IMG/VR virus record: IMGVR_UViG_3300032893_001611
Coordinates: 1 to 63,931 of that record
Length of the DNA: 63,931 nucleotides
DNA from: a virus
Strand: one strand, 5' to 3'
Positions 1-63,931 of the stretch are shown here, one piece after another; position 1 is the first letter of the stretch; each line of letters begins with the position of its first letter. Position numbers and translations under genes: made by a program. The notes beneath the pieces are model-generated. The model ran no database searches. It saw nothing but the letters and a program-made list of their open reading frames with translations, and was not told the DNA's origin.

Positions 1-52
1 CGGACACGAACCATATGGGAATGGTACACTAAAGGCGTTCCAGCCACGTTAC

Positions 53-128
53 GGCCAGGTAGCTCAGTTGGTAGAGCGCAGCCCTGAAAAGGCTGGCGTC
101 GGCGGTTCGATTCCGTCCCTGGCCACCA
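53..128 (+). tRNA. tRNA-Phe (GAA), integration target
   Basis: A full cloverleaf of 76 nt folds here: 7-bp acceptor stem GGCCAGG/CCTGGCC, D arm with AGTTGGTA loop, 5-bp anticodon stem CAGCC/GGCTG with loop CTGAAAA, 5-nt variable loop, T arm with TTCGATT loop, and encoded CCA. The anticodon GAA reads phenylalanine codons. Its 3' part is duplicated at the far end of the window, so the gene was used as an attachment site and remains intact after integration. Confidence 0.97.
79..127. repeat. attL core (49-bp direct repeat)
   Basis: This stretch, from the anticodon stem through the acceptor end of the tRNA, is identical to 63821-63869. Bases just outside (78 and 128 against 63820 and 63870) differ. 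A tRNA 3' end duplicated beside a tyrosine recombinase gene is the usual product of site-specific integration. Confidence 0.95.
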
Positions 129-163
129 TGTTTTCAAGACCTTACCGACACCCCAGAACGCAG

Positions 164-183
164 TTTCATTCCATTTCATTCCA
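164..183. promoter_or_regulatory. Candidate left arm-type integrase sites
   Basis: Two tandem copies of TTTCATTCCA (164-173 and 174-183) lie 37 bp inside attL. Three ATTCCA copies lie just inside attR (63719-63747). Matching short direct repeats on both element arms fit arm-type binding sites of the integrase; this is inferred from position and sequence only. Confidence 0.5.
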
Positions 184-399
184 AAATTTTGGCGCGCAGC
201 GACCAGCCTCCGGGATGAAGTGCGGTCTGGACCTCTCTCGGAGCCGCCACCTTTTCAAAACGGACGTCCGGCGACCTCGACGAAATCCCTAGACCCTGTC
301 TTTACCCGTCACCAACCAGACCGCATCCTACGGCCCTTAAAATCGAAAACGCCAGCCCGCTTTACAGAAAGTTAAGAAATCCCCGTCAGAATTAGGGAC

Positions 400-1242
400 A
401 TGGACAAGGAACCCGACCTGAGCGACGACGAGCTGCTGGCGATCCCGGAGGACGATGTTCCGACCGGTGGCATCGCGCGCCTGTGGTCGGTGCGGTCCGA
501 GCAACGGCACCTGCACGACCTCGCGGAGCTGGCGGCCGAGAAGGCCGGCGTCGCGCGCCCGTTCATGCTGTTCGAGGACCAGACGCCGGAGGCCAGGCGC
601 CGCCGCGACGAGGAACGCCGGCGCGAGGAAGAATACGAGATGGCGATGATGCAGGTCCACGAGCGCCAGGACCGGCTGCTGCGCAGCATCGAGGCAGCGC
701 AGCGCGAGAACGACCACCGCCGCAAGGAGATCGAGGACAACGCCCTGCGCCTGAAGGACGGCCGCCATGTCTACGTCGACGGCGACCACTACCGCGACGC
801 GCAGGGGAGGGTGCTGACCGGGGCCGACGCGGAGGAAGCCGCGAAGCTGCACCGCCTGCACCCCGAGGCGTCGACGTGGCAGGAGAAGGAGGAAGCCGAG
901 CGGCAGGCCGAGGCGCTCCGCCGGCAGAAGGAGCAGTTGCTGAAGGACCGCGACAGCGGCATCCCGCCTGAGGAAGCGGGCAAGCGGCTGGACGGTTACG
1001 AAAAGGAATTCGCTCAGGAAGCCGCCGCGCGGCAGCACGAGATGCAGGCGCAGGTAACACCGGACTACGGCAGCGCCGATTATTCCGACATGCTCTCGTC
1101 GGTCCCGGCCTTTACCGCCGCCGCGCAGATTGCTTCACATGAAACAATCGGACAACCCGCTGACACTGAAACCGAATCCTCTACCGCCGACGCTAAAAAA
1201 GCGCCCCGGCCTTCCGGCCAGGGCGCGTTGAAACTTGGGTAA
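400..1242 (+). CDS. Coiled-coil hypothetical protein (280 aa)
   Basis: The function is not recognised. The protein is very rich in Glu, Arg, Lys and Ala, and residues about 60-115 and 165-225 should form long charged coiled coils. A short central stretch (about 120-140) has a beta-hairpin look (GRHVYVDGDHYRD). There is no signal peptide or membrane segment. The start at 400 has only a weak AGGG upstream. It is the first gene inside attL, so in the excised circle it would lie just past the integrase and attachment site. Its last codons overlap an oppositely oriented transcription terminator (1195-1226). Confidence 0.7.
   Translation: MDKEPDLSDDELLAIPEDDVPTGGIARLWSVRSEQRHLHDLAELAAEKAGVARPFMLFEDQTPEARRRRDEERRREEEYEMAMMQVHERQDRLLRSIEAAQRENDHRRKEIEDNALRLKDGRHVYVDGDHYRDAQGRVLTGADAEEAAKLHRLHPEASTWQEKEEAERQAEALRRQKEQLLKDRDSGIPPEEAGKRLDGYEKEFAQEAAARQHEMQAQVTPDYGSADYSDMLSSVPAFTAAAQIASHETIGQPADTETESSTADAKKAPRPSGQGALKLG
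1195..1226 (-). terminator. Strong intrinsic terminator, leftward
   Basis: Read on the minus strand, an 11-bp GC-rich stem (one G-U pair) closes a GGAA tetraloop and is followed at once by six T. It would end leftward transcription from the 1.2-2.2 kb region. On the plus strand the same hairpin has no T tract. Confidence 0.85.
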
Positions 1243-1799
1243 AGTTTGCGGCACTCTCTCCGCCCGTCACGCATGACCACCGTTTAGAAGTGGCATAAAG
1301 GTAGCGTTGACCGTTGCTAGGGTTTCCGAGCTTCCTTCGCGGGCCTAGCCCCTCTCGCAGACGCCTGACACGACAAGCCTGCGATTTTTACCAGCCTTGC
1401 GGCCGCGTGTGATTCATAACGGGCCACGGGCTGAACCCCTTACGTGGCTGGGAGCCTTGCGAGCTGTACCAGATGGCCCTCTCTGAGGTATTCGAATTCA
1501 GTCCTACACTCTGGCAGTAGGCGCCCCTCGCGGCCCGTTTTAAGCGTTGGCCCGGACGAGGATTTGTCTCGCTTCACCGCATTTTATTTCGGTCGTCATC
1601 CCGGCCGTCTATCCATGGTCCGGCCAGTCCCCGAGCTCAAACGGTGCCTTGAGCTAACTCGAGTTTCAAACAAGGGGCCGGATCGATAGTACCGGCTCTG
1701 GCTATTCTCCCGACATCATTCCTTTCGGAACATACAGTCTGCGGGTCTTCGACCAGCCTTCTAGCAGACTTTCAGGCGTGACAACCACGCTGCCCTTGC
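1195..1799 (-). ncRNA. Candidate ~600-nt structured RNA
   Basis: Nearly 600 bp between the genes ending at 1242 and 1839 has no convincing reading frame on either strand. On the minus strand it is framed by a TTGACA promoter (1830-1835) and a strong terminator (1195-1226). It contains several clean stems: UUCC-GAAA-GGAA (1719-1730), AGCTCAA/TTGAGCT (1634-1655), GCGTG/CACGC near 1775-1790, and GCCGG/CCGGC near 1675-1697. Large structured RNAs of the GOLLD and ROOL classes occur in phages near tRNA genes. I cannot tell whether this belongs to either class. Confidence 0.5.
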
Positions 1800-1805
1800 A
1801 GAATC

Positions 1806-1835
1806 TGTCTACCAGCCAGTGATTCGCCGTGTCAA
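1806..1835 (-). promoter_or_regulatory. Candidate sigma70-type promoter for the RNA
   Basis: A perfect TTGACA -35 box (1835-1830 on the minus strand) is followed after 18 nt by TAGACA (1811-1806), a 3 of 6 match to the -10 consensus. It lies just after the stop codon of the upstream leftward gene. Confidence 0.45.
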
Positions 1836-1838
1836 GCC

Positions 1839-2186
1839 TTAGTCGTCATCAGCAATTCCTTCAGGAAGCGGCGGCAGCGGGACCGACTTACCAGCCAGAG
1901 AATGAGTGCAGTCGCGACAAAAGTTGAGGACACCAGCCGTCAAAACGTAATGGCAGATGAACGGAATGGTGTTGCCTTTGTTGTCTCGGACGAATTCCCC
2001 CGTCCATTTGCCAGCAACCTTGACCGTTTGTACTCCGGAATGCTTGAAACTCGGCGTGAAAGTCGGTTTTTCAAGGTTGCCGTCAAACTTCCAGCTATCA
2101 GGCAGTGGATGCATCTCTTCGCAGGCGGGACACCAATGCATGTATTTGCCGACCGCGCGACGTAGAGTGCTGCTGACTTGGTTCAT
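1839..2186 (-). CDS. DUF6527-like small zinc-binding protein
   Basis: This 115-aa protein has the pattern of the DUF6527 family found in phages and prophages: an N-terminal CPACEEMH knuckle, the segment KPTFTPSF, and a C-terminal CHYVLTAG followed by FCRDCTHSLAGK. The Cys and His residues would bind a metal. The family has no known function; some databases call it by mistake an ammonia monooxygenase. It is transcribed leftward and ends immediately before the candidate RNA promoter. Length is typical of the family. Confidence 0.8.
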   Translation of the reverse strand: MNQVSSTLRRAVGKYMHWCPACEEMHPLPDSWKFDGNLEKPTFTPSFKHSGVQTVKVAGKWTGEFVRDNKGNTIPFICHYVLTAGVLNFCRDCTHSLAGKSVPLPPLPEGIADDD

Positions 2187-2247
2187 CGAACCCTCCGCTT
2201 ATATTTTTCGGGCGCACGGCCGTGCTCTTTATTGAAGGAATTCAAAC

Positions 2248-2409
2248 GCGTTTAAATCCGCTCCATTTTCCTCGAACCCCACTTTGCAGACCGTCACTGC
2301 GCGTCAAGGGTCGAGATGAACGGCAACCCCGGCCGCCCTTGACTCAGCTACGTGACGGCCTGCTTCACCCCTCTTTCCCATTAAGAGGAAAATGGAGGTT
2401 TTAAAACGC
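2248..2409. repeat. Nested inverted repeats, ~160 bp
   Basis: This gene-free interval holds nested complementary arms: GCGTTT/AAACGC (2248 and 2404), a 13-bp arm CTCCATTTTCCTC (2261-2273) with its complement at 2385-2397, CCGTCAC/GTGACGG (2291 and 2352), and GTCAAGGG/CCCTTGAC (2303 and 2336). As RNA it would form one long interrupted hairpin. It may be a small structured RNA, a regulatory cruciform or the remains of a MITE-like element. Confidence 0.6.
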
Positions 2410-2524
2410 TATGAAGCTACAGAAGAAAGAACAGACCGGGCGGGACGGCGAGGCCGCGCCCGTGGCTTGCATAATTATGGAAGATTCCCGCAACAGATTG
2501 AAAGGAATCGGGTTATACTCGGGT

Positions 2525-2917
2525 ATGCGGTTATTGCTCGGTTTCGCCCTTGTCATGATCCCCATGCAGGCGATGAGCTTGAAGGACTTCAACGCGAAGG
2601 CCCCGGCAGAGCAATCCAGCTACGTCGCATCCTTTATAGAAAAGATGTCCGGCGACCTCGGCGCGAAGAACCCCGAGCTGGGCCAGGCCATCCGCGACTG
2701 GTTCACGAAGAAGGCCGCCGGCAAGCCGGTATCCGAAGGCATGGAGAAGCTGTACGTCGAGCTGACCGCGCTTGAGCTGCAGGCCCGCGACGGGAAGGCC
2801 GACCTGTCGAAGCTCCAGCTTGAATCCGTGATCGTCTACCTCGTGAAGCAGAAATTCCAGCCGCACAACGCGAACCTGCTGAAGGCGATGCCGCGCATAC
2901 TGCACGCGGCCGCCTGA
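2525..2917 (+). CDS. Secreted protein, SLKD-domain paralogue 1
   Basis: The function is not recognised. An N-terminal signal peptide (Met-Arg-Leu3-Gly core, cleavage after AMS or nearby) leads into SLKDFNAK and an alpha-helical domain of about 100 residues. The neighbour at 2937 begins the same way, with a signal peptide then SLKDWEAR, which supports this start over the in-frame ATG at 2411. That upstream ATG has a GGAGG 11 nt before it, so a longer form cannot be excluded. The mature protein would be periplasmic. Confidence 0.7.
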   Translation: MRLLLGFALVMIPMQAMSLKDFNAKAPAEQSSYVASFIEKMSGDLGAKNPELGQAIRDWFTKKAAGKPVSEGMEKLYVELTALELQARDGKADLSKLQLESVIVYLVKQKFQPHNANLLKAMPRILHAAA

Positions 2918-2936
2918 CAACGTAGAATGGCAGGCA

Positions 2937-3728
2937 GTGAAGCGCCTGCCCATTTTCGCGCTCATCGCGGCCTTGCCGGCCGCAGCGTTAAGCCTCAAGG
3001 ACTGGGAAGCCCGGACGAACGCGGCGCAGGTTGAATACCTGACCGGCTGCCTTGCGCGGCTTGTCGTTGCCATCGATAAATCAGACAAGCCGCTCGCGGA
3101 ACGCATCCGCCGTTATTACGGGGACAAGCCAGCCGGGCAGAAATCCTCAACCGGGATGCTCGATCTTTTGCAGCGCATCGGCCGCGTTGAAAGAGACCGC
3201 AGCCTTGACCTTTCCAAGGTCGAGATCGAGGACCAGATCCTCAAGACCACCGTCGCGAAGTTCGGCCCGATGCCGGCCACCGTCACCCGCGCGGGCATCA
3301 GCGCCCCGACGCGTGACTTCGTGGAAGTAACCCCGAAGCCGGGCATCCCGCCGACAGTCCATGAAACCGAGCCGACCGACAACCCCATCGGCCCCGGCGG
3401 CTTCATCACCGCGCCGCAGGTCCGCAGCGTCGCCGATCATCGGCCTGACTGGATCGGGAAAACGATGGACGTGCAAGGCACCGTCTCTCGCGTCACGGTG
3501 CCGGGCGTTGCCGCGCGGATCGTGTTCCGCGAAGCGCCCGACGGCAGCTTTCAGGTGTTCACGCCGCTTGTCGACGAGCTGCGCGCCCGATTCGGCCGGG
3601 ATCTCGCGGGACTGATCGGCAAGACGATCCGCGTCCATGGCGAGGTTCAGAACTTCGACGGTACGCAGGGCGGAATCCGCTTCACCGACATGCAGCAGTT
3701 TACGGTAATTGAGCCCCCTGCCCGGTAG
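2937..3728 (+). CDS. Secreted protein, SLKD domain plus OB-fold-like domain
   Basis: This 263-aa protein starts with GTG, has a signal peptide of about 18 residues, then the SLKDWEAR domain shared with the upstream gene (residues about 18-110). A linker follows. The C-terminal 90 residues (from VRSVADHRPDWIGKTM) alternate short beta strands with GKT(M/I) turns, as in OB folds. The two genes are 19 bp apart and probably cotranscribed. The partners or substrate cannot be named. In the prophage this block sits between attL and the tail genes, a usual place for lysogenic conversion genes. Confidence 0.7.
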   Translation: MKRLPIFALIAALPAAALSLKDWEARTNAAQVEYLTGCLARLVVAIDKSDKPLAERIRRYYGDKPAGQKSSTGMLDLLQRIGRVERDRSLDLSKVEIEDQILKTTVAKFGPMPATVTRAGISAPTRDFVEVTPKPGIPPTVHETEPTDNPIGPGGFITAPQVRSVADHRPDWIGKTMDVQGTVSRVTVPGVAARIVFREAPDGSFQVFTPLVDELRARFGRDLAGLIGKTIRVHGEVQNFDGTQGGIRFTDMQQFTVIEPPAR

Positions 3729-3772
3729 CGACTTTACGGAAGATACATTATCACTCTGGCGCTAATGCGCCC

Positions 3773-4024
3773 TCACTGGACCGTCATCGTTGACGCCGGC
3801 ACAGTGCCTGCGAAATAATCGCACAGCGCCGATTGCCGCACCAGAGCGGCCCCGAGCTGGAAAGCCATGTCCGGCGGCAGCAGGAACGTCAGCCAGCCGT
3901 GATGCGGATGATGGAGCTGGACGACGCTGCCGTTCTTGCCATGCGGGATTTCCGTGTACCAGGCCGGCCGCTCGACCGCCTCGACGTTCTGCATTGGCCT
4001 CGGCCCCGCTATTTTCCCCGACAT
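3773..4024 (-). CDS. Hypothetical protein (83 aa)
   Basis: The function is not recognised. This small soluble protein has a His-rich centre (QLHHPHHGW) followed by a hydrophobic helix. It runs leftward like the tail genes but is separated from them by the rightward gene at 4088. The SD region has AGGCAGCA upstream of the ATG at 4024. Composition and codon use match the neighbours. Confidence 0.55.
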   Translation of the reverse strand: MSGKIAGPRPMQNVEAVERPAWYTEIPHGKNGSVVQLHHPHHGWLTFLLPPDMAFQLGAALVRQSALCDYFAGTVPASTMTVQ

Positions 4025-4087
4025 GCTGCCTCCCTATCGTGAGCAGCCATCCTACGCCCCGCGGCCCCGGCCATCAATAGTTATGGC

Positions 4088-4333
4088 ATGATAGACCACA
4101 TGCCAGACGCGGCCAAAAATCCGCCGTCGCCTCCGGCGCCGGATGATGTCGAGAAATTCCTGAACGAGCAGAAGGCCGTCGAGGCCAAGCGGCAGGACCT
4201 CATCAAGGAGCTACTGCGGCAGAAGGAAGCCGCGATCAAGTCCTACGACGAGAAGCTGGCCAAGCTCGGCTACGAAGCCGACAACCACCACCGCAGGCGC
4301 AGCCATCACAAGAAGGACGCGAAGGCAGAGTAA
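4088..4333 (+). CDS. Hypothetical charged helical protein (81 aa)
   Basis: The function is not recognised. A proline-rich N-terminus (about residues 10-20) precedes a Lys/Glu-rich helix (about 20-65) and a basic His/Arg/Lys tail (HHRRRSHHKK). It may be a coiled coil. An alternative start lies at 4103 (second Met). The gene ends one base before the convergent leftward gene at 4334. Confidence 0.55.
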   Translation: MIDHMPDAAKNPPSPPAPDDVEKFLNEQKAVEAKRQDLIKELLRQKEAAIKSYDEKLAKLGYEADNHHRRRSHHKKDAKAE

Positions 4334-4642
4334 TCACTGCGCCGGCACGGCCTCGGCCCCGGTCATGTCGTTGCCGGTGTCGATGATCGTGATGTGGATC
4401 TCGGGCGGTGTATCCGGCGGGCTGTTCGGCGGAACGACCATCGTCACCCCCTCGTCGCCGCAATCCTGATAACACCACTGGTCCCGCGCGGTGCAAAGCG
4501 CCCCGTCCGCGTTTCTGAAATCGCAGACCGTGCCGCCGACATGTGCCGCCCCGGCCGCGCAATCATGACGGCCATCCAAGCATGGCAGAGCGAACGCGGG
4601 CGACGCTGCGAGCAGCATGGCGATAAAAAGAAATCGGTTCAT
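4334..4642 (-). CDS. Secreted cysteine-rich small protein
   Basis: A clear signal peptide (MNRFLFIAMLLAASPAFA) precedes a mature part with seven Cys in residues 21-61, suggesting disulfides and an extracytoplasmic location. Its ATG overlaps the TGA of the upstream gene (ATGA at 4639-4642), so it is translationally coupled to the LamG-like protein and is the last gene of the late operon. The function is unknown. Confidence 0.7.
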   Translation of the reverse strand: MNRFLFIAMLLAASPAFALPCLDGRHDCAAGAAHVGGTVCDFRNADGALCTARDQWCYQDCGDEGVTMVVPPNSPPDTPPEIHITIIDTGNDMTGAEAVPAQ

Positions 4643-5628
4643 CCCCGCCTCCGCTCGATGATGACGGTGTCATTCAAGACAATCCGCGTCTTGCGCGGCT
4701 TCGGCTTTTTCCGGTTTTCCGCGAACATCGTTTTCGGCCGCAGGTCGAGCAGCGCGTAGGTGCGCGCGTGCCGGCTATTCAGCACTGTGACGACGTTGGA
4801 GAGATCGGCATCCGACAATGCTTTGTTGAACAGATACGCGCCATAGATTCTGGTTCCATTCGACATGGCAGTGCTGGCGTTGCCGTTGGCGATTTGGAAA
4901 GCCGCTGACGGTGAAGAGGTGGACGCGCCTGAACTCAATGTATTGCTGGTAAAGGTTTTTGCGTTCTGTGCAGATTTAAAAGTTGTCCCCGTGTAATTAA
5001 AGGCGAAGGCGACAAGGTAATCAGTGCTGGCGTTGAACGTGGCCGTGACCTGGGTCGCGTGTTGAGTTCCAGAGGTTTCTTGGTTGAGGGTATATTTTGT
5101 ACCCGTGCTTTGCAGTTCGAAGAGGACACCGGTGTTTCCCGATGCCACGTTACACGTACCGCCGAGTCTTTCGGTGGCGGCAATAGTTCCCGAAGTTCGA
5201 AAGGCGATGATGAAGGTAAAAGGACCGCCGCCGGTTGTTTTATGAAGGTTGTTAAGAGCCGCGGTATTTGATCCTGAAAGGGCGAAATAGTTTGATCCTC
5301 CCAAGGCCCAATAAGCTGCGGAGTCCCCGGCCGATCCCGTGAAAGTCGGCGATCCTGTAGCCGTGAAATTGTAAGCAGATTGCGCCGAACCATCGTCAGG
5401 TGAAGCTATAAGATTCGACCACGTTGTGCCCGATCCACTGTAGCTGGAAGAAAGAGTTGCATCCACATCAAACAGGGCCTGAACCCCGGATATCTGGTCA
5501 AGCGGCGATGTATTGCGGCTGGATACCTGGAGGGAACCCATGATGCCGACGTCAGACGGCAGGTTCGCGCTGGCCGTGGAGGCCAGCAGCACGCACGCCA
5601 GGAGAACGTAGATTATTTTTTTCATCAT
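4639..5628 (-). CDS. LamG/concanavalin-like secreted tail or decoration protein
   Basis: This 329-aa protein has a signal peptide (about residues 1-21), a Ser/Thr/Gly-rich body with the beta-sandwich pattern of laminin-G-like domains (FTFIIAFRTSG, YLVAFAFNYTGTTF, GAYLFNKALSDADLS, about 60-285), and a basic C-terminus. The final helix motif (NKALSDADLSNVV) is common in LamG proteins of phage tails. It is coupled to the upstream fibre gene by an ATGA overlap. A signal peptide on a virion protein is unusual; it may instead act at the cell surface. Confidence 0.7.
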   Translation of the reverse strand: MMKKIIYVLLACVLLASTASANLPSDVGIMGSLQVSSRNTSPLDQISGVQALFDVDATLSSSYSGSGTTWSNLIASPDDGSAQSAYNFTATGSPTFTGSAGDSAAYWALGGSNYFALSGSNTAALNNLHKTTGGGPFTFIIAFRTSGTIAATERLGGTCNVASGNTGVLFELQSTGTKYTLNQETSGTQHATQVTATFNASTDYLVAFAFNYTGTTFKSAQNAKTFTSNTLSSGASTSSPSAAFQIANGNASTAMSNGTRIYGAYLFNKALSDADLSNVVTVLNSRHARTYALLDLRPKTMFAENRKKPKPRKTRIVLNDTVIIERRRG

Positions 5629-7100
5629 GACGCCGCCAGATCGCCGGAGAGATACCAGTCGTCCTGTGCGTCCTCAAAAAGCGTTACACAGGAATATTGT
5701 GCGCGCAGTTTCTTGGTCGCCGCGCCGGTGTTGATGGTTACGCCGGCGCCGGCGACGATCGTCGTCTGCCCGGCGCCCTTCTGGCAGACGATGACCTGCG
5801 TGCCGACCAGCCATGCCACGGAGGAATGGGGCGGCACCGTCAGGTTGTTCGCCGATCCTACGTTCATGAGCACAGCGCCCCCTGCCCCCGAAGATCCGAG
5901 CGCATCGCCGAGCACGAGCGTATAGGATGCCGTCTGCGTATTGATGGCCAGAACCGCCGGGGCCGCGCCGAGATTAGCGAGCGCGCCTGCCGCCGTGCCG
6001 GCGTTGGTACCGCCGTAGCCGAGACCGACGGTAGAGCCGTGCCAGGTGCCGTTGCCCACCGTGCCGAGCGTGGTCAGGTTCATACTGCCCGCCCACGTCG
6101 ACAACGCCGTGTTCTCGACGTTGCCGAGCCCGACTTCGGATTTTGCTATGGTGCCGTTCTTCCACTTGCCCGTCGCATTGTCGTATTTCAGCACGTCCTT
6201 GTCGGACAGCGTGCCGAGAGCGACATCAGACAGGCCCGACAGCGCCGCGCCGGTGTGTCCGTCGATATAGGCCTTGACGGCTTTCTGGCTGGCCACGCGC
6301 ACATCGGAATTCGCGGCCAGGGTGTTGTCGGTGTCGAGATATGACAGCGGCATCTGCGCGGTATTGGTGACGTTGCCGAGGCCGACAAGTCCGGCGTTGA
6401 ACGCCCCGGCATCCTGCACCGTGCCGGATGTGTCGGCGAAGCTGGCCGCATGTCCTGCGGTGAACGTACCAGTGACCGAAGCGACCGTGCCGCCCGAGCC
6501 AGACGCCGCCTTCGCCGCCGCCGTGCCGAGCGTGGGCTTGTTGAGGATCTGCGCCAGACCCGAAACCGCGTTCCAGTCCGCGTTGACCGGCGCGGTATAA
6601 CCGCCGATGTCAGATGTCGAGAGCGTAACCGCGCCCGTGCGGCCGGCGACCGATGCCACGAGCGCGCCTCCGTCCTGCACAGTCCCGGCTGTGTCGGCGA
6701 AGGTGCAGACATGGCCGGCGGCCGTCGATCCGCTGACCGACGCCACGGTCGCTTTGGTATTGTCCGACGCCGCCTTGACGCCAGCCGTGCCGAGGCCGAG
6801 CTTTGTCCGCATGTTCGCGGCCGTATCGGTCGTCATCGTGCCGCCGGAATTGAACAATATCTGGCCCGACGTGCCCGGCGCGTGGGCCTGCATATATGTG
6901 TTCAGGTCGGCGTTGGTTTCCTGCCGCGTGCAGTAGCCCGGCGAGCCGTTGATCGTGCAGCTGCGGCCGACGAGGTGAATGTCGGCGCTTTGCGCCGGCG
7001 CGCCCGAGTTGAAGTCGCCGAAGCCGACGCCTGCCAGAGCCATCGGGCCGATCAAAAGGATGACGAGCGCGAGGGACGCTATGAAAATCCGTTGCTTCAT
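5625..7100 (-). CDS. Tail fibre-like repeat protein with signal peptide
   Basis: This 491-aa protein has a signal sequence (about residues 1-23) and a low-complexity body of Ala, Gly, Thr and Ser with repeated units typical of phage fibres: TAGTVQDGGA and TSGTVQDAGA, VGLGNVTNTA and VGLGNVENTA, and TLGTVGNGTWHGSTV. The last motif is common in fibre proteins that form beta-prism stalks. Position at the distal end of the tail genes supports a receptor-binding role. A cleavable signal on a fibre is odd and shared with 5628 and 10417. Confidence 0.75.
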   Translation of the reverse strand: MKQRIFIASLALVILLIGPMALAGVGFGDFNSGAPAQSADIHLVGRSCTINGSPGYCTRQETNADLNTYMQAHAPGTSGQILFNSGGTMTTDTAANMRTKLGLGTAGVKAASDNTKATVASVSGSTAAGHVCTFADTAGTVQDGGALVASVAGRTGAVTLSTSDIGGYTAPVNADWNAVSGLAQILNKPTLGTAAAKAASGSGGTVASVTGTFTAGHAASFADTSGTVQDAGAFNAGLVGLGNVTNTAQMPLSYLDTDNTLAANSDVRVASQKAVKAYIDGHTGAALSGLSDVALGTLSDKDVLKYDNATGKWKNGTIAKSEVGLGNVENTALSTWAGSMNLTTLGTVGNGTWHGSTVGLGYGGTNAGTAAGALANLGAAPAVLAINTQTASYTLVLGDALGSSGAGGAVLMNVGSANNLTVPPHSSVAWLVGTQVIVCQKGAGQTTIVAGAGVTINTGAATKKLRAQYSCVTLFEDAQDDWYLSGDLAAS

Positions 7101-7115
7101 GCTGGAAAACCGCTG

Positions 7116-7277
7116 TTAGGGGTTGAGAACGATGTACTGGCCGGTTTCGGCGTCGATCATCGGCTGGCCTGTTTCCTGATCTGTCCACGCGTTGTCAGGG
7201 ACACCGCCGGAGCTGGTCGCCGGGGCCAGATAGCCTACGCGCACGATCCAGTTATTGGGGTTGCTGACCTTAATCAC
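7116..7277 (-). CDS. Short tail-region protein (53 aa)
   Basis: This small gene starts with GTG inside the stop codon of the upstream gene (GTGA overlap, 7274-7277) and encodes a protein with the paired motif DQETGQPMIDAETGQYI, as seen in short phage structural or chaperone proteins. The function is not known. The stop is at 7116-7118, just before the fibre gene. Confidence 0.65.
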   Translation of the reverse strand: MIKVSNPNNWIVRVGYLAPATSSGGVPDNAWTDQETGQPMIDAETGQYIVLNP

Positions 7278-7714
7278 GACGGCACACGCGTCGCACCCAG
7301 CAGGAACCTGATATGGCCCTGCGTGTTGCAGAAGGTGTTGCCGTCGACATCCTTGAAGACAAGGTCATAAACGCAGACCTTTTCCGGCGCGAAATGGCCG
7401 GTGTGCGAGCCGCCGGTGATCGTCGCCGCGAGTTCGGCGAGCGATTCCTTGACGATCCGCGATTTGAATTGTGCCTGCCCCGAGTTGCTGATGATGAAGC
7501 CATTGGTCGGCCCGAGCGCAAACAACGGGTCCGCAGCGGCCTCGATATCCGCCCAGGAGCCATAGATGCTCAGATAGGCGGACCAGCCGTCGACGCCGCC
7601 GGCCGGGATCTCGCCCGTTGTAGGGTCGATTGGCTGCCAGATCCGCACGAAGTCGGCGTTGGTCTTGCAGACCAGATCCAGCTGCTGCAGTTCATCGTCT
7701 CCGGTTTCGCTCAT
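7274..7714 (-). CDS. Tail-associated protein, baseplate/fibre region (146 aa)
   Basis: The family is not recognised with certainty. The protein has an N-terminal acidic start, then a beta-rich part (ADFVRIWQPIDPTTGEIP, GWSAYLSIYGSWADI) like the N-terminal domains of baseplate upper proteins that hold fibres. It lies between the lysis genes and the fibre, in the same orientation. No signal peptide is present, unlike its neighbours. Confidence 0.6.
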   Translation of the reverse strand: MSETGDDELQQLDLVCKTNADFVRIWQPIDPTTGEIPAGGVDGWSAYLSIYGSWADIEAAADPLFALGPTNGFIISNSGQAQFKSRIVKESLAELAATITGGSHTGHFAPEKVCVYDLVFKDVDGNTFCNTQGHIRFLLGATRVPS

Positions 7715-7727
7715 GGCAGCTTTCCTT

Positions 7728-7913
7728 TCAGATCTTCAGCAACAGATGGACGGCAATGCGGGAGATCGCGGCAAGGAAGAACAGGAAATTCAAAGCCGCG
7801 AACACCATCCCGTCCATCGCGCCTGCCAGATCGTCATCGGGCTTGCGGCAGATAAGCCACAACACCGCATTGAGTGCGGCGAAGACAAAGAGCCATCCGA
7901 AAAATTCGTGCAT
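7728..7913 (-). CDS. Small membrane protein, lysis block (61 aa)
   Basis: Two hydrophobic segments (about residues 4-22 and 36-58) are joined by a short charged loop (CRKPDDD). Size and topology fit a holin or antiholin, and it lies in a block with the holin-like 68-aa protein and the SleB hydrolase. Sequence alone does not settle which of the two membrane proteins makes the lethal pore. Confidence 0.65.
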   Translation of the reverse strand: MHEFFGWLFVFAALNAVLWLICRKPDDDLAGAMDGMVFAALNFLFFLAAISRIAVHLLLKI

Positions 7914-7922
7914 GGGATTTCC

Positions 7923-8090
7923 CTACTGATTCAGGTGGAAAAGGTCGTCGGGATCGGTCGGGTCGCACGGAGGACCGGCTTTTGCTTCCGGAGCGGTTGC
8001 CCCGCTGCCGTCTCCGCGCGCCAGTTCCTCGGCCTCTTTGACAAGGCCGAGGAACTTAAGTAGGAGCTTTATCCACTTCCAGAGCTTCAT
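7923..8090 (-). CDS. Small lysis-block protein (55 aa)
   Basis: This short gene begins ATGA-overlapped with the stop of the gene upstream (8087-8090). The product has an amphipathic, tryptophan-containing N-terminal helix (MKLWKWIKLLLKFLGL) and an acidic, proline-rich tail. It could be a membrane-associated lysis accessory; there is no lipobox or clear transmembrane helix, so a spanin role is not supported. Confidence 0.6.
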   Translation of the reverse strand: MKLWKWIKLLLKFLGLVKEAEELARGDGSGATAPEAKAGPPCDPTDPDDLFHLNQ

Positions 8091-8398
8091 TGCGCGGGCG
8101 GCGGCGGCGCGGTCTGGACGACGTGGCCGACGAGCGCGCCGATGGCAGGCACCGCCTCATCGAGCGCGACATTGACGCCTACTGTAACGGCGTTTTTCTC
8201 AAGCGACGACAGGCCGGCATCGATCAGCGCTTTGCCCTGCGCGCCGTTGCCTTGCGCCGTGGCCACGTCGTGGTAGACCTTGGTCGCGAGGTCGACGCCG
8301 CCGGCCTTGAGGCCGGGCGCGAGAGCCGACCAGAGGTCATGAACGCCGGACGAGATGAAGTTCTCGACGCGGTCCCGGATATCAGTGAATTTAGACAT
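8087..8398 (-). CDS. Hypothetical lysis-block protein (103 aa)
   Basis: The start at 8398 is chosen because GGAAAC precedes it by 6 nt and the product then begins MSKFTDIRD; a longer in-frame form starting at 8470 would overlap the hydrolase further. The protein is mostly helical, Ala/Gly/Val-rich, with a C-terminal PPPP tail. It lies between the SleB endolysin and small lysis genes. The function is unknown. Confidence 0.65.
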   Translation of the reverse strand: MSKFTDIRDRVENFISSGVHDLWSALAPGLKAGGVDLATKVYHDVATAQGNGAQGKALIDAGLSSLEKNAVTVGVNVALDEAVPAIGALVGHVVQTAPPPPAQ

Positions 8399-8873
8399 TC
8401 GCAGTTTCCTTTTCGGTTTGAGGTTGAGGTTGAACCCGCGCCGGCACCGGCACGAGCTGGTAGAACACATGCTTGCCGATGCGCGCCGTCCGCAGCGGCG
8501 GCGGTTCCTCGCGCAGCCAGGCGGGATTGACGCCGGCGACGACGTAATGCGTGGCCTCGTTTGTGCTGTCGGGCAAACCGCCGGTCACGGCCGTGGTGGC
8601 GATGTCGAGCGCCTGCCGGAACTGCGGATCGGCGTCGGTCACGGCCAGCAATTTGTCGCGGTTGGGATCGTCCGCATTCCAGCAGCTGAACTGGAACGGC
8701 TTCTGGCAGATCTGCACGACCGTCGCGCCCCACCAGTAAGGCTGCGAGTCAGCGGCCGCGACGGCCAGCCGGTTCATGACCACGCAGGCGACGGCGGCCA
8801 TGCCGTCCGGCCCCTCGCCGCGCGCCTCGCCCCAGATCGTCCGGGCGAGGATATCGACGGTTTTGTCGATCAT
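8391..8873 (-). CDS. SleB-type cell wall hydrolase (endolysin)
   Basis: The 160-aa protein matches the Hydrolase_2/SleB family of peptidoglycan lytic transglycosylases: IWGEARGEG with the likely catalytic Glu near residue 16, then AVACVVMNRL, YWWGATVVQICQ and FSCWNADDPN. This is the standard endolysin of many alphaproteobacterial siphophages. It has no signal peptide, so release would depend on the adjacent holin. Its start overlaps the holin stop (8870-8873). Confidence 0.93.
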   Translation of the reverse strand: MIDKTVDILARTIWGEARGEGPDGMAAVACVVMNRLAVAAADSQPYWWGATVVQICQKPFQFSCWNADDPNRDKLLAVTDADPQFRQALDIATTAVTGGLPDSTNEATHYVVAGVNPAWLREEPPPLRTARIGKHVFYQLVPVPARVQPQPQTEKETANV

Positions 8874-9076
8874 GGCTTGTCGCTCATGATGTAGCGATAG
8901 AGCCGGACGGTGTCGTAGATCAGCCGCACCAGAACGATGAGCAGGCCGAAGAAGATCGTCAGGTTCTGCGCCGTGCTGACGGCCCAGGCCGCGATGCCGC
9001 CGCCGATGCCGTATGACACGGCGGCGTCTATTTTTTCGTGATGCTGGTCAACGAGGTGTTGCAGTTTGTCGAGCAT
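8870..9076 (-). CDS. Holin-like membrane protein (68 aa)
   Basis: A short charged N-terminal helix (LVDQHHEKIDAA) is followed by a Gly-rich hydrophobic stretch (about residues 21-36) and a strong transmembrane helix (about 38-55), then a basic tail. It is coupled to the SleB endolysin by an ATGA overlap, the normal holin-endolysin order. Identification rests on topology and position. Confidence 0.75.
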   Translation of the reverse strand: MLDKLQHLVDQHHEKIDAAVSYGIGGGIAAWAVSTAQNLTIFFGLLIVLVRLIYDTVRLYRYIMSDKP

Positions 9077-9112
9077 TGCGCTCTCCCTTTGGGTTAAGGG
9101 TTGGAGGGAAAC

Positions 9113-10417
9113 TCAGTCGTCGCGGCCGCGGCGGTCCACCCAGCCGCGCGTGGAGAGATAGAAATTGGTCACCGAAGCCGTGGCGCGCGCCCGGATCTGC
9201 GCGCTCGTGTTCGTCCACAGTCCGAACGGCGTTGTGCTCTGCGCATAGTTCGCATTCATGTAGAGATCAATGAGTGGAGCTGCTGTCACGCTCGGCGCAT
9301 CGTCGTTCTGGTCGAGGCTGGAGAAATAGACGCCGCGCGCACTCGATGTCGCGCCCGATTGCGCCGTAAACAGCGGCATGACCTTGATGCCCGTCGGGAC
9401 CGTCAATGTCAGGCTCGACGCCGACGTGGAGATCGTCGTGTTGTTCTGGTCAAGGACAGGCGATTTCCAGAGGACCGTGTCGCCACGTTCCACGAAGGCG
9501 ATGATGTGGCTGCTACCGTCCGTCAGCACTGAGCCGAGGCGGCGCTTGTAGCTGTAACCTGACGGCAGCGTCGGCGAAAGGCCGGCGAGATCGGCGCGAT
9601 CGCCGAAGCAGGCGTCGGTGCCGTCGGCCTTGTCGATCAGCCAGACGTGATACCACTTGCCAGCGGCGAGACTGCCGGTATCGAGGCCATTCGCGCCTGT
9701 CGTGGTGAAGTCGCAGGTCAACGTTCCGCTCGACATCATCACGGTATTGGTGTCGTCCGCAGCCGTGCCCGCGGCCACGTCGATCTTCGTGTTGGGCGTC
9801 GAGCCGTCGTTCGACAGCGCCAGCCCGGCGAGATAGGAGCGAATGACCGTCGAGCCGCCGCTGCTAGCCGCCGTCAACCGGCCCTTGGCGTCGACCGTAA
9901 TGCTGGCGTTCGTGTACGAACCGGCCGTCACGGCCGTGCTGGCGAGCTGCGTCGTGTCGATCGAGCCGTCAGCGACCTTGATGCCCGAGCTGCTGCGCCC
10001 GATGGTCGCGCCGTCGAGCTTGACGCGCAAATTGCCGGAGCCGTCGTCCTCAAGACCCTGCCCGATCGCCTCCGACAGAAGGGCCGACGCCGAAGCGCCG
10101 TTGTAATAGGGCGTGAACTTGTGCGTCGAGGTATTGACGCTGCCGATCACGACGTCGCTGCTGCCGTCATAGACCTTGACCAGCCACAGCGAACTGGAGG
10201 TCGTATCGCACCAGACCGTGCCGGCCGTGGCGTATGAGGGCCGCGAGCTGCCCGAATGGCAGCTGTTCAGCGCATTGCGCCATGTGCCGAGCAGCGTAGC
10301 GAGATCGGAGCCCGATGTCGTCGACGGGTTGATGGTGCCGAAATCGTACTGCGAGGCTGACGCCGGCAGCGCCAGCGCCACCAGCAGCGCCAGCGATAGC
10401 AGAATTTTCCTGATCAT
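9113..10417 (-). CDS. Tail fibre/tip protein with signal peptide (434 aa)
   Basis: The start at 10417 overlaps the gpJ-like stop (ATGA) and gives a signal peptide ending ALPASA. The body is Ser/Thr/Gly-rich and contains fibre motifs (YTNASITVDAKGRLTAASSG, GLEDDGSGNLRVKLDGATI) and a beta-rich C-terminus. The position directly after gpJ is where side or central fibre proteins are encoded. The larger open frame reaching 10915 is not used, since it overlaps gpJ. Confidence 0.8.
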   Translation of the reverse strand: MIRKILLSLALLVALALPASASQYDFGTINPSTTSGSDLATLLGTWRNALNSCHSGSSRPSYATAGTVWCDTTSSSLWLVKVYDGSSDVVIGSVNTSTHKFTPYYNGASASALLSEAIGQGLEDDGSGNLRVKLDGATIGRSSSGIKVADGSIDTTQLASTAVTAGSYTNASITVDAKGRLTAASSGGSTVIRSYLAGLALSNDGSTPNTKIDVAAGTAADDTNTVMMSSGTLTCDFTTTGANGLDTGSLAAGKWYHVWLIDKADGTDACFGDRADLAGLSPTLPSGYSYKRRLGSVLTDGSSHIIAFVERGDTVLWKSPVLDQNNTTISTSASSLTLTVPTGIKVMPLFTAQSGATSSARGVYFSSLDQNDDAPSVTAAPLIDLYMNANYAQSTTPFGLWTNTSAQIRARATASVTNFYLSTRGWVDRRGRDD

Positions 10418-13400
10418 AGCTGTTTCCCGTAACCTGTGGCCGTCCAGTTGATGGTGCGGGCGACGGCCGATCCGCCCGAATCCAGAACCTTGACCTTGAA
10501 CCCCGTGCGGTCCGGCGAGCCCGTGCCCGAAGGCCCGGTGAAGACAAGATGGTCGCCGTTCGCGCCGTTGACTTCCGTCACATGCACGATCGGCGCGGCG
10601 TTGAAGGCCGGGCTGTAATTGACCGTATAACCGCCCGTGCCGCATGACACGCCGTTTTCGCCGTCGATCCGCTGTATCATCGAGGCCTTGACCGACAGCG
10701 CCGTGACGCTCGGATTCGTCGCGCCGTCGACTGAGGCCAGCAGCAGCTGGAACCGCGCCGCCCGGAACGAATAGTCGCCCGTCGAGAAGTCCTGCCACGC
10801 GCTCCATGTCGGCGAGCCCGCGGGGTCGTCGTCGGTGAAGCTGACCTGCAGCGTGACGCTCCAGTTGAGCGGATTCGCGCCCGACAGCGACGAAACCCCG
10901 GCCAGTGTCGGCCATGAGGCCAAGGTGTTGCTGGCCATCGCGCCGAAGGCCGTGATCGCGGCCGTCAGGCGCGTCGTGTATTTCTGGCCCAGGTCAATGA
11001 CATTCGCAAACGAATAGGCGCCTGTCAGCGAGCCAACGGTCGTCAGGGCCAGCGTTCCCGACGTCACCGAGCAATTGGTCTTGCTGCCCGAGAAGCCGGG
11101 GTCTTCGGTGACCGCCGCGATATCCGCGAACGTCGTCAGCGGGTCGTTCGGGATGATGAAGAAGGCCGCGTTCAGGCTTTCATTGCCCTGCCGGTCATAG
11201 GCCTTGATCGCGTAGGTTCCCTTCTGCAGCGCGAAAGGCATGTAATTGACGGTCAGATCCTCAAGGCCTGCGACCGGCTGCATGGTGTTCCACGTCGCCG
11301 AACCGTCGGTCACCGGCGAGAACCTGATCGTGTAGTGGTCGAAGTCTATGTTCGTGTTGGCGTCCCAGCTGCCGATGCCGGTTGATCCGACAGCCTGGAT
11401 CGTGAAATCGTCGACATCGTCCGGGCGACCCGATTCGCCGAGGAATATGACCGTCTGCGTCGTCACATCGGAATTCAGGTTCGCGGCCAGGACGTTGCCG
11501 GGATCGACCTTGTGATACCGGATCTCGACGTCGTAACTGACGCCGTCGTCGCAGCCGGTCACGATCACCAGCTGCGCCGAGGCCGATACCACCATCGCCG
11601 GCCCGAAATCGTCCGTACCGTTGCGCCGGATGCGCACGACAGGCGTCACCGGCGCCTGGTTGTTGTTCTGCAGCCGGATCACCATCCGCGTCTGCACCGA
11701 GCCGTCGATGTTGCGCACCGCGACGGTCTCGTCCGTCTGGATCGAAAGAATGACGGGCGCGGCAGGACGCCTGAGCGCGGGCGGCACCGTCACGCCGCTA
11801 TCCCATGCCGGAATCGGCAGCGAAGGATCGACAAATCGCGCGGGCGCGTAATCGAGCGCCGTGATCTGGGCCGAAAGGTCCGGTCCCGGCACGATCGACT
11901 TGATGATCAGCTCGCGGCTCTCGCTTCCCCCTTCCCCGAACGTGCAGAGATCGCCCGGAGCCGGCGCGTCGTCGAGCGCGAACGGCTCGGCGAAATTGAA
12001 ATGCCGGCCGGTTCCCGGCACAGTCGTCAGCGTCTTGAGCAGCTGCGTCTTGTCGGATAGGCGGAAGCGCATGGCGTAGGTCTTGCCCGCTTCCATCGTC
12101 ATGTCGTTGTCGACCGTGAATCCCGTCGCCATCGCGGGAGATCCGCCGTCTTCCTCGACCGTCTTCACGCGCGCCGACCCGAGGCCGACGAGGATCACGT
12201 CATGCGCGAACCTGATCTTGTCGCCGCGCGTCACGACCAGATGCTCGACGTCGGCGAAGAACGTGTGAGTCTCCGGCTGCAGGAGCATCGACGCGAGGTG
12301 CTCGCGTGCATGCACATAGATGAGCGCCGGATCGGTGATGCCCGGCAGTTCCAGCGTCAGGAACTTGCTCGCCGCGACCGTTCCCGGCACTTCGCCGAAC
12401 TCGCTGTAGCCGTCGGCGTAGACGATGCGCTCGTCGTTCACATATCCCTTTTGCTCGTTGATGAACGGAACGCGGAAGGCGTGTGGGATGTCGACGTAGT
12501 TGATGCTGCCCTTGTAGCCCCAGCTGTTACGCGGCGTGAAAAGGTCCTCGTCCGTGTCCTTTTCCTCGTCGATGACGACCGACCACTTGCCGTCCATGAT
12601 CGAGCGCGCCGCGCGCCCGGCCGCGGCGATCTCGTCGAGCTGGTCGGCCATCGTCGTCTGGAAATCGATAACGGCGTTGTATTTGAAGCCCCTCGCCGCG
12701 TTGCGGCCATGCCAGTACTGCAGCGTCGCGAGGTCGACGCGGTTGTCGGCGAGGCCTCGGCTCGTGTCCTCCGTCTGCAGCACGTAGCGGTAATGCGAGG
12801 CCGGGTTCTGCGTCTCGCGGACGATCCACGTCCCGCTGTCGGCATCCCAGTCGGGCATCTCGCTCGCGACGATGGCATTGAGCTGGTCGACCTCGCCGTT
12901 GAGCTGCCCGGTCGCCTTTATGCGCAGGACGGAGAACGCCACGCCCGCCTGCGTCACCGGCGGCCCGTAGGTGAAGGTGCGAAGCGCCGTCCAGAAGAAA
13001 TCGTCGAAGTAGGTGTCGTGCGTCTCGTCGGCCGTCACCCGCTGCACGCGGACGTCATACTGGCCGTTGGCGATCGTGAAATAGTCGTTGAGCCGGTAGG
13101 ACCGCCGTAGCGCCGATTCCTGCTGCAGCGTTAGCGTGAAATCCTGGTCGGTCCACGTCCCGGCGCCGGCCGGGCTGATGCCGATCTTGAATTCGACCGT
13201 CAGGGGCAGGTGCTTGCCGTCGCTCGTCCTGACGAAGAACAGGCCCTGCGGCCACGTCAGGTCGACCATGATCTCGTCGACGGCCGCCTCAGTCGTCTGG
13301 ACGTGCCAGCCGTCGACCTGCTTCAAATCGATGCTGATGTCCTGCTCGTCCGTCTTGTTGGGATAGAGCGCGATGGTAGCCGGCGGCGAGCCGTCGAGAT

Positions 13401-14136
13401 AATGCTCCACCTCGACATCCTGAAAATTCGAAAGCAGCGTGTCGCCGATCTTCAGGTCATAGAGGTTGACCGGCGCGCGCCCCCAGAGAAACATCTGGCG
13501 CACATACTGGTCATCGCCGACGGTCTCGGTATAGGTCTTGACGGCAAGGTCCGGCACCACTAGGTCTTTGCCGAAAATGACCTTGACCGGGCCGTAGGGG
13601 TTGAGCTGGTTGCGCGCCCCCTGGATGAATAATGTCTCGCTGACCGCGCGCCCCGGCGACGTCTGCGTCATCCGCGGCTTCGCCGGCGGCGCGAGGACGG
13701 ATTGCAGCAGGAAGCCGACACCACTGATGATGCCCTTGCCTAGCGCCGTGGCGATGTTGATGCCGCCGATGTTGCCCAGATCGCCGAACAGCGCCGCGCC
13801 GAGGCCGCCGCCAAACGCCGCGCCGGCCGCAAGCGTGACGAGCGAGATCACCGTGCCGAGCACGCTCTTCTTGCCGCCGCCGCCCGCAGGCACGATCCTG
13901 ATGGTCGTGCGCTCGCCGGGCTGGGGGATAACCTTGTCCCACTGGTCGAAGGGAATGTAACGGTCCCCCACCTGTGCGTGGCCGTTGCGGCGCAGTATGG
14001 GCTCGGGCTGGGCCAGCCGCGCCATTTCGGCCACGGTCATCCCGAACGGCACCTGCAGCCTGATCGACTTCGCCTCGAACGGATTCGGGCAGACGCGCAG
14101 GCTGACTGTCGGCTGCGCTGCTTCCATGCCCTTCAA
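10414..14136 (-). CDS. Tail tip host-specificity protein J
   Basis: At 1240 aa this is the largest virion gene and matches the lambda gpJ/TipJ family: an N-terminal region ending in a glycine-rich membrane-like stretch (VLGTVISLVTLAAGAAFGGG), RNQLNPYGPVKVIFG, tail-hub-like beta domains, then fibronectin-III-like domains from about residue 790 and a beta-rich C-terminus. gpJ sits at the tail tip and binds the receptor. It follows the gpM, gpL and gpK homologues in lambda order. Confidence 0.92.
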   Translation of the reverse strand: MKGMEAAQPTVSLRVCPNPFEAKSIRLQVPFGMTVAEMARLAQPEPILRRNGHAQVGDRYIPFDQWDKVIPQPGERTTIRIVPAGGGGKKSVLGTVISLVTLAAGAAFGGGLGAALFGDLGNIGGINIATALGKGIISGVGFLLQSVLAPPAKPRMTQTSPGRAVSETLFIQGARNQLNPYGPVKVIFGKDLVVPDLAVKTYTETVGDDQYVRQMFLWGRAPVNLYDLKIGDTLLSNFQDVEVEHYLDGSPPATIALYPNKTDEQDISIDLKQVDGWHVQTTEAAVDEIMVDLTWPQGLFFVRTSDGKHLPLTVEFKIGISPAGAGTWTDQDFTLTLQQESALRRSYRLNDYFTIANGQYDVRVQRVTADETHDTYFDDFFWTALRTFTYGPPVTQAGVAFSVLRIKATGQLNGEVDQLNAIVASEMPDWDADSGTWIVRETQNPASHYRYVLQTEDTSRGLADNRVDLATLQYWHGRNAARGFKYNAVIDFQTTMADQLDEIAAAGRAARSIMDGKWSVVIDEEKDTDEDLFTPRNSWGYKGSINYVDIPHAFRVPFINEQKGYVNDERIVYADGYSEFGEVPGTVAASKFLTLELPGITDPALIYVHAREHLASMLLQPETHTFFADVEHLVVTRGDKIRFAHDVILVGLGSARVKTVEEDGGSPAMATGFTVDNDMTMEAGKTYAMRFRLSDKTQLLKTLTTVPGTGRHFNFAEPFALDDAPAPGDLCTFGEGGSESRELIIKSIVPGPDLSAQITALDYAPARFVDPSLPIPAWDSGVTVPPALRRPAAPVILSIQTDETVAVRNIDGSVQTRMVIRLQNNNQAPVTPVVRIRRNGTDDFGPAMVVSASAQLVIVTGCDDGVSYDVEIRYHKVDPGNVLAANLNSDVTTQTVIFLGESGRPDDVDDFTIQAVGSTGIGSWDANTNIDFDHYTIRFSPVTDGSATWNTMQPVAGLEDLTVNYMPFALQKGTYAIKAYDRQGNESLNAAFFIIPNDPLTTFADIAAVTEDPGFSGSKTNCSVTSGTLALTTVGSLTGAYSFANVIDLGQKYTTRLTAAITAFGAMASNTLASWPTLAGVSSLSGANPLNWSVTLQVSFTDDDPAGSPTWSAWQDFSTGDYSFRAARFQLLLASVDGATNPSVTALSVKASMIQRIDGENGVSCGTGGYTVNYSPAFNAAPIVHVTEVNGANGDHLVFTGPSGTGSPDRTGFKVKVLDSGGSAVARTINWTATGYGKQL

Positions 14137-14142
14137 CCCCCG

Positions 14143-14607
14143 TCAGTCGCGCCCGGCCAGCTCGCGGTGCCGGTAGATCGCCCGAACCCTGTTCTTCCAA
14201 GCCGTGCCGCCGATGCGCTCGATGACGCTGTGGCCGCTGTTGTCGCGGGCGTGAAGCATGCGCCCTGGCGCTATGACGATCCCGACATGCATGCCGCTCA
14301 CGTCAATCCGCATATGGACGACATCGCCCGGACGCTCCGCGCCCGGCGCGCCGTAGCCGTCCATCACCTTGAGCCAGCAATCGGCCGCTTCCTGTGCGTC
14401 GTAGATTTGCTTTTGCGCCGCGAAATCGCGCGTATGGAAATACACTTCGTCGTATGACGGTATTCCGACGCCGAATTGTTCGGCCAGCACCAGCCGCACA
14501 AGCCCCCAGCAGTCGACCCCGTGACGGTCCCTGCCCCGGTCGGCGAAGGGAATCCCGATATACGCGCCCGCCCACGAAGCGTGCCCGTCCTTTTCGGTGC
14601 TGCGCAC
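14143..14607 (-). CDS. Tail tip NlpC/P60 peptidase (gpK-like)
   Basis: The 154-aa protein has the NlpC/P60 catalytic pattern: Cys33 in GVDCWGLV, His107 in GMHVGIV, and His119 in RMLHARDN. In lambda-like tails gpK cleaves peptidoglycan during DNA entry and is needed for tail tip assembly. The lambda Mov34-type N-terminal domain is absent, as in many alphaproteobacterial phages. Confidence 0.92.
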   Translation of the reverse strand: MRSTEKDGHASWAGAYIGIPFADRGRDRHGVDCWGLVRLVLAEQFGVGIPSYDEVYFHTRDFAAQKQIYDAQEAADCWLKVMDGYGAPGAERPGDVVHMRIDVSGMHVGIVIAPGRMLHARDNSGHSVIERIGGTAWKNRVRAIYRHRELAGRD

Positions 14608-14608
14608 T

Positions 14609-15112
14609 TCAGAAGGAACCGGGGAACCCTGAAGGCGTAATGTTCATGCTCGGGAACGGCCGCTGATCGAGCAGCTCGACCGAGATCGCGCCCGTCACGG
14701 TGAACGCGTCGTATTCAACATTGATCAGGCTGAAGCCGTCGACGCTCGCCTCGACGGTGTCGGGGCTGCTGGCCAGGACCACCTCGGCCGTCACGGTCGC
14801 CGGCGAGGTCATCCTGCGCGCGGCTTGCGTGATATCGCGGCTGATGTTGTCGATCTGCAGCTGGGAATTGGCAGTCTGGTTTTCCTCAGAGTTCGGCAGC
14901 ACGAAGCTGAAGGGCAGATAGAGATATTCCTCGCTGCGCGACACGATGCCGGGCACGCCGGCCACCGGCAGCGTCACGAGCCCTTCGCTCGCCAGCCTTA
15001 TCGGGCCGTCGGCGATCGACTCATGGTCGAGCGTCAGCAGGACGTCGAAAACCTGTTCCGTCTGCGGCGCAAGGACGCCTTCTGTCGCCGTATCTGAGAG
15101 CGTGCGGGGCAT
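14609..15112 (-). CDS. DUF1833-type minor tail protein (gpL-like)
   Basis: This 167-aa protein matches the DUF1833 phage family in pattern (VFDVLLTLDHESIADGPIRL near the N-terminus, QLQIDNISRDITQAARR in the middle) and in place between gpM-like and gpK-like genes. It should form part of the tail tip complex under the J protein. It has no enzymatic motif and no iron-sulfur Cys, unlike lambda gpL. Confidence 0.8.
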   Translation of the reverse strand: MPRTLSDTATEGVLAPQTEQVFDVLLTLDHESIADGPIRLASEGLVTLPVAGVPGIVSRSEEYLYLPFSFVLPNSEENQTANSQLQIDNISRDITQAARRMTSPATVTAEVVLASSPDTVEASVDGFSLINVEYDAFTVTGAISVELLDQRPFPSMNITPSGFPGSF

Positions 15113-15115
15113 GGA

Positions 15116-15475
15116 TCAGGGCTGCTGCGCGAGGACAAGGGTGAGCGAATAGAGGCCGGCATCGACGGCCGCATAGGGCGGCGCGCCGCTGCCGTTGTTA
15201 TTGACGGTGACGCTGATGGTCGCGCCCGTCCGCGGATGCGGAAAATCGAAGGGCAGCACCTCCTGGATCGTGTTGTAGTAGAAATCCTCCCAGATCGCTA
15301 CCTCATCCTCGGTCAGGATCATGGTGCCGCTGAACAGGCGCTGCGCGTCCGTCGACCGGCGCCGGACCTTCGGCGGCCCCTGGTCCATCTGCGTGCGAAT
15401 GACGTTCGAGGGCGGAGTCTCGGCATAGTTCTGCACGAGCAGCACCTGCGGAAGCGTCAAGGGCCAGGTTGCCAT
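15116..15475 (-). CDS. Minor tail protein (gpM-like)
   Basis: The 119-aa protein begins with a Trp-Pro motif (WPLTLPQ) and has LPFDFPHPRTG in the second half, as in small tail tip proteins that join the distal tail to the tube. Gene order (tape measure, this gene, DUF1833, NlpC/P60, J) is the lambda order H-M-L-K-J. The assignment is by position and general pattern. Confidence 0.75.
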   Translation of the reverse strand: MATWPLTLPQVLLVQNYAETPPSNVIRTQMDQGPPKVRRRSTDAQRLFSGTMILTEDEVAIWEDFYYNTIQEVLPFDFPHPRTGATISVTVNNNGSGAPPYAAVDAGLYSLTLVLAQQP

Positions 15476-15488
15476 CTCACATCACCCT

Positions 15489-17924
15489 TTAATAACGCGG
15501 CACAGGCGCGGAGACTTGCTGCCGCATGGCGGCCGAGAACCGCGAGAGCGGATTTTTCGCGTTGGCTTCCATCAGTTTGTCGATCGTCACCAGCAGCTGG
15601 GCGGAGCCATCCGGACCGCGCTGCGCCTGTGTGCTGACCTGCACGGGCGCGTTGTTGTTGATGGTCACCTGCATGCCGCCGCCGTTGTTCTCGCCGGCGG
15701 GAATGATCTTCTCGCCCTTGTGGATCTGGGCAACCATATCGTACGGCACGTAATCGGTGCCGACGTCGAACGACGGCAGGCTGAGGCCGCCGACAATGGA
15801 GCTGCCGCCCTGGTTCCAGTTGATTATCTCGGGACCGGTCGACAGGCCGAGGAAACCCGAGAGCGCGCTGAACAGCGGCTTCTCGATCTCAGACCGGATC
15901 TCCAGCCGAGCGAAATCCGCGATCATCGAATTGACCAGGTCCTTGACCGAGAGCTTGCCCGTGGTCGCGAACTCGACGAGCGCATCCTCGCCTTTCTGGA
16001 ACGCGTCGACAACCGTCTGGCTGGCGAGGTCGCTGACGTCGTTCATTTCCTGCTGGACCTTCAGAATCCCGGTATGGAAGCCGCCGCTCGCGGTCTTGTC
16101 CAGTTCGGACATCGAGATCTGCGCCTGCAGCATCGCGTCGCCGTACTGTTTCGTCGTGATGATCCCCTTGGCGAGCAGGGCGTTGAGGCCCGTCATGGTC
16201 GCCTGCGCCTTGCGGCCGGGACCGACGATATCGTTGAAGCTGCCGACGATCGAATCCTCGACCGATGCGCCTGTGTCGTTCATTTCCTGCTGCACCTTGA
16301 GCAGACCGGCCGTGATCCCGCCGGAAACCGTCTTGTCAAGCTCGGCCATCGATATCTTGGCGGCCAGCATCTGGTCGGAATAATTGCGCGCTGTGATCAG
16401 GCCTTTGCCCATCAGCACGTCGAGGGCGTCGATCCTGACCTGCAGCTTCTGCGCCGCGCCTGTGGTTTCCTCCCAGATGCCGACAAGCGACTGCTCGGCG
16501 GTGTTGCCGACGTCCTTCATCTCCATGTTGATTTTCATCAGGCCGGCGAGGAAGCCGCCCGACTCGGTCTTGTCCAGCTCCGCGACCTGAAGATTGAGCT
16601 TGTCCAGCGCATCGTTGTACTGGTCGGCCGTGATCTTGCCATCCCTGTACAGGATGTTGAGATCGGAGAGCGTCTGCTGATAATCCAGCAGCGGGCCGAC
16701 GATGGATTTCAACAGCTCCTTCTGGCGCTTTTCTGCTTCCTCCAGCGCCGAAATGCCTTCCAAATTCGGCGGCGGAATCGAAGACGGCCTTTTCTGCACA
16801 TTGGCCTTTGCGCGGGCGTCGGCGTCCTTCTGGATCTTGTCGATCTTAGAACGCGTGCTTACGAAGGTCTCAGCCTCTTTGTTCAGTGCGTCCAGCGCAG
16901 CCATGTCTTTATTGAGGAACGATTGATCGGACCAGGCCATGTCCTGCATGTCCTCGGCCATGCCGGTAAAATGCTTGCCGATCACCGGCAGCTTCTCGGC
17001 CATCTTGAGCGTGTTTGCTATGTCCTGGTCGGCACCCATGACCATCTTGTCGATGCCGACCGTGACCTCGCCGAACAGCTCCCGCATGCCGAGGACGCCC
17101 TCGCGGACGACATCGATGGCATCGGCGGCGACGCCGATACCATCGGCGACGGCCTTGCCGAAGTCGGCGGCGTCGGCGCTCGAATCTATGAAATCGTTCC
17201 CGACCTGCGTCACCAGCGGCGACAGCTGTACGTCGATGGCGTTGCCGAGGCCCTTGACGATATCCTTGACCCGGCCCATCGTATTGCCGGCTTCGTCGAC
17301 CTTCTTGGCGTCGACCTCGCTCAGCGAGAGGTTGAACTTGTCGTTGAAGGCGCGGGCGTCGTCGAGCTTGGCCTGGTAATCGACGAGCATGTCGATGACG
17401 GCACGGCCTTCCTTGCCGTACAGCTTGGTCGCCAGCGTCGTGCGCTCGGTCGGATTCTCCATGCCGGCGAGGGCCTGGGCCATCTTCTCGAACTGCTTGT
17501 CGGGCGAGAGCTGGATCACGTCCCGCCAGTTCAGGCCGAGCGCCTTGAAGATGTTCTGAAACTGCGTCGATCCGTTCGCGGCTTCCAGCAGCGCCTGCTG
17601 CGTCTTTGTTATGGCCTTCGCCAGCCCCTCCTGGTCGACCCCCGCCTCTGACGCCACGCGGCTCATGGCGCTATATTCGCGGCTGGCTATGCCGAGGCTC
17701 TCGGCCTGCCGGTCGGTCGCGACGATCGACTGCCCTTGCGTCAAGGTGAGGTACTTGAAGCCGTCGGCGAGGTCGCGTATGGCCGTCTCGGTCGCATTGC
17801 TGTAGATCGTCGCCTTCGCGACATCCTGGAACGACAGCATCGACTTCGAGGCGCGCTTCATCCCCGACTCGAAATCGGCGGTGTCCGCGAAGAGATAGGC
17901 CGTGAGTCTACCGACTACGCTCAT
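15489..17924 (-). CDS. Tail tape measure protein
   Basis: This 811-aa helical protein lies directly downstream of the frameshifted tail chaperones, the fixed place of the tape measure gene. The N-terminal half has the usual tape measure look (SGMKRASKSM, AGVDQEGLAKAI, ATKLYGKEGRAVIDML). Residues about 430-690 contain three related segments of about 70 aa, each with a core like LLKVQQEMNDTG and ELDKT. The C-terminus ends in a tail domain with VNNN-type motif. Its length sets tail length, here about 120 nm if 1.5 angstrom per residue holds. Confidence 0.93.
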   Translation of the reverse strand: MSVVGRLTAYLFADTADFESGMKRASKSMLSFQDVAKATIYSNATETAIRDLADGFKYLTLTQGQSIVATDRQAESLGIASREYSAMSRVASEAGVDQEGLAKAITKTQQALLEAANGSTQFQNIFKALGLNWRDVIQLSPDKQFEKMAQALAGMENPTERTTLATKLYGKEGRAVIDMLVDYQAKLDDARAFNDKFNLSLSEVDAKKVDEAGNTMGRVKDIVKGLGNAIDVQLSPLVTQVGNDFIDSSADAADFGKAVADGIGVAADAIDVVREGVLGMRELFGEVTVGIDKMVMGADQDIANTLKMAEKLPVIGKHFTGMAEDMQDMAWSDQSFLNKDMAALDALNKEAETFVSTRSKIDKIQKDADARAKANVQKRPSSIPPPNLEGISALEEAEKRQKELLKSIVGPLLDYQQTLSDLNILYRDGKITADQYNDALDKLNLQVAELDKTESGGFLAGLMKINMEMKDVGNTAEQSLVGIWEETTGAAQKLQVRIDALDVLMGKGLITARNYSDQMLAAKISMAELDKTVSGGITAGLLKVQQEMNDTGASVEDSIVGSFNDIVGPGRKAQATMTGLNALLAKGIITTKQYGDAMLQAQISMSELDKTASGGFHTGILKVQQEMNDVSDLASQTVVDAFQKGEDALVEFATTGKLSVKDLVNSMIADFARLEIRSEIEKPLFSALSGFLGLSTGPEIINWNQGGSSIVGGLSLPSFDVGTDYVPYDMVAQIHKGEKIIPAGENNGGGMQVTINNNAPVQVSTQAQRGPDGSAQLLVTIDKLMEANAKNPLSRFSAAMRQQVSAPVPRY

Positions 17925-18276
17925 TGTCTAACCTCTTCTGGTAAGCGCGGAACCGCGCCTTGATCGCCGCTTCGTCGATGCCGGGCTTTTTCGGCTTACG
18001 GTCGGCGGCGGTCAGGAACTCCGCCATCGGCGGCATTTTCCGCGCGCGGCTGAGGGCCTCGGCGTGCCACATCAGCCAGACGGCCTTTTCGTGATCCTCG
18101 CGCCGGCCGTCCTGCCAGCCTTCCACGCACTTGACGAACTGCCACGGCGTCAGCGCCCAGAAGACTTCGGGCGCCATGCCGATCCGGAACGAAAGCCGGA
18201 AGGCTTCCGTTATAGCGTCTTTTTTTCGACGGCCTTCGCCCCCTCCTGCTTCTTCGGAGGACCGTCGGGCCCCCAA
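17908..18276 (-). CDS. Tail assembly chaperone, frameshift extension (gpT-like)
   Basis: This frame carries the second part of the tail chaperone. The likely product is made by a -1 slip on seven A (18220-18226) near the end of the gene at 18542, giving a fusion that continues KKDAITEAFRLSFRIG and ends at 17908. The unique part is helical with four Trp and a basic tail. In lambda the equivalent gpG-gpT fusion holds tail tube subunits on the tape measure. The nominal ATG at 18276 is probably not used. Confidence 0.85.
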   Translation of the reverse strand: MGARRSSEEAGGGEGRRKKDAITEAFRLSFRIGMAPEVFWALTPWQFVKCVEGWQDGRREDHEKAVWLMWHAEALSRARKMPPMAEFLTAADRKPKKPGIDEAAIKARFRAYQKRLDNERSR

Positions 18277-18542
18277 TAGGCCATCGCCAGGGCGTCGTCG
18301 ATCGCCTTGATCGCCGGAATCAGCGGCGGCGAAAGATCGAGGATCTGGTCTTTGCCGATATCGGGATGATGCTTTTCAAGCCCGATCGCAAGCACGTCGG
18401 CGACGACATCGGGGGTGCGGCTGTAGAGGTTGTAGAAGACGTCATTACCGCACGTCTCCTTCGCGCGGGCGATGGCGCGCCAGTCATAGACCAGCCTGAC
18501 TTCCTTGTCGCCCAGCTTGAACTTCTTCTCTCCGGTGCGCAT
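18210..18542 (-). CDS. Tail assembly chaperone (gpG-like)
   Basis: This 110-aa protein starts MRTGEKKFKLGDKEVRL and resembles the short tail chaperones that precede tape measure genes. It stops at 18210 just after the seven-A slippery run; a fraction of ribosomes should shift by -1 and make the longer form. Its start codon is next to the stop of the tail tube gene. Confidence 0.85.
   Translation of the reverse strand: MRTGEKKFKLGDKEVRLVYDWRAIARAKETCGNDVFYNLYSRTPDVVADVLAIGLEKHHPDIGKDQILDLSPPLIPAIKAIDDALAMAYWGPDGPPKKQEGAKAVEKKTL
18220..18226 (-). promoter_or_regulatory. Slippery heptamer for -1 frameshift
   Basis: Seven A on the minus strand, within GTCGAAAAAAAGACG, lie 8 bases before the zero-frame stop. 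A AAA AAA is a classic bacterial slippery site. The -1 frame stays open to 17908 and the offset between the two frames is exactly -1. Confidence 0.85.
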
Positions 18543-18970
18543 TACGGGCTGCCTCCGTCGTCGAAGGTCACGGCCCCTGTGATGCGAACGTCGAAGCTGC
18601 CGTCGACCTTCGCGTCGACGCCGCCAGACAGCGGGTTCGACAGCACGTAGCCGTCGAACACGGCGGTCGAGTTGTCGGAGAAAGTAGCGCGGAAGAGCTT
18701 CTTGTCACGGCTGGCCTTGGCCGCGCGCATCGCCTGCTGGCCGTCATCGGAGGCCAGGTAGTTGACGTCGATGCTGAACGTGCCGAAGTCCTGCAGGCCC
18801 ATCAGGAATTCCTTCGCCGTCGACTGCAGGTGCGTGATATCGATCTCCGCAGCCTGCCCGTCGAAGCCCTTGAAGGTTGTGATCTCCTTGACCTCGACAT
18901 ATTCCGGCGAGCCGGTGGGCTCCCCGATTTCAAGCTTGAATCCCTGGGTTCCAATTGCTTCAGATGGCAT
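18542..18970 (-). CDS. Major tail tube protein
   Basis: The 142-aa start at 18970 has AAGGAGAA 5 nt upstream. The product shows the tail tube pattern: EIGEPTGSPEYVEVKEITTF, an acidic DITHLQSTAKEF segment, GTFSIDVNYLASDDGQQAM, and a beta-rich end. Tube proteins of lambda-like phages precede the G/T chaperone pair, as here. It would form the hexameric rings of the tail. Confidence 0.85.
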   Translation of the reverse strand: MPSEAIGTQGFKLEIGEPTGSPEYVEVKEITTFKGFDGQAAEIDITHLQSTAKEFLMGLQDFGTFSIDVNYLASDDGQQAMRAAKASRDKKLFRATFSDNSTAVFDGYVLSNPLSGGVDAKVDGSFDVRITGAVTFDDGGSP

Positions 18971-19028
18971 GACATTCTCCTTGCGGTGGGTTGGTGGGAA
19001 AAACGGGTGAACCGCTGTCCTGCGGCCG

Positions 19029-19060
19029 CCCGGCGGCAACGGATGGTTGCTGCCGCCGGG
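19029..19060. repeat. Intergenic inverted repeat upstream of tail tube gene
   Basis: A perfect 10-bp repeat CCCGGCGGCA/TGCCGCCGGG with a 12-nt loop lies in the 132-bp gap before the tail tube gene. No T tract follows on either strand. It could slow transcription or protect the tail tube mRNA, which is needed in large amount. Confidence 0.6.
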
Positions 19061-19102
19061 CCGGACAACGGTTGCTTTGGTTATTGCGGAATTAGGGCTT
19101 GC

Positions 19103-19489
19103 CTATTGCTGGTAGGTGACGAGATATTCGGCGCGGTTGCGGTAGAGCTGCGGCGGCATCGTCTGGTCGAGAAGATCTTCGTCAGTCTGCAGCGATATGC
19201 CGCCGATGTTCACCGAACCGCCGTCGAATTCCACTGTGCCGCGGAAACCGTCGAGAGCCGCCTCGATGTCGGCGGCAAGCTCCTTGACGGTGTAGTAATC
19301 ATCGCCGTAGGCGTCGACCTGCAGCCGCGCCTGCGCCATGCCCGACGGACCGTTGACCGAGCGCCAGCGCTCGGACTCGATCCGCTGGAAGACGACGAAA
19401 GGCGTTTTCGAATTCTGCGGCGCCTGCAGCGCGTAAACGCGGCCGCCGGCAAATGTCTTGAGCTTTTCGAAGATGCCGCGTTCCATCAT
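19103..19489 (-). CDS. DUF3168 tail completion/terminator protein
   Basis: This 128-aa protein fits DUF3168, which includes tail terminator proteins: GGRVYALQAPQNSKTPFVVF near the N-terminus, ARLQVDAYGDDYYTVKELA in the middle, and a YLVTYQQ end. Such proteins cap the tail tube and bind the head connector. The start overlaps the stop of the HK97 gp10-like gene by 4 bp. Confidence 0.88.
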   Translation of the reverse strand: MMERGIFEKLKTFAGGRVYALQAPQNSKTPFVVFQRIESERWRSVNGPSGMAQARLQVDAYGDDYYTVKELAADIEAALDGFRGTVEFDGGSVNIGGISLQTDEDLLDQTMPPQLYRNRAEYLVTYQQ

Positions 19490-19911
19490 TTCCTGAGCTT
19501 CGCCGCCTCTTGTTCGATGCCTGACTGGAGCTGGCTTCTTAGTTCGTCGAGCATCACGTTGGCCGCGCGCTCGAATGCGGGACCCATAAAAGGCTGCGCG
19601 CGTTCATGGCGCGTTCCCAGCTCCAGGAAAGCCCCCCAGAAGCCGTCGCCAGTGTCGATCCGGGCTCCCCGCTGACCGGTCCGCGGATGTTTCACAGTGA
19701 CAATGCGCAGATTGCTTCTCAGATGCCCATACTTCTTTGAAGCTGCCGATTGAAAAGTGCTCTTGCGAGTCGCGGCCTTGACGATCTTCAGACCAACTTT
19801 TATGGCCGCATTCACGGCCTTCTGCAGCACGCGTCTCTGCACGTTTTGCGGCAGGTTCAGAAGCAGGTCATTGAGTTCCTTCGTCCCCTGGATCTGCAGG
19901 TCTACCTTCAC
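19486..19911 (-). CDS. HK97 gp10-like head-tail protein
   Basis: The GTG start at 19911 overlaps the upstream stop (GTGA), giving a 141-aa product. It matches the HK97-gp10 family: VDLQIQGTKELNDLLLNLP, QKAVNAAIKVG, and FLELGTRHERAQPFMGPAFE. The TRH-x4-PF motif is diagnostic. These proteins act at head-tail joining. A longer frame from 20016 overlaps the upstream gene and is not likely used. Confidence 0.9.
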   Translation of the reverse strand: MKVDLQIQGTKELNDLLLNLPQNVQRRVLQKAVNAAIKVGLKIVKAATRKSTFQSAASKKYGHLRSNLRIVTVKHPRTGQRGARIDTGDGFWGAFLELGTRHERAQPFMGPAFERAANVMLDELRSQLQSGIEQEAAKLRK

Positions 19912-20228
19912 TCGGCGCCGTAGATCTCGGCGGTCAGCCAAAGCTCCCCCTGTTGCGCCATGCTGCGGTCGATGCTGTAGATGCTGAAGGACTGGCCTTT
20001 CCAGACGATGCGCCACTTGTCCGTCACGTCATCGCGATAGAGCATGCCGATCCTGATTCTCTGGCGCGCGTTGATACGCGCCGACTCGAACTCCTGGCTC
20101 GCCCTTTGGGTAATGATCTTCGCCCAGACCGTCGCCACGGTCTTGTACGTGCGCTTGAGCGAGCCGCCGTCATTGGTCTCGGTCAGCGGCTGCAGCTCGA
20201 TCCTCTGGTTGCGTTCACCGGCTTTCAT
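19908..20228 (-). CDS. Head closure protein (phage head-tail joining family)
   Basis: The 106-aa product beginning MKAGERNQRIELQ fits the phage head-tail joining family (SPP1 gp16-like): TNDGGSLKRTYKTVATVWAK, then ARINARQRIRIGMLYRDDVT and KGQSFSIYSI. It closes the portal vertex after packaging. It overlaps the upstream deacetylase stop by 4 bp, so an accessory gene is coupled to an essential virion gene. Confidence 0.87.
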   Translation of the reverse strand: MKAGERNQRIELQPLTETNDGGSLKRTYKTVATVWAKIITQRASQEFESARINARQRIRIGMLYRDDVTDKWRIVWKGQSFSIYSIDRSMAQQGELWLTAEIYGAE

Positions 20229-20770
20229 GGAAAAGGCCAATCCCCGTCGTATGTTTCGCGGTTCATCGGTATGTTGCCGGTGTAGTGGATGTCGATCAGC
20301 GCCTCGCATTGCGTAATTTCGCGGCCCTTGTGGAAGCGCCGGTAGCTGTATTTCCTGAATGCCGCGTATTTCCTTTCCGTTTCCTCGGCGTTCAGATCGA
20401 TGATGTGCCGCCCGAGGCCGTAGCCGAAGAACGTCAGCCATGCTTCCTGCGCGTTCTTGCGGACATGCCGGTGAACTTGCACATGGTGCGGATGGCCGTA
20501 TTCGCCCTTCTCGCCGTGCGTGACGATATGGTCGAACTCCGACAGGTCGATCCAGCCGAGATTCTCGAGGTTCGGCTTTTCCGGGCACGGGATCAGGCGC
20601 GCCTTGCAGCCGAGTGCCTCGCACACCGTGAAGAACTGGTATGCACGCACCGGATCGACCGTAGGCACCGAGCAGCAGATGACGGTCCAGTCGCCCGGAT
20701 ATCTTATCGGCAAGCCGCCGCCCCAGAGGATTTCATCGTCGGGATGGCCGACGACCATGGCGCGCTTCAT
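20225..20770 (-). CDS. PIG-L/LmbE-family deacetylase
   Basis: The 181-aa product from the ATG at 20770 has the PIG-L motifs: GHPDDEILWGGG near residue 8, with the zinc-binding HPDD, and HGEKGEYGHPHHVQVH near residue 95. The family removes acetyl groups from N-acetylglucosamine on lipids, mycothiol precursors and other sugars. It is inserted between head-tail connector genes, next to two genes with sugar-transfer features, so it may help modify a virion or nucleotide sugar. Substrate is unknown. Confidence 0.88.
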   Translation of the reverse strand: MKRAMVVGHPDDEILWGGGLPIRYPGDWTVICCSVPTVDPVRAYQFFTVCEALGCKARLIPCPEKPNLENLGWIDLSEFDHIVTHGEKGEYGHPHHVQVHRHVRKNAQEAWLTFFGYGLGRHIIDLNAEETERKYAAFRKYSYRRFHKGREITQCEALIDIHYTGNIPMNRETYDGDWPFP

Positions 20771-21993
20771 GCCGGAATCCATTCCTCTTGTGTCTGCCAC
20801 GGGCGCGGCTTGCCGTGAAAGCAGACGATATCGGCCGTTGAAAGGTCTCCGTTCTCGGGCCGGTGAAACCTGTTTTTGAGGACATCGGCCTTGTAGCTTA
20901 TGACCTTGCCCGGCGCGGCGTTCTGGAACCGCGCTTTTCTGCTCCAGAAGCGGTCGAGGAACGCCTGGTCGCCGCCGGCGCCGCACTCGCGAATCGCATC
21001 TGCCTTGTCCTCCGCGAATGCCAGCCAGATCGCCGGCCTGTCCTCATGCCGCAGATACATCAGGCCCGAGTTAATGACCTTGCCCCCGTACATGTCCGAG
21101 AGCACATGCGTCTCGCGCAAATCCGTTATCCAGCCCGGCACCCCCCGCAGGAAAACCGTATCGAGATCGGCGTAAAGGAAATCGCCGAGCACCAGATCGT
21201 CGCGGAACATCTCAAGCTTCGACCACCAGCCCGGAAGATCGTGTTCGAGCGGGATCGATACGACGCCTTTCATCTTCCTTGTGCTGTCGGTCAGGCAGAC
21301 AATCGGATGCCCTATCTGCCGCTGCAGCCACTCGACATGGCCTTCGTTGTACTCGCCGCCGCATTTCAGGACCGTCACGACCGGCACGCGCGAGAGGCCC
21401 AGCATGCCGTAGGCGTAGGCCGGCGTTATCTTCGGCAGGCTGCTGATGCGGCTCACCGGCGAGACATTCCACGTCTCGACCGGCGGCTTGTGCCGGTTCC
21501 AGTTGTCAAGCGCAATCTTCCAGTTGCGCAGGGCCGCGGGATTTCGCTGCTGCCCGTAAAAATAGGTTCCCTGCTGCGAATGGTCGCAGCCGAAGATGAA
21601 CACCCTGTCAGCGTCAAGGAACTTGTACGCGAACTGGTAGGCGCCGAAGCCCGAGCACCCGGTCATGATCTTGCCGACGGTGTCGAACCCTGCACGGAAA
21701 TCCGTCCTTTCGATATAACGGACATCCGGCATCGGGTCGACGCGATCGCAGCGGAAGCGCGCGTCAGGAGCGCCGTAATCAGAAGGAACCGCCGCGACCC
21801 TCACACCCCTGAACCAGGGCAGGTCGTAGCGCTCGTTCAGGTCGACCGTATCGAGCGTGAAGACGTAGTCCGCGAACCGCGCATGCAGCACGGCGTTGTT
21901 GACGGCGATTGTCACTGCATCGGCCGCCTGCAGTAGCGGCAGGCAAACCGAGCGCATCGACGGGCCGGACGCGATGACGATGGCTGTCTTCAC
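20767..21993 (-). CDS. Two-domain protein: ASGPS domain plus glycosyltransferase-like domain
   Basis: The GTG start at 21993 overlaps the upstream stop. The N-terminal half (about residues 1-215) opens with KTAIVIASGPSM, contains IFGCDHSQQ, and resembles the N-terminal domain of the next gene and DUF115-type sugar proteins. The C-terminal half has GDFLYADLDTVFL with a DxD-like metal site, VINSGLMYLRHED and GGDQAFLDRFW, as in GT-A fold glycosyltransferases. It probably transfers a sugar. Acceptor unknown. Confidence 0.75.
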   Translation of the reverse strand: MKTAIVIASGPSMRSVCLPLLQAADAVTIAVNNAVLHARFADYVFTLDTVDLNERYDLPWFRGVRVAAVPSDYGAPDARFRCDRVDPMPDVRYIERTDFRAGFDTVGKIMTGCSGFGAYQFAYKFLDADRVFIFGCDHSQQGTYFYGQQRNPAALRNWKIALDNWNRHKPPVETWNVSPVSRISSLPKITPAYAYGMLGLSRVPVVTVLKCGGEYNEGHVEWLQRQIGHPIVCLTDSTRKMKGVVSIPLEHDLPGWWSKLEMFRDDLVLGDFLYADLDTVFLRGVPGWITDLRETHVLSDMYGGKVINSGLMYLRHEDRPAIWLAFAEDKADAIRECGAGGDQAFLDRFWSRKARFQNAAPGKVISYKADVLKNRFHRPENGDLSTADIVCFHGKPRPWQTQEEWIPA

Positions 21994-22550
21994 AACACCT
22001 CGCGCAGGCTCTTTCTCGGGAAGCACGTCAGCGCGGTTTCCCGGCTGCAGTTGACGACAGGCACCTTGATATGGGGAGCCGCCCGGTTGAACCGCTTGAT
22101 CCATTCCGGGAAATTCATGCCCCTGTTCAGCTTGCCGGGATGCTCACCGAAGAAATGACGCCTTCCCTCCACGCCGCCCATGTCGTAGCCGAGCAGGACG
22201 ACGCTGCTGGCCCCCTGTAGCACGGCGAGGTTCAGAGCCTGGAAGCCGCTGTTCCTGCCGGTGGCGATCTCGCCCGGAAAATTGCTCCACGGGACACCCG
22301 AGGCGATCCCGATCCGCTTCAGGCCGTACCGCCTTGCCGCACCGCGGTCGACGGTCCATTTCTCGCCTGCGAATTCAGGCACGCCGGCGTGATGATCCCA
22401 CCACGAGCCGTCCCCCGCGTAGAGCACGTCGGCCCATGGCGCCAGCCGGTGAACGTCGTTGACGGCATAGACCTTGCCCTTGCCGCGGCAGTAATCGACG
22501 TCTTCCTGCGTCAGGCTCGGTCCGGACGCGATGCAGACGGCCGCCGTCAT
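21990..22550 (-). CDS. ASGPS-domain sugar-metabolism-like protein
   Basis: This 186-aa protein starts MTAAVCIASGPSLTQEDV and has VYAVNDVHRLAPWADVLYAGD and VVLLGYDMGG. The ASGPS opening and the Gly-Tyr/Cys-Asp motif are shared with the N-terminal half of the next gene, so the two are probably related by duplication. Similar proteins occur in phage structural regions and near glycosyltransferases. An enzymatic role is likely but not shown. Confidence 0.7.
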   Translation of the reverse strand: MTAAVCIASGPSLTQEDVDYCRGKGKVYAVNDVHRLAPWADVLYAGDGSWWDHHAGVPEFAGEKWTVDRGAARRYGLKRIGIASGVPWSNFPGEIATGRNSGFQALNLAVLQGASSVVLLGYDMGGVEGRRHFFGEHPGKLNRGMNFPEWIKRFNRAAPHIKVPVVNCSRETALTCFPRKSLREVL

Positions 22551-22870
22551 CAGGCCATCGACGGATCGCGAATGGTCGACAGGAGCCCTATGACCGCTCC
22601 GGGCAGTTTCCCGTCGCCCCAATCATCGCCGCCGCCGTCCCGGTCGCGATAGAGCACGCCGGTCAGGTAAAGAACAGATTTCTTGACCAGCGCCGGAATG
22701 TTCTCCGCGATGATCTCGCCGGCGGAATCGAAATACGCGTCCGGGTGATCGAGATAGTTCAGGACCGCTTCACTCGCCGCCTCGATCTTCAGCTCGACGT
22801 CGCCCTGGTCGTCGTCGCTGTCGAGCCGCAGATGATCGCGGGCCTCTTCGTAGGTCACAAGCGAAATCAT
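22550..22870 (-). CDS. Head-tail connector (gp6-like)
   Basis: The 106-aa protein begins with YEEARDHLRLDSDDDQGDVELKIEAASEAVLNYL, the usual start of phage gp6-like connectors, which form a ring under the portal. It shares one base with the collagen-like gene upstream and with the sugar gene downstream, so the whole block is tightly packed. Confidence 0.9.
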   Translation of the reverse strand: MISLVTYEEARDHLRLDSDDDQGDVELKIEAASEAVLNYLDHPDAYFDSAGEIIAENIPALVKKSVLYLTGVLYRDRDGGGDDWGDGKLPGAVIGLLSTIRDPSMA

Positions 22871-23934
22871 CAGGCCTTGTCCTTCCCGTCAGCGCCGCGC
22901 TTGACCGCGAGGGTCCAGCTTTTCGCACCCGAAGCGGGCCGTTCGTCGGTCTTTTCGTTGCAGTGGAACAGGCTGCCGGCGAACGTCACGCAATCGCCGC
23001 GCAGATACGTCTTGCCCGCCACGTAGACGCCGCGATAGATCATGCACGGGATCTCGAACGATTTCTCTTTCACGCTGTCGTCGGCCATCTCCTCGCGCAG
23101 CGTGATGGTCCGTTCACCGTCGTGCGCGATCGTGAGCGCCTTGCGGCCGTTGAGGATCAGCTGCCAGTCGGTGCCGCCCTTCGAGCGCCACAGGCCGCCT
23201 TTATCAGCGGCGAAAACACCCTTCCGGTAGGTTTTCTCGGGGTCGATCGACCCCAGAACCTCGATTTCTGCGGCATCACGGCCGTCAATCCCGTCCCGGC
23301 CGTCCTTGCCGTCGCGCCCGTCGCGGCCGTCCTTGCCTGATTCGCCATCCTTGCCGGGATCTCCCTTTTCGCCCTTCTGGCCCTGAGTGCCAACGTCGCC
23401 CTTAAGGCCTTTCTCTCCGGGCTGGCCTTCGGCACCATCACGGCCCGGCTTGCCGTCGACACCGTCGCGCCCGTCCTTGCCGGGAGCCCCCGGCTCGCCT
23501 TTTTCACCGGGCTTGCCGTCGACACCGTCGCGCCCGTCCTTGCCGGGACTGCCGGGATCTCCGTTTTCGCCCGGTTTTCCGTCGATTCCGTCCTTGCCGG
23601 GTGTCCCAGGGTCGCCTTTTTCGCCCTTTTCACCGGGTTTTCCGTCAATTCCGTCCCTGCCCGGCGCGCCATCCTTGCCATCGATGCCATTGCGGCCGTC
23701 GACGCCATCCTTCCCCGGAGCGCCCGGCTCGCCTTTTTCACCCGGCTTGCCGTCGACGCCATCGCGGCCATCCTTGCCAGGAGCGCCGTCCTTGCCGTCG
23801 AGGCCGGTCTCGCCTTTCTCGCCGCGCTGCGGCGCGCGGGCTTCCAGCGCGACGATCCGCTCTGCCAGCGGCTTCAGGGCGCGCGCGATGTAGTCCTGCA
23901 CGCCGGCGACGAACTTTTCAGGGTCAAATTTCAC
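22870..23934 (-). CDS. Collagen-like virion protein
   Basis: Residues about 1-35 form a helical start; residues about 37-220 are G-X-Y triplets (GKDGRDG, GEKGEPG) with many Lys and Asp that would make a collagen triple helix. The C-terminal 120 residues form a beta domain ending in YVAGKTYLRGDCVTFAGSLF, like carbohydrate-binding modules. It lies between portal and connector genes. Such proteins often decorate heads or tails. Internal DNA repeats may change triplet number. Confidence 0.85.
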   Translation of the reverse strand: MKFDPEKFVAGVQDYIARALKPLAERIVALEARAPQRGEKGETGLDGKDGAPGKDGRDGVDGKPGEKGEPGAPGKDGVDGRNGIDGKDGAPGRDGIDGKPGEKGEKGDPGTPGKDGIDGKPGENGDPGSPGKDGRDGVDGKPGEKGEPGAPGKDGRDGVDGKPGRDGAEGQPGEKGLKGDVGTQGQKGEKGDPGKDGESGKDGRDGRDGKDGRDGIDGRDAAEIEVLGSIDPEKTYRKGVFAADKGGLWRSKGGTDWQLILNGRKALTIAHDGERTITLREEMADDSVKEKSFEIPCMIYRGVYVAGKTYLRGDCVTFAGSLFHCNEKTDERPASGAKSWTLAVKRGADGKDKA

Positions 23935-25306
23935 TGAAAACCAGCCCTTCCGGCGACTTTTTGTTCAGAAAATCGAGCATTTTCGCGGTCGCGTCCTCTT
24001 CCGGAGGCGCCTTATCGAGCCCGGCCGCTTCATCCGGCGGCGGCAGGCCCGCGAAGGGATTGGGCAGCGCGTCGCGCTTGGCGAGTGCAGCGAGGCTGAA
24101 GTTCTGCTGCTGCAGGTACGGGCTGTCGCCGCCCTCGACCGGCGGCAGGTTGATCTTCTTCCGTCCCTCGTTCGGCGCGATGAGGCCCTTGGACGCGCCC
24201 TCGCCGAGGGTCTTTATTTTCGTCGCCGTATCCATGCGCAGGAGGCCGTCCAGATCGAACTCGACACCCTGTTTTGCCGGTATTTCGAGCCCTTCGTTGA
24301 GGCACAGCTCGATCGATTCGATCAGGGTCTGCAGGCACTGGCTGTAATACTGCTGGTCGAGAGATTCGATGTTGTTGTAGGAGGGCGGATCGCCGACGAC
24401 CTTGAACTTCGGAACGTGAAAGGTCGAGCAGACGATCTCCGCCGACAACTCAAGCTGCTCGACCAGCTGCGCATCCTCGGGTGTCATCGAAAGCGGAATG
24501 AATTTCAGATCGTCGCCGAGCACGGCTATGCGGCCGATATTGTCGCCGCCGTAATTGGTTTCCCACTGTTCTTTCAGCCTTTTCGCGGTCGATTCGTTGA
24601 TCTCGCCCGGCCCGGTGAGAATGCCGCTCGGCCGGCTCATGTTGCCGAAGGTCTTGGCGCTGTTTTTCTGCATGCTCAGGCCCTGCGTCGCTGACAGGCC
24701 GCAGGCGTAAATCGGCGACAGGCCGACGAGAGGATGGAACAGGCAATTGAAGCGGTCGTGAATGATCTCGCTGGCGGGCACGATGACCAGCTCGTCAATA
24801 TCGCTGAGATAGTCGATCCCGAGCCTGTAAAACACATCTCCAGACTCGGAAACCAGCGGCTGGACGAGATCAGGGTTCAGCACATAGAGCCCGATGACCT
24901 GACGCTTTGCGTTGCGCACCTTCAGGATGTAGGTATTCCCTCGCGCCAGCTTCGACATCACCCAGTTCTCGAAAAACTGGATGCGGTTCTGCCATGCGTT
25001 CGGGCGCGCCAGCACGCCGAAGTTTCCGAAGTCGATCTCGCTGCGGATGCCCTTCGCTTCCTGCATCAGCCGCGGGCGCAGCTTCGAAATATCGGACGAG
25101 ATGAGCGTAATGCAGGAAAAAATGGCGTGAAAGGCCAGGACCGCGTTGCGGTCGACCTTCACGTCCTGCTGGAAGGCGCCGGTAAACGATTCGAAGATCG
25201 TATACCAGCCCCTGTCCGACGGCTGAAACAGGATCGGCGCCACCGATTTCCCGGTGGGGATAATCTCTGCCATCTCCGACTTTGGCTTGCGGCTGAAGAA
25301 GCCCAT
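23924..25306 (-). CDS. Portal protein (HK97 family)
   Basis: The 460-aa protein matches HK97-type portals: AFQQDVKVDRNAVLAFHAIF near residue 45, ISSDISKLRPRL, GNTYILKVRNAKRQVIGLYVLNPDLV, and FKVVGDPPSYNNIESLDQQYY near residue 320. It forms the dodecameric vertex for DNA packaging and is followed by the connectors. The C-terminal 70 residues are acidic and variable, as usual. Confidence 0.95.
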   Translation of the reverse strand: MGFFSRKPKSEMAEIIPTGKSVAPILFQPSDRGWYTIFESFTGAFQQDVKVDRNAVLAFHAIFSCITLISSDISKLRPRLMQEAKGIRSEIDFGNFGVLARPNAWQNRIQFFENWVMSKLARGNTYILKVRNAKRQVIGLYVLNPDLVQPLVSESGDVFYRLGIDYLSDIDELVIVPASEIIHDRFNCLFHPLVGLSPIYACGLSATQGLSMQKNSAKTFGNMSRPSGILTGPGEINESTAKRLKEQWETNYGGDNIGRIAVLGDDLKFIPLSMTPEDAQLVEQLELSAEIVCSTFHVPKFKVVGDPPSYNNIESLDQQYYSQCLQTLIESIELCLNEGLEIPAKQGVEFDLDGLLRMDTATKIKTLGEGASKGLIAPNEGRKKINLPPVEGGDSPYLQQQNFSLAALAKRDALPNPFAGLPPPDEAAGLDKAPPEEDATAKMLDFLNKKSPEGLVFSEI

Positions 25307-25593
25307 TAGGCGCTTTTGCCGTCGTCAGCGTTCAGAGCGCGGGTTTTGTAGGCGTTTTTCCGCTCAGCCTTGAGCTGTTTCTTGGTCTTTTTCTTCTCCG
25401 GCTTCACTTCCGGTGCCGTCGCGGCCGCGCGCGAAGGCTTGGCTGCGGGCTGCGCGGGCTGATTTTCGGACAGCGAGGCCCTGCCAACGGCGACCAGCAG
25501 CTTGGCGTGCTTCGGCTTCGCCGAGAAGGTGCCACCGACGGCAACCCGCTTGCCCGCGTATGTCAGTTTTTTCTTCGCAACGAGTTCGATCAT
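25306..25593 (-). CDS. Small basic head-region protein (95 aa)
   Basis: The start at 25593 has GGAGA 5 nt upstream; an alternative start lies 12 bases further upstream. The N-terminal 35 residues look like a short beta domain (ELVAKKKLTYAGKRVAVGGTF), and the rest is a Lys/Ala-rich tail. It lies between the capsid and portal genes. It may be a head decoration or assembly factor; no family is recognised. Confidence 0.65.
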   Translation of the reverse strand: MIELVAKKKLTYAGKRVAVGGTFSAKPKHAKLLVAVGRASLSENQPAQPAAKPSRAAATAPEVKPEKKKTKKQLKAERKNAYKTRALNADDGKSA

Positions 25594-25641
25594 CAGGTTC
25601 TCCATTTTTCCGGGTGTTTCCACAGGACCGATCCGGCCCTG

Positions 25642-25675
25642 AAAAAACACCCGGCCCTCGACATTGGGCCGGGTG
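25642..25675 (-). terminator. Intrinsic terminator after the capsid gene
   Basis: On the minus strand, CACCCGGCCC and GGGCCGGGTG form a perfect 10-bp stem with an 8-nt loop, followed by six T. It lies between the capsid gene and the next leftward gene. It probably lowers expression of downstream genes relative to capsid. Confidence 0.85.
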
Positions 25676-25704
25676 AAGTTGGTTAAGAAGATTTTTTAGG
25701 AGAA

Positions 25705-27672
25705 CTATGCAGATTCCGTGCTGCCGTAAGCCGCGTCGTCGATGTAGGCGACGGCTGAGCTACGGCGCTTTGCGAAGTTGATCGGGCGCACGATCTTGAT
25801 GGCGGTCAGTTCCTGCTGGAAGGTGTTCTGCAGGTTGGCCGAAGCCGCCGTATGCGTCAGCGCCGCGCCGGCCGGAACCGAGCTTTGCTCGATGGTGGCT
25901 TCCTGGCTGACCGACACCTGCAGGCCCAGATCGCCGATGCGGTAGATATCGCGCGGCTTGAGCAGGATCAGGTCGGTGGCGCCGACATTGTCGCCCGTCA
26001 CGACCGGATCGCCGAGCAGCGTGCCGCCGTCGGCCGTGATGCCGGGGAACTCGGTCTGGCCGAGTGCGTTGACCATCAGCTGGATCGCCTTCGCCAGAGC
26101 AGGGTTCATGACGAAGGTCAGGCCCTTGGCGTTGAACGCTGCGATGAAGTGGGCATAGAGCGCCTTCACGTCGGCGCGCAGTCCTTCACCGTCGTTGCCG
26201 ACCGTATGGTCCGCCGCCACGCCGTACAGCATGCCCGCCGGGTACACGCCTGCGGAGGCCGCGGCGGAACCGAGGAACACGGTGTCGATTTTCTGCGCGG
26301 TTGCTTCGATGAGCGAATTGCGGATGATCATCTCTGCATCCACAGACGCGTTCCGGATCAGATCGTTCGAGACGGTCGTGATGGCTGCTGCCTTCAGCGG
26401 CGTCAGCGTGACGTCCGTGAAGTCCGGCTTGGACATCGGGATACCCTTGCCCTCGCCGACGAAGTAGCCGGTCGCAGCACCGTCCTGGCCCATGATCGTG
26501 ACGTTGGCCGGGATCGTGGTCAGGCCGAGCTTGTCGAATACCGTCGACGCGTTCAGCAATTCGATGAAATCCGCCGTGTAGGGAACCGGCTGAACCAGCT
26601 GGGAACCCCACGCGCCGCCAGCCTCGCCGCCTGCGTCGACCTCGTTGGCCTTGATGAACTCGATCAGCTTCGGGTTCGTCTTGCCCCAACGTTTCTCGGC
26701 GATGGCCGCCGGCGAAGCGCCGGGGTTCTTGGCCGCAAGCGCCTTCGCGATGACCATGCGCGTGAAGCTCTGGCCCTGGAAGGCGTCTTCCTTGTTTTTC
26801 TGGAGGATGATGGTCGGGCCTTTGTTGCGGCGCTGTTCGGCCGCATCCTCGGTCGTTTCGACCTCGACAACGGGCGCAGCATTGCGCGCCTGCGCCTTCT
26901 GGAGCGATTCGAGCCGGTCGAGATGCTTGTCGATCTTATCGACTTCCTTCTCGAGGGTGTCGTACTCTTCGGCCTTGTCCTCGGGCAGCGTTTCGCCGGC
27001 GTCGGCGGAGGCTTTCATGATGGCCTCCATCTTCGCGGTCTTGGCAGCCCGCTCGTTCTGATACTGCTTGATCTGTTCCGAAATCTTCATTTTGTTGCCC
27101 TCCTTGGGCGTCAGTTTTACGGTTGGGGTTGGTTTTTTCTCCGAAGCGCCGGAGGGAGTGTCAGCCTTCTTCGCCTTGCCCTTTGCGCCCATCGCGGCGC
27201 GGGCTTGAGCGTCGAAAGACTTGATCGAGGTGATGGTGGCGGAGATGTTCGCCGGAATGGTCACAGCCGAAAGCTCAAGCCATTCCCATTTCTGGAAGTG
27301 CAGGCCGCCGTCGTCGAGAAAGGCATACTCGATGGGCTTGAAGCCGATCGACAGCCCCTTGACGAGGCCGATCTTGATGCTTTCCCACGCCTCGTCAAGC
27401 CGCTGCATGAGCGTGACCGACTCGGATGCCTTTTTGACCCTGGCCTTGATTTCGATGCCGTTCTTGGTGGCTGTCGCGGCGTAGATCTCGCCGATCGGCT
27501 GCTCGTCGTCGTGCTGCCAGAGCAGAGGGATCGGCAGCTTGTACTCTGCGCCATCCGGCTCCACGACATCGCCCATGCGGTCCGTCTCCGGCGTGCTGGC
27601 GATGCCGGTGATCTCGCGCTGGTCTTCATTGACGGCCTTGATCGAGAGAAGGCTGTAGGCACGGTTTTTCAT
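25705..27672 (-). CDS. Fused prohead protease, scaffold and major capsid protein
   Basis: The 655-aa product joins three parts. Residues about 1-175 form the HK97-type prohead protease (likely catalytic His54 in LLWQHD and Ser108 in GLSIGF). Residues about 200-265 form a charged coiled coil, as in the HK97 delta scaffold. Residues about 290-655 form the HK97-fold capsid protein (GGAWGSQLVQPV, GYFVGEGKGIPMSK, SNDLIRNASVDAE). Cleavage would free the capsid part. Protease and capsid are more often separate genes. A start 36 bases upstream is possible. Confidence 0.93.
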   Translation of the reverse strand: MKNRAYSLLSIKAVNEDQREITGIASTPETDRMGDVVEPDGAEYKLPIPLLWQHDDEQPIGEIYAATATKNGIEIKARVKKASESVTLMQRLDEAWESIKIGLVKGLSIGFKPIEYAFLDDGGLHFQKWEWLELSAVTIPANISATITSIKSFDAQARAAMGAKGKAKKADTPSGASEKKPTPTVKLTPKEGNKMKISEQIKQYQNERAAKTAKMEAIMKASADAGETLPEDKAEEYDTLEKEVDKIDKHLDRLESLQKAQARNAAPVVEVETTEDAAEQRRNKGPTIILQKNKEDAFQGQSFTRMVIAKALAAKNPGASPAAIAEKRWGKTNPKLIEFIKANEVDAGGEAGGAWGSQLVQPVPYTADFIELLNASTVFDKLGLTTIPANVTIMGQDGAATGYFVGEGKGIPMSKPDFTDVTLTPLKAAAITTVSNDLIRNASVDAEMIIRNSLIEATAQKIDTVFLGSAAASAGVYPAGMLYGVAADHTVGNDGEGLRADVKALYAHFIAAFNAKGLTFVMNPALAKAIQLMVNALGQTEFPGITADGGTLLGDPVVTGDNVGATDLILLKPRDIYRIGDLGLQVSVSQEATIEQSSVPAGAALTHTAASANLQNTFQQELTAIKIVRPINFAKRRSSAVAYIDDAAYGSTESA

Positions 27673-27732
27673 GGCTGGCTGACTCCTGCGGGAAATGACT
27701 GCTCGCATCGCGCGAGCCGGGGTTGCGGGGGA

Positions 27733-27882
27733 CTAGAAGGTGTGGATTCGAAAAATCTTCAGTTTTCGCGGGGCCCTTCTCAGCCACTGCCAGAAGGTCC
27801 GGCGTTCGTATACGCCTTCGAATGTCAGTTCGTCGCCGATGGACAGAAGCGCAAATTTGACGAGAAGCTCTGTTGCAGCCAT
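27733..27882 (-). CDS. Small protein between terminase and capsid (49 aa)
   Basis: This short frame begins 6 bases after the large terminase stop, with GGTGA just upstream as a likely ribosome binding site. The product has a helical start (AATELLVKFALL) and a basic Trp/Arg-rich end. The function is unknown; the gap would otherwise be an unusually long non-coding space in this operon. Confidence 0.5.
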   Translation of the reverse strand: MAATELLVKFALLSIGDELTFEGVYERRTFWQWLRRAPRKLKIFRIHTF

Positions 27883-27888
27883 CTCTGT

Positions 27889-29568
27889 TCACCCGATGAA
27901 AAAGCTCTGGTACTGCCTCGGCTTCTCCGGCGCTTCGCCGGTCGTCGCCAGGCCGAGCGCCATGATCATCGCGACAGCCGCGTCGATCTTGTTTTCCTCG
28001 CGCGCCTTGCGCGGATAGACGTTGTCCTTCGCATCCGTATACGCGACGACGTTCGACAGGCACCACGCCGCGACAGGGTCGCCGTTGTGCTGGATCTTGC
28101 CGGCGCGGATCAGCGCGTCCAGCTTTTTCATCGGCTCTGACATCGTGCCGGTGCTGGGACGGTATTCGATGACCGGCGCGCCTTCCTTCATCAGCTCGGT
28201 CGCCAGCTGCGTCGCCTGCCACGGGTCGTAGCCGATCTGCTGGACCTCGTACATGCTGGAGAGGTTCAGGATTTCGTCCTTGATCCGCTCGAAGTCGATG
28301 ATCTCGCCGTCGGTGACGGTGATCCATTCCTCCTTCGCCCAGGCCTTGTAGTGATCGCGCGGCGTGTCGTAGACCGCGGCCTCGGGCAGGAAATACTTGC
28401 CGAAGCGCGCGAACCTGTCCTCGCCGAGCGGGAACATCACTTCCAGCGCCGCCAGGTCAATCTTGCTGGCGAGGTCGAGGCCGATATAGCAGGGCTTGCC
28501 CCTGAAGTCCTCGATCTTCAGCCCGTCGACCTTGCAGGCGCGGTACTTCTGCGCGTTGAAAAACGCGTCCATCGCGCCGACCCAGATGTTCAGATGCTTG
28601 GTTTTGAACACCGCCTGCTTGCGCGGGTTCTTGATCGCCTCTTTCTGCTGGTGGCGCAGGAACTCCGCGTCGATGGACACGCCGAAATTCGGATTGGCCT
28701 TGCGCAGCGCCTCTTCCGTCGTCCAGTCGTCGCCTTCGTCGATCGTGTAGATGATCACGAAGACCTCGTCGTTCTCGACGACGCCCTCGAGTATCTTCTT
28801 GCCGTCCTCGAACTCCATGAAGCAAGGGCCGGAGATATTGTCGCCGGCCGTCGTGATGATCAGCTGCAGAGGCTGCTCGCGCGCGCCCATGCCGGTGCGC
28901 ATCGTGTCGACCTGCTCGTCGCTCTGGTGCTCGTGATACTCGTCGTGGATCGAGCAGCTGGGCGACGCGCCGTCGCCGGGATTTCCGATCAGCGGCTTGA
29001 AGAAGCTGCTGCTCTTGAGCTGGCTGATCGCTTTTGCCCCCGCGATCACGCCGAAGTTCGCCTGGAACTCGGGCGATTTCTCGACCATCAACTTCGCCGG
29101 CCGGAAAACCTCGAACGCCTGGTATTCCGAAGTGGCGCCGGCGTAGACCTCGGCGCCGTACTCGCCGTCGGCCACCAGCATGAACAGGCCGGTGCCGGCA
29201 GCGATTGTAGATTTCGCGTTCTTGCGCGGGACCTTGATGTTGCCGCGCCGGAACCGGCGCAGGCCCGTGGATCTGTGGACCCATCCGAACAGGCTGCAGC
29301 CGATGAAGCACTGCCAGCCCTCAAGCTCTATCAGCGTGCCTGCCCATTTGCCCTTGATGTGGGGCAGGCATTCCTGGAATGCGCAGAACCGCTCGGCCTT
29401 GGCCCGGTCGAACTTGTATTTCCATGCGCGGTTGCGGGCGCTTTTCTCCTTGTCGGCGAAGTGACGGCCGCAGGCGAGCTTGACCCACTTGCAGGCCGGG
29501 ATCTTGCCGTCGACGACGTCGCGGGCGTACTTCTCCGCCTTGACGACATGCGGGTACTTCGCCGGCAT
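27889..29568 (-). CDS. terL: Terminase large subunit (HK97 type)
   Basis: The 559-aa protein is the packaging ATPase-nuclease. It has IKVPRKNAKST near residue 110 (variant Walker A of this family), CSIHDEYHEHQ near 205 (Walker B and catalytic Glu), LIITTAGDN, and a nuclease half with CYIGLDLASKIDLAAL near residue 375 and the late acidic site in EENKIDAAVAM. It follows the P27-type small subunit by 3 bp. Confidence 0.95.
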   Translation of the reverse strand: MPAKYPHVVKAEKYARDVVDGKIPACKWVKLACGRHFADKEKSARNRAWKYKFDRAKAERFCAFQECLPHIKGKWAGTLIELEGWQCFIGCSLFGWVHRSTGLRRFRRGNIKVPRKNAKSTIAAGTGLFMLVADGEYGAEVYAGATSEYQAFEVFRPAKLMVEKSPEFQANFGVIAGAKAISQLKSSSFFKPLIGNPGDGASPSCSIHDEYHEHQSDEQVDTMRTGMGAREQPLQLIITTAGDNISGPCFMEFEDGKKILEGVVENDEVFVIIYTIDEGDDWTTEEALRKANPNFGVSIDAEFLRHQQKEAIKNPRKQAVFKTKHLNIWVGAMDAFFNAQKYRACKVDGLKIEDFRGKPCYIGLDLASKIDLAALEVMFPLGEDRFARFGKYFLPEAAVYDTPRDHYKAWAKEEWITVTDGEIIDFERIKDEILNLSSMYEVQQIGYDPWQATQLATELMKEGAPVIEYRPSTGTMSEPMKKLDALIRAGKIQHNGDPVAAWCLSNVVAYTDAKDNVYPRKAREENKIDAAVAMIMALGLATTGEAPEKPRQYQSFFIG

Positions 29569-29571
29569 GCA

Positions 29572-30057
29572 TCACGCGTTGAATTTTGCGAAACGGTTGT
29601 TTTCCCTGCCTTCGAAGAGATCGCCGTTAATGAGATTCGGCACGTTGCCTCGGCTGGCCGGCGTGCATCCCATCTCGATGGCCAGGCCCTTCAGCTGCTG
29701 CATCGACTTCAGCAGCGTGTCCATGTCGGGATGCTTGAAATATCGCCTGCCGTTGTCGGTGTCGACGGCATACGATTCGCCTTCCTTCAGGACCTTCGCC
29801 TGCAGCCGCCGGACGCGCTCCAGGTTGATCACGTAGGCCTCGACCGTGCCGCTGTCCGTCCGATTGAGCCGGTTCAGCCGGTCGAGGTCCGTCACGACTT
29901 CGATCCACACCGCCCTGAGCTGGAGGCTTTCCTCGATATACGCCGGCATCGGGGGCGCCTCGGCCGGAATCAGGCTTTGCGCCGCAGGCGCGTTCTGCCG
30001 CTGCCGCGCGCCGGTGACGTCCTTGATTTCGGGGGCTGTTTTCCTGCGACCAGTCAT
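29572..30057 (-). CDS. terS: Terminase small subunit (P27 family)
   Basis: The 161-aa protein has a basic disordered start, then a helical core (LRAVWIEVVTDLDRLNRLNRTD, EAYVINLERVRRLQ, LLKSMQQLKGLAIEMG) and ends with the FEG motif region (GDLFEGRENNRF), as in P27-family small terminases of HK97-like phages. It recognises the packaging site, which is likely a cos site near here. Confidence 0.88.
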   Translation of the reverse strand: MTGRRKTAPEIKDVTGARQRQNAPAAQSLIPAEAPPMPAYIEESLQLRAVWIEVVTDLDRLNRLNRTDSGTVEAYVINLERVRRLQAKVLKEGESYAVDTDNGRRYFKHPDMDTLLKSMQQLKGLAIEMGCTPASRGNVPNLINGDLFEGRENNRFAKFNA

Positions 30058-30239
30058 GACGGAAAAGGTAAAACCCTCTGTTTTGCCGTTTGTGGCGTCG
30101 AGTAACCCATTGATTTCTCTTGACCAAAAATCAGCTTTTTGTTATTGATTTCAACCACGTAAAAATTTGGTGGGCCAAGCGGTCAGATTGCGGGTCGCCT
30201 AAAACTTTTTCGACACCCCCCGCCGCCGATGAGTGGGCG

Positions 30240-30569
30240 TTATTTCCGCGCGAACGAGCTATCTTCGAGCGCCGTTTTGCGGTCGTGACAGGTCTTAGCC
30301 ATCGCCTGCCAGTTGGTACGATCCCAGAACAGTTTCATGTCGCCCTTATGCGGCACGATGTGATCGACGACTTCGGAGGCGTGATAATAACCCTGTTTCT
30401 CGCAGGGCTCGCACAACGGATGCGCTTTCAGGTACGCCTTGCTCGCCTTCTGCCACTTGTGGCCATAACCGCGTTCGGACGCAGACTGCCGATTGCGATC
30501 ATATTCGGCCCGGCGTTCAGCCGTGGATCTCCATCCCGGCGGCCTGTGAACAGGCGGCTTTATCGGCAT
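30240..30569 (-). CDS. HNH endonuclease next to terminase
   Basis: The 109-aa protein has the HNH pattern: CEPCEKQG, VVDHIVPHKGDMKLFWDRTNWQAM and TCHDRKT. Small HNH proteins next to terminase genes are common in HK97-like phages, and in HK97 gp74 is needed for efficient terminase cutting. Position upstream of terS on the same strand supports this role. Confidence 0.93.
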   Translation of the reverse strand: MPIKPPVHRPPGWRSTAERRAEYDRNRQSASERGYGHKWQKASKAYLKAHPLCEPCEKQGYYHASEVVDHIVPHKGDMKLFWDRTNWQAMAKTCHDRKTALEDSSFARK

Positions 30570-30597
30570 CGCGGCTTTCGGGTTTATCGGTGGGCAA

Positions 30598-30621
30598 AGA
30601 AAAACCCGCTTTCGGCGGGTT
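30598..30621 (-). terminator. Intrinsic terminator before the late operon
   Basis: On the minus strand AACCCGC-N5-GCGGGTT is followed by TTTTTC. It lies after the candidate late regulator and before the HNH gene. It separates the early leftward operon from the late genes and would be the natural site for antitermination. Confidence 0.8.
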
Positions 30622-30654
30622 CTTCATCTCGCAGGGCGGGACGATACAGAAAAA

Positions 30655-31611
30655 CTACCCCTGACTGGTTCCCGCTGTCAACAGAAAATTTTTATCGGGG
30701 ATTTCCAGACCCTCCGCGACAAGCGCTCCCATGCGGGAACCTGCGGGTTTGAGATAAGCGCGGGCTATGTCTTCTAGCCCTTCCCTGAAACGCCGCAAGA
30801 CCTCGGACTTGCGCATGCGGTGCGTGCTGGCGATCCAGTTCAGGCTCTTGCCATAGCAGCAGAACCACATCACGAACAGGCTGTCGTAAGAATTCCGGCC
30901 GCCTTTCACGAAGTCGAGCATCTTCGTGTACTTCCTGATCGCCCGCATGCGGCGCTCGACGATATACGCCTCGTCAACGCGCCCGTTTCCGGTGCGCTCC
31001 ATGTTGATCGAGCCGTACCTGACATCGTTGGAGTCCTGATACGCGGCCTTCAGTTCGCGGGCCGCGCAGTATGCCGCATCGCTCAGGCAGCCCTTGTCGT
31101 ACAGCAGATCGATCTGGTCACGGCGGACGTTCGCGTGGTAGTGCCTGTCGCCGAAATAGATTTCCATGCCCTTGAGCGGCTTCGGGAAGTCGCCGGGCTC
31201 GCAGAATTCCATCAGGCCTTCGACCACGCGCGAGAGATATTCCGGCGTGCCCTTGTCGTCGCTCATCACCGCGACATGCACGCCGCAGCGCGGATCGAGC
31301 ACCGTGTTCTTCGGGCCTTGGTATTCGCCGGAGGCCTTCGATTTCTTCTTCGCGCGTTCGAGCGCCGCTTTCCTCGCGGCGGCATCCATCGCTGCCGCTT
31401 TGCCCGGATACCATTCCCGCTCGAAAATGCTCATTTCGCCGATCCACACGGCGTGCGGTGTTTTGCCCTTCCGAGGCGTTTTCGCTTTCTTCGCCAGCGC
31501 CCGGCGCGCAACCGGGACAATGTTCCGGATCACCACCACGCGCGAGGCCTGCCACCAGTGCGCCTCGAAGGTTTTCTGGAGTCGGCTAGGCCGTGATTTT
31601 TTCTTCGCCAT
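30655..31611 (-). CDS. Candidate late-gene regulator
   Basis: The 318-aa protein starts at 31611 (AGGGAAAC upstream). The N-terminal third is very basic. The C-terminal part has LLYDKGCLSDAAYCAARELK and a final helix-turn-helix-like stretch (WIASTHRMRKSEVLRRFREGL), a layout like DUF6456-type proteins of alphaproteobacterial prophages and RpoD-like C-terminal domains. As the last gene before the terminator and late operon it may act like a Q-type regulator. The function is inferred. Confidence 0.55.
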   Translation of the reverse strand: MAKKKSRPSRLQKTFEAHWWQASRVVVIRNIVPVARRALAKKAKTPRKGKTPHAVWIGEMSIFEREWYPGKAAAMDAAARKAALERAKKKSKASGEYQGPKNTVLDPRCGVHVAVMSDDKGTPEYLSRVVEGLMEFCEPGDFPKPLKGMEIYFGDRHYHANVRRDQIDLLYDKGCLSDAAYCAARELKAAYQDSNDVRYGSINMERTGNGRVDEAYIVERRMRAIRKYTKMLDFVKGGRNSYDSLFVMWFCCYGKSLNWIASTHRMRKSEVLRRFREGLEDIARAYLKPAGSRMGALVAEGLEIPDKNFLLTAGTSQG

Positions 31612-32860
31612 GGTCGTTTCCCTCTGGTTGAACTGCATCAGCCGCCTGCGGCTGAAGGATGTTGTCGAACAAAACCGATTGCTCCGATGCCTGATGCTTT
31701 CCGCGCATGACATCGTCGATCTGCCGCAGCGTCTCGGCCTTCTGTGCGGGCGTCCTGCGGCTGAGGTCGCCGGCGGGATGATGCGGGCTGTCGGTGTAGG
31801 CATCGCGCGGCGGCGCCGTCGGCAGGTACCGGAATTCACGGCCCATGATCGCGGCAAGCCGCGAGCCGCAGTTTTTCTCGATCCATTCGGCGACGTAGGC
31901 CGATCCACAGTACAGATCGCTCAGGTTCAGCCACACCGCCGAAAACCACTGCGCGTAGACGTCGTCGCCCAGCTGCCGGCGCACTTCATCCAGCCAGGGC
32001 TGCGGCCACAGCGCGCGCGGGCTTGCGGTTTCAGCGGGTGCGGGCGGTTTGTCGCCGGCTGTTCCGGCGCTCCCCTCGCCGAGCCCCTTTTCCTCCGGAC
32101 GGAATACGCACGACCTCAACCAGTTTTCAAGGTGCTTGGTCTTGCAGCGCGTGACGTGGCACTGCTGGTTGTAGACCCGCGCCGCCTTCGCGACCTGGTC
32201 CGCGCTGATGCCGCCTTCACGGATCTCGACGTACTTCGCCTCGCCCTGCCGATAATCGCCCTTGGTCATCTCGAACGGCGACCACGCCTCGAAAAGTTTT
32301 TCGAAGTCGGCCTTGATCTCAGCAAGGGGGATTATGGGGGTTTTCTTAGAAGAGGATTCTAAGAAAGAATCGGGCGAACTCAGTTCGTGTTTAATACGAA
32401 CTGAGTTCGTGTTCGCGTCGTCCGGCGAAACCGAACTGGGTTCGTTCTCAATACGAACTGGGTTCGTATTGGCGTCGTTCCCCGAATACGAACTGAGTTC
32501 GTGTTCGGACGTCTTCTTCCGGTACGCGTCTATGACCGGCTCGGCAGCGCTCTCGATGGCTGCCTTGATGTTTTCAATGTTGAGCTTGTAGATGCGCGCC
32601 CGGATGTACTTGCCATCCTTCCGCAGCGACGCCTCCAGCTCGGGGTCCTCGGCGATGATGCCTTTCTCCTCCAGCCGGCGCATGATCTTCCGCGCGCCGT
32701 CCGAGGTTTTGAGCAGCCCGGCGCGGGCATACGTCTCCATCGAAAAATAGATCGACCGGCCTTCGTCCGTCGCCTGGTCCGCGATCTTGAGCAGGATCAG
32801 CCGCTCGGCCGCCGTCTCGGCGGGATAATCCCAGCAGAGCGTTTCCATCTTCTTGCTCAT
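31586..32860 (-). CDS. Phage replication initiator with internal origin
   Basis: The 424-aa protein begins with a winged-helix domain (about residues 15-85, ETYARAGLLKTSDGARKIMRRL), as in lambda O-type and Helix-turn-helix_36 proteins. A Ser/Asn-rich linker (about 118-168) is encoded by five iterons. The C-terminal part (about 285-345, LGDDVYAQWFSAVWLNL, VAEWIEKNCGSRLAAIM) resembles the DnaA N-terminal/DnaA-like fold used to recruit helicase. This matches the lambda arrangement, where the origin lies inside gene O. Confidence 0.8.
   Translation of the reverse strand: MSKKMETLCWDYPAETAAERLILLKIADQATDEGRSIYFSMETYARAGLLKTSDGARKIMRRLEEKGIIAEDPELEASLRKDGKYIRARIYKLNIENIKAAIESAAEPVIDAYRKKTSEHELSSYSGNDANTNPVRIENEPSSVSPDDANTNSVRIKHELSSPDSFLESSSKKTPIIPLAEIKADFEKLFEAWSPFEMTKGDYRQGEAKYVEIREGGISADQVAKAARVYNQQCHVTRCKTKHLENWLRSCVFRPEEKGLGEGSAGTAGDKPPAPAETASPRALWPQPWLDEVRRQLGDDVYAQWFSAVWLNLSDLYCGSAYVAEWIEKNCGSRLAAIMGREFRYLPTAPPRDAYTDSPHHPAGDLSRRTPAQKAETLRQIDDVMRGKHQASEQSVLFDNILQPQAADAVQPEGNDHGEEKITA
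32343..32365. repeat. AT-rich inverted repeat beside the iterons
   Basis: TTCTTAGAA (32343-32351), GAGGA spacer, TTCTAAGAA (32357-32365). It is a perfect 9-bp repeat in a locally AT-rich stretch, 10 bp from the first iteron. It may be the unwinding element or a further protein site of the origin. Confidence 0.6.
32375..32501. repeat. Iterons, candidate phage replication origin
   Basis: Five copies of CGAACT(C/G)(A/G)GTTCG begin at 32375, 32397, 32432, 32454 and 32489. The spacing alternates exactly 22, 35, 22, 35 bp, so the unit is a 57-bp (19-codon) repeat with two sites per unit. Each site is nearly palindromic. The position inside the initiator gene is as in lambdoid phages. Confidence 0.85.
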
Positions 32861-33102
32861 GCGCCGTCCTCCGGCTTGCGAAACGAAACGACGTTCGCGG
32901 GCAGTTCGCCGATCTGCGGCGTCAGGAACGTCACCATCGCGTTCTTGATCATTTCCGGCGTCATGCCGAGATTCCTGCCGCCGAGCGCCGTGATCATCAC
33001 GAGCGCCATGACCTGAACCTCGTGGCTTTCGCCCGAGCCGTCGAGGAGGTCCATGATCCGGTTAGCGAGCGCAGTCGATGCCTGGGCGTCGGGATCGATC
33101 AT
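32857..33102 (-). CDS. Hypothetical early protein (81 aa)
   Basis: The function is not recognised. The protein is helical and hydrophobic in the middle (VQVMALVMITALGG) but has no clear membrane helix. It overlaps both neighbours by 4 bp (ATGA junctions), so it is translated with the replication genes. Possible helper of the initiator. Confidence 0.65.
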   Translation of the reverse strand: MIDPDAQASTALANRIMDLLDGSGESHEVQVMALVMITALGGRNLGMTPEMIKNAMVTFLTPQIGELPANVVSFRKPEDGA

Positions 33103-33647
33103 GTCAGCGACCGCCTTCTGGGCAAGACAGGCAAAAAACTTGCACCACTGCCATCGAGCGAACTGCCGCCGCCAGCAAGTGCAGGCGGCGAGCGACCCGG
33201 CAGGTATGTGCCGATCACTTCACGGCCCTTGAAATCCTCATAGCGTTGACCGCCATACAGCGCGTGGCGCTTTTCGTCGCTCATGCAGCAGACAGGCCAC
33301 GCGCCGTAATCGTCGTCGAGTTGCGACGGCGGCCGCATGAAAATCCGCTTTTTGCCCTTCATGGGCGACACGCGTTTCACGCGCGGGATGTACAATTTCT
33401 GAAATTCAGAGCATTCAAGCTTTGCCGCTGCGCGGCCCTTCTCTGTCAGCTGGGACAACATACATTTGCCCGACCTTCTCTGCGTGATTAATTCCTGCCT
33501 TTGCAGGCCGGTGAAAATGTAATGGATTCTGCCGGGATTGATGCCAAACGCACGGGCGATATCGGATTGCGACATGGTAATGTTTTCGCGGTCGAGTAGA
33601 GTGAGAACTCGCCAGGCCATTTCGCAGTAATTCTCGAACCGGCTCAC
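33099..33647 (-). CDS. Winged-helix regulator (182 aa)
   Basis: The N-terminal 75 residues form a MarR-like winged helix (LTLLDRENITMSQSDIARAFGIN, IFTGLQRQELITQ). The rest is basic with a SPMKGKKRIFMRPP segment and a low-complexity end. It lies in the early leftward operon with 4-bp overlaps on both sides. It likely binds DNA in early control or replication; the target is unknown. Confidence 0.7.
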   Translation of the reverse strand: MSRFENYCEMAWRVLTLLDRENITMSQSDIARAFGINPGRIHYIFTGLQRQELITQRRSGKCMLSQLTEKGRAAAKLECSEFQKLYIPRVKRVSPMKGKKRIFMRPPSQLDDDYGAWPVCCMSDEKRHALYGGQRYEDFKGREVIGTYLPGRSPPALAGGGSSLDGSGASFLPVLPRRRSLT

Positions 33648-34108
33648 CGAGCAGCCCCCTCCAGCACACCGCGCGCGAGAGCCAGATCAGACATCGCTCG
33701 TTCGATGTCACCCCGAAGCTTGTCGATCTGCTCGGAAGTGAATTTCCCGTCCGTCGCGGCGTAGGCATCCTTGATCAGTTGCCCGATATCCTGTCCCACG
33801 GCTGGCATGACAGCGCCGAATGCCGTGCGGATTTTTTCCTCGCGTGTCGGCTTGACGAAATAACCGCCCGCGAGGAAGCACATCGCCTCGGTCACGAAAT
33901 GCGCTCCGGTCGGCTTCTCAAGATCAGCGACGATATCGACGGGTGGGAACAGATCGCTACGGTCGGGGTTGGCGTATTCATACAAAACACGCTGACCGAC
34001 GCGCGTCATCAGTTCGGCGTTCTTCACGCCGCCGCACTTGTCGATCAGCAAGCTGAATCGCTGCTTGAGCAGGACGCCGTCCGGCGTCAGGTTTGGGCTT
34101 TTGTCCAT
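33644..34108 (-). CDS. CII-like phage regulatory protein
   Basis: The 154-aa product from the ATG at 34108 resembles the phage CP76/CII regulatory family: LLKQRFSLLIDKCGGVKNAELM, VGQRVLYEYANPDRSDLFPPVDIVADLEKPTGAHFVTEAMC. In these proteins a helix-turn-helix N-terminus is followed by an oligomerization helix. It lies just after the Cro-like gene, the usual place of CII. In lambda CII favours lysogeny by activating repressor and integrase. Confidence 0.72.
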   Translation of the reverse strand: MDKSPNLTPDGVLLKQRFSLLIDKCGGVKNAELMTRVGQRVLYEYANPDRSDLFPPVDIVADLEKPTGAHFVTEAMCFLAGGYFVKPTREEKIRTAFGAVMPAVGQDIGQLIKDAYAATDGKFTSEQIDKLRGDIERAMSDLALARGVLEGAAR

Positions 34109-34201
34109 GATGATCCCCCGTGGACTCAAGTTTGCGCCGGCGTGCGAATTTTCACCGTTTCCGCACACGCCGCCCGGCTGGACGCACGCGGGAAATCCCT
34201 G

Positions 34202-34405
34202 TTACTTGGCGGTATGAGCCACCAGATAGAAATCATTCGGCATCACGGCCCCGTTCGACCATTTGGCGATGGCCGCCATGTTGGCTTCGTCGGGGATGCT
34301 GCGCCCGCGTTCCCAATAGCCGAACGCGACGTCGCTGACGCCGATTTCGGCGGCGGCGGCTTCGATCGTCAGGCCCTTGAGTTCGCGGTACTTTCTTAGC
34401 TTCAT
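34202..34405 (-). CDS. Cro-like repressor
   Basis: The 67-aa protein is a single helix-turn-helix domain (YRELKGLTIEAAAAEIGVSDVAFGYWERG). It is divergent from the larger cI-like gene at 34500, with a shared 94-bp control region containing a 15-bp palindromic operator. This is the classic cI/Cro switch layout. Confidence 0.85.
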   Translation of the reverse strand: MKLRKYRELKGLTIEAAAAEIGVSDVAFGYWERGRSIPDEANMAAIAKWSNGAVMPNDFYLVAHTAK

Positions 34406-34414
34406 GCGATCAAC

Positions 34415-34429
34415 CTAACAGGCAGTTAG
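34415..34429. promoter_or_regulatory. Operator CTAAC-N5-GTTAG in the switch region
   Basis: CTAACAGGCAGTTAG is a 5-bp arm palindrome just upstream of the Cro-like start. Near copies occur at 35478-35492 and 35512-35526, so one regulator probably binds all three. Confidence 0.65.
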
Positions 34430-34499
34430 CTTTTGATAAAGGAAAAACTCACAACCGGACGACTTGCCCGTGGATAACGTTCGGTTAGCCTTGACTGCC

Positions 34500-34886
34500 A
34501 TGGAAAAACGCCATCGCAAAAATTTCCTGAAAGAGGTGAGAAAACAACGCCATCTGACTCAGGAGCAGCTCGGCGACCTTGTCGGCGTCAAGGACTCGCA
34601 TATCACGATGATGGAGAACGGACGGCGCGGCATCAGCGCGGACATGCTCGTGCGCCTGGCCGTCGCGCTCCAATGCCACCCGGCCGAGATCACCGACGGG
34701 CCGGCGACGGCCATCATAGCCCGCAACGATCGCGAGCGCGAAGTGCTGCTGATCATGCGGGAGATGGGGGAACGGGAGCAGGAGACATTCTCGGCTGGCT
34801 TGAAAGCCTTCGCCAGCGCGAAAAAAGGAAACTTGACTGACGGCGAAAAACCGCTACAGAAAAAAGACAACCGGGATCACAGGTAG
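34500..34886 (+). CDS. cI-like repressor
   Basis: Starting at 34500, the 128-aa protein has an XRE-type helix-turn-helix (residues about 12-62, RKQRHLTQEQLGDLVGVKDSHITMMENG) and a helical C-terminal part for oligomerization. It has no LexA-like peptidase domain (no Ala-Gly cleavage site or Ser/Lys dyad), so induction may not depend on RecA-driven self-cleavage. It is divergent from the Cro-like gene. A start 36 bases upstream is possible. Confidence 0.8.
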   Translation: MEKRHRKNFLKEVRKQRHLTQEQLGDLVGVKDSHITMMENGRRGISADMLVRLAVALQCHPAEITDGPATAIIARNDREREVLLIMREMGEREQETFSAGLKAFASAKKGNLTDGEKPLQKKDNRDHR

Positions 34887-34889
34887 ACG

Positions 34890-35177
34890 ATGCCCTCAGA
34901 CGTCGATAAATACTACGGTTCGCACGGCCAGCTTGCAGCCTCGACCGTTGCCACCGAACGAACGCCGCATTCAACGCCTGATGACAATACGCAGGGCTGG
35001 GCAATTCTCACCATCGTCCTGGTCCTTTATTTCCTGCCCGCGCTCACCGCGTCGCAGCGCAGGCACCGCAACCGTCACGCCATCGGCATCATGAACCTGT
35101 TTCTGGGCTGGACCTTGCTCGGCTGGATTGGCGCGCTGATCTGGGCTTTCACCGCCAACACGGAGCCACGTCCATGA
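34890..35177 (+). CDS. Superinfection immunity protein (Imm family)
   Basis: The 95-aa protein has two membrane helices (about residues 37-54 and 67-88) with the family signature RHAIGIMNLFLGWTLLGWIG. The family is named for T4 Imm, which blocks DNA entry of related phages. It lies just downstream of the repressor and would be made in the lysogen. Confidence 0.88.
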   Translation: MPSDVDKYYGSHGQLAASTVATERTPHSTPDDNTQGWAILTIVLVLYFLPALTASQRRHRNRHAIGIMNLFLGWTLLGWIGALIWAFTANTEPRP

Positions 35178-35461
35178 GACCGAAATCTATCCTTGCCGCC
35201 CTTGCGGCCGTTCAGCTGCTGGCCTGTTGCACCTACGCCGTGGCTGAAAAATCCGCCGATGGCATCTACACGATCAAGCAGCCTCAGTCCAAATATGACC
35301 TTCTCGGGCAGGATCAGCTGCTGGCGACCGGCGATCACGAAAGCATGAATTACCAGGCCAAGCAGGCCTGTCCGGGCGGCTATGAAAAGGTCCGGGAATA
35401 CCTTCGCCGGTTACCCGACCGGAACAGCTACTACGCCTGGGACATCCGCTGCCTCAAATGA
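35174..35461 (+). CDS. Small secreted or lipoprotein (95 aa)
   Basis: A signal sequence ends in LLACCTYA, with LLAC close to a lipobox, so the mature protein may be a lipoprotein or soluble periplasmic. The body is polar with two more Cys. It overlaps the immunity gene by 4 bp and may act with it at the envelope. The function is unknown. Confidence 0.7.
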   Translation: MRPKSILAALAAVQLLACCTYAVAEKSADGIYTIKQPQSKYDLLGQDQLLATGDHESMNYQAKQACPGGYEKVREYLRRLPDRNSYYAWDIRCLK

Positions 35462-35462
35462 C

Positions 35463-35471
35463 TTATCCACA
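35463..35471 (+). promoter_or_regulatory. DnaA box
   Basis: TTATCCACA is a perfect match to the E. coli DnaA box consensus. A near match, TTATCCACG on the minus strand, lies in the cI/Cro control region (34469-34477). Both are in regulatory gaps, so host DnaA may affect these promoters. A single box can also occur by chance. Confidence 0.4.
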
Positions 35472-35477
35472 AAAACC

Positions 35478-35526
35478 CTAACCTGCTGTCAGTTTCTTCC
35501 TTGCGGACTTCCTAACACCCTGTTAG
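35478..35526. promoter_or_regulatory. Two repressor operators upstream of the accessory operon
   Basis: CTAACCTGCTGTCAG (35478-35492) and CTAACACCCTGTTAG (35512-35526) match the switch operator at 34415. Their centres are 34 bp apart. They precede the rightward operon starting at 35552, which should therefore be silenced in the lysogen. Confidence 0.6.
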
Positions 35527-35551
35527 CTTCCCCCTCAACACAGGGGGAAGA

Positions 35552-35740
35552 ATGCCGAAAGAACATCAATGCCATTGCGCGAGCGGAAGCGGCGCGGCCA
35601 TGCCCGCCGCGCGCCCGATGATCCGGCAGATCGTCAATCCTCAGCTCACTTTCTTCACAGCTCCGATGTACACGTGCATAGCGCGCGCCCTCCAGCTTGC
35701 AGACGAACTCGAAGCCACGCTCACGGAGGACAAGACGTGA
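35552..35740 (+). CDS. Hypothetical small protein (62 aa)
   Basis: A good ribosome binding site (GGGGGAAG) precedes the ATG. The product has an N-terminal Cys/His cluster (HQCHC) and a C-terminal helix (RALQLADELEATL). It is the first gene of a rightward run of small overlapping genes under the two operators. The function is unknown. Confidence 0.6.
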   Translation: MPKEHQCHCASGSGAAMPAARPMIRQIVNPQLTFFTAPMYTCIARALQLADELEATLTEDKT

Positions 35741-35913
35741 CCGGCGTGGCTTACAAGGTTCTGGTCGACGGCGATCTCATCGCCACCATCACCCTCTACA
35801 GAGATACGCAGGCGCAACGCGATCTCGTGCGCCGCCAGATCGCACGCGAGCACAAAATCCCCGCCCATTACCTGCGCTTCTATCCCGTACAGCACAAGCG
35901 GAGCGCGGCATGA
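35737..35913 (+). CDS. Hypothetical small protein (58 aa)
   Basis: A GTG start overlaps the upstream stop (GTGA). The product (VAYKVLVDGDLIATITLYRD, then a basic helix and HYLRFYP) looks like a compact alpha/beta protein. Both ends overlap neighbours by 4 bp, typical of early phage operons. The function is unknown. Confidence 0.6.
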   Translation: MTGVAYKVLVDGDLIATITLYRDTQAQRDLVRRQIAREHKIPAHYLRFYPVQHKRSAA

Positions 35914-36116
35914 GGACGGCGGGGAGCATGGCCGCGCGGCTTGACGACCTTGAACGGCAGGAGGATCTATGCCGCCGGCAAGGGTTTAACGACCTCGCCG
36001 ATGCCATCGCCGAGCGCGCCAATGACGAGGCTATCGAATTCCTCGACGAGTTCTATCACGGCGAGCCCGAGGTCGAGCCGCGCACGCAGGTCGGCATCTT
36101 CAAGGGAGGCCTCTGA
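35910..36116 (+). CDS. Hypothetical acidic helical protein (68 aa)
   Basis: This product starts at the ATG of an ATGA overlap. It is acidic and helical (LDDLERQEDLCRRQGFNDLADAIAER), with no recognised domain. It shares one base with the next gene. The function is unknown. Confidence 0.6.
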   Translation: MRTAGSMAARLDDLERQEDLCRRQGFNDLADAIAERANDEAIEFLDEFYHGEPEVEPRTQVGIFKGGL

Positions 36117-36385
36117 TGGGACAGATCGTCAACTTCCCCCTCGCCCATTCACGCAACACGCCGCTTTATCGCGAACCGTTGCATCAGGCGCTGCGCCATG
36201 ACGGGATGCCCGTGCGCCCCGGCGATTTCGTGAAGATCACCGACACGCGCGGGCACGAACACAAGGGCACCGTCACCAAGGTCGGCATGCCCGGCAATGC
36301 CGCCGTCACGCAGGTCTACGAGGTCCGCTGCCATGATGGCTGGCCGCGCGTCGTCTCCGCCGACCAGATCGAGGCTCTGCTGTGA
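36116..36385 (+). CDS. Hypothetical protein with KOW/SH3-like turn (89 aa)
   Basis: The middle of the protein ([44 protein letters not shown]) has the small beta-barrel look of KOW or SH3-like domains. No family is assigned. It is coupled to both neighbours by stop/start overlaps. Confidence 0.6.
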
Positions 36386-37089
36386 GCCGCGAAGCCACCA
36401 CCGAGAAGAACGTCGTTTATCACCTTACCGGCACGATGCTCGGCATCGCCATCCAGGAAACGCGGAACACGCGCGAGGCGGCGATTGAGCGCCTCGGTCT
36501 AATCGCCGCTGCCGCGAACGTGATCGCCGATGGCAATCCCCTTGCGCGGCGCCTGAATTCGCCCGTGTTCCAGCTGACGGATTCCTTCATCCCCGAGTTG
36601 CTGGACACGCGCACCGGCGACACGCTTGTGGAGATCACGCAACAGCAAGTCCCTAACCCTTCTCTGCGAGCCGCCTGCGTCGAGTGCTGGCAGGCGGCTC
36701 ACACGGACGGGCGGAGAAGTCGGAAGACCTCGGCATTGTGCCATGTTTCGGTTTGCAGTTATCGAACGTGCCGCCTGTCCGATCACAACCAGCAGAAGGA
36801 AACGACCAGGATGAAAGGACCGCCACCACCCAACATCAAAGAAATCATGGCAATGACGACATTAGCCGAGAAGGAGTGCGTCAACGCCATTTCGACATGG
36901 CCTCCTTTCAATAGCGCCCACGAAGGATTCGCTGTGCTGCATGAAGAATTCGATGAGCTAAAGGCTCACGTCTGGACAAATCAGAAGCAGCGTGACATCG
37001 ACTGCATGCGCAAGGAGGCCATTCAAGTCGCGGCTATGGCAATACGATTCGCCGTTGAAATCTGTAACGAGGATCGCGGACGGAAATGA
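36382..37089 (+). CDS. Possible fusion: N-terminal unknown plus MazG-like C-terminus
   Basis: A GTG start overlaps the upstream stop. Residues 1-90 are a helical unknown domain. Residues about 93-143 look non-coding (Cys/Arg/Ser-rich) and cover an 11-bp hairpin (36668-36700). From 36811 an ATG after AAGGAAACGACCAGG opens a separate 92-aa unit ([33 protein letters not shown]) that resembles MazG-type phosphohydrolases. Either two genes were fused by loss of a stop, or the second is also translated alone. Confidence 0.55.
36668..36700 (+). repeat. 11-bp perfect hairpin before the MazG-like unit
   Basis: GAGCCGCCTGC (36668-36678) and GCAGGCGGCTC (36690-36700) with an 11-nt loop. It lies 111 bp before the ATG at 36811, like the hairpins that precede other rightward genes here. 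Confidence 0.65.
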
Positions 37090-37355
37090 AAGACCTGCTT
37101 GGCAATACCGTCGCGCAAGGCGAGGACTTTCTCGAAGGCGAAGGCGGCGTCGAGGAATACAAGGGCCGCATCCTCGCGGCATCGGCCGCCGGCATCAGGT
37201 TCACCGACGGCGTGTTCAACGACTGGCTGCCACGCTCCAAGATCCTGATCGACGGCATCCCCGGCCCCGACGCCGGTGAGCGTTTCGAGCGGTTCGAGAT
37301 CTACACCCTCACCATCCCCGACTGGCTCGCACGCAAGAAAGGACTGATCCAATGA
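37086..37355 (+). CDS. Hypothetical protein (89 aa)
   Basis: A small soluble alpha/beta protein ([40 protein letters not shown]). The opening resembles short SH3-like phage proteins. ATGA overlaps join it to both neighbours. The function is unknown. Confidence 0.6.
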
Positions 37356-37645
37356 TCTCGCCCTTCGTGATTTCTGCAGCCTGCATTGGTTTTGTCGCGC
37401 TCATCATAGGCGCATTGATTTTCTGGTGCGATTTCTGCGCGGTGCGCAATGCCGGCACTTTGTTTTTCATGTCGCCGTTGCTCTTGATCACATGGCTGAT
37501 CCTCGGACTGTCAATAAATGTAGATCAATCACGCCAGCACGCCGACGTGCGCCGCTGCTACGCCCACAGCTGCGTGATCGTCGATGACGGCCATGGCCGG
37601 AGGGTCCTTGAATGCGACGAAGCGAAGCCGGAGGCCTGCCCATGA
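37352..37645 (+). CDS. Small membrane protein (97 aa)
   Basis: Two strong transmembrane helices (about residues 3-25 and 33-54) are followed by a Cys-rich soluble tail. Its location in the lysogeny/accessory operon fits a membrane accessory such as an exclusion factor, but nothing proves it. Confidence 0.6.
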   Translation: MISPFVISAACIGFVALIIGALIFWCDFCAVRNAGTLFFMSPLLLITWLILGLSINVDQSRQHADVRRCYAHSCVIVDDGHGRRVLECDEAKPEACP

Positions 37646-37878
37646 AAGCCGTCCTGATCATCCATTTTGTAATCAGCTGTCTGCTGTGTTCTCCGGAACC
37701 GCAGATCATTTCCTCAGAAGTTGACAGCATGGATACCTGCTATTTGGTAGCCAGGAGAATGCTGGAGAAGGACAGACAGGTCACCGAGGCTGACTGCTAC
37801 CCATTCGACAAATCTGCAAAACTCTTCCGCCCCGATGGCGATTGGATCGACGATCAGGGCCACAAGGTCAACCGATGA
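37642..37878 (+). CDS. Small secreted protein (78 aa)
   Basis: The ATG overlaps the upstream stop. A signal peptide (MKAVLIIHFVISCLLCS) precedes a short polar mature part with two Cys. It may work with the membrane protein just upstream. The function is unknown. Confidence 0.6.
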   Translation: MKAVLIIHFVISCLLCSPEPQIISSEVDSMDTCYLVARRMLEKDRQVTEADCYPFDKSAKLFRPDGDWIDDQGHKVNR

Positions 37879-39056
37879 GCGACAAGACCGGCATCGAATG
37901 GACGGACGCCACATGGAACCCGCTCGCCGGTTGTTCGCTGAAAAGTCCGGGCTGCACAAATTGCTACGCGATGAAATTCGCGCACCGGTTGCTCGACAAG
38001 CCCGGCAGCCACTACTACGGCACGACGAAGATCGTCAATGGCAAGGCCGTCTGGACCGGAAAAATTAACCTCGCACCCGACCGTATCCTGCGTCTTCCGC
38101 TGACTTGGAAAAAACCACGCCGGATTTTCCCCAACAGCATGTCCGACCTATTTCACGAGGACGTGCCCGACGAATGGATAGACCGCATTTTCGCGGTCAT
38201 GGCCCTCAGTCAGCAACACACCTACCAGATACTCACCAAACGCGCCGAACGCATGCATGACTACATGACCACGCGATGGCAACCAGCCAAGGCGCAGCGT
38301 TTAGAGATCGCTGGAACGGCCATCGATTATCCGGGCGAAACCACCGGCGACACCCGCGAGGATCGCGTCCGTCAGGCAGCCAGTGATCTCCTGATCGGCG
38401 ATATCGGCGAACAAGATAAGTTCTGGACCGCTGATGGTTCCATGAGATGGCCATGCTGGCCGTTGCCCAACGTCTGGCTCGGCGTCAGCGTCGAGGACCA
38501 GAAGCGCGCCGACGAGCGCATACCGTGGCTGCTCAAAACGCCTGCAGCCGTGCGATTCCTGTCCTGCGAGCCATTGCTGGAGCCCGTCAATATCCGCGGC
38601 TATTTGATGCAAGGTGAGGACCCCGGAAAATGTCTGACCTGCTGTATGAACCACGGCTTCACGCGCTGTCCGAATTACGGCGGCATTTCCAAGACGCGAA
38701 CCGGGCTGGATGAAAATTGCGAGACTTTTCTCCGCAAGAACTTTGCGATCCACTGGGTCATCGCCGGCGGCGAGAGCGGCCCCGGCGCGCGGCCTATGAA
38801 CCCGGCGTGGGTCCGCTCGATCCGCGACCAGTGCCATCATGCCGGCGTGCCGTTCTTCTTCAAGCAGTGGGGCGAATGGGCGCCTCTTTACGGGCTTCTC
38901 AGCGAAAATTCGTGCAAGCATACCGGCATCTTCAAGTGGTCGGATGGCTGGCAGGACGGCTGCTGCAGCCTTCGCGTCGGCAAAAAAGCCGCCGGCCGCC
39001 TTCTCGACGGCCGCACGCACGACGATTTCCCCGTCTACCTTCAACCCGCAGCATAG
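37875..39056 (+). CDS. Phage Gp37/Gp68-family protein (DUF5131)
   Basis: The 393-aa protein begins MSDKTGIEWTDATWNPLAGCS and has GCTNCYAMKFAHRL, a Cys pattern of the Gp37/68 family, then SMSDLFHEDVPDEWI, QILTKRAERM, VWLGVSVEDQ, WVIAGGESGPGARPM and VPFFFKQWGEW. The family is widespread in phages and is distantly like radical SAM TIM barrels. Its reaction is unknown. The middle (about 125-260) is longer than usual. Confidence 0.92.
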   Translation: MSDKTGIEWTDATWNPLAGCSLKSPGCTNCYAMKFAHRLLDKPGSHYYGTTKIVNGKAVWTGKINLAPDRILRLPLTWKKPRRIFPNSMSDLFHEDVPDEWIDRIFAVMALSQQHTYQILTKRAERMHDYMTTRWQPAKAQRLEIAGTAIDYPGETTGDTREDRVRQAASDLLIGDIGEQDKFWTADGSMRWPCWPLPNVWLGVSVEDQKRADERIPWLLKTPAAVRFLSCEPLLEPVNIRGYLMQGEDPGKCLTCCMNHGFTRCPNYGGISKTRTGLDENCETFLRKNFAIHWVIAGGESGPGARPMNPAWVRSIRDQCHHAGVPFFFKQWGEWAPLYGLLSENSCKHTGIFKWSDGWQDGCCSLRVGKKAAGRLLDGRTHDDFPVYLQPAA

Positions 39057-39065
39057 GAGCCGCCG

Positions 39066-39299
39066 ATGAAAGTCACACTGGAAAACACCGACAAGATCGT
39101 CACCATCGTCGTCGACGGCAAGGAAGTTCCGGCGCGCATCTGGGAAGGCGTCACCGAGAAAGGCGTTCATTGCCATGCCTATATCACGCGCATCGCCGTG
39201 CATAAGGACGAGGACAACGCCGAGTTCGAGCGCGACCTGCTGGAAACGCGCGCTCCGTCGCCTGAGATAGCAGCATTCCCGCTTCATCTGGTCGTCTGA
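39066..39299 (+). CDS. Hypothetical protein (77 aa)
   Basis: AGGAG precedes the ATG. The product is a small beta-rich protein (KVTLENTDKIVTIVVDGKEVPARIW), as in several phage accessory proteins that come after Gp37/68. The function is unknown. A 14-C run lies 25 bp after its stop. Confidence 0.65.
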   Translation: MKVTLENTDKIVTIVVDGKEVPARIWEGVTEKGVHCHAYITRIAVHKDEDNAEFERDLLETRAPSPEIAAFPLHLVV

Positions 39300-39323
39300 T
39301 GTCCGCGCTCGCCGTCATACCGT

Positions 39324-39337
39324 CCCCCCCCCCCCCC
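39324..39337 (+). repeat. Run of 14 C
   Basis: A 14-bp homopolymer between the genes at 39066 and 39467. An ATG overlapping the upstream stop (39299) opens a short frame through the run, whose reading would change with run length. It may be variable in length or a sequencing error. Confidence 0.7.
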
Positions 39338-39390
39338 GAATTTCCGTATCGGGCGCATCCGCGCAGTCGCCCCTGACCTTTTTTGCCGTC

Positions 39391-39437
39391 TCCCTCGTCG
39401 CCGAGGGGATGGCTTCGTGACCCCTCGGCTAGAGGGA
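39391..39437 (+). promoter_or_regulatory. Hairpin leader, copy 1 (before ParB-like gene)
   Basis: TCCCTC-GTC-GCCGAGGGG, a 12-nt loop, then CCCCTCGGC-TA-GAGGGA. The stem of 9 + 6 bp with a small bulge ends 30 bp before the ATG at 39467. The same element, with sequence changes that keep pairing, lies at 41628-41672. Confidence 0.7.
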
Positions 39438-39466
39438 AACTTCAACCCCAAAAAAGGAGCATATCT

Positions 39467-41146
39467 ATGACTGACATCACGCAAATACCGATTAGCAAGC
39501 TCGTGGCCTGGGACGGCAACGTGCGCAAGACCGCAGGCGCTGACACCGCGCTCGCGGAACTGGCCGCGTCCATCGCAGCACACGGGCTGATCAACAACCT
39601 GGTCGTCAATCCAGAGAAGAAAGGCGCCTACGCCGTCGTCACCGGCGGCCGCAGGCTTGCCGCGCTCCAGTTGTTGGTCAAGCAAGGCAAGAAGAAGGCC
39701 GACGACACGGTGGCCTGCCAGATCCTTCCCGCCGAAGCGAACGCGACGGAAATCAGCCTCGCCGAAAACTTCGTGCGCGAGGAAATGCACCCCGCCGACG
39801 AGTTCGACGCCTTCAAGATGCTGGCCGACCAGAACATGCCGGCGGCCGACATCGCGGCGCGTTTCGGCGTCACCGAGAAGGTCGTGCTTGAGCGCCTGAA
39901 GCTCGCGCGCGTCAGCCCGGTCATCATCAAGGCGTACCGTGACGGCAAGACGACGCTCGACTGCGTCATGGCCTTCGCGGTTACCGACGACCACAAGCGG
40001 CAGGAGCGCTTCTGGAAATCATGCCCCGAATGGGCGCGCACCAACCGCCGCCAGATCCGCGACTCGCTTACCGAAGGCGAGATTGACGCAACCGACCGCA
40101 TGGTCCGGTTCGTCACGCTACAAGCCTACGAAAAGGCCGGTGGCACCGTTCGCCGCGACCTCTTCACCGATGGCGACCAGGGCGTGTTCATCACCAAGCC
40201 CGACCTGCTCAACGAACTGGCCGCCGCGAAGCTGCAGACGAAGATCGACGCAGCGCTCAAGGACGGCTGGAAATGGGCCGACGTGCTCGCGCCGAACGAT
40301 CATGAAACCACCTACAAGCTGAAATCGATTCAGCCTGCGGGCAAGAAGGATACGTTCAAGCCCGAGCAGAAAGCCAATGCCGGCATCTTCGTACGCATCC
40401 TTCCCGGCGGCGAGCTGGACGTGCTGGAAGGATACGTGAAGCCGGGCGATGCCAAGGCCGCCAAATCGGCCGATCCGAGGGCTAAGGACAAAGCCAAGGC
40501 GAAACCCGCCGAGCAAGCCGGTCTGTCGCAATCTTTGACCGACGACCTTATCGGCCAACGCACAGCGGCAATCGCAGCCGAACTTACCGGCCAGCCGCTG
40601 CTCGCGCTGCGGGCAGTGGTTCACAGCCTCGGGATGAAAGCCGTTTACGGCACCTTCAACTCCGACGACAGGCCGGTCGACGTGAACTTCAAGCACACGG
40701 ACCATCCTATCGGGTTCGCCGAGCGATGCAAGCCGAAGGCTGTCGTCGAGCTGGAGGAACAGCGCAAGGCGTGGAAGAAGAAACTTCCCGCCGAGAGCAA
40801 ATTCTGGCAATGGTGCCTCGACGCCGACCAGAAGCAGCTGCTCTCTCTGCTGGCCTTCTGCGCCGCTCAGTCCTGCACGAACGGCGAGTTGCTGATCGAA
40901 CCGCTCGGCCTCGACATGGCCAAGTGGTTCATGCCGACGGTCGACAACTACTTCGGCCGCATCGGCAAGCCGCAGATCGTCGCCGACTTGAAGGAGATAG
41001 GCAAGGGCAACTTGCTCTCGCCGGAGAAAACCGGCAAAGCCGATGCCGCGTCCTTCGCCGAGCGCACGGCCAAGGGCTCCGGATGGTTGCCGAAGCTGCT
41101 GCGTACGGCCAAACCCGGCAAAAAGCCGCAGAAGAAAGCGGCCTGA
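39467..41146 (+). CDS. ParB/Srx-domain protein
   Basis: The start at 39467 has AAAAGGAG upstream. The 559-aa protein opens with a ParB nuclease/CTPase-like domain (about residues 5-100: ISKLVAWDGNVRKT, LAASIAAHGLINNLVV, VTGGRRLAALQLL, EISLAENFVREEMHPADEF), then a helix-turn-helix (ADIAARFGVTEKVVLERLKLARV). The long C-terminal part is not recognised. ParB-like proteins of this size are common on alphaproteobacterial plasmids and integrated elements. Its ParA-like partner lies 20 kb away. Confidence 0.88.
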   Translation: MTDITQIPISKLVAWDGNVRKTAGADTALAELAASIAAHGLINNLVVNPEKKGAYAVVTGGRRLAALQLLVKQGKKKADDTVACQILPAEANATEISLAENFVREEMHPADEFDAFKMLADQNMPAADIAARFGVTEKVVLERLKLARVSPVIIKAYRDGKTTLDCVMAFAVTDDHKRQERFWKSCPEWARTNRRQIRDSLTEGEIDATDRMVRFVTLQAYEKAGGTVRRDLFTDGDQGVFITKPDLLNELAAAKLQTKIDAALKDGWKWADVLAPNDHETTYKLKSIQPAGKKDTFKPEQKANAGIFVRILPGGELDVLEGYVKPGDAKAAKSADPRAKDKAKAKPAEQAGLSQSLTDDLIGQRTAAIAAELTGQPLLALRAVVHSLGMKAVYGTFNSDDRPVDVNFKHTDHPIGFAERCKPKAVVELEEQRKAWKKKLPAESKFWQWCLDADQKQLLSLLAFCAAQSCTNGELLIEPLGLDMAKWFMPTVDNYFGRIGKPQIVADLKEIGKGNLLSPEKTGKADAASFAERTAKGSGWLPKLLRTAKPGKKPQKKAA

Positions 41147-41159
41147 CGCTGTTTCGCCA

Positions 41160-41187
41160 GATGGCCTGTCGTTCGCGGCAGGCCATC
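41160..41187 (+). repeat. Hairpin between ParB-like and HTH genes
   Basis: GATGGCCTG and CAGGCCATC form a perfect 9-bp stem with a 10-nt loop, 27 bp before the next ATG. No T tract follows, so it is unlikely to be a plain terminator. Confidence 0.6.
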
Positions 41188-41214
41188 GCGTGAACCAGCA
41201 GAAGGAAATACTCC

Positions 41215-41604
41215 ATGGCTAAACGCCCAAGACTTACGGCTGCACAACGCGATCAGATCGACTCGCTTCGCATTGAGCGCGGGTGGTCATGCGAACGGAT
41301 AGCGCGGCACATGAATGTCTGCCCTGGCGCTGTTTCATGGTATTGCCTGATGGAGGGAATCGAGAAGAACGGCAAACCGCCTGTCCCCAAGCCCTACCGT
41401 GGCCCTATGATGACGAAGCGCGGCAATCACGTCGTGCGCTGCTTTACACAGGAAGACGACAAACTTCTCCTAGAGCTGGAGGCCCAAGGAAAACGCTATA
41501 GCGAAATTGCCCGTGCTCTGGGCCGCCAAAGGAACTCTGTTGTTGCTCGGCTCGCTACTCTTGCGCGCCGCGAAGAACGCGCAGCTGCCCACGCCGGTGA
41601 CTAA
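41215..41604 (+). CDS. Protein with two helix-turn-helix units (129 aa)
   Basis: The N-terminal half has a recombinase-like helix-turn-helix (LTAAQRDQIDSLRIERGWSCERIARHMN), and the C-terminal half a Myb/SANT-like or GcrA-like unit (FTQEDDKLLLELEAQGKRYSEIARALGRQ). It likely binds DNA as a regulator. AAGGAAA precedes the ATG. GcrA-type regulators are typical of Alphaproteobacteria, a weak taxonomic hint. Confidence 0.75.
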   Translation: MAKRPRLTAAQRDQIDSLRIERGWSCERIARHMNVCPGAVSWYCLMEGIEKNGKPPVPKPYRGPMMTKRGNHVVRCFTQEDDKLLLELEAQGKRYSEIARALGRQRNSVVARLATLARREERAAAHAGD

Positions 41605-41627
41605 TCCCCGATCATCCTTTGCAGATC

Positions 41628-41672
41628 CCCTCCGCGCCGAGGGGCCGTTTTTGTGACCCCTCGGCTTGAGGG
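41628..41672 (+). promoter_or_regulatory. Hairpin leader, copy 2
   Basis: CCCTC-CGC-GCCGAGGGG, a 12-nt loop ending GTGA, then CCCCTCGGC-TT-GAGGG. The layout equals the element at 39391-39437 and it ends 26 bp before the ATG at 41699. Confidence 0.7.
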
Positions 41673-41698
41673 CAACCAGAACAGCAAAGGAACTAGCG

Positions 41699-42166
41699 AT
41701 GAAGAAGTACGAAATCGTCTATGCGCAAGATGTATCGCACTACGGCTGCGTGGAGCTGGAGGCCGAAGGCGACGACCAGATCGTCGAAGCGGCCAAAACC
41801 TACTGGAAAGAAACCGACCTCGACCCGGCCGACGATCCCGACTGGAACAATCCAGTCTCCAAGCGCATCGTCCAGATCACCGACGAAGCTGGGAACGAAA
41901 TTGTCGCTGACGTCCGGTGCGATGACTACCACCTCGAATACATCAACGACGCCGAAGTCGATCTCCGCGACAGCGCGGCCGAATTACTTGAAATGCTGGA
42001 GCGCGCGCAGGGCTGCCTTGAACGCATCTCCGATCGCCTTCTGTACGACGAAGGCCAGCCGGTCACGTTCCTCGAAGCGCGTCAGATCGAGGAAACCTAC
42101 AACGATGCCATCTGCGAGCTGGCGCCGATCGATACGCTCATCCGCAAGGCACGGGGGCTGCAATGA
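41699..42166 (+). CDS. Hypothetical protein (155 aa)
   Basis: The start at 41699 follows AAAGGAACTAGCG. The N-terminal 80 residues form an alpha/beta domain (KKYEIVYAQDVSHYGCVELEA) and the rest is helical. The C-terminus IRKARGLQ resembles the ends of two other unrelated small proteins here. The function is unknown. Confidence 0.65.
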   Translation: MKKYEIVYAQDVSHYGCVELEAEGDDQIVEAAKTYWKETDLDPADDPDWNNPVSKRIVQITDEAGNEIVADVRCDDYHLEYINDAEVDLRDSAAELLEMLERAQGCLERISDRLLYDEGQPVTFLEARQIEETYNDAICELAPIDTLIRKARGLQ

Positions 42167-42339
42167 CGGACTATGCCCACATTCTCAAAGCCGCAGAAAA
42201 AACCATTCCGGCGATTGAACAGCTTTGCGACATGGTGAACACCTATAGCATGAAACTAGGGCTTGGTAGAAAAGTTAGACCCGAAGACTTCACTGAGCCG
42301 CTTAGAACGGCCATCGCCAAAGCACGGGGACGGCAATGA
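42163..42339 (+). CDS. Hypothetical small protein (58 aa)
   Basis: An ATG overlapping the upstream stop opens a 58-aa frame (MTDYAHILKAAEKTIPAIEQ) that ends AIAKARGRQ and is itself overlapped by the next ATG. It is helical. The function is unknown. The C-terminal coding sequence is nearly the same as in the gene ending at 55185. Confidence 0.6.
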   Translation: MTDYAHILKAAEKTIPAIEQLCDMVNTYSMKLGLGRKVRPEDFTEPLRTAIAKARGRQ

Positions 42340-43055
42340 CGATTCTTGCCCCCTATACCTGTGATCTCTTTCCGCGACCGAGCATCACTTACGACGACAT
42401 CATCGCGACCAACGGTCCACCCATGCGCGTTCTCGTGGCATGCGAACACTCAGGTACTGTCCGCAATGCCTTCCTTGCGCGTGGGCACGATGCGTGGTCC
42501 TGCGATCTTCTACCGTCCTCGGATGGCAGCAACCGTCACATCCGTGGCGACGCTCGCGAAATCCTGAACGACGGTTGGGATCTTCTCATGGTCGCGCACC
42601 CGCCCTGCACGCGGCTGTGCAACTCCGGAATTTGTTGGCTCACAAAACCGCCGCCGGGTAAGACTGAGCAGCAGATCTGGAATGAGCTCGACGAGGCCGC
42701 GGCGTTCTTCTCCGAATTGTGGAATGCGTCAATACCCAGAATCTGCATGGAAAACCCGATTATGCACCGGCACGCCAAGCAGAGGATCATCAACTATGAA
42801 CCGCCCGCGCAGACCATCCATCCGTGGCAATTTGGAGATCCGCTCCAGAAGAAGGTCTGTCTATGGCTGAAGGAATTGCAGCCCCTCAAGCCGACTAAAA
42901 TCGTTGATCTTCCGAAACCGAAATTCTGCGTGAGGAAAACCGGCGGCCGCGCCGGCCAAAAATATAATTACTACTTCCATCAAGGCCGAAGCGGCCATGA
43001 ACGCAGCATATTCTTTCCCGGCATCGCTAAAGCCATGGCCGAGCAATGGGGTTAA
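42336..43055 (+). CDS. C5 cytosine methylase-like protein
   Basis: The 239-aa protein contains MRVLVACEHSGTVRNAFLARGHDAWSCDLL, a SAM-binding motif I and acidic loop, and HPPCTRLCNSG, a motif IV with PPC where normal enzymes have PCQ. It is shorter than standard Dcm enzymes and lacks a clear target recognition domain. Phage proteins of this type are annotated as cytosine methyltransferases, but activity is not assured. An internal start at 42423 is possible. Confidence 0.75.
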   Translation: MTILAPYTCDLFPRPSITYDDIIATNGPPMRVLVACEHSGTVRNAFLARGHDAWSCDLLPSSDGSNRHIRGDAREILNDGWDLLMVAHPPCTRLCNSGICWLTKPPPGKTEQQIWNELDEAAAFFSELWNASIPRICMENPIMHRHAKQRIINYEPPAQTIHPWQFGDPLQKKVCLWLKELQPLKPTKIVDLPKPKFCVRKTGGRAGQKYNYYFHQGRSGHERSIFFPGIAKAMAEQWG

Positions 43056-43345
43056 TCCCCGATCATCGGCCGCTGGCTGAACAGCATGCCGCGCGGCCCC
43101 TTCCATTCGTGCCGCCGGTTCTCGATCCATTTCTTAAGCCGCGTGCCGGACACGGTCATGATCCGGCCACCGGCGACGACCTCGAACTGCGTCGACGTCG
43201 TCGGGATCGGGAATCCGCATGACGGATTCTGCCGGACGTGCGTTAAATAAAGATGCGCGGCATCGTAGGAGCTGTCGGCGCTGACGTCGAGGCTGTAGCG
43301 CTTTCCCTCGCCGTCGGTCACCGTCACCGTACACCACTTACCCAC
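43052..43345 (-). CDS. Hypothetical protein (97 aa), opposite strand
   Basis: This leftward gene meets the rightward methylase tail to tail with a 4-bp overlap. The product starts MGKWCTVTVTDGEGKRYSLDV, a beta-rich start, followed by HLYLTHVRQNPSCGFPIP and a basic end. The same kind of small protein occurs in several alphaproteobacterial prophages by appearance. The function is unknown. Confidence 0.6.
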   Translation of the reverse strand: MGKWCTVTVTDGEGKRYSLDVSADSSYDAAHLYLTHVRQNPSCGFPIPTTSTQFEVVAGGRIMTVSGTRLKKWIENRRHEWKGPRGMLFSQRPMIGD

Positions 43346-43454
43346 GCATCGATGATAGCGAACAAAAGGCGAAATCGCACGGATACCGGCAGCGTCCGGC
43401 GGCTCGATGCGCAGAAGGCTGGTACCAGAATCGAAATATTTCTGTGGGCTGCTA

Positions 43455-43483
43455 TTGAAGTCTACAAATTAAAATTGTATACT
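43455..43483 (+). promoter_or_regulatory. Promoter of the methylase-GHKL-Vsr cassette
   Basis: TTGAAG (43455-43460), a 17-bp spacer and TATACT (43478-43483) form a strong sigma70-type promoter in an AT-rich gap. The first ATG of the cassette is at 43501, giving a leader of about 10 nt. Confidence 0.7.
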
Positions 43484-43500
43484 TATAGCTTCAGCAATAC

Positions 43501-43743
43501 ATGAAGGAATCGACCAACGGTGACAAGGCTAGCCGCTTCGAGCGGCTGGCCGAACGTCGCGTCTCGGAGACCCTGAAGAAAATGCGCCTGATCGGCAATT
43601 TGGCGAACCGCCACAACTATTCCTATACCGATGAACAAGTTAAGCAGATCCTGGAAGCACTCGAAGTGGAGCTGAAACAGGTCAAAGCCCGCTTCCGGCA
43701 GGAGACGTCGGCACAGTCGCAAGGCTTTTCGTTCAAGAAATAA
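43501..43743 (+). CDS. Small cassette protein (80 aa)
   Basis: This helical protein (RFERLAERRVSETLKKMRLIGNLANRHNYSYTDEQVKQIL) is the first gene of the cassette. Short proteins of the same pattern precede cytosine methyltransferase genes in other restriction-type loci as far as I recall. It has no nuclease or DNA-binding motif that I can see. It stops 60 bases before the TTG assigned to the methyltransferase. Confidence 0.75.
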   Translation: MKESTNGDKASRFERLAERRVSETLKKMRLIGNLANRHNYSYTDEQVKQILEALEVELKQVKARFRQETSAQSQGFSFKK

Positions 43744-43802
43744 AGGCGGCGACTATTCCTTCCCGACGAAACTCCAAACGGACGCGGCACCAGGTCGGCA
43801 GC

Positions 43803-44777
43803 TTGTTCGCCGGCATGGGCGGCTTCTGCCTCGCCTTCGCCAAGGAGGGCTTCGAAGTCGCGTGGGCGAACGAGAAAGACAATTTTGCCGTGCAGACATA
43901 CGCCGCCAATTTCCCGGACACGTCGCTCTACCACAAGCCGATCCAGGAACTGTCCGTGATCGGCGACGACCTACAGCCGGTCGACGTGCTCACGGCGGGC
44001 TTCCCCTGCCAGCCCTTCTCCGTCGCCGGCTCCAAGATGGGCTTCGACGACGAGCGCGGCAAGACCTTCTTCGAGATCATCCGCCTGATCCGCGAATTCG
44101 GCGACGACCGGCCGAAGATGCTGCTGTTCGAGAACGTGCCGCACCTTCTCACGCACGATCGGGGCCGCACCTTCAACCGCATCGCCCACGAAATCCAGGC
44201 CTCCGGCTACTGGTTCATGCCGCAGCAGAACACCGCCGTCCTGAATACGCGCGTCCACACCGACATTCCGCAGAACCGCGAGCGGCTCTATATGATCGCG
44301 CTGTCGTGGGACCACTTCAACACGCCCGAGTTCAAGTTCCCCGACCGGGCGGCGTCGCGCCGGGATTTCCGCGAGTTTCTCGACCTCCAGCAGCGCTCGG
44401 ACGATTATTACTACTTCACAGAATCTTCGAAATACCTGAAGCTGTTCGAGGAATCGATCGACGCCGGCGACCCCGAGTCGATCTACATGCTGCGCCGCAG
44501 CTACGTGCGCGAGAACAAGAGCAACTCCGTCCCCGCGCTGCTCGCGAACATGGGCGACGGCGGCCACAACCAGCCTGTCATTCAGGACAAATGGGGCATA
44601 CGCAAGCTCACCCCTGTCGAGTGCCTGCGCCTGCAGGGCTTCTCCGACGAGGAATTCATTTTCCCGGACACAGTGTCTCGGGTCCAGCAGTACAAACAAA
44701 TCGGTAATGCCGTAACCGTTCCGCTCGTGCAGAAGCTGGCCGCGGAGTGCGAACGGCTGCTCAAGGAGAAGGGCTAA
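43803..44777 (+). CDS. C5 cytosine DNA methyltransferase (Dcm-type)
   Basis: From TTG at 43803 the protein has motif I FAGMGGFCLAF, motif IV AGFPCQPFS (catalytic Cys69), motif VI ENV (Glu110), motif VIII QNRERLY, a short target domain, and motifs IX-X (LTPVECLRLQGF, QIGNAVTVPL). It would methylate cytosine at C5 in a specific site. No ATG or GTG lies upstream in frame before the previous stop; the frame does continue upstream as HQVGSL before FAG, so the true start is probably earlier and non-standard (ATT 43755 or ATA 43740). Confidence 0.93.
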   Translation: MFAGMGGFCLAFAKEGFEVAWANEKDNFAVQTYAANFPDTSLYHKPIQELSVIGDDLQPVDVLTAGFPCQPFSVAGSKMGFDDERGKTFFEIIRLIREFGDDRPKMLLFENVPHLLTHDRGRTFNRIAHEIQASGYWFMPQQNTAVLNTRVHTDIPQNRERLYMIALSWDHFNTPEFKFPDRAASRRDFREFLDLQQRSDDYYYFTESSKYLKLFEESIDAGDPESIYMLRRSYVRENKSNSVPALLANMGDGGHNQPVIQDKWGIRKLTPVECLRLQGFSDEEFIFPDTVSRVQQYKQIGNAVTVPLVQKLAAECERLLKEKG

Positions 44778-46693
44778 TGTTCAGCAGACTTAAGCGCAGC
44801 ATCGGGTGGAACTTTCCTACGAACGACGACGGCCAGGAGAGCGGCCCGAACGATCCGGGCCTCGAAACCTTCAAGGGCCATCCGCTGACGAACCTCGCGC
44901 GGGAGGTTCTCCAGAATTCGTCCGACGCGTCGCCGGTCGGATCGACCAAGCCGGTGCAGGTCAACTTCGAGCTGCGCACGATCCCGACGTCTGAATTCCC
45001 CGGTCTGGCGGAATTCAAGAAGATACTGCAGGCGTGCGGCACCTATTGGGAGAAGTCGAAGCCCGGCGAGAAGATGGTCAAGACCGCGATGGCGGTCCTC
45101 TCGAAAAGCGAGATGCCCGTCCTCAAGATCTCCGACTTCAACACCACCGGCCTGACGGTCGGCGGAAAGGGCGACCATTCATCGGACTTCTACAAGCTGA
45201 CCAAATCGGTCGGCTCCTCCGACAAGGCCACCGGAAAAGCGGGATCGTTCGGCATCGGCAAGCACGCCACCTACGTCTGCTCCGACCTGCGCACGGTCTT
45301 CTACGGCACGCTCGATATCGACGGCGCGACCGCCGTGCAGGGCGTGGCGAAGCTGGCGACGCACCGCAAGGAGCGCAACGTCACCACGCAGGGAACCGGC
45401 TATTTCGGGATCAAGAACGGCAACAAGCCGATCCTCGATCCCGGCGACATGCCGCAGTTCTTCGAGCGCAAGAAGATCGGCGCCGACGTCTACGTCATGG
45501 GCTTCCGCGACTATCCCGATTGGGAGGCGCGCATCGTCAAATCGGTGATCGAGAGCTTTTTCCTCGCCATCCATACCGGCAAGCTGATCGTAAAGGTCGG
45601 CAAGACAACCGTCAACGACACCGCACTGCCAAAGCTGATCGCCAAATACTATGCCGAGCCGGAAAAGGAATTCCTTGCCGACGAATACTACAGAGCCCTG
45701 ACCAGCGAGGGCGTCGTCGTCCACACCGAAGCCGATTTCCTGGGGCTCGGGCCGGTCAAGCTGACCCTGCTCGAAGACAAGATTTTCAACAAGCGCGTCG
45801 CCATGTTCCGCCGCAGCGGCATGAAGATCTTCGACAAGCGCTTCGTCACACCCTCCCGGTTCGCCGCCGTCTTCACGGCGGACGGCCCGAAATTCGACGC
45901 GCTGATGCGCACGCTGGAGCCGCCGACGCACGACGCGTGGCAGCCCGACCGCGCCGACGATCCGACGGCGGCCAACAAGGTCCTGAACGAGCTTTATGGC
46001 TGGATACGCGACAAGGTGCGCCAACTCGCCGGCACGGAAGACCTGCAGGAGATGGATGCCGAGGGCATCAGCCAATACCTGCCCGACGACGTGGAAGACG
46101 CCGAAAAGGGCCAGCCGGTCATCGTCGAGGAACTGAACGACGAGCCCGCGCCGGTTCTCGACATGCGCATCCGCTCGACGCCCAAGCAGACGATCCCGAC
46201 CTACGACGCGGCCGCCGTGTCCGATGAGGAACAGGGCGACACGGAGGGCGCCGCCGAGGGAGCAACCGGCGGCGGCGGTGGAGATGGCGGAGGCGGCGGC
46301 GATGGGGGCGGTGGTGAAGGCGGCAGCACCAACGGCACCGGCACGAGCGGCGGAGGCACTTCGCACACAGGCCCCGATCACAACAAGCGCGTCGATCTCA
46401 CGAACCTGCGGATATATTGTTCCGATCCGTCGCAGGGCCGGTACCGTCTCCTGTTCGAGCCGAAAAACGAGGACGCCGCCCACCTGCGGGTTTTCGTCAT
46501 CGGCGAAGTCGGCGTCGAGCCCGCGCAGCTGGTCAGCTATGCCGTCAACGGCGGCCCGGACATCCCTGTCAACGGCCATTCCAAAGGCATGATCGGCCCC
46601 CTGACCCTGAAGAAGGGACAGCGCGCCTCGCTCGACGTTGTCCTGCAGGACAATCTTCGCTGCGCCCTCGGAGTAAACGCATATGCAGATTAA
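44777..46693 (+). CDS. GHKL ATPase (MORC/MutL-like) of the cassette
   Basis: The ATG at 44777 overlaps the methyltransferase stop (TAATG). The 638-aa protein has the GHKL motifs: N box AREVLQNSSDAS (Glu43, Asn47, Asp50), G1-like ISDFNTTGL, G2 GSFGIGKHA near residue 155. A glycine-rich linker (about 500-540) leads to a beta-rich C-terminal domain. GHKL ATPases clamp on DNA. MORC-like members occur in operons with methylases and Vsr- or REase-type nucleases, where they are thought to drive restriction. Confidence 0.85.
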   Translation: MFSRLKRSIGWNFPTNDDGQESGPNDPGLETFKGHPLTNLAREVLQNSSDASPVGSTKPVQVNFELRTIPTSEFPGLAEFKKILQACGTYWEKSKPGEKMVKTAMAVLSKSEMPVLKISDFNTTGLTVGGKGDHSSDFYKLTKSVGSSDKATGKAGSFGIGKHATYVCSDLRTVFYGTLDIDGATAVQGVAKLATHRKERNVTTQGTGYFGIKNGNKPILDPGDMPQFFERKKIGADVYVMGFRDYPDWEARIVKSVIESFFLAIHTGKLIVKVGKTTVNDTALPKLIAKYYAEPEKEFLADEYYRALTSEGVVVHTEADFLGLGPVKLTLLEDKIFNKRVAMFRRSGMKIFDKRFVTPSRFAAVFTADGPKFDALMRTLEPPTHDAWQPDRADDPTAANKVLNELYGWIRDKVRQLAGTEDLQEMDAEGISQYLPDDVEDAEKGQPVIVEELNDEPAPVLDMRIRSTPKQTIPTYDAAAVSDEEQGDTEGAAEGATGGGGGDGGGGGDGGGGEGGSTNGTGTSGGGTSHTGPDHNKRVDLTNLRIYCSDPSQGRYRLLFEPKNEDAAHLRVFVIGEVGVEPAQLVSYAVNGGPDIPVNGHSKGMIGPLTLKKGQRASLDVVLQDNLRCALGVNAYAD

Positions 46694-47552
46694 GCCACGT
46701 TCCTATCCGCACCCGGTGCTGGCGCACTTCGGCGACGATATCGTCAATTCGGCCTTCATGCCGGTGGTCACGGTCAAGGCGAACAAGAACGCCTATTCCT
46801 TCGACGCCATTTTCAAGACCAACAATACCGACCTGCTCAAGCTCATCGCGCAGAAAGAGGCCCGCTACGCCGTCCACGTCGAATGCCCGCAGACGCGCTA
46901 CCGCAACATCTTTAAATCGGAATCCGACAAGATGTCCTTCGAGATCCCGGCCGGGATGCTCGACGGCAACGTCGAGGTGACGTCGTTCATCCTGGCGTCC
47001 AAGCCGATCGACAAATACCGCAATGACCTGTTTCACCCCGATTACGCGAAGTTGACGTTCCGCGTCCGCAAGGCGGATACGCTCGCCGTCGGCCTCGATC
47101 ACGAATTCACGGCCGAGAAGAAAGTCGATCCGCTGCGCAAGGTGCCTTCCATCTTCTCGATCCAGCCCAACGACGAGCCTGAAGCCACCGGAATGGATAT
47201 CGACAGCGCCGGCAACAAGGTGACGGTCCGTCTTTCCCGACCGAACTACGATGCCTACGCGCTGCTGCGCAACGACGCGAAGCTGCACCCCATGCTTTCG
47301 CTCGCCGTGATCGTTCCGGCGCTTGTGGCCGTCATCGACGAGATGCGGCGCGAAGCCGCCGCCGGCAGCATCGGCGAATACAAGGACCGCCGTTGGTTTC
47401 TGGTTGTCTCGCGCCGCCTGCGCGAGATCGGCATCGACCCGGAAGACGCGGATGCGTACAACGAATCCAGCCTGCGCATCGCGCATGAAATGCTGGGCCA
47501 GCCCCTCGGCGAATCGCTCGCGGGCCTGAAAGACATGCAGGACACGGAGTGA
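46683..47552 (+). CDS. Unknown cassette protein (289 aa)
   Basis: No domain is recognised. The protein overlaps the GHKL gene by 11 bp. Its first half is beta-rich (VNSAFMPVVTVKANKNAYSF, FEIPAGMLDGNVEVTSFI), and the second half is helical (LHPMLSLAVIVPALVAVIDEM). The helical part is typical of a core that binds partners. It is probably an obligate partner of the GHKL ATPase. Confidence 0.75.
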   Translation: MQIKPRSYPHPVLAHFGDDIVNSAFMPVVTVKANKNAYSFDAIFKTNNTDLLKLIAQKEARYAVHVECPQTRYRNIFKSESDKMSFEIPAGMLDGNVEVTSFILASKPIDKYRNDLFHPDYAKLTFRVRKADTLAVGLDHEFTAEKKVDPLRKVPSIFSIQPNDEPEATGMDIDSAGNKVTVRLSRPNYDAYALLRNDAKLHPMLSLAVIVPALVAVIDEMRREAAAGSIGEYKDRRWFLVVSRRLREIGIDPEDADAYNESSLRIAHEMLGQPLGESLAGLKDMQDTE

Positions 47553-47556
47553 TTTC

Positions 47557-48306
47557 ATGAACAAGCTCACCTTTCTTCGCGCCAACAGCCTGGAACGCCT
47601 GCAGTCGAACATCATCGCGAACCAGCATCGCTATTCCGAAGCCGCGCCATGGCTGACTTCCTATTTCTCCGGCTCGTCGTGGCTTCAGGAATCGAACCTG
47701 ATCCAGTACGAGCCCTTCCAGCTCGTGATGCCGGCCAGCAAGACCGATCACCGCGATCTTGAAAACACGCGGATCGTCTACACCGCGCTGCGTCACCTGA
47801 CACCCCTGCAGGCCGCCGATCCGCGCCTGTGGGCCTACATGACGCACGTCACGCATTGGGAATATATGCGCCAGCGGTGGCCGATCGAGCAGTACCTGGG
47901 CCGCAAGGATCTCCGGGACAATATCCAGGACCACTATTTCCTGAAGCCGCCGAAATCGCGGGCGCTGATCCACAACGGGCTCGCGCGCCTGTGGTGGTAC
48001 GGATACTGCAGCTTCGACGAAAGCCGGCAGGACCCTTTCGAACTGACGACCGCGCTCCTGAAGAACCTCGACGTCGCGCAGACCCTGCTCGAACGGGCTT
48101 TTTCGCTGAACACCACGGTCACGCGGACGATGCTCTCGATCCTGCTGGAGCGCGAGAAGCAGGGCAAGGCATTCTACGTGCGTGAGCGCGTGCGCGATCT
48201 TGCGAAATACATCGTGCAGATCGGCGGCGTCACCATCATCGACGCGCTCGATGAGCCGGATCTGCGCGACCTGGTCAACGGCAAGATCGAGCAGCTGGCG
48301 GCCTGA
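47557..48306 (+). CDS. DUF6339-like cassette protein (249 aa)
   Basis: The all-helical protein has features that I associate with DUF6339: LRHLTPLQAADPRLWAYMTH, RQRWPIEQYL, and ALIHNGLARLWWYGY with a RLWW core. The family is often next to GHKL ATPases and Vsr nucleases. Enzymatic function is unknown. It follows the 289-aa gene by 4 bp. Confidence 0.7.
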   Translation: MNKLTFLRANSLERLQSNIIANQHRYSEAAPWLTSYFSGSSWLQESNLIQYEPFQLVMPASKTDHRDLENTRIVYTALRHLTPLQAADPRLWAYMTHVTHWEYMRQRWPIEQYLGRKDLRDNIQDHYFLKPPKSRALIHNGLARLWWYGYCSFDESRQDPFELTTALLKNLDVAQTLLERAFSLNTTVTRTMLSILLEREKQGKAFYVRERVRDLAKYIVQIGGVTIIDALDEPDLRDLVNGKIEQLAA

Positions 48307-48310
48307 AGTC

Positions 48311-48727
48311 ATGCCCGATAACCTCACGCCCGAGCAGCGCTCCTTCAGCATGTCGCGCATACGCTCGCGCGGCAACAGCTCGACCGAGCTGCGGCTGATC
48401 GAGCTGATGCGGGGCGCGGGCATCAAGGGATGGCGCCGCAAAAGCAAGCTTTGCGGGCGCCCGGATTTCGTTTTTCCCCGCTTTCACATAGCCGTCTTCG
48501 TCGACGGCTGCTATTGGCACGGCTGCCGCAAATGCTCGCTAGGCTCGAAAAGCAACGTCGAATACTGGAAACCAAAGATCGCCGGTAATATCAAGCGCGA
48601 CCGGTCCAACAGCAGGGCGCTGCGCGGTGACGGCTGGCGCGTTGTCAGGATCTGGGAACACGACCTCAAGGCCTCGCCGATGAAGTGCCTGGCGAAGATC
48701 ATGTCTGCCATGCGGCCGCAGGAATGA
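48311..48727 (+). CDS. vsr: Vsr-like endonuclease
   Basis: The 138-aa protein matches very-short-patch repair nucleases: SFSMSRIRSRGNSSTELRL, GRPDFVFPRFHIAVFVDGCYWHGC, and WKPKIAGNIKRDR. The catalytic Asp (in PDF) and zinc-binding Cys/His are kept. Classical Vsr nicks T:G mismatches at Dcm sites. In a cassette with a GHKL ATPase it may be the effector that cuts unmodified DNA. Confidence 0.92.
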   Translation: MPDNLTPEQRSFSMSRIRSRGNSSTELRLIELMRGAGIKGWRRKSKLCGRPDFVFPRFHIAVFVDGCYWHGCRKCSLGSKSNVEYWKPKIAGNIKRDRSNSRALRGDGWRVVRIWEHDLKASPMKCLAKIMSAMRPQE

Positions 48728-48871
48728 AGGGTCCGGGCGAATGTGCTTCGGATCGCTTAGTGGGGTTTCCCCCGGATCGCTGTTGAGCGCCATTCAACGT
48801 GCTACGCTTTGCCAGCGGAACCCGAACCCGCGTTGATTGTAGCTCAGTTTTCCCGCGTGGGCTCGCGGGCT

Positions 48872-49144
48872 TCAGACCTTGTTGAACGATGCCGGCGTGC
48901 GGTGGTCGCGGATATTGTCGTAGCTGACGGCAAGCTGCATTCCTAGCCGCAGGTCGGCGCTGACGACCGGCTCGTTGTCCAGCCTGCCGAAGACAACCCG
49001 GTTCTCCGGATCGTCGGAATCCACCTTGACCCACATCCATTCGCTTTCGCCCGACTGCTCGTCGCGGAATTCAGCCTTGATGTAATCGCCTTGCGCGTAC
49101 ATGCCTGATCCGTATTGTCCCTCGTTTTTCGGCAACGATGCCAT
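48872..49144 (-). CDS. DUF2314-like small protein (90 aa)
   Basis: The pattern YIKAEFRDEQSGESEWMWV, VFGRLDNEPVV and LRLGMQLAVSYDNI fits the DUF2314/YegJ-like family of small beta proteins. It runs leftward against its neighbours between the cassette and the mobilization module. The function is unknown. Confidence 0.65.
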   Translation of the reverse strand: MASLPKNEGQYGSGMYAQGDYIKAEFRDEQSGESEWMWVKVDSDDPENRVVFGRLDNEPVVSADLRLGMQLAVSYDNIRDHRTPASFNKV

Positions 49145-49215
49145 CAGCGCAGCCCGTCCACCGGCCTGACCGGTGCGGATGATCGGCCCAGATCACTGCG
49201 GAGCTATCCGCCGTC

Positions 49216-49264
49216 TTTCTCCTTTCGTGGTCCGTTGCCGGGGCGAGAACCACGAAAGGAGAAA
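49216..49264 (+). promoter_or_regulatory. 16-bp stem hiding a ribosome binding site
   Basis: A perfect 16-bp inverted repeat (49216-49231 and 49249-49264) with a 17-nt loop has the ribosome binding site AAAGGAG inside its 3' arm. The ATG follows 3 nt after the stem. The mRNA would be closed to ribosomes unless the stem is opened. Confidence 0.8.
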
Positions 49265-49267
49265 ATC

Positions 49268-49603
49268 ATGACTGGCTCTAAAGACACTTCAGCATGCGGC
49301 CTGCAGGCCTTCTCCCCGGATACGCCTCCGGGTTGGCAGATCCTCGCGCGCCAGAAGCTCACGCGGGAGAAACTCGACACCGCCATCGCTCTCCATGAAC
49401 AAATCGACAAGGCTGTCATAGGAACGCTGATCGGCGTTTCCGAGCCGGGCGTCATCTACAGCGCGCAGAAGGACTGGCATCCCGAGCAGCCAGACGCCTT
49501 CGAGGACATCGGCATCATCCCGTGGATTCTCGTCCACGAGTTGCTTGGCAACGTCCCGGAGGGATCGATGCGAGACTTCGTCCGGTCAGGAGGCGAGCAA
49601 TGA
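49268..49603 (+). CDS. Hypothetical protein under a closed-RBS hairpin (111 aa)
   Basis: The start at 49268 is the first ATG after the hairpin. The product has a helical start (LARQKLTREKLDTAIALHEQIDKAVIG) and an acidic middle. No domain is recognised. It is the first gene of the right-hand module. The unusual leader suggests expression only in a special state such as transfer of single-stranded DNA. Confidence 0.65.
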   Translation: MTGSKDTSACGLQAFSPDTPPGWQILARQKLTREKLDTAIALHEQIDKAVIGTLIGVSEPGVIYSAQKDWHPEQPDAFEDIGIIPWILVHELLGNVPEGSMRDFVRSGGEQ

Positions 49604-49863
49604 CGCGCATTATCGCCAATTTCGGTCTCTGCACGGCATTCCCCGTCCGTCATGTCCGTTCCCCGCGCAGGGTTTCCCGCGAACCTCATGCCTCGATCGT
49701 GACCGTGAGCGTCGGCCTGTCAACGGCGCTGCCCGCTCCATTCCTCGCTGCGCTCGTCCCGTGTTGGCCGTTACCCTGTGGTGACAGCCCGACTATCTGC
49801 GCCCGTTCTCTCTGGTCTCGGCGGTTCGGGAAAAACCCGGCCGCAAAGGAGAACAGACAATGA
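49600..49863 (+). CDS. Doubtful frame or long leader (87 aa)
   Basis: An ATG overlapping the upstream stop opens a frame to 49863, which overlaps the next ATG. Only the first 13 residues (MTRIIANFGLCTA) look protein-like; the remainder is Pro/Arg/Ser-rich like translated leader DNA. It may be a leader peptide or not a gene. Hairpin arms lie at CGGTTCGGG and CCCGGCCG near 49819-49842. Confidence 0.3.
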   Translation: MTRIIANFGLCTAFPVRHVRSPRRVSREPHASIVTVSVGLSTALPAPFLAALVPCWPLPCGDSPTICARSLWSRRFGKNPAAKENRQ

Positions 49864-50531
49864 GAACCGAACGGCAGAACGCTTTCATCAACACCGTCAT
49901 CAACGGCGATTGCATCGAGGTTATGCGCCGCCTTCCGTGGGCGAGCGTCGATTTCATCCTCACCGACCCGCCCTATCTCGTGAACTACCGCGACCGCACG
50001 GGCCGCACCGTGGCGAACGACGCCGGCGACGGGGCATGGCTGAAGCCGGCGTTCCGGGAGATGCACCGGGTCCTGCGGCCCGACAGCCTGGCCGTCAGCT
50101 TCTACGGCTGGAACAAGGCCGACCTGTTCTTCGACGCGTGGAAGTCTGCCGGGTTCTCGATCGTCGGCCACATCGTGTTCCGCAAGCGCTACGCCTCGAC
50201 CGCGCGGTTTTTGAGCTACCGTCACGAGAGCGCCTACCTACTGGCGAAGGGCCGTCCGCAACTGCCCGCGCAGCCGGTGCCCGACGTGCTCGATTGGGAC
50301 TACACCGGCAACGCGCTGCATCCGACGCAGAAGCCGGTCGGCTCGCTGAAGCCGCTGATCGCCGCGTTCACGAAGCCGGGAGCGGTCGTGCTGGACCCGT
50401 TCTGCGGTTCGGGATCTTCGCTCGTGGCGGCGCGCGATCTCGGCCGGCGCTACATCGGCATCGAGCTGGACGCGAAGCACCACGCCACCGCGACCGCGCG
50501 GCTGGCTAGCCCGCAGGCCGAGGCCGCGTAA
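49860..50531 (+). CDS. DNA adenine N6-methyltransferase (DPPY, beta class)
   Basis: The 223-aa protein opens NGDCIEVMRRL, has motif IV LTDPPYLVNY near residue 38, TGNALHPTQKPVGSL and motif I VLDPFCGSGSSLVAARDLGRRYIGIEL in the C-terminal part, the order of beta-class enzymes such as CcrM or HinfI methylase. AAAGGAGAA precedes the ATG. Solitary methylases of this type are common in the mobilization regions of alphaproteobacterial elements and may protect incoming DNA. Confidence 0.92.
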   Translation: MRTERQNAFINTVINGDCIEVMRRLPWASVDFILTDPPYLVNYRDRTGRTVANDAGDGAWLKPAFREMHRVLRPDSLAVSFYGWNKADLFFDAWKSAGFSIVGHIVFRKRYASTARFLSYRHESAYLLAKGRPQLPAQPVPDVLDWDYTGNALHPTQKPVGSLKPLIAAFTKPGAVVLDPFCGSGSSLVAARDLGRRYIGIELDAKHHATATARLASPQAEAA

Positions 50532-50542
50532 GCGGCCTTTTT
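50522..50542 (+). terminator. Intrinsic terminator after the adenine methylase
   Basis: GGCCGC-GTAA-GCGGCC followed by TTTTT. The stop codon TAA of the methylase lies in the loop. Confidence 0.85.
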
Positions 50543-50847
50543 CATCCGTCAACTGCCACTTCCGGTAGGGCCGCGTTTTTCATTCCCGTTGCCATCAAGG
50601 GGTTATTCGGGCATGCTGACGCGATGGCCGTCCGATTCACGGCCGTCCAAGCGTAAAACCCGAGGAAACGATGAAACCGAAATAGAAAACCCGCCGGTCA
50701 GGGCGGGTCTTAAAAGCTCAAGAAGCGAGGCGCGGTGTCTATGCAACCCCAACCTCGCAGAAAAACGGACCCCTTGCAAGAGAAATCTTGCAGCGGCTGA
50801 TTGCGCTCTCATCCCGGCAGGTTTTCCCGTAACCACAGGAGAAAGCC
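50543..50847. other. Gene-free leader region with hairpins
   Basis: About 300 bp without a convincing gene. It holds ACCCGCC-N5-GGCGGGT near 50687-50705 (T tract on the minus strand, so a possible leftward terminator), and TGCAAGA-GAAA-TCTTGCA near 50773-50790, a stem with a GNRA-type tetraloop. The ribosome binding site CAGGAGAAA for the next gene ends the region. I see no further structure. Confidence 0.55.
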
Positions 50848-51408
50848 ATGCCCACCAAAGACCCGATACGTCAATTGCGAGCTCTTCGCACCTGCCACCT
50901 GCCCCGCGAGGAACAGCCGCTCAGGGCCGCCCACCAGACGCGCGGCTATGTCCCCCAGCTCGCCGAGGCGCTCGACCGTGATCCCAACCTGACCGACGGC
51001 GCGCGCAGGACGGGCCGCATCGTGGCGGCCTATATCCACCGGCGCGACCGCACGGGCAGCGCCGACATCACCGTCACCTTCCTGATGAAGGCGACGGGGC
51101 GGAGCCGCCGGACCATCCAGCGGCATCTGAGGCAACTGGAGAGGGCCGGCTACATCGCCGTGCAGGTGATCGTCGCGGCCACCCGCGTATGCGCCGGGCT
51201 GACGGTCGAGCTGCTCGCCAAAATCCTGCCCGCGCACGGCTGGCAGCGCGGCAGTTCAATAAAACCTACCGCGCCACGAAGGTCACAGAACTACAGGAAG
51301 ATTTACAAATTAAGCCTCGCACAGTGGGCGTACCGCTGCTGCGACGGTGTCTGGCGGTCGTATATGGCAACCCTGCCATCACCGCCGGTGCTTTTCGGCC
51401 AGTCCTGA
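50848..51408 (+). CDS. Winged-helix protein next to relaxase (186 aa)
   Basis: Residues about 45-120 form a helix-turn-helix with a wing (ARRTGRIVAAYIHRRD, ITVTFLMKATGRSRRTIQRHLRQLERAGYIAV). Such proteins occur beside relaxase genes on plasmids of Alphaproteobacteria and may act in control or replication. The C-terminal third is basic and low in structure. No known replication-initiator signature is visible. Confidence 0.75.
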   Translation: MPTKDPIRQLRALRTCHLPREEQPLRAAHQTRGYVPQLAEALDRDPNLTDGARRTGRIVAAYIHRRDRTGSADITVTFLMKATGRSRRTIQRHLRQLERAGYIAVQVIVAATRVCAGLTVELLAKILPAHGWQRGSSIKPTAPRRSQNYRKIYKLSLAQWAYRCCDGVWRSYMATLPSPPVLFGQS

Positions 51409-51539
51409 CCCCGGTCCAACCAAAGAAAGAGGCTCGGCGGGGGAGAGCCTGTGGCCCCGCCAGTCAGAACCTTTCGGCATTCCGCGTGCATCGAAAGAGA
51501 TGGATGCGACGTAAACCCGGCATTAACGGGTCGAGCCGT

Positions 51540-51557
51540 AGGATCATCTATGATCCT
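51540..51557. promoter_or_regulatory. Palindrome at the relaxase start
   Basis: AGGATCAT-CT-ATGATCCT is a perfect 8-bp inverted repeat that contains the relaxase start codon. A related palindrome AGGATCA-A-TGATCCT lies at 54689-54703. It may be an operator for relaxase autoregulation. Confidence 0.55.
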
Positions 51558-53205
51558 GAAGGGAAATCAGCGTGGTGGCGGCCAGAAATTAGCCGCTCAC
51601 CTGATGAACGCGTTCGACAACGAGCGCGTTGAAGTCGCTGAAGTCCGCGGCGCCGTCGCGCAGGATCTCTCCGGCGCATTCGCCGAATGGAACGCATACA
51701 CCCACGGCACCAAGGCCAAGGAAGCTCTTTATAGTTTTTCCGCCAGCCCCGATCCCGCCCAGCGCCAACTGACCCGCGAGGAATACTACGATATCCTCGC
51801 CCGCACTGAGCGCAGCCTCAACCTTGTCGGGCAGCCGCGCGCCGTCGTCTTCCACGTCAAGGAAGGCCGTGAGCATGTCCATGCCGTCTGGTCGCGCATC
51901 GATACCGAGAAGATGAAGGCCATCCAACTATCGGATGATCGCCTGAAGCTGCGCACGGTCGCACGGGATTTCGCCCGTGACCACGGCCTGGAACTGCCCG
52001 ACGGCTTGAAGAAGGATCGTAAAAAAGACCGTTTCGACGATCGCCTTAAGCAGGAGAACCTCGCCGAGCGCCAGCAGAAGGAGCGCAATGGCATCCCGAA
52101 GGCGCAGCGCATGGCCGACATCGCCACCTGCTGGCGGGAAACCGGCAACGGCGCGGCCTTCGTGCAGGCCCTTGAGTCAAAGGGCTATTTCATCGCCAGG
52201 GGCGATCAGCGGGCCTTCGTCGTCATCGACCTGCACGGCGAGGTTCACAGCCTTTCCCGCCAGCTCGCCGGCGTGGCGAAGTCGAAGGAGCTGTCGGGGC
52301 GGCTGGCATCGCTTCCACTCGACAAGCTGAACGACATCGCCGGAGCGCAGGACATGGCCCGCCGCGCCGTCGAGCAGGCGCGGGAGAAAGACCGCGCGCA
52401 GGAACACCAGCAGCAGGAAAAGGAGAAGGAGCACGACCGCGAGGAACAGATCAAGGAACGCCGCGCCCGGATCTTCAAATGGTGGCTGGCCCGTCAGCAG
52501 GAGCTGGAGCAGGCGACGTTTAAAGCCCTCTCCGAACACCTTAGCGAACGGACAGCGCTGAGGGAAATGCACGACGCCGAGAACACCGGCATCGTCAGCG
52601 CGCGCCTCGCGCGGCAGCCCAAGGGATTGCTGGGCTTCCTGCGGCGGATCACCGGGATCGAGCTGATGGCCGACCGCCGCGCGCAACGGCAGGACGCCGA
52701 GCGCGACGCGCAGCAGAAGCAGCAGATGAAATCCCTGCAGGACAAGCACGACCGCGAACTCGCGGAGCTGGACCGCCGGAAAAAATGGCTCAAATCGCTT
52801 GAGGCGCGGGAGACACGTTCAATGGAAACCGCGCTGCACCGCGAGGAATTCCAGCAGGTCGCCCGCAAGATCGTCGAGATCGACCGCAAGCGCGTCCAGC
52901 CTGAATTCCAGCGTGCCGCCGCGCCGGCGGTCCTGCAGCGCACCGGCACCGACGATGCCAAGGCCCCGGAAAAGGGCAAACTCGTAAACCTGTTCACTCG
53001 TTTCCGCGATATGCTGAACCCGCCGGAACCGACCCCCGAGCAGCCGCGCGTCACGCCGAAGGAGGACTTCGAGCAGGCGGCCAAGCCGCCGGTCGACCTC
53101 ACCGCGGAATTCAACCGCGAGGTCGAATACCGCAAGCAACAGGAAGACCGCGACCGGGACATCGATCCCGGCCGCGACTTCGACCCGAGCGATCCCACCA
53201 ATTAG
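51550..53205 (+). CDS. Relaxase (MOBP/VirD2-type)
   Basis: The 551-aa protein starts at 51550 (MILKGNQRGGGQKLAAHL). The N-terminal relaxase domain has the pattern NERVEVAEVRG, EWNAYTHGTKAKEALYSFS, and HVKEGREHVHAVWSRID with a metal-binding His cluster around residues 102-111. The rest is a long Glu/Arg/Lys-rich coiled coil (about 260-480) and acidic tail. A relaxase nicks oriT and pilots the strand into a secretion channel. The nicking Tyr cannot be assigned with certainty. Confidence 0.9.
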   Translation: MILKGNQRGGGQKLAAHLMNAFDNERVEVAEVRGAVAQDLSGAFAEWNAYTHGTKAKEALYSFSASPDPAQRQLTREEYYDILARTERSLNLVGQPRAVVFHVKEGREHVHAVWSRIDTEKMKAIQLSDDRLKLRTVARDFARDHGLELPDGLKKDRKKDRFDDRLKQENLAERQQKERNGIPKAQRMADIATCWRETGNGAAFVQALESKGYFIARGDQRAFVVIDLHGEVHSLSRQLAGVAKSKELSGRLASLPLDKLNDIAGAQDMARRAVEQAREKDRAQEHQQQEKEKEHDREEQIKERRARIFKWWLARQQELEQATFKALSEHLSERTALREMHDAENTGIVSARLARQPKGLLGFLRRITGIELMADRRAQRQDAERDAQQKQQMKSLQDKHDRELAELDRRKKWLKSLEARETRSMETALHREEFQQVARKIVEIDRKRVQPEFQRAAAPAVLQRTGTDDAKAPEKGKLVNLFTRFRDMLNPPEPTPEQPRVTPKEDFEQAAKPPVDLTAEFNREVEYRKQQEDRDRDIDPGRDFDPSDPTN

Positions 53206-53381
53206 AGGTTCGGACGCTGAACCTTACGCTGCCCCTGCACCGCGCGGATATCGGCCAGCGCCGCGAGGTCACGGCGCTTGCGCCTTTCGCAGTTGCCGAT
53301 ATCCTTGCGGATCTCGTCCCGCATCCCGTCGAGTTCCCGGCTGGTCCGTCTGTACATATCGCCGCGTGACATCAGTTTCAT
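53202..53381 (-). CDS. Small basic protein opposite the relaxase (59 aa)
   Basis: AAGGAAG precedes the start at 53381. The product is a basic helical peptide (MKLMSRGDMYRRTSRELDGMRDEIRKDI) ending tail to tail with the relaxase. It may be a DNA-binding helper or an unneeded remnant. The function is unknown. Confidence 0.5.
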   Translation of the reverse strand: MKLMSRGDMYRRTSRELDGMRDEIRKDIGNCERRKRRDLAALADIRAVQGQRKVQRPNL

Positions 53382-53633
53382 CGTTCGCTTCCTTTCGTTC
53401 GCGCCCCGGCATGGGGCTTTCATGGACGGCCTCACGCCCGGCGGCGCACGCCGGCCGTCAACGGATTGCACGGTCACTGGTGCGGTCTGTTCGTTGATCG
53501 GCCGGACCGCCGCGGGCAGCGTCCAGCCTGAAAGAACCTGACTGGCAAGACACGGAAGGAGAACGGTTTTTACTGATTGTTAACGCCGAACCTGTAGGAT
53601 GGATTAAACCGCAACGAAATCAGGGATTCGGGC

Positions 53634-53927
53634 ATGCTGCAATTAATCAGGAAGGCTCCCATCGGCAAGAAGTTCGAGAGCCTGCGCATCGTGCTCGACG
53701 GCAACTTCTCTCTCGATGAGAAGGCTTGCGAATTCCGGCAGGCCCTCGCCTGGCTGCAGGAGCATCAGAACATCCACTTCGCGGGCTCCAGCAACTTCTA
53801 CATGCCACTGGTCGACCGCCACGGCCATCCGCTCACGCACTTCCCCGACGGGACCGAGATCGCCGACCACATCCTCACCGTCAAAGGCCCGTATCTGTGC
53901 GCCGCTGACATTTATCGCGCCGGGTGA
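53634..53927 (+). CDS. Hypothetical protein (97 aa)
   Basis: The function is not recognised. The product has a helical N-terminal half (IGKKFESLRIVLDGNFSLDEKACEFRQALAWL) and a C-terminal half with LVDRHGHPLTHFPDGTEIADHIL. It stands alone between two gene-free leaders in the mobilization module. The start is ATG at 53634, with no strong ribosome binding site. Confidence 0.6.
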   Translation: MLQLIRKAPIGKKFESLRIVLDGNFSLDEKACEFRQALAWLQEHQNIHFAGSSNFYMPLVDRHGHPLTHFPDGTEIADHILTVKGPYLCAADIYRAG

Positions 53928-54242
53928 CCTTTCCTTCGTTCCCGATGCATGGCCGTAGCCGATGACGGATGGCGCGGGGTTTATGCGCCGCCTGCCTTTT
54001 TCCCGGTGTTACGTGCCAGTGTTTCCCCGTCCGCGCCGGAATCCATTCATGCCAGCCTGACCCGCGTTTCTGCCTGAAAACCGGCCCTGATGCCCGCAAG
54101 GGTTTCCCCGCGTCTCGCAGCGCTGCGACGACGCTGCCGCTCGGGTGATCCCCCTCCCCTGACGGGCGGTCCTGTTTGTCAGGCTCTCCCGAAACCACGG
54201 GCTGGCAATGAAGCCGGCCCGAACAGAAAAGGAAACAACATC
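53928..54242. other. Gene-free leader with hairpins
   Basis: About 315 bp without a convincing gene. It holds CCTGAC/GTCAGG (54158 and 54178) and CGGGC/GCCCG (54198 and 54217), followed by AAAAGGAAAC before the ATG at 54243. It resembles the leaders in front of 49268 and 50848. I see no promoter that I would assert. Confidence 0.5.
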
Positions 54243-54515
54243 ATGGCACTCTCAACTCCGAAGAAAAACGAACAGGGCGAAGCGAAGAAAGGCCCCGCCG
54301 AGAAGATCCGCGTCGGCAGCACGACCGCGAGCATCTGGGAAAACACGAAGGACGGCAAGACCTTCTACAACGTCAGCTTCGAGCGCCGCTACAAGCAGGG
54401 CGAGGAATGGAAGTCCTCCGACAGCTACGGCCCCGGCGACCTGCTGGAGCTGGCCAAGGCGGCCGACCTCGCTCACAGCCGCATCATCGCCGTGTTGAAC
54501 GGCCCGGCTGAATAA
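54243..54515 (+). CDS. Small conserved mobilization-region protein (90 aa)
   Basis: The product (KIRVGSTTASIWENTKDGKTFYNVSFERRYKQGEEWKSSDSYGPGDLLELAKAADLAH) resembles short proteins that follow relaxase or DUF736-type genes on plasmids; the YNVSFERRY-W segment suggests a single-strand or nucleic acid binding beta fold. It may be a cofactor in transfer. The exact family is not assigned. Confidence 0.75.
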   Translation: MALSTPKKNEQGEAKKGPAEKIRVGSTTASIWENTKDGKTFYNVSFERRYKQGEEWKSSDSYGPGDLLELAKAADLAHSRIIAVLNGPAE

Positions 54516-54575
54516 CCGCACGGCGGCGGCTCGGCATCGGGCCGCCGCCACAACCTTCAGACAACGGAGATCCCG

Positions 54576-54698
54576 ATGAACCGCATCCTCACCGTCACCG
54601 ACGAAAACGAAACGCTCGAATTCGAATATGTCGACCTGGACGACCTAAAGAACGAAAGAATATTACCCAATCTTTTCGTGACTAAACAGGATCAATGA
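54576..54698 (+). CDS. Very small acidic protein (40 aa)
   Basis: CGGAGA precedes the ATG. The product MNRILTVTDENETLEFEYVD continues acidic and then basic. The stop lies in the AGGATCA palindrome (54689-54703). It may be truncated from a longer protein. The function is unknown. Confidence 0.45.
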   Translation: MNRILTVTDENETLEFEYVDLDDLKNERILPNLFVTKQDQ

Positions 54699-54710
54699 TC
54701 CTATTCTGAA

Positions 54711-54745
54711 GGTATAGCCGCCTCGCACTTAGGGACGGCTATACC
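54711..54745 (+). repeat. Inverted repeat before the 130-aa gene
   Basis: GGTATAGCCG (54711-54720) and CGGCTATACC (54736-54745) form a perfect 10-bp stem with a 15-nt loop. A second small hairpin, GGTCA/TGACC, follows at 54758-54770, then AAAGGAG before the ATG at 54793. Confidence 0.65.
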
Positions 54746-54792
54746 ACCACCCCAACAGGTCATTTTGACCGGCTAACAAAGGAGCAAAACCT

Positions 54793-55185
54793 ATGACAAC
54801 CGAGCAGAACAAATCACCGCCACCGCACACGCCGAGGCCTTGGATTAAAGAAACGCAAGATGGCGGAAGCATCCTTATTTTGGACAGCATCAGCGAAAAC
54901 AAAATCATTGCCACCATAACCCACCCGCCTATCCCCAGATTTGGCATAAGGGTTGGCAGCGAAGATGAAATGCAAGCCAACGCCCGCCTGATCGCCGCCG
55001 CGCCTGATTTACTGATAGCCGCAGAGATGGAAGACTTGCTTTTGCGCTACATACGTCAGGAAATCTCCGGCCATCAACTTGACGTTTTTCTGGAACGCCA
55101 TGGGCGAAACCCAAAAAAAGCACCCGTCGATTTCATATCTGATTACCGCAGAGCCGCTATCGCCAAAGCACGGGGGCATCAATGA
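54793..55185 (+). CDS. Phage-type hypothetical protein (130 aa)
   Basis: The protein contains QANARLIAAAPDLLIAAEM, a motif found in many phage and prophage proteins of unknown role. The C-terminus AAIAKARGHQ is close to that of the 58-aa protein ending at 42339, at DNA level too. AAAGGAG precedes the ATG. It overlaps the next gene by 4 bp. Confidence 0.7.
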   Translation: MTTEQNKSPPPHTPRPWIKETQDGGSILILDSISENKIIATITHPPIPRFGIRVGSEDEMQANARLIAAAPDLLIAAEMEDLLLRYIRQEISGHQLDVFLERHGRNPKKAPVDFISDYRRAAIAKARGHQ

Positions 55186-55436
55186 GCCGACGCACACCAC
55201 ACCCTAGCCTGAACGCGACCGCCTTCAGACTGATCGAGGACGGCCTCGAATGGACCGAAACCGGCATCGCCTCCGCGCTCGTACAAAAATTCCGCGATCA
55301 GGGGAAACGGATCACCGAGCGCGTCCGCGAGGACTGCCAGGACGCCGCGCGCGTGGCGATCTACACACACCGCGACAAAATCGCGGCCATGCGTCGCGGT
55401 GAAACCTTTGTTAATCCATTCGAATTATACGAATGA
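55182..55436 (+). CDS. Hypothetical protein (84 aa)
   Basis: A helical, basic-acidic protein (LIEDGLEWTETGIASALVQKFRDQG) without recognised domain. It overlaps both neighbours by 4 bp and lies just before an XRE regulator, so it may be part of the same regulatory pair. The function is unknown. Confidence 0.6.
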   Translation: MSRRTPHPSLNATAFRLIEDGLEWTETGIASALVQKFRDQGKRITERVREDCQDAARVAIYTHRDKIAAMRRGETFVNPFELYE

Positions 55437-55615
55437 CCCCCGCTGAGTTCAAGGAAGCACGCAAGCGCCTCTGCCTTTCCCAAGCGGAAATGGCCGAGTT
55501 TTTGCGCTTGTCGGATGCGCGCGTCATCCGCTTCTACGAAGCGGGCGCGCGGGAGATCAGCGGCCCTATACAGGTCGCCATCGCCTACCGCTTGAAATAC
55601 GGCCCGCTGCTCTAG
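55433..55615 (+). CDS. XRE-family helix-turn-helix protein (60 aa)
   Basis: The protein is a single helix-turn-helix unit (FKEARKRLCLSQAEMAEFLRLSDARVIRFYEAG). It may repress the neighbouring mobilization genes. It is convergent with the coupling protein gene and overlaps it by 4 bp at the 3' ends. Confidence 0.8.
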   Translation: MTPAEFKEARKRLCLSQAEMAEFLRLSDARVIRFYEAGAREISGPIQVAIAYRLKYGPLL

Positions 55616-58600
55616 GCAAAATCCCTCTCGTCAGGCTTCGGGATATCCTCTTCCTCGAACATCGTGACGTCGACCTTCGGCCCCTTGGTCGACAGCCGGT
55701 CCGCCTGACGGGCGACGCATTCCTCGAAGATGTTGCGCACCGTGCGCCCGTTGCCGAATCCCTTCTTGCCGGTCTCCAGAGATTCGAGCAGCTGGCTGGC
55801 CGCCGTCACCGCATCGAGCGAAAAGCGGATGCCGGCCGCCGACGCCATATGCCCCAGGATCTGCAGCAGCTCGGCCGCGTCGTAATCCTCGAAGTCGATG
55901 AAGGTCTTGAAGCGCGACTTGAGGCCGGGATTGCTGTCGATGAAGCGCCCCATCTCGTCCTTGTAGCCGGCGACGATCACGACCAGCCGGTCGCGGTAAT
56001 CCTCCATCGCCTTGAGCAGCGTCGCCACCGCTTCCGGCCCGAAGTCGTTCGTCGTGCCCTGCGCCAGCGTGTAGGCTTCGTCGATGAACAGCACGCCGTC
56101 GAGCGCCCGCGACAGCACTTCCTTCGTCTTCGTCGCCGTCTGGCCGACATAGTCGGCAACGAGATCGCCACGGTCGCACTCGACCATGTGGCCGGATTTC
56201 AGGAGGCCCATTTCCTTGTAGACCTTGCCGACGATCCGCGCCACGGTCGTCTTGCCCGTGCCGGGATTGCCGGTGAAGACCAGATGGTGCGTGAGTTCGA
56301 GCTTGGGCATGCCCTTGCGCTCGCGCTCCTTGCCCAGCTGCACGAGGTTGACGGTCTTGCGCACCTGCTTCTTGACCTCGGCCAGCCCGATCAGGGCGTC
56401 GAGTTCCGCCAGCACGGCCTTCTGCCTCACCTTGTCCGAAGTCGTTTTGCCGTCCGCCACGGGCAGCGGCTTTTCCGTTCGCGGCGGGAGTGCCAGTCCG
56501 GGATTGAGGGGCGGATTGCTCGTGACTTTCTCCGGTACCGGCGTGTAGTCGTAGCCGGGGTTCGGCTTCGGCGTTTCCGTCCGTTGTTCCGATCGGCCGA
56601 GATACTTGTGCAGCGCCTCGTCCCACGTCATGTTCGTGCCCGGCACGGTTTCCGACAGGTGAATGACGTCGTCTTTCTCGGCCTGCGGCGTCGACGCCGG
56701 CGCGTAGATTTCGTCGTCAGGCCTCGGCGTAAATACCTTCTCGATTTCACCCGGCGGCTTCGGCGGCCGGGGCGCAATGTCGCCCGGCGGTTTGGGCGGG
56801 ATCTTCGGCGGTTTTATATCGTCGTCCTCCCTTCCCCAGCGCCAGATCCAGCGATTAGGCTTCTCGCGGAACCTCCGGTCGCGGGAATAATACCACCATG
56901 GCATGTATTCGAAGTACGGGCAGACCTTGAGCAGCAGCGGGCGTTTCGAGCCGCGCCAGACGATCTGGTTCTTGCTTTCCTTGGAGAGCATCCGCGCCAC
57001 CTGGTCCGGATCGCGCAACGCCCGTTCCGAGACAAGTTCGCGGAGTTTTCCGTCGCCCATGTCCTGCTGTGACGTGATCACATGCTCGCCCAACCGTTCG
57101 GCCAGCCACGCGACCGTCGGCGGATGCGTGATGCCCATGACCTGCACGGCCTCGGCATTGCCGATGAAGCCGCCCCACGAATCGGGATAGACCCGCTCGA
57201 ACTGCTCAAGATCCTGGCCGATCACCCACAGGCGCACGCCCTGCGAGCGCATGGTGGGCGCGACGGTCTCGATGCCGTCGAGCTTGCCGAGGCTGGGGAA
57301 TTCGTCGATGGCCAGAAGAATGGGCGGTTTCGGAGCCTTGTTGACACGCGTCATCATGTCGACGGTCAGCAGGACGAACATGCGCAGCCAGCGCCCCTCG
57401 ATGCCGGAAACGGCATTGAGCGGCAGGCACAGATAGACCGAGATCACGTCGTTCTTGAGGTCCTCTAACAGGAAGTCGGACGACGTGCTGATGCGCCGGA
57501 TCTCCGGCATGTCGAGGAACGAGGTATGCTCCATCGCCATGGTCAGGACGGAGCCCCGTTGGTTGTGCGACATCTTCGAGAGCGAATTCGCAGCGCCGAC
57601 GATGACATGGCGGTAAGGCCCCTCGGGCGAGTTCTTCATCAGGGTCAGCAGCGCGTCGAAGGCGTCACCCGTGGACTTGCCGCGGATGACGAAGCCGGGC
57701 CGTTCGTCGGTTTCACCCTCCATGATCAGCGAGCGCAGCTTGCACAGATTGCGGTTTTCCTTCGGTCCCTGGAAGACGTAGAGGATGAGCCCGGCGATGA
57801 AGGTCCGGGGCGCGTCGTCCCAATAGGGATCGCGGCTGGTGGAGGGAACCAGAGCCTGCGCAATCTTGCGGGCATAGCTGACCGGCCGGTCGGCATCGTA
57901 CTGGGCGACGCGCTCCATTTCGTCGAAGACGTTGTAGCAGGCGCTCTGAAAACCCTTCACCGTATGAAACGGATCGAGAACGAAAACCTTCTGTCCCATG
58001 CCACGGACACCGCCCCCGCCGTTGCCGCGACGACGTGCGGTAATGGCCGCCAGCTCGCCCTTGGGATCGATGCAGAGCAGAGATCCCCGATGAATGCAAA
58101 GGTTCGGGATCAGCGCCCCTGTTGACTTGCCAGCGCCCGTGCCGGCGATGGTGACCATGTGACGTTCGGTAGGAACGCCGATGGGCCTGAGCATGCCGCC
58201 GATCGGCAGCTTGGGGCGGCCGAGGAAGATATCGCCGTCCTTGAATTCGCAGGAAAGGGTTTCCCACAAAGAGGCAAAACGCCCGGTTGCATGCTGCCCG
58301 AAATGACGCTCGCGCTCCCACCAGTTGCTGATGCCGACCATCATCTTCAGGAAGTGAGGACGATGCCGGAATGTTTTCCAGCCGAACGGATTCCACCGCC
58401 CGATCAGCTTCCAGAAACGCGCCCCGAAGAACGTCCAGAAGAAATACGAAATCAGGATGGCGACAAGCCAGCTGAGGGCCTCTCCGGTGATCCGGAAGAA
58501 GCCTGCACCGTGATAGACCTCGCGCCAGGTCAGATGGAAAAAACCGTCCCAGACGCGGAGCATAAGCCACCGGCCGGGAGCCGTGAAAATCCCGATGAAG

Positions 58601-58725
58601 GCGAGGAAGACGGGGTCGGTGTAATGCGATACCGCCCGGACATGGGGCTCAAGCGAAGGCGGAGGACCGATGACCAGCACCCAAGCGCCAAGGACGACGA
58701 GCGCAAGTATGAGCCAGCCTCTCAT
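55612..58725 (-). CDS. VirD4/TraG coupling ATPase fused to CbbX-like AAA+
   Basis: This 1037-aa protein has membrane helices (about residues 3-20, 36-57 and 83-105), then the TraG/VirD4 motor: Walker A GTGAGKST (about 195-202), CIDPKGELAA, and Walker B LLAIDEFPSLGK (about 465-480). A proline-rich linker (about 640-765) leads to a second ATPase (766-1037) of the CbbX/SpoVK class: Walker A GNPGTGKTT (about 819-827), VGQTATKTKEV, and Walker B LFIDEAYTL. Coupling proteins pass relaxase-DNA to the channel. This fusion is very unusual. Confidence 0.92.
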   Translation of the reverse strand: MRGWLILALVVLGAWVLVIGPPPSLEPHVRAVSHYTDPVFLAFIGIFTAPGRWLMLRVWDGFFHLTWREVYHGAGFFRITGEALSWLVAILISYFFWTFFGARFWKLIGRWNPFGWKTFRHRPHFLKMMVGISNWWERERHFGQHATGRFASLWETLSCEFKDGDIFLGRPKLPIGGMLRPIGVPTERHMVTIAGTGAGKSTGALIPNLCIHRGSLLCIDPKGELAAITARRRGNGGGGVRGMGQKVFVLDPFHTVKGFQSACYNVFDEMERVAQYDADRPVSYARKIAQALVPSTSRDPYWDDAPRTFIAGLILYVFQGPKENRNLCKLRSLIMEGETDERPGFVIRGKSTGDAFDALLTLMKNSPEGPYRHVIVGAANSLSKMSHNQRGSVLTMAMEHTSFLDMPEIRRISTSSDFLLEDLKNDVISVYLCLPLNAVSGIEGRWLRMFVLLTVDMMTRVNKAPKPPILLAIDEFPSLGKLDGIETVAPTMRSQGVRLWVIGQDLEQFERVYPDSWGGFIGNAEAVQVMGITHPPTVAWLAERLGEHVITSQQDMGDGKLRELVSERALRDPDQVARMLSKESKNQIVWRGSKRPLLLKVCPYFEYMPWWYYSRDRRFREKPNRWIWRWGREDDDIKPPKIPPKPPGDIAPRPPKPPGEIEKVFTPRPDDEIYAPASTPQAEKDDVIHLSETVPGTNMTWDEALHKYLGRSEQRTETPKPNPGYDYTPVPEKVTSNPPLNPGLALPPRTEKPLPVADGKTTSDKVRQKAVLAELDALIGLAEVKKQVRKTVNLVQLGKERERKGMPKLELTHHLVFTGNPGTGKTTVARIVGKVYKEMGLLKSGHMVECDRGDLVADYVGQTATKTKEVLSRALDGVLFIDEAYTLAQGTTNDFGPEAVATLLKAMEDYRDRLVVIVAGYKDEMGRFIDSNPGLKSRFKTFIDFEDYDAAELLQILGHMASAAGIRFSLDAVTAASQLLESLETGKKGFGNGRTVRNIFEECVARQADRLSTKGPKVDVTMFEEEDIPKPDERDFA

Positions 58726-58934
58726 AAACGATTAAGGCCATTCTTTCACGGATCGCCCTTTTCCGTTGCCGTGAAGTCTGTCATGCTTACGCTACGCCGG
58801 GTCCCCGGCGAAATTCAGCGCCTGTATTGCATTTGAGCTAAATTTTATCTACCATGCTGATAACTTCAGCCCACGCAATTAAATTACGCGGCCTGCGGCC
58901 GAAGGCAGCAGAAAAAGGCCGTCGCGTACCGCTC

Positions 58935-59013
58935 GCAAGATGTGCGCGTGTTCCACGCGCTACCGCTCGCCTGACGGCTCACTCATCTTGCAAAGGGGGT
59001 AGCTTCGCCCCCC
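58935..59013. other. Candidate origin of transfer (oriT)
   Basis: The gap between the coupling protein and MobC genes has oriT features: inverted repeat GCAAGATG/CATCTTGC (58935-58942 and 58984-58991), a 7-bp hairpin GCGCGTG-TTC-CACGCGC (58944-58960), CATCTTG-C that fits the MOBP nic consensus YATCYTG-Y (58984-58991), and GGGGG/CCCCC (58995 and 59008). Position beside mobC is typical. The nick site is not proven. Confidence 0.6.
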
Positions 59014-59025
59014 GTTTGATCCCCC

Positions 59026-59152
59026 GGACCATGGGCTTCGCCCGCTGGACCCGACCAGGAGAGCCTTCGTGCCCTCCATGGACCTCCAGACCGGGCGAGA
59101 CTTCGCTCTCTCCCTGGACCCTCATCGACCATGGGCCTTGCCCCGTGGACCC
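59026..59152. repeat. Direct repeats 100 bp apart near oriT
   Basis: Two 27-bp imperfect copies begin at 59026 and 59126; both contain GACCATGGGC and end GTGGACCC or CTGGACCC. They are exactly 100 bp apart. They may be MobC binding sites or part of a transcription leader. Confidence 0.6.
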
Positions 59153-59245
59153 GCGCCGGATGCGTTCCGCCCCTGCACCCCTGACCAACCCTCGGCGGAT
59201 TGGATGCCCCGCCTGCGGCGCGCTAATGCGCCCGGAGAACAAAAC

Positions 59246-59638
59246 GTGAGCAGCAGCGGCAGCCAGAAGCGCAAGGCGACGAAGCGCATCGCCGTCAACT
59301 GCACGCCCGAACAGTACGCGGAGATCGTCGCCAAGACAAGCGCCGCGGGGCTCTCGCCGAGCGCGGTCTGCCTCAACGTCCTGCTCGACACGCCCCTGCC
59401 CGCCCGTCGCCGCCCCGTGAAGGACGAAGCGCTGCTGGCGAAGGTGCTGGCCGAGCTGGGCAAGATCGGCTCCAACATCAACCAGATCGCCTACCGCTAC
59501 AACATCGCCGAGGTGCTGCCCGCCGGCAACATCGAAGGCGCCCTCGAAGCCGCCCTGCGCGAGCTGCTGGAATGGCGCACAGCCATCATGCAGTCGCTCG
59601 GCTACGAGCGCCCCCGCAAGCCCCCGAAAAAGGATTGA
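59246..59638 (+). CDS. mobC: MobC-like relaxosome protein
   Basis: The GTG start at 59246 has GGAGAA 9 nt upstream. The 130-aa protein has a basic ribbon-helix-helix start (KRIAVNCTPEQYAEIVAKTSAAGLSPSAVCL) and the MobC signature LGKIGSNINQIAYRYN near residue 80. MobC proteins bind oriT and help the relaxase. A longer frame from 59069 covers the repeat region and is unlikely to be used. Confidence 0.88.
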   Translation: MSSSGSQKRKATKRIAVNCTPEQYAEIVAKTSAAGLSPSAVCLNVLLDTPLPARRRPVKDEALLAKVLAELGKIGSNINQIAYRYNIAEVLPAGNIEGALEAALRELLEWRTAIMQSLGYERPRKPPKKD

Positions 59639-59650
59639 CCGCGCCCTGTG

Positions 59651-59668
59651 AACGTGTAAACTCGTTTG
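59651..59668 (+). promoter_or_regulatory. GTAAAC-type operator, copy 1
   Basis: GTGTAAACTCGTTTGC lies before the ASCH-like gene. Similar GTAAAC and GTTTAC motifs lie before ParA (60791-60838) and inside the end of ParA before its partner (61455-61480). They may bind the ribbon-helix-helix partner of ParA. Confidence 0.45.
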
Positions 59669-59699
59669 CCTGTCAACCAGCAAACAGGGAATCACGGGC

Positions 59700-60050
59700 A
59701 TGGTCGCGTTCAACTTCCAGAAAGTCTTCGCGCCAAAAATTCAGGACGGCACCAAGATCCAAACGATCCGTGCGAAAATCCGCTGCCACCCCGGACAACT
59801 GATGCAGCTGTACACCGGCATGCGTACCAAGGCGTGCGCCAAGATCATCGCCGACCGCTCCTGCGCCCTTGTAGATTATTGCCATCTGGCCCCGGACGGG
59901 ATTACCTTCGGCGATAAAACGAAGCACCCTTCCATCGACGAATTCGCCCAGCTTGACGGCTTCAAGAGCTTCGATGATCTCCTGTCATGGTTTCAGGGGA
60001 AATATGGAACGCCTCACTTCATTGGCTACGTTCACAGATGGACAGCGTGA
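59700..60050 (+). CDS. ASCH/PUA-like domain protein (116 aa)
   Basis: The protein has the ASCH-like layout: VAFNFQKVFAPKIQDGTKIQTIR, GQLMQLYTGMRTKACAKII, and a late FAQLDGFKSFDDLLSWF. ASCH proteins bind RNA or modified nucleosides, and some are nucleases. It is common in phages and plasmids. The start follows a weak GGGAAT site. Confidence 0.75.
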   Translation: MVAFNFQKVFAPKIQDGTKIQTIRAKIRCHPGQLMQLYTGMRTKACAKIIADRSCALVDYCHLAPDGITFGDKTKHPSIDEFAQLDGFKSFDDLLSWFQGKYGTPHFIGYVHRWTA

Positions 60051-60053
60051 GCG

Positions 60054-60590
60054 ATGGAAACCCGCGCCAAGCCCCCGCCGAGCAAGCGGCCGCCGAAAGC
60101 ATCCGGCAGGCCTAACGAATTCCAAACCGAGCCGAAAGACGTCCGGCCCCTTCTGCCCTTCCTTCCCAAGAACAAGATCATCTGGGAGCCCGCGCAGGGT
60201 GAAGGGCAGATCGTTGCCTTCCTCCACGGCATGGGCTACAACGTCGTCGGCACCGACATCCTTAATGGTTTCGACTTCCTGAGCCCCCTCGCCGCCCCGC
60301 CGGCCTTCGACATCATCGTCACCAACCCGCCCTACAGCATCAAGGATCAGTGGCTCGAACGGTGCTTCGCGCTTGAGAAGCCGTTCGCCCTATTCCTGCC
60401 GATCACCATCTTCGACAGCAAGGAACGCCGCGCCCTTTTCAAGCGGTACAAGCCGCAGTTCCTGATGCCCGACGACAGGCCCACCTTCACGACGCCGAGC
60501 GGTAAGAAGGGCGGCAGTTGGTTCTATTGCACCTGGATCTGCTGGCAGTTCGACCTGCCCGACCGTATCACCTATGCGGAGGCTGCATGA
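60054..60590 (+). CDS. Adenine methylase-like protein (NPPY)
   Basis: The 178-aa protein has motif I IIWEPAQGEGQIVAFL near residue 42 and motif IV IIVTNPPYSIK near residue 82, as in gamma-type N6-adenine methylases. It lacks a clear target domain and is shorter than usual, resembling phage sugar- or nucleotide-linked methylases. The start codon lies 3 bases after the ASCH stop. Confidence 0.85.
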   Translation: METRAKPPPSKRPPKASGRPNEFQTEPKDVRPLLPFLPKNKIIWEPAQGEGQIVAFLHGMGYNVVGTDILNGFDFLSPLAAPPAFDIIVTNPPYSIKDQWLERCFALEKPFALFLPITIFDSKERRALFKRYKPQFLMPDDRPTFTTPSGKKGGSWFYCTWICWQFDLPDRITYAEAA

Positions 60591-60802
60591 CCGCCCTTCT
60601 CCCTTGCCCGTTCTGCGGCGGCGACGCCAATCCCTGTTATCGGATCGCCTGCGACGAAGAACACTTCACACTCTACGGCGTTTCATGCGCCCGCTGCCAA
60701 ATTGGCTATCGCGATCTAGATACGCAGGCAGAGGCAAACCAGCTATGGAACACCAGAACGCCCTTGACCATTCCCCCCGACTCGGGCAAAGTGAACCCGT
60801 AA
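60587..60802 (+). CDS. Lar-like restriction alleviation protein (71 aa)
   Basis: The protein starts LLPCPFCGGDANP and has VSCARCQIGYRDLDTQAEANQLWNTR, the pattern of the Lar restriction alleviation family with a zinc-binding CxxC pair. Lar reduces type I restriction of incoming DNA. The ATG overlaps the methylase stop. Confidence 0.85.
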   Translation: MTALLPCPFCGGDANPCYRIACDEEHFTLYGVSCARCQIGYRDLDTQAEANQLWNTRTPLTIPPDSGKVNP

Positions 60803-60838
60803 ACTCCCTTCCTCTTTTGCGTGTAAACACGTAAACCA
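60791..60838 (+). promoter_or_regulatory. GTAAAC-type operators before parA
   Basis: GTGAACCCGTAAACTC (60791-60806) and GTGTAAACACGTAAACC (60821-60837) lie in the ParA promoter region, with further GACAACCA repeats. The pattern resembles 59651-59668. Confidence 0.5.
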
Positions 60839-60862
60839 GACAACCAGACAACAGGTGTTCCC

Positions 60863-61543
60863 ATGAAGGTGATTTCCGTCCTGATGCAGAAAGGCGGCAG
60901 CGGCAAGACCACGCTTGTTGAAAGCCTCGCCGTCGCCGCGATGGCCGACGAGGCCGTCGCCATCGTCGACCTCGACCCGCAATCGACCGCCTGCAAGTGG
61001 GGCGACCGGCGCAACGCCGAGCCCGCGATCATGTCCGTCCAGCCCGCGCGCCTGCCGCAGACGCTGAAGGTTCTGCGCGAGAAGGGGGCGAGCCTTGTCC
61101 TGATCGACACGCCCCCGCGGGCGGCCGACGCGGCGATGGCGGCGGCGCAGGCGGCCGACCTGATCCTGATCCCGTCGCGCCCCACGATCAATGACCTCGA
61201 AACAATCGCCACCACACGCGACCTGATCAGCGGGGCAGGGGCTTCCGCCAAAATCGCCGTTGTTCTTAACGGCATTCCGCCGCAGGGCCGGCAGCGCGAG
61301 CAGGCCGAGAACGCCGTCCGCGAGATGGGGCTGTATATCTGCCCCGTCGCCTTCGGCCACCGCAGCGCCTTCACGCACGGCGCCGTGCTCGGGCAGACCG
61401 CGCAGGAGTTCGACCCGAGCGGCAAGGCCGCCGGGGAAATAAAACAGCTTTACAAGTTTACGAGCAAACTCCTAAACTCCCTCACACCCAAACAGGAAAA
61501 CACCGATGGCAAAGAAATCAGCAGATCTGGCGCAGGCGCTTAA
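60863..61543 (+). CDS. parA: ParA-family partition ATPase
   Basis: The 226-aa protein is a small ParA without DNA-binding N-terminal domain: Walker A MQKGGSGKTTL at residue 8, VDLDPQSTACKW, and ASLVLIDTPPRA. Such proteins work with short ribbon-helix-helix partners such as ParG, and the next gene fits that role. Presence of partition genes suggests that the element has, or had, a plasmid-like phase. Confidence 0.93.
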   Translation: MKVISVLMQKGGSGKTTLVESLAVAAMADEAVAIVDLDPQSTACKWGDRRNAEPAIMSVQPARLPQTLKVLREKGASLVLIDTPPRAADAAMAAAQAADLILIPSRPTINDLETIATTRDLISGAGASAKIAVVLNGIPPQGRQREQAENAVREMGLYICPVAFGHRSAFTHGAVLGQTAQEFDPSGKAAGEIKQLYKFTSKLLNSLTPKQENTDGKEISRSGAGA

Positions 61544-61829
61544 GGGGCACGACCGGGCCGCGTCACCGCCCAAGGCCGAAGCGCAGCCGCGCCCGGATGC
61601 CGGCGAGCGCGACCCGCACTACCGCCCCGGCCGCGTGGGCATGGAGAACCTGACCGGGTATTTCCCGCCGTCGGTGAAGGACCAGTTGACAATCCTAACC
61701 ATCGAGCGCAAGCGCGCCCTCGGCCGCAAGGTCACGATCCAGGACCTGCTGGCCGAAGCCCTCAACGACCTGTTCGCAAAGTACGGCAAGCCAGAGATCG
61801 CGCCCGTCGGCCGGAAGGAAGGGCAGTGA
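61506..61829 (+). CDS. Ribbon-helix-helix ParA partner (107 aa)
   Basis: The gene overlaps the end of parA. Residues 1-45 are basic and disordered. Residues about 46-95 (LTGYFPPSVKDQLTILTIERKRALGRKVTIQDLLAEALNDLF) form a ribbon-helix-helix, as in ParG-type partition proteins, which bind both ParA and centromere DNA. Confidence 0.8.
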   Translation: MAKKSADLAQALKGHDRAASPPKAEAQPRPDAGERDPHYRPGRVGMENLTGYFPPSVKDQLTILTIERKRALGRKVTIQDLLAEALNDLFAKYGKPEIAPVGRKEGQ

Positions 61830-62023
61830 TAAAGGTCCGTCCGCCTCTCGCGAGCCCGAGCGCCGAGGACATCGAGGCTGCCACCGAATTCCTCTTCCCC
61901 ATGGCGCCCGGCCCCGGCGATCCCGGCTTCAGGATCTGGACCGATCACGAACGCGCCGAGATCAACCGCGTCGCATGGGAGATCATGACCAAGCGCCTGC
62001 GGTCGACCAACACCACGCACTGA
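61826..62023 (+). CDS. Hypothetical protein (65 aa)
   Basis: A GTG start overlaps the upstream stop (GTGA). The product has an acidic N-terminal helix and a C-terminal helix (ERAEINRVAWEIMTKRL). It ends the partition operon. The function is unknown. Confidence 0.6.
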   Translation: MIKVRPPLASPSAEDIEAATEFLFPMAPGPGDPGFRIWTDHERAEINRVAWEIMTKRLRSTNTTH

Positions 62024-62032
62024 CGGCGTAAA

Positions 62033-62314
62033 ATGGGCGGCATGGCGGCCACACAATTCCCGAAGCGGGCGAGGGACCGCGCCAGGAAGATCAAGAGCCC
62101 CGAGGATTTCAAGGCCGCCGAGGATCGCCTGCGCGCCGCCGTCAACGCCGGCAACACGCGAACCGAAAAGTTCTGGCGCGAAGTCTTCGGCGCTTACGCA
62201 GCCATCCTGCAGCGGCGCGGAAAGTCGGAGTTCGCCGACGTCTGGAACCTCGCCACCAACTATTCCCTCACCGACGAGTTCGGCTGGACGCCGCCGGAAT
62301 CAACCAACGGCTGA
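62033..62314 (+). CDS. Hypothetical helical protein (93 aa)
   Basis: A basic helical protein (KRARDRARKIKSPEDFKAAEDRLRAAVNAG). It starts 9 bp after the previous gene. It could be an excision or relaxosome helper, but no domain supports this. A shorter form from the second ATG (62042) is possible. Confidence 0.6.
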   Translation: MGGMAATQFPKRARDRARKIKSPEDFKAAEDRLRAAVNAGNTRTEKFWREVFGAYAAILQRRGKSEFADVWNLATNYSLTDEFGWTPPESTNG

Positions 62315-62352
62315 AAACCACCACCAATTTCCCGCTTTCGTGACAGGCCCTG

Positions 62353-62385
62353 AATTCACGCCGGAGTTCATGAATTCCGGCGTGA
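62353..62385. repeat. 11-bp inverted repeat before the integrase gene
   Basis: TTCACGCCGGA and TCCGGCGTGAA surround an 11-nt spacer between the last partition-operon gene and the integrase. It may control integrase transcription or end the upstream operon; there is no T tract. Confidence 0.6.
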
Positions 62386-62461
62386 ACTTCCCCGGCGTCT
62401 AAGCCCTTTAAATCCGCCACATCGCCACGGCAGCGCGAATGCCTTTACAGGCCGCGAGGCC

Positions 62462-63715
62462 ATGAAAGGGACGCCGTCCAATCCGCCAGCGCCGACAGCC
62501 ACGAATGGTGGTAATGTCGTGGTCGAGGCAAATCGCTGCGCGTCATCGAAGGGAGATTTCGATGCAATGGCGCGCAGAAGATTTCAGGACCCGCGGCCCA
62601 GGATAGAGGGTCATTTCTGGGTCCTGTATTACTGGCAGGATGAATTCGAAAACGGACAAAGGAGGCGGCGCAAAAAGAGAGAGAAACTTGCCCCCGCCAC
62701 CGTAAAGGAGCGGGAAGTCCGCAAAATCGCGGCTGAGTTTCTCCGCCCCGTCAATCAGGGCCTTGTGCCCCTCGGAGCGGCGACTAGCTTCGATGACTTC
62801 GTGGACAGCACGTATACTCCGGTCGTTTTACCGACGATGGCCAAGAGCACGCAGGATCGCTACAAAGGCGTGATCAGGAATTACCTCAAGCCCCAATTCG
62901 GCGGTTTGAGCCTGCGCGACATCACGCCCCTGACCACCGACCGGTATTTCTCGGAGCTGGGCAAGACGGGCCTGCAGTACGAATCAATCGACAAGGTCCG
63001 CGATGTCCTCGCCAGCGTTCTGACATCGGCGATCCGCTATGGGTTGCTGATCAAGAACCCGGCGGAAGGCGTGCGGCTCCCGCGCGCGAAGCGGGGCAAA
63101 AAAAGCAAACCGTGGATCACGCAGCAGCAGTTCAACACCCTCACCGGACTGATCGCGGAACCCTACGCCACCATGCTGTACGTGGCGGTCTACACGGGCC
63201 TGCGCGTCAGCGAGTTGATCGGCCTCCGGTGGAACGATGTGCATGAAGACTCGATCACGATCGACGAGCGGTGCTGCCGGGGTGACTGGGGCGCTCCCAA
63301 GAGCGAAGCCAGCAACGACACCATTCCGGTCAACCGCGCCGTGATCGAGCGCATTCTCCGGCTGAAGACCCTGACCGTCGACGTGAAGGCGGGCAGGGCG
63401 GTCAGGCATTACAAGGTCGTGAAGTCCGACGGCCCGAATGACCTGGTCTTTCAGTCCGTGTCGACGGGAGCCGCAATGCGGGACAACAACATCCTCAAGC
63501 GGCACATCAAGCCTGCAGCCCGCAAGCTCGGGCTTGATTTCGTCAACTGGAGATGCCTGCGGACGTCCTACGCCACATGGCTCAAGGAAGCCAAGGCGGA
63601 TATAAAGGATGCGCAGAAGCTCATGCGGCATTCGAGGGCGACAACGACACTGGAAATCTACCAGCAGTTCATTCCGGAGTCGCAGCGGAGAGTTGTGGAC
63701 GGCCTGATCAACTAG
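62462..63715 (+). CDS. int: Tyrosine recombinase (integrase)
   Basis: The 417-aa protein has an N-terminal arm-binding part (about residues 36-90), a SAM-like core-binding domain (about 105-195) and the catalytic domain: TGLRVSELIGL (Arg I), WRCLRTSYATWL (Arg II, with Arg or Trp where His II usually stands), LMRHSRATTTLEIYQQF (His III and Tyr). This variant box occurs in integrases of this kind. It ends 105 bp before attR. The true start may be at 62567 (MARRRFQDP). Confidence 0.94.
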   Translation: MKGTPSNPPAPTATNGGNVVVEANRCASSKGDFDAMARRRFQDPRPRIEGHFWVLYYWQDEFENGQRRRRKKREKLAPATVKEREVRKIAAEFLRPVNQGLVPLGAATSFDDFVDSTYTPVVLPTMAKSTQDRYKGVIRNYLKPQFGGLSLRDITPLTTDRYFSELGKTGLQYESIDKVRDVLASVLTSAIRYGLLIKNPAEGVRLPRAKRGKKSKPWITQQQFNTLTGLIAEPYATMLYVAVYTGLRVSELIGLRWNDVHEDSITIDERCCRGDWGAPKSEASNDTIPVNRAVIERILRLKTLTVDVKAGRAVRHYKVVKSDGPNDLVFQSVSTGAAMRDNNILKRHIKPAARKLGLDFVNWRCLRTSYATWLKEAKADIKDAQKLMRHSRATTTLEIYQQFIPESQRRVVDGLIN

Positions 63716-63718
63716 GCC

Positions 63719-63747
63719 ATTCCAGAACTTATTCCAATCTCATTCCA
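63719..63747. promoter_or_regulatory. Candidate right arm-type integrase sites
   Basis: Three ATTCCA copies at 63719, 63731 and 63742 match the two tandem TTTCATTCCA copies near attL. Confidence 0.5.
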
Positions 63748-63820
63748 ATAAAATGGCGGTTTCGAGAGCAAAAAAGGTGAGGGAAGGCAATCAAATCAAC
63801 GGGATGAGAATGGCAGGCCC

Positions 63821-63869
63821 CAGCCCTGAAAAGGCTGGCGTCGGCGGTTCGATTCCGTCCCTGGCCACC
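63821..63869. repeat. attR core (49-bp direct repeat)
   Basis: Exact copy of 79-127, the tRNA-Phe 3' part, without the 5' half of the tRNA. It marks the right end of the element; chromosome resumes after it, and no gene is visible in the last 60 bases. Confidence 0.95.
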
Positions 63870-63931
63870 TCAATTTTTCAAACACTTACCTCGATATTTG
63901 CGACGCAAGTGTGCCTCTGAGGAGTCCAAAC

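What the first reader, a model, noticed from the sequence alone, without database searches (positions are those of the whole stretch)
55612..58725. VirD4/TraG coupling protein fused to a CbbX/SpoVK-like AAA+ ATPase
The first 640 residues are a normal membrane-anchored coupling protein. A proline-rich linker then joins a complete second ATPase with its own Walker A, Walker B and lid. The AAA+ class resembles CbbX and the EccA-type ATPase of type VII secretion, which remodel or release protein substrates. A coupling protein with a built-in unfoldase could unfold the relaxase or other cargo before transfer.
Basis: partly seen in the sequence, partly recalled or inferred. Interest (0 to 1): 0.8.

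Follow-up and report, generated by a model that had tools for sequence, protein, structure and literature searches.

The report
Conjugation coupling protein with built-in unfoldase-like ring
A bacterial mobile element encodes a DNA-export gate protein fused to a second ATP-driven motor of a class that remodels proteins; this rare but real fusion suggests a candidate for the still unidentified enzyme that unfolds proteins before they pass through the conjugation channel.

Summary
Window 55612-58725 (-) is one open 1037-aa frame: an N-terminal membrane segment, a VirD4/TraG-type coupling protein (T4CP, residues ~141-610), a disordered proline-rich linker (~626-763) and a complete CbbX/SpoVK/EccA-class AAA+ ATPase (~768-1030) with every catalytic motif intact. 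It is not an artefact. Two other intact T4CP-AAA fusions exist (Afipia massiliensis, 962 aa; an unnamed Hyphomicrobiales genome, 1176 aa), and Bradyrhizobium barranii carries a broken one. The same AAA class is encoded separately beside T4CPs, for example 10-12 bp downstream of the T4CP gene in two Mesorhizobium conjugative plasmids. All three intact fusions lie near relaxase and NikA/MobC-like genes. I found no paper describing the fusion, and published work says the enzyme that unfolds type IV secretion substrates is unknown. Best reading: a coupling protein of a mobilizable element that carries its own substrate- or relaxosome-remodelling ring. This is inferred, not shown. Unexpectedly, the window is one integrated element, bounded by a 49-bp repeat of the tRNA-Phe 3' end, that combines siphophage genes with the mobilization module; neither the phage's cousins nor the Afipia element has both.

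The parts
55612..58725 (-). T4CP-AAA fusion gene, 1037 aa
   Evidence: single open frame; Pfam/NCBIfam domains
58396..58725 (-). N-terminal membrane segment (residues 1-110)
   Evidence: hydropathy 2.27 at residues 1-19; helices 2-19 and 81-100 in the model, low confidence
56896..58305 (-). VirD4/TraG coupling-protein motor domain (residues 141-610; Walker A around K200, Walker B D474-E475)
   Evidence: PF02534 E 2.8e-45; fold matches TrwB and Cagbeta
56437..56850 (-). proline-rich disordered linker (residues 626-763; 20% Pro)
   Evidence: composition; pLDDT about 30-45 over most of it
55636..56424 (-). CbbX/SpoVK/EccA-class AAA+ domain with lid (residues 768-1030; Walker A GNPGTGKT, pore loop LVADYVGQT, Walker B VLFIDEAY, arginine finger NPGLKSRF, sensor 2 FGNGRTVR)
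   Evidence: Pfam AAA and AAA_lid_6; motif table; fold match to CbbX, TM-score 0.73-0.77
59069..59638 (+). NikA/MobC-like relaxosome accessory gene, divergent from the fusion gene
   Evidence: Pfam NikA-like E 4.5e-13 over residues 68-141; the true start may lie downstream
58880..59010 (.). candidate oriT region (GCAAGATG/CATCTTGC inverted repeat and GCGCGTG/CACGCGC hairpin) between the divergent genes
   Evidence: inverted repeats; position only, not tested; motif not found in the 142 loci held at that point other than the window's own copy
51451..53205 (+). MobA/VirD2-like relaxase, 584 aa
   Evidence: Pfam Relaxase E 1e-13; 38-50% identical homologues in mobile elements; conserved histidines H135, H142, H144
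60863..61543 (+). ParA/VirC1-like ATPase
   Evidence: Pfam AAA_31 E 1e-12, VirC1 E 5e-5
39383..41146 (+). ParB-like protein, homologue in the Afipia element
   Evidence: Pfam ParB_N; PHROG ParB-like; 27% identity
62462..63715 (+). tyrosine integrase of the element
   Evidence: Pfam Phage_integrase E 8e-15
79..127 (+). left att repeat, 3' part of tRNA-Phe (53-128)
   Evidence: ARAGORN; 49-bp perfect repeat
63821..63869 (+). right att repeat, just past the integrase
   Evidence: 49-bp perfect repeat; no third copy at up to 12 mismatches

Best explanation
The protein is the coupling protein of a mobilizable integrated element. Shown: it has a VirD4/TraG-type motor and, on a flexible linker, a complete CbbX/SpoVK/EccA-class AAA+ domain; homologous fusions exist elsewhere; the same AAA class occurs as a separate gene next to coupling proteins in conjugation loci. 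Inferred: the coupling protein forms a hexamer at the inner membrane, recruits the relaxase-DNA complex of its own element and docks on a T4SS supplied by another element, since no VirB4/VirB11 gene was recognised in the window. The tethered AAA+ domains form a second hexameric ring on the cytoplasmic side. That ring grips a terminal or exposed segment of the relaxase, or of a relaxosome accessory protein such as NikA, and pulls it through its pore using ATP. This unfolds or strips the substrate and hands it to the coupling-protein channel.
For: Two complete ATPase domains. AAA catalytic and pore residues all present. Two further intact fusions, in Afipia (36% over 142-1029) and G167, both divergent from MobC + relaxase genes. 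Unfused version: AAA gene 10-12 bp downstream of the T4CP gene in two Mesorhizobium conjugative plasmids. Back-to-back T4CP/AAA genes in Marinibacterium and marine MAG contigs; nearby in Halioglobus and G699. AAA genes of this class are uncommon (28 of 385 class-level genomes), yet at least 6 of 148 T4CP loci carry one within 10 kb. T4CP C-termini are known docking sites for relaxosome proteins and chaperones (F TraD-TraM, DotL-IcmSW; PMC7434980, PMC12857230). Relaxases must be unfolded for transfer and the unfoldase is unknown (PMC5826034).
Against: No functional data. Most related T4CPs lack the AAA domain, so it is not needed for transfer in general; two of the closest T4CPs (Microvirga L044, Anammoxibacter L063) have none within 10 kb. 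The G167 fusion has an altered pore loop (LAGETWGSG), so substrate threading may not be conserved. The class remodels very different targets (Rubisco, EccA clients), so the relaxase is only one possible target. The T4CP-linked AAA domains may not be one lineage (AU p = 0.04 for 11 of them).
Confidence: 0.5

Rival explanations
1. The AAA ring acts on the secretion machine rather than on the cargo: it displaces the helper element's own coupling protein or rearranges T4SS components so that this mobilizable element can take over the channel.
For: The element encodes its own T4CP, but no VirB-type channel gene was recognised in the window; the three intact fusions all sit near their own relaxase genes.
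Against: Mesorhizobium plasmids typed as conjugative with MPF_T carry the same AAA class in the T4CP operon, where no hijacking is needed.
Confidence: 0.2
2. The AAA domain is mainly a regulator or oligomerisation scaffold: it drives or gates hexamer assembly of the coupling protein and does not thread a substrate.
For: T4CPs carry varied terminal appendages (N-terminal coiled coils in G198/G039, long C-terminal tails in Acidobacteria); the G167 pore loop is altered.
Against: Complete Walker A/B, arginine finger and sensor residues in all three intact fusions argue for an ATP-driven cycle; the AAA also exists as a separate adjacent gene, which a simple scaffold would not explain as well.
Confidence: 0.2
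3. Neutral domain accretion: two neighbouring genes fused by loss of a stop codon and the AAA domain does nothing specific for transfer.
For: The fusion is rare (Afipia and G167 among 397 order-level genomes sampled; none intact in 72,556 plasmid records) and absent from most related T4CPs.
Against: Both domains and their motifs are kept at 36% overall identity between window and Afipia proteins, so the fusion has been maintained over long divergence; repeated unfused linkage.
Confidence: 0.08
4. Assembly or sequencing artefact joining two genes.
For: The window is a virus record from metagenomic data.
Against: Intact homologous fusions in an isolate genome (Afipia massiliensis DSM 17498) and a second genome; no composition break.
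Confidence: 0.02

Closest known systems
VirD4/TraG-type type IV coupling proteins (TrwB of R388, Cagbeta of H. pylori, TraG family)
   Same: T4SS-DNA_transf motor, N-terminal membrane segment, near relaxase and NikA-like genes; fold matches TrwB and Cagbeta
   Different: about 430 additional residues: a proline-rich linker and a complete second ATPase
CbbX (red-type Rubisco activase) / SpoVK
   Same: AAA core plus AAA_lid_6; 42-44% aligned identity to CbbX structures; same Walker, pore-loop, arginine-finger and sensor-2 motifs
   Different: fused to a T4CP; below the CbbX and SpoVK equivalog cut-offs; outside the CbbX clade; no Rubisco gene recognised in the window
EccA of type VII secretion
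   Same: same AAA class, linked to a secretion or conjugation machine; in mycobacterial element Adler F1725 an EccA-like gene lies two genes before a VirD4-like gene with a relaxase nearby
   Different: no EccA N-terminal domain: the T4CP takes that place; outside the EccA clade; below the EccA cut-off
DotL (Dot/Icm T4CP) with C-terminal adaptor-binding tail; F TraD C-terminal TraM-binding tail
   Same: a C-terminal extension of a coupling protein that handles substrates (PMC7434980, PMC12857230)
   Different: those tails are docking segments; here the extension is itself an ATPase
traD-T4CP-AAA operon of Mesorhizobium plasmids pWSM4875 and MesoLjLa3
   Same: T4CP and same-class AAA encoded together
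   Different: two separate proteins; conjugative plasmids typed MPF_T

Membership tests
VirD4/TraG type IV coupling protein | T4SS-DNA_transf/TraG-D_C motor domain above the Pfam cut-off | tested here: met
   155.5 bits against cut-off 20.1; TraG-D_C 64.2 against 22
VirD4/TraG type IV coupling protein | N-terminal transmembrane segment(s) | tested here: inconclusive
   one strong hydrophobic segment at residues 1-25; further helices only at low model confidence
VirD4/TraG type IV coupling protein | encoded with a relaxase and relaxosome protein | tested here: met
   relaxase 51451-53205, NikA-like 59069-59638
VirD4/TraG type IV coupling protein | couples relaxosome to a T4SS and hydrolyses ATP | not testable with these tools
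   needs transfer and enzyme assays
CbbX/SpoVK/EccA-class AAA+ | AAA core plus AAA_lid_6 with Walker A/B, arginine finger and sensor 2 | tested here: met
CbbX (Rubisco activase) | NCBIfam equivalog score; placement with CbbX | tested here: not met
   232.6 against cut-off 459.25; outside the CbbX clade
EccA | NCBIfam equivalog score; EccA N-terminal domain | tested here: not met
   233.7 against cut-off 466.65, match only to the C-terminal half (273-530 of 557)
SpoVK | NCBIfam equivalog score | tested here: not met
   278.4 against cut-off 422.95
AAA+ unfoldase | aromatic pore-loop residue and complete catalytic set | tested here: met
   LVADYVGQT in the window; kept in Afipia, altered in G167
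AAA+ unfoldase | ATP-dependent unfolding of a substrate | not testable with these tools
   needs biochemistry
Integrative mobilizable element | integrase with flanking att repeats | tested here: met
   integrase 62462-63715; 49-bp repeats 79-127 and 63821-63869
Integrative mobilizable element | relaxase present, no mating-pair formation genes | tested here: inconclusive
   relaxase found; no VirB4/VirB11 hit among the larger ORFs scanned, but not every ORF was scanned
Integrative mobilizable element | functional oriT | not tested
   only a candidate hairpin region at 58880-59010
Temperate phage | terminase, portal, capsid and tail genes | tested here: met
   TerL, portal, capsid/protease, tape measure, gpJ-like tip, major tail

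The most novel reading that the evidence does not exclude
The AAA ring is a dedicated, ATP-driven unfoldase for the conjugation substrate, carried by the coupling protein itself; the adjacent-gene versions in other plasmids do the same in trans. That would identify, in at least one branch of conjugation systems, the missing enzyme that unfolds the relaxase before transfer. In this window it would also serve an element that can in principle move both as a phage and by mobilization.
Probability: 0.3. Interest if true: 0.87.

Novelty: new variant of a known kind. Interest (0 to 1): 0.62.

Why it matters
Relaxases must be unfolded to pass through a type IV secretion channel, and the literature states that the enzyme responsible is unknown (PMC5826034; also posed as open in PMC7434980). 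A coupling protein that physically carries a second, unfoldase-class ATPase, with natural fused, operon and split versions, offers a direct genetic and biochemical handle on that question: each ATPase can be switched off separately.

Tried and rejected
Artefact (missed stop or frameshift): rejected because intact homologous fusions exist in two other genomes. CbbX, SpoVK or EccA proper: rejected on NCBIfam cut-offs and, for CbbX and EccA, on trees. Anti-phage reading of the fusion: PADLOC gives only weak hits to IetA, TRIP13 and mad8, as expected for shared ATPase folds. Two elements in tandem at one tRNA: no third att copy even at 12 of 49 mismatches, so one unit is preferred, though a deletion of a middle att cannot be excluded. 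Long T4CP frames in G198/G039 looked like more fusions but carry N-terminal coiled coils. Acidobacteria T4CPs with long C-termini (L048, L064) carry no AAA. The 1034-aa frame reported for G033 was not confirmed: the AAA domain there is in a 342-aa frame. Single-protein scans of viral contigs for the fusion and the relaxase found no relative. Sharing of an oriT motif with other loci was not found. Literature searches for T4CP with SpoVK or CbbX gave no paper.

Full report
Observation. The reported ORF is real: 55612-58725 on the minus strand, ATG, 1037 aa without internal stop. Pfam assigns a type IV secretion coupling-protein motor to residues 188-606 (E 2.8e-45, with TraG-D_C 468-579) and an AAA+ core plus lid to 816-1028. 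NCBIfam puts the C-terminal part in the SpoVK/EccA/CbbX class at E 4e-83 to 5e-69, below each equivalog cut-off. AlphaFold with a 30-row alignment gives two confident domains joined by a disordered stretch (pLDDT below 50 for most of 626-761). Foldseek matches the C-terminal part to CbbX (TM-score on target 0.73-0.77) and the N-terminal part to Cagbeta and TrwB. The linker has 20% proline and normal coding composition.

Not an artefact. A genome scan with an alignment of related coupling proteins returned Afipia massiliensis DSM 17498 as top hit: one 962-aa frame matching query residues 142-1029 at 36% identity, including the linker position. A second intact fusion of 1176 aa lies in a Hyphomicrobiales genome (G167; AAA part 52%, T4CP part 31%). 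Bradyrhizobium barranii plasmid pCC829_1 has a truncated T4CP C-terminus followed by the AAA ORF in another, overlapping frame, which looks like a decayed relative. In the searched sets the fusion is rare: two of 397 order-level genomes, counting Afipia, a search centre, and no intact fusion among 72,556 plasmid records.

Association with conjugation. Around the Afipia fusion lie a divergent MobC and MobA/VirD2-type relaxase, and homologues of the window's relaxase (40%), NikA-like protein (32%), ParB (27%) and DNA methyltransferase (61%), inside an element bounded by a 46-bp repeat of the tRNA-Met end. G167 has the same divergent pair plus the window-type relaxase. The same AAA class is also encoded separately next to coupling proteins: 10-12 bp downstream of the T4CP gene in Mesorhizobium pWSM4875 and MesoLjLa3, back to back in Marinibacterium pLA6_010 and related marine MAG contigs, and within 3 kb in Halioglobus and G699. 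At least 6 of 148 T4CP loci of the genome scan have an AAA gene within 10 kb, while only 28 of 385 class-level genomes have such a gene at all (E <= 1e-35). Assuming about 3.5 Mb per genome, roughly 0.07 would be expected by chance. Caveat: the query alignment included two T4CPs already chosen for their AAA neighbours, and three of the six loci are near relatives. Mycobacterial element Adler F1725 shows an EccA-like gene two genes before a VirD4-like gene and a relaxase nearby, in a T7SS context.

Evolution. The AAA tree places the fused domains outside both the CbbX and the EccA clades. One clade of the three fusions plus the broken Bradyrhizobium copy is not rejected (AU p = 0.68), whereas one clade of the 11 T4CP-linked AAA domains tested is marginally rejected (p = 0.04). 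In the T4CP tree the fused proteins group together with two AAA-less T4CPs (L044, L063), with support 93 for including the window, which sits on a long branch. A simple reading is one fusion in one T4CP lineage, with loss or absence in some members, and more than one recruitment of this AAA class to coupling proteins. Support is modest.

Mechanism. AAA motifs for nucleotide binding, hydrolysis, arginine finger and sensor 2 are complete in all three intact fusions. The pore loop LVxxYVGQT is kept in the window and as LVGKYIGHT in Afipia, but replaced by LAGETWGSG in G167. C-terminal tails of coupling proteins are established docking sites for relaxosome and chaperone proteins (PMC7434980, PMC12857230). 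[quoted passage not shown] From these I infer a tethered AAA ring that remodels the relaxase or relaxosome and feeds it to the channel (confidence 0.5). Hijacking of the helper machine and a regulatory or scaffold role are the main rivals. No step of the mechanism is shown experimentally.

Setting. The window is a virus record. An intact tRNA-Phe lies at 53-128; its 3' 49 bp recur perfectly at 63821-63869 just past a tyrosine integrase, with no third copy. Between them lie terminase, portal, capsid, tail, tape-measure and tail-tip genes and the mobilization module. Five Hyphomicrobiales loci with the nearest terminases (about 51%) have no relaxase, T4CP or strong AAA homologue in the 80 kb read. 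The Afipia element has no homologue of the window's phage structural genes in the 57 kb compared. The window is therefore best read as a phage/mobilizable-element hybrid; metagenomic misassembly is not supported by composition or by the matching att ends, but read-level proof is lacking.

Verdict. Confirmed observation, partly supported interpretation. It is a new variant of a known kind: a coupling protein with a second, unfoldase-class ATPase.

Noticed in passing
window 79-127 and 63821-63869: Perfect 49-bp repeat of the tRNA-Phe 3' end bounds the whole window; one att-delimited element holds both siphophage structural genes and a relaxase/T4CP module. Phage cousins (5 loci) lack the module and the Afipia element lacks the phage genes.
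   Followed up: partly
window 44747-48306: Complete PADLOC candidate defence system PDC-M33 A/B/C (E 2e-185, 2e-87, 1e-79) in the element, followed by a Vsr-like endonuclease (48182-48727) and a DNA methyltransferase (49860-50531).
   Followed up: partly
L136 and L142 (Mesorhizobium pWSM4875, MesoLjLa3): traD - T4CP - AAA operon: the AAA gene starts 10-12 bp after the T4CP gene in plasmids typed as conjugative with MPF_T.
   Followed up: yes
L198 5969-9322, L199 5650-9000, L197: T4CPs with about 600-residue N-terminal extensions rich in charged coiled coil and repeated 'FPxVDxSxFP' motifs, next to relaxase genes in L198 and L199.
   Followed up: no
L064 9914-12946, L048 9938-12313: Acidobacteria T4CPs with Ser/Thr-rich insert and long C-terminal region with a membrane segment, paired with the relaxases closest to the window's (47-50%).
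   Followed up: no
L200 4273-7809 and Streptomyces megaplasmid hits: The same AAA class annotated within, or fused to, right-handed beta-helix repeat proteins (two AAA copies in L200), another recurrent architecture.
   Followed up: no
window 58880-59010: Candidate oriT with inverted repeats GCAAGATG/CATCTTGC and a GCGCGTG hairpin between the divergent T4CP and NikA-like genes.
   Followed up: partly
window 22870-23934: Collagen-like repeat protein next to the portal gene (Pfam Collagen E 6.8e-33).
   Followed up: no
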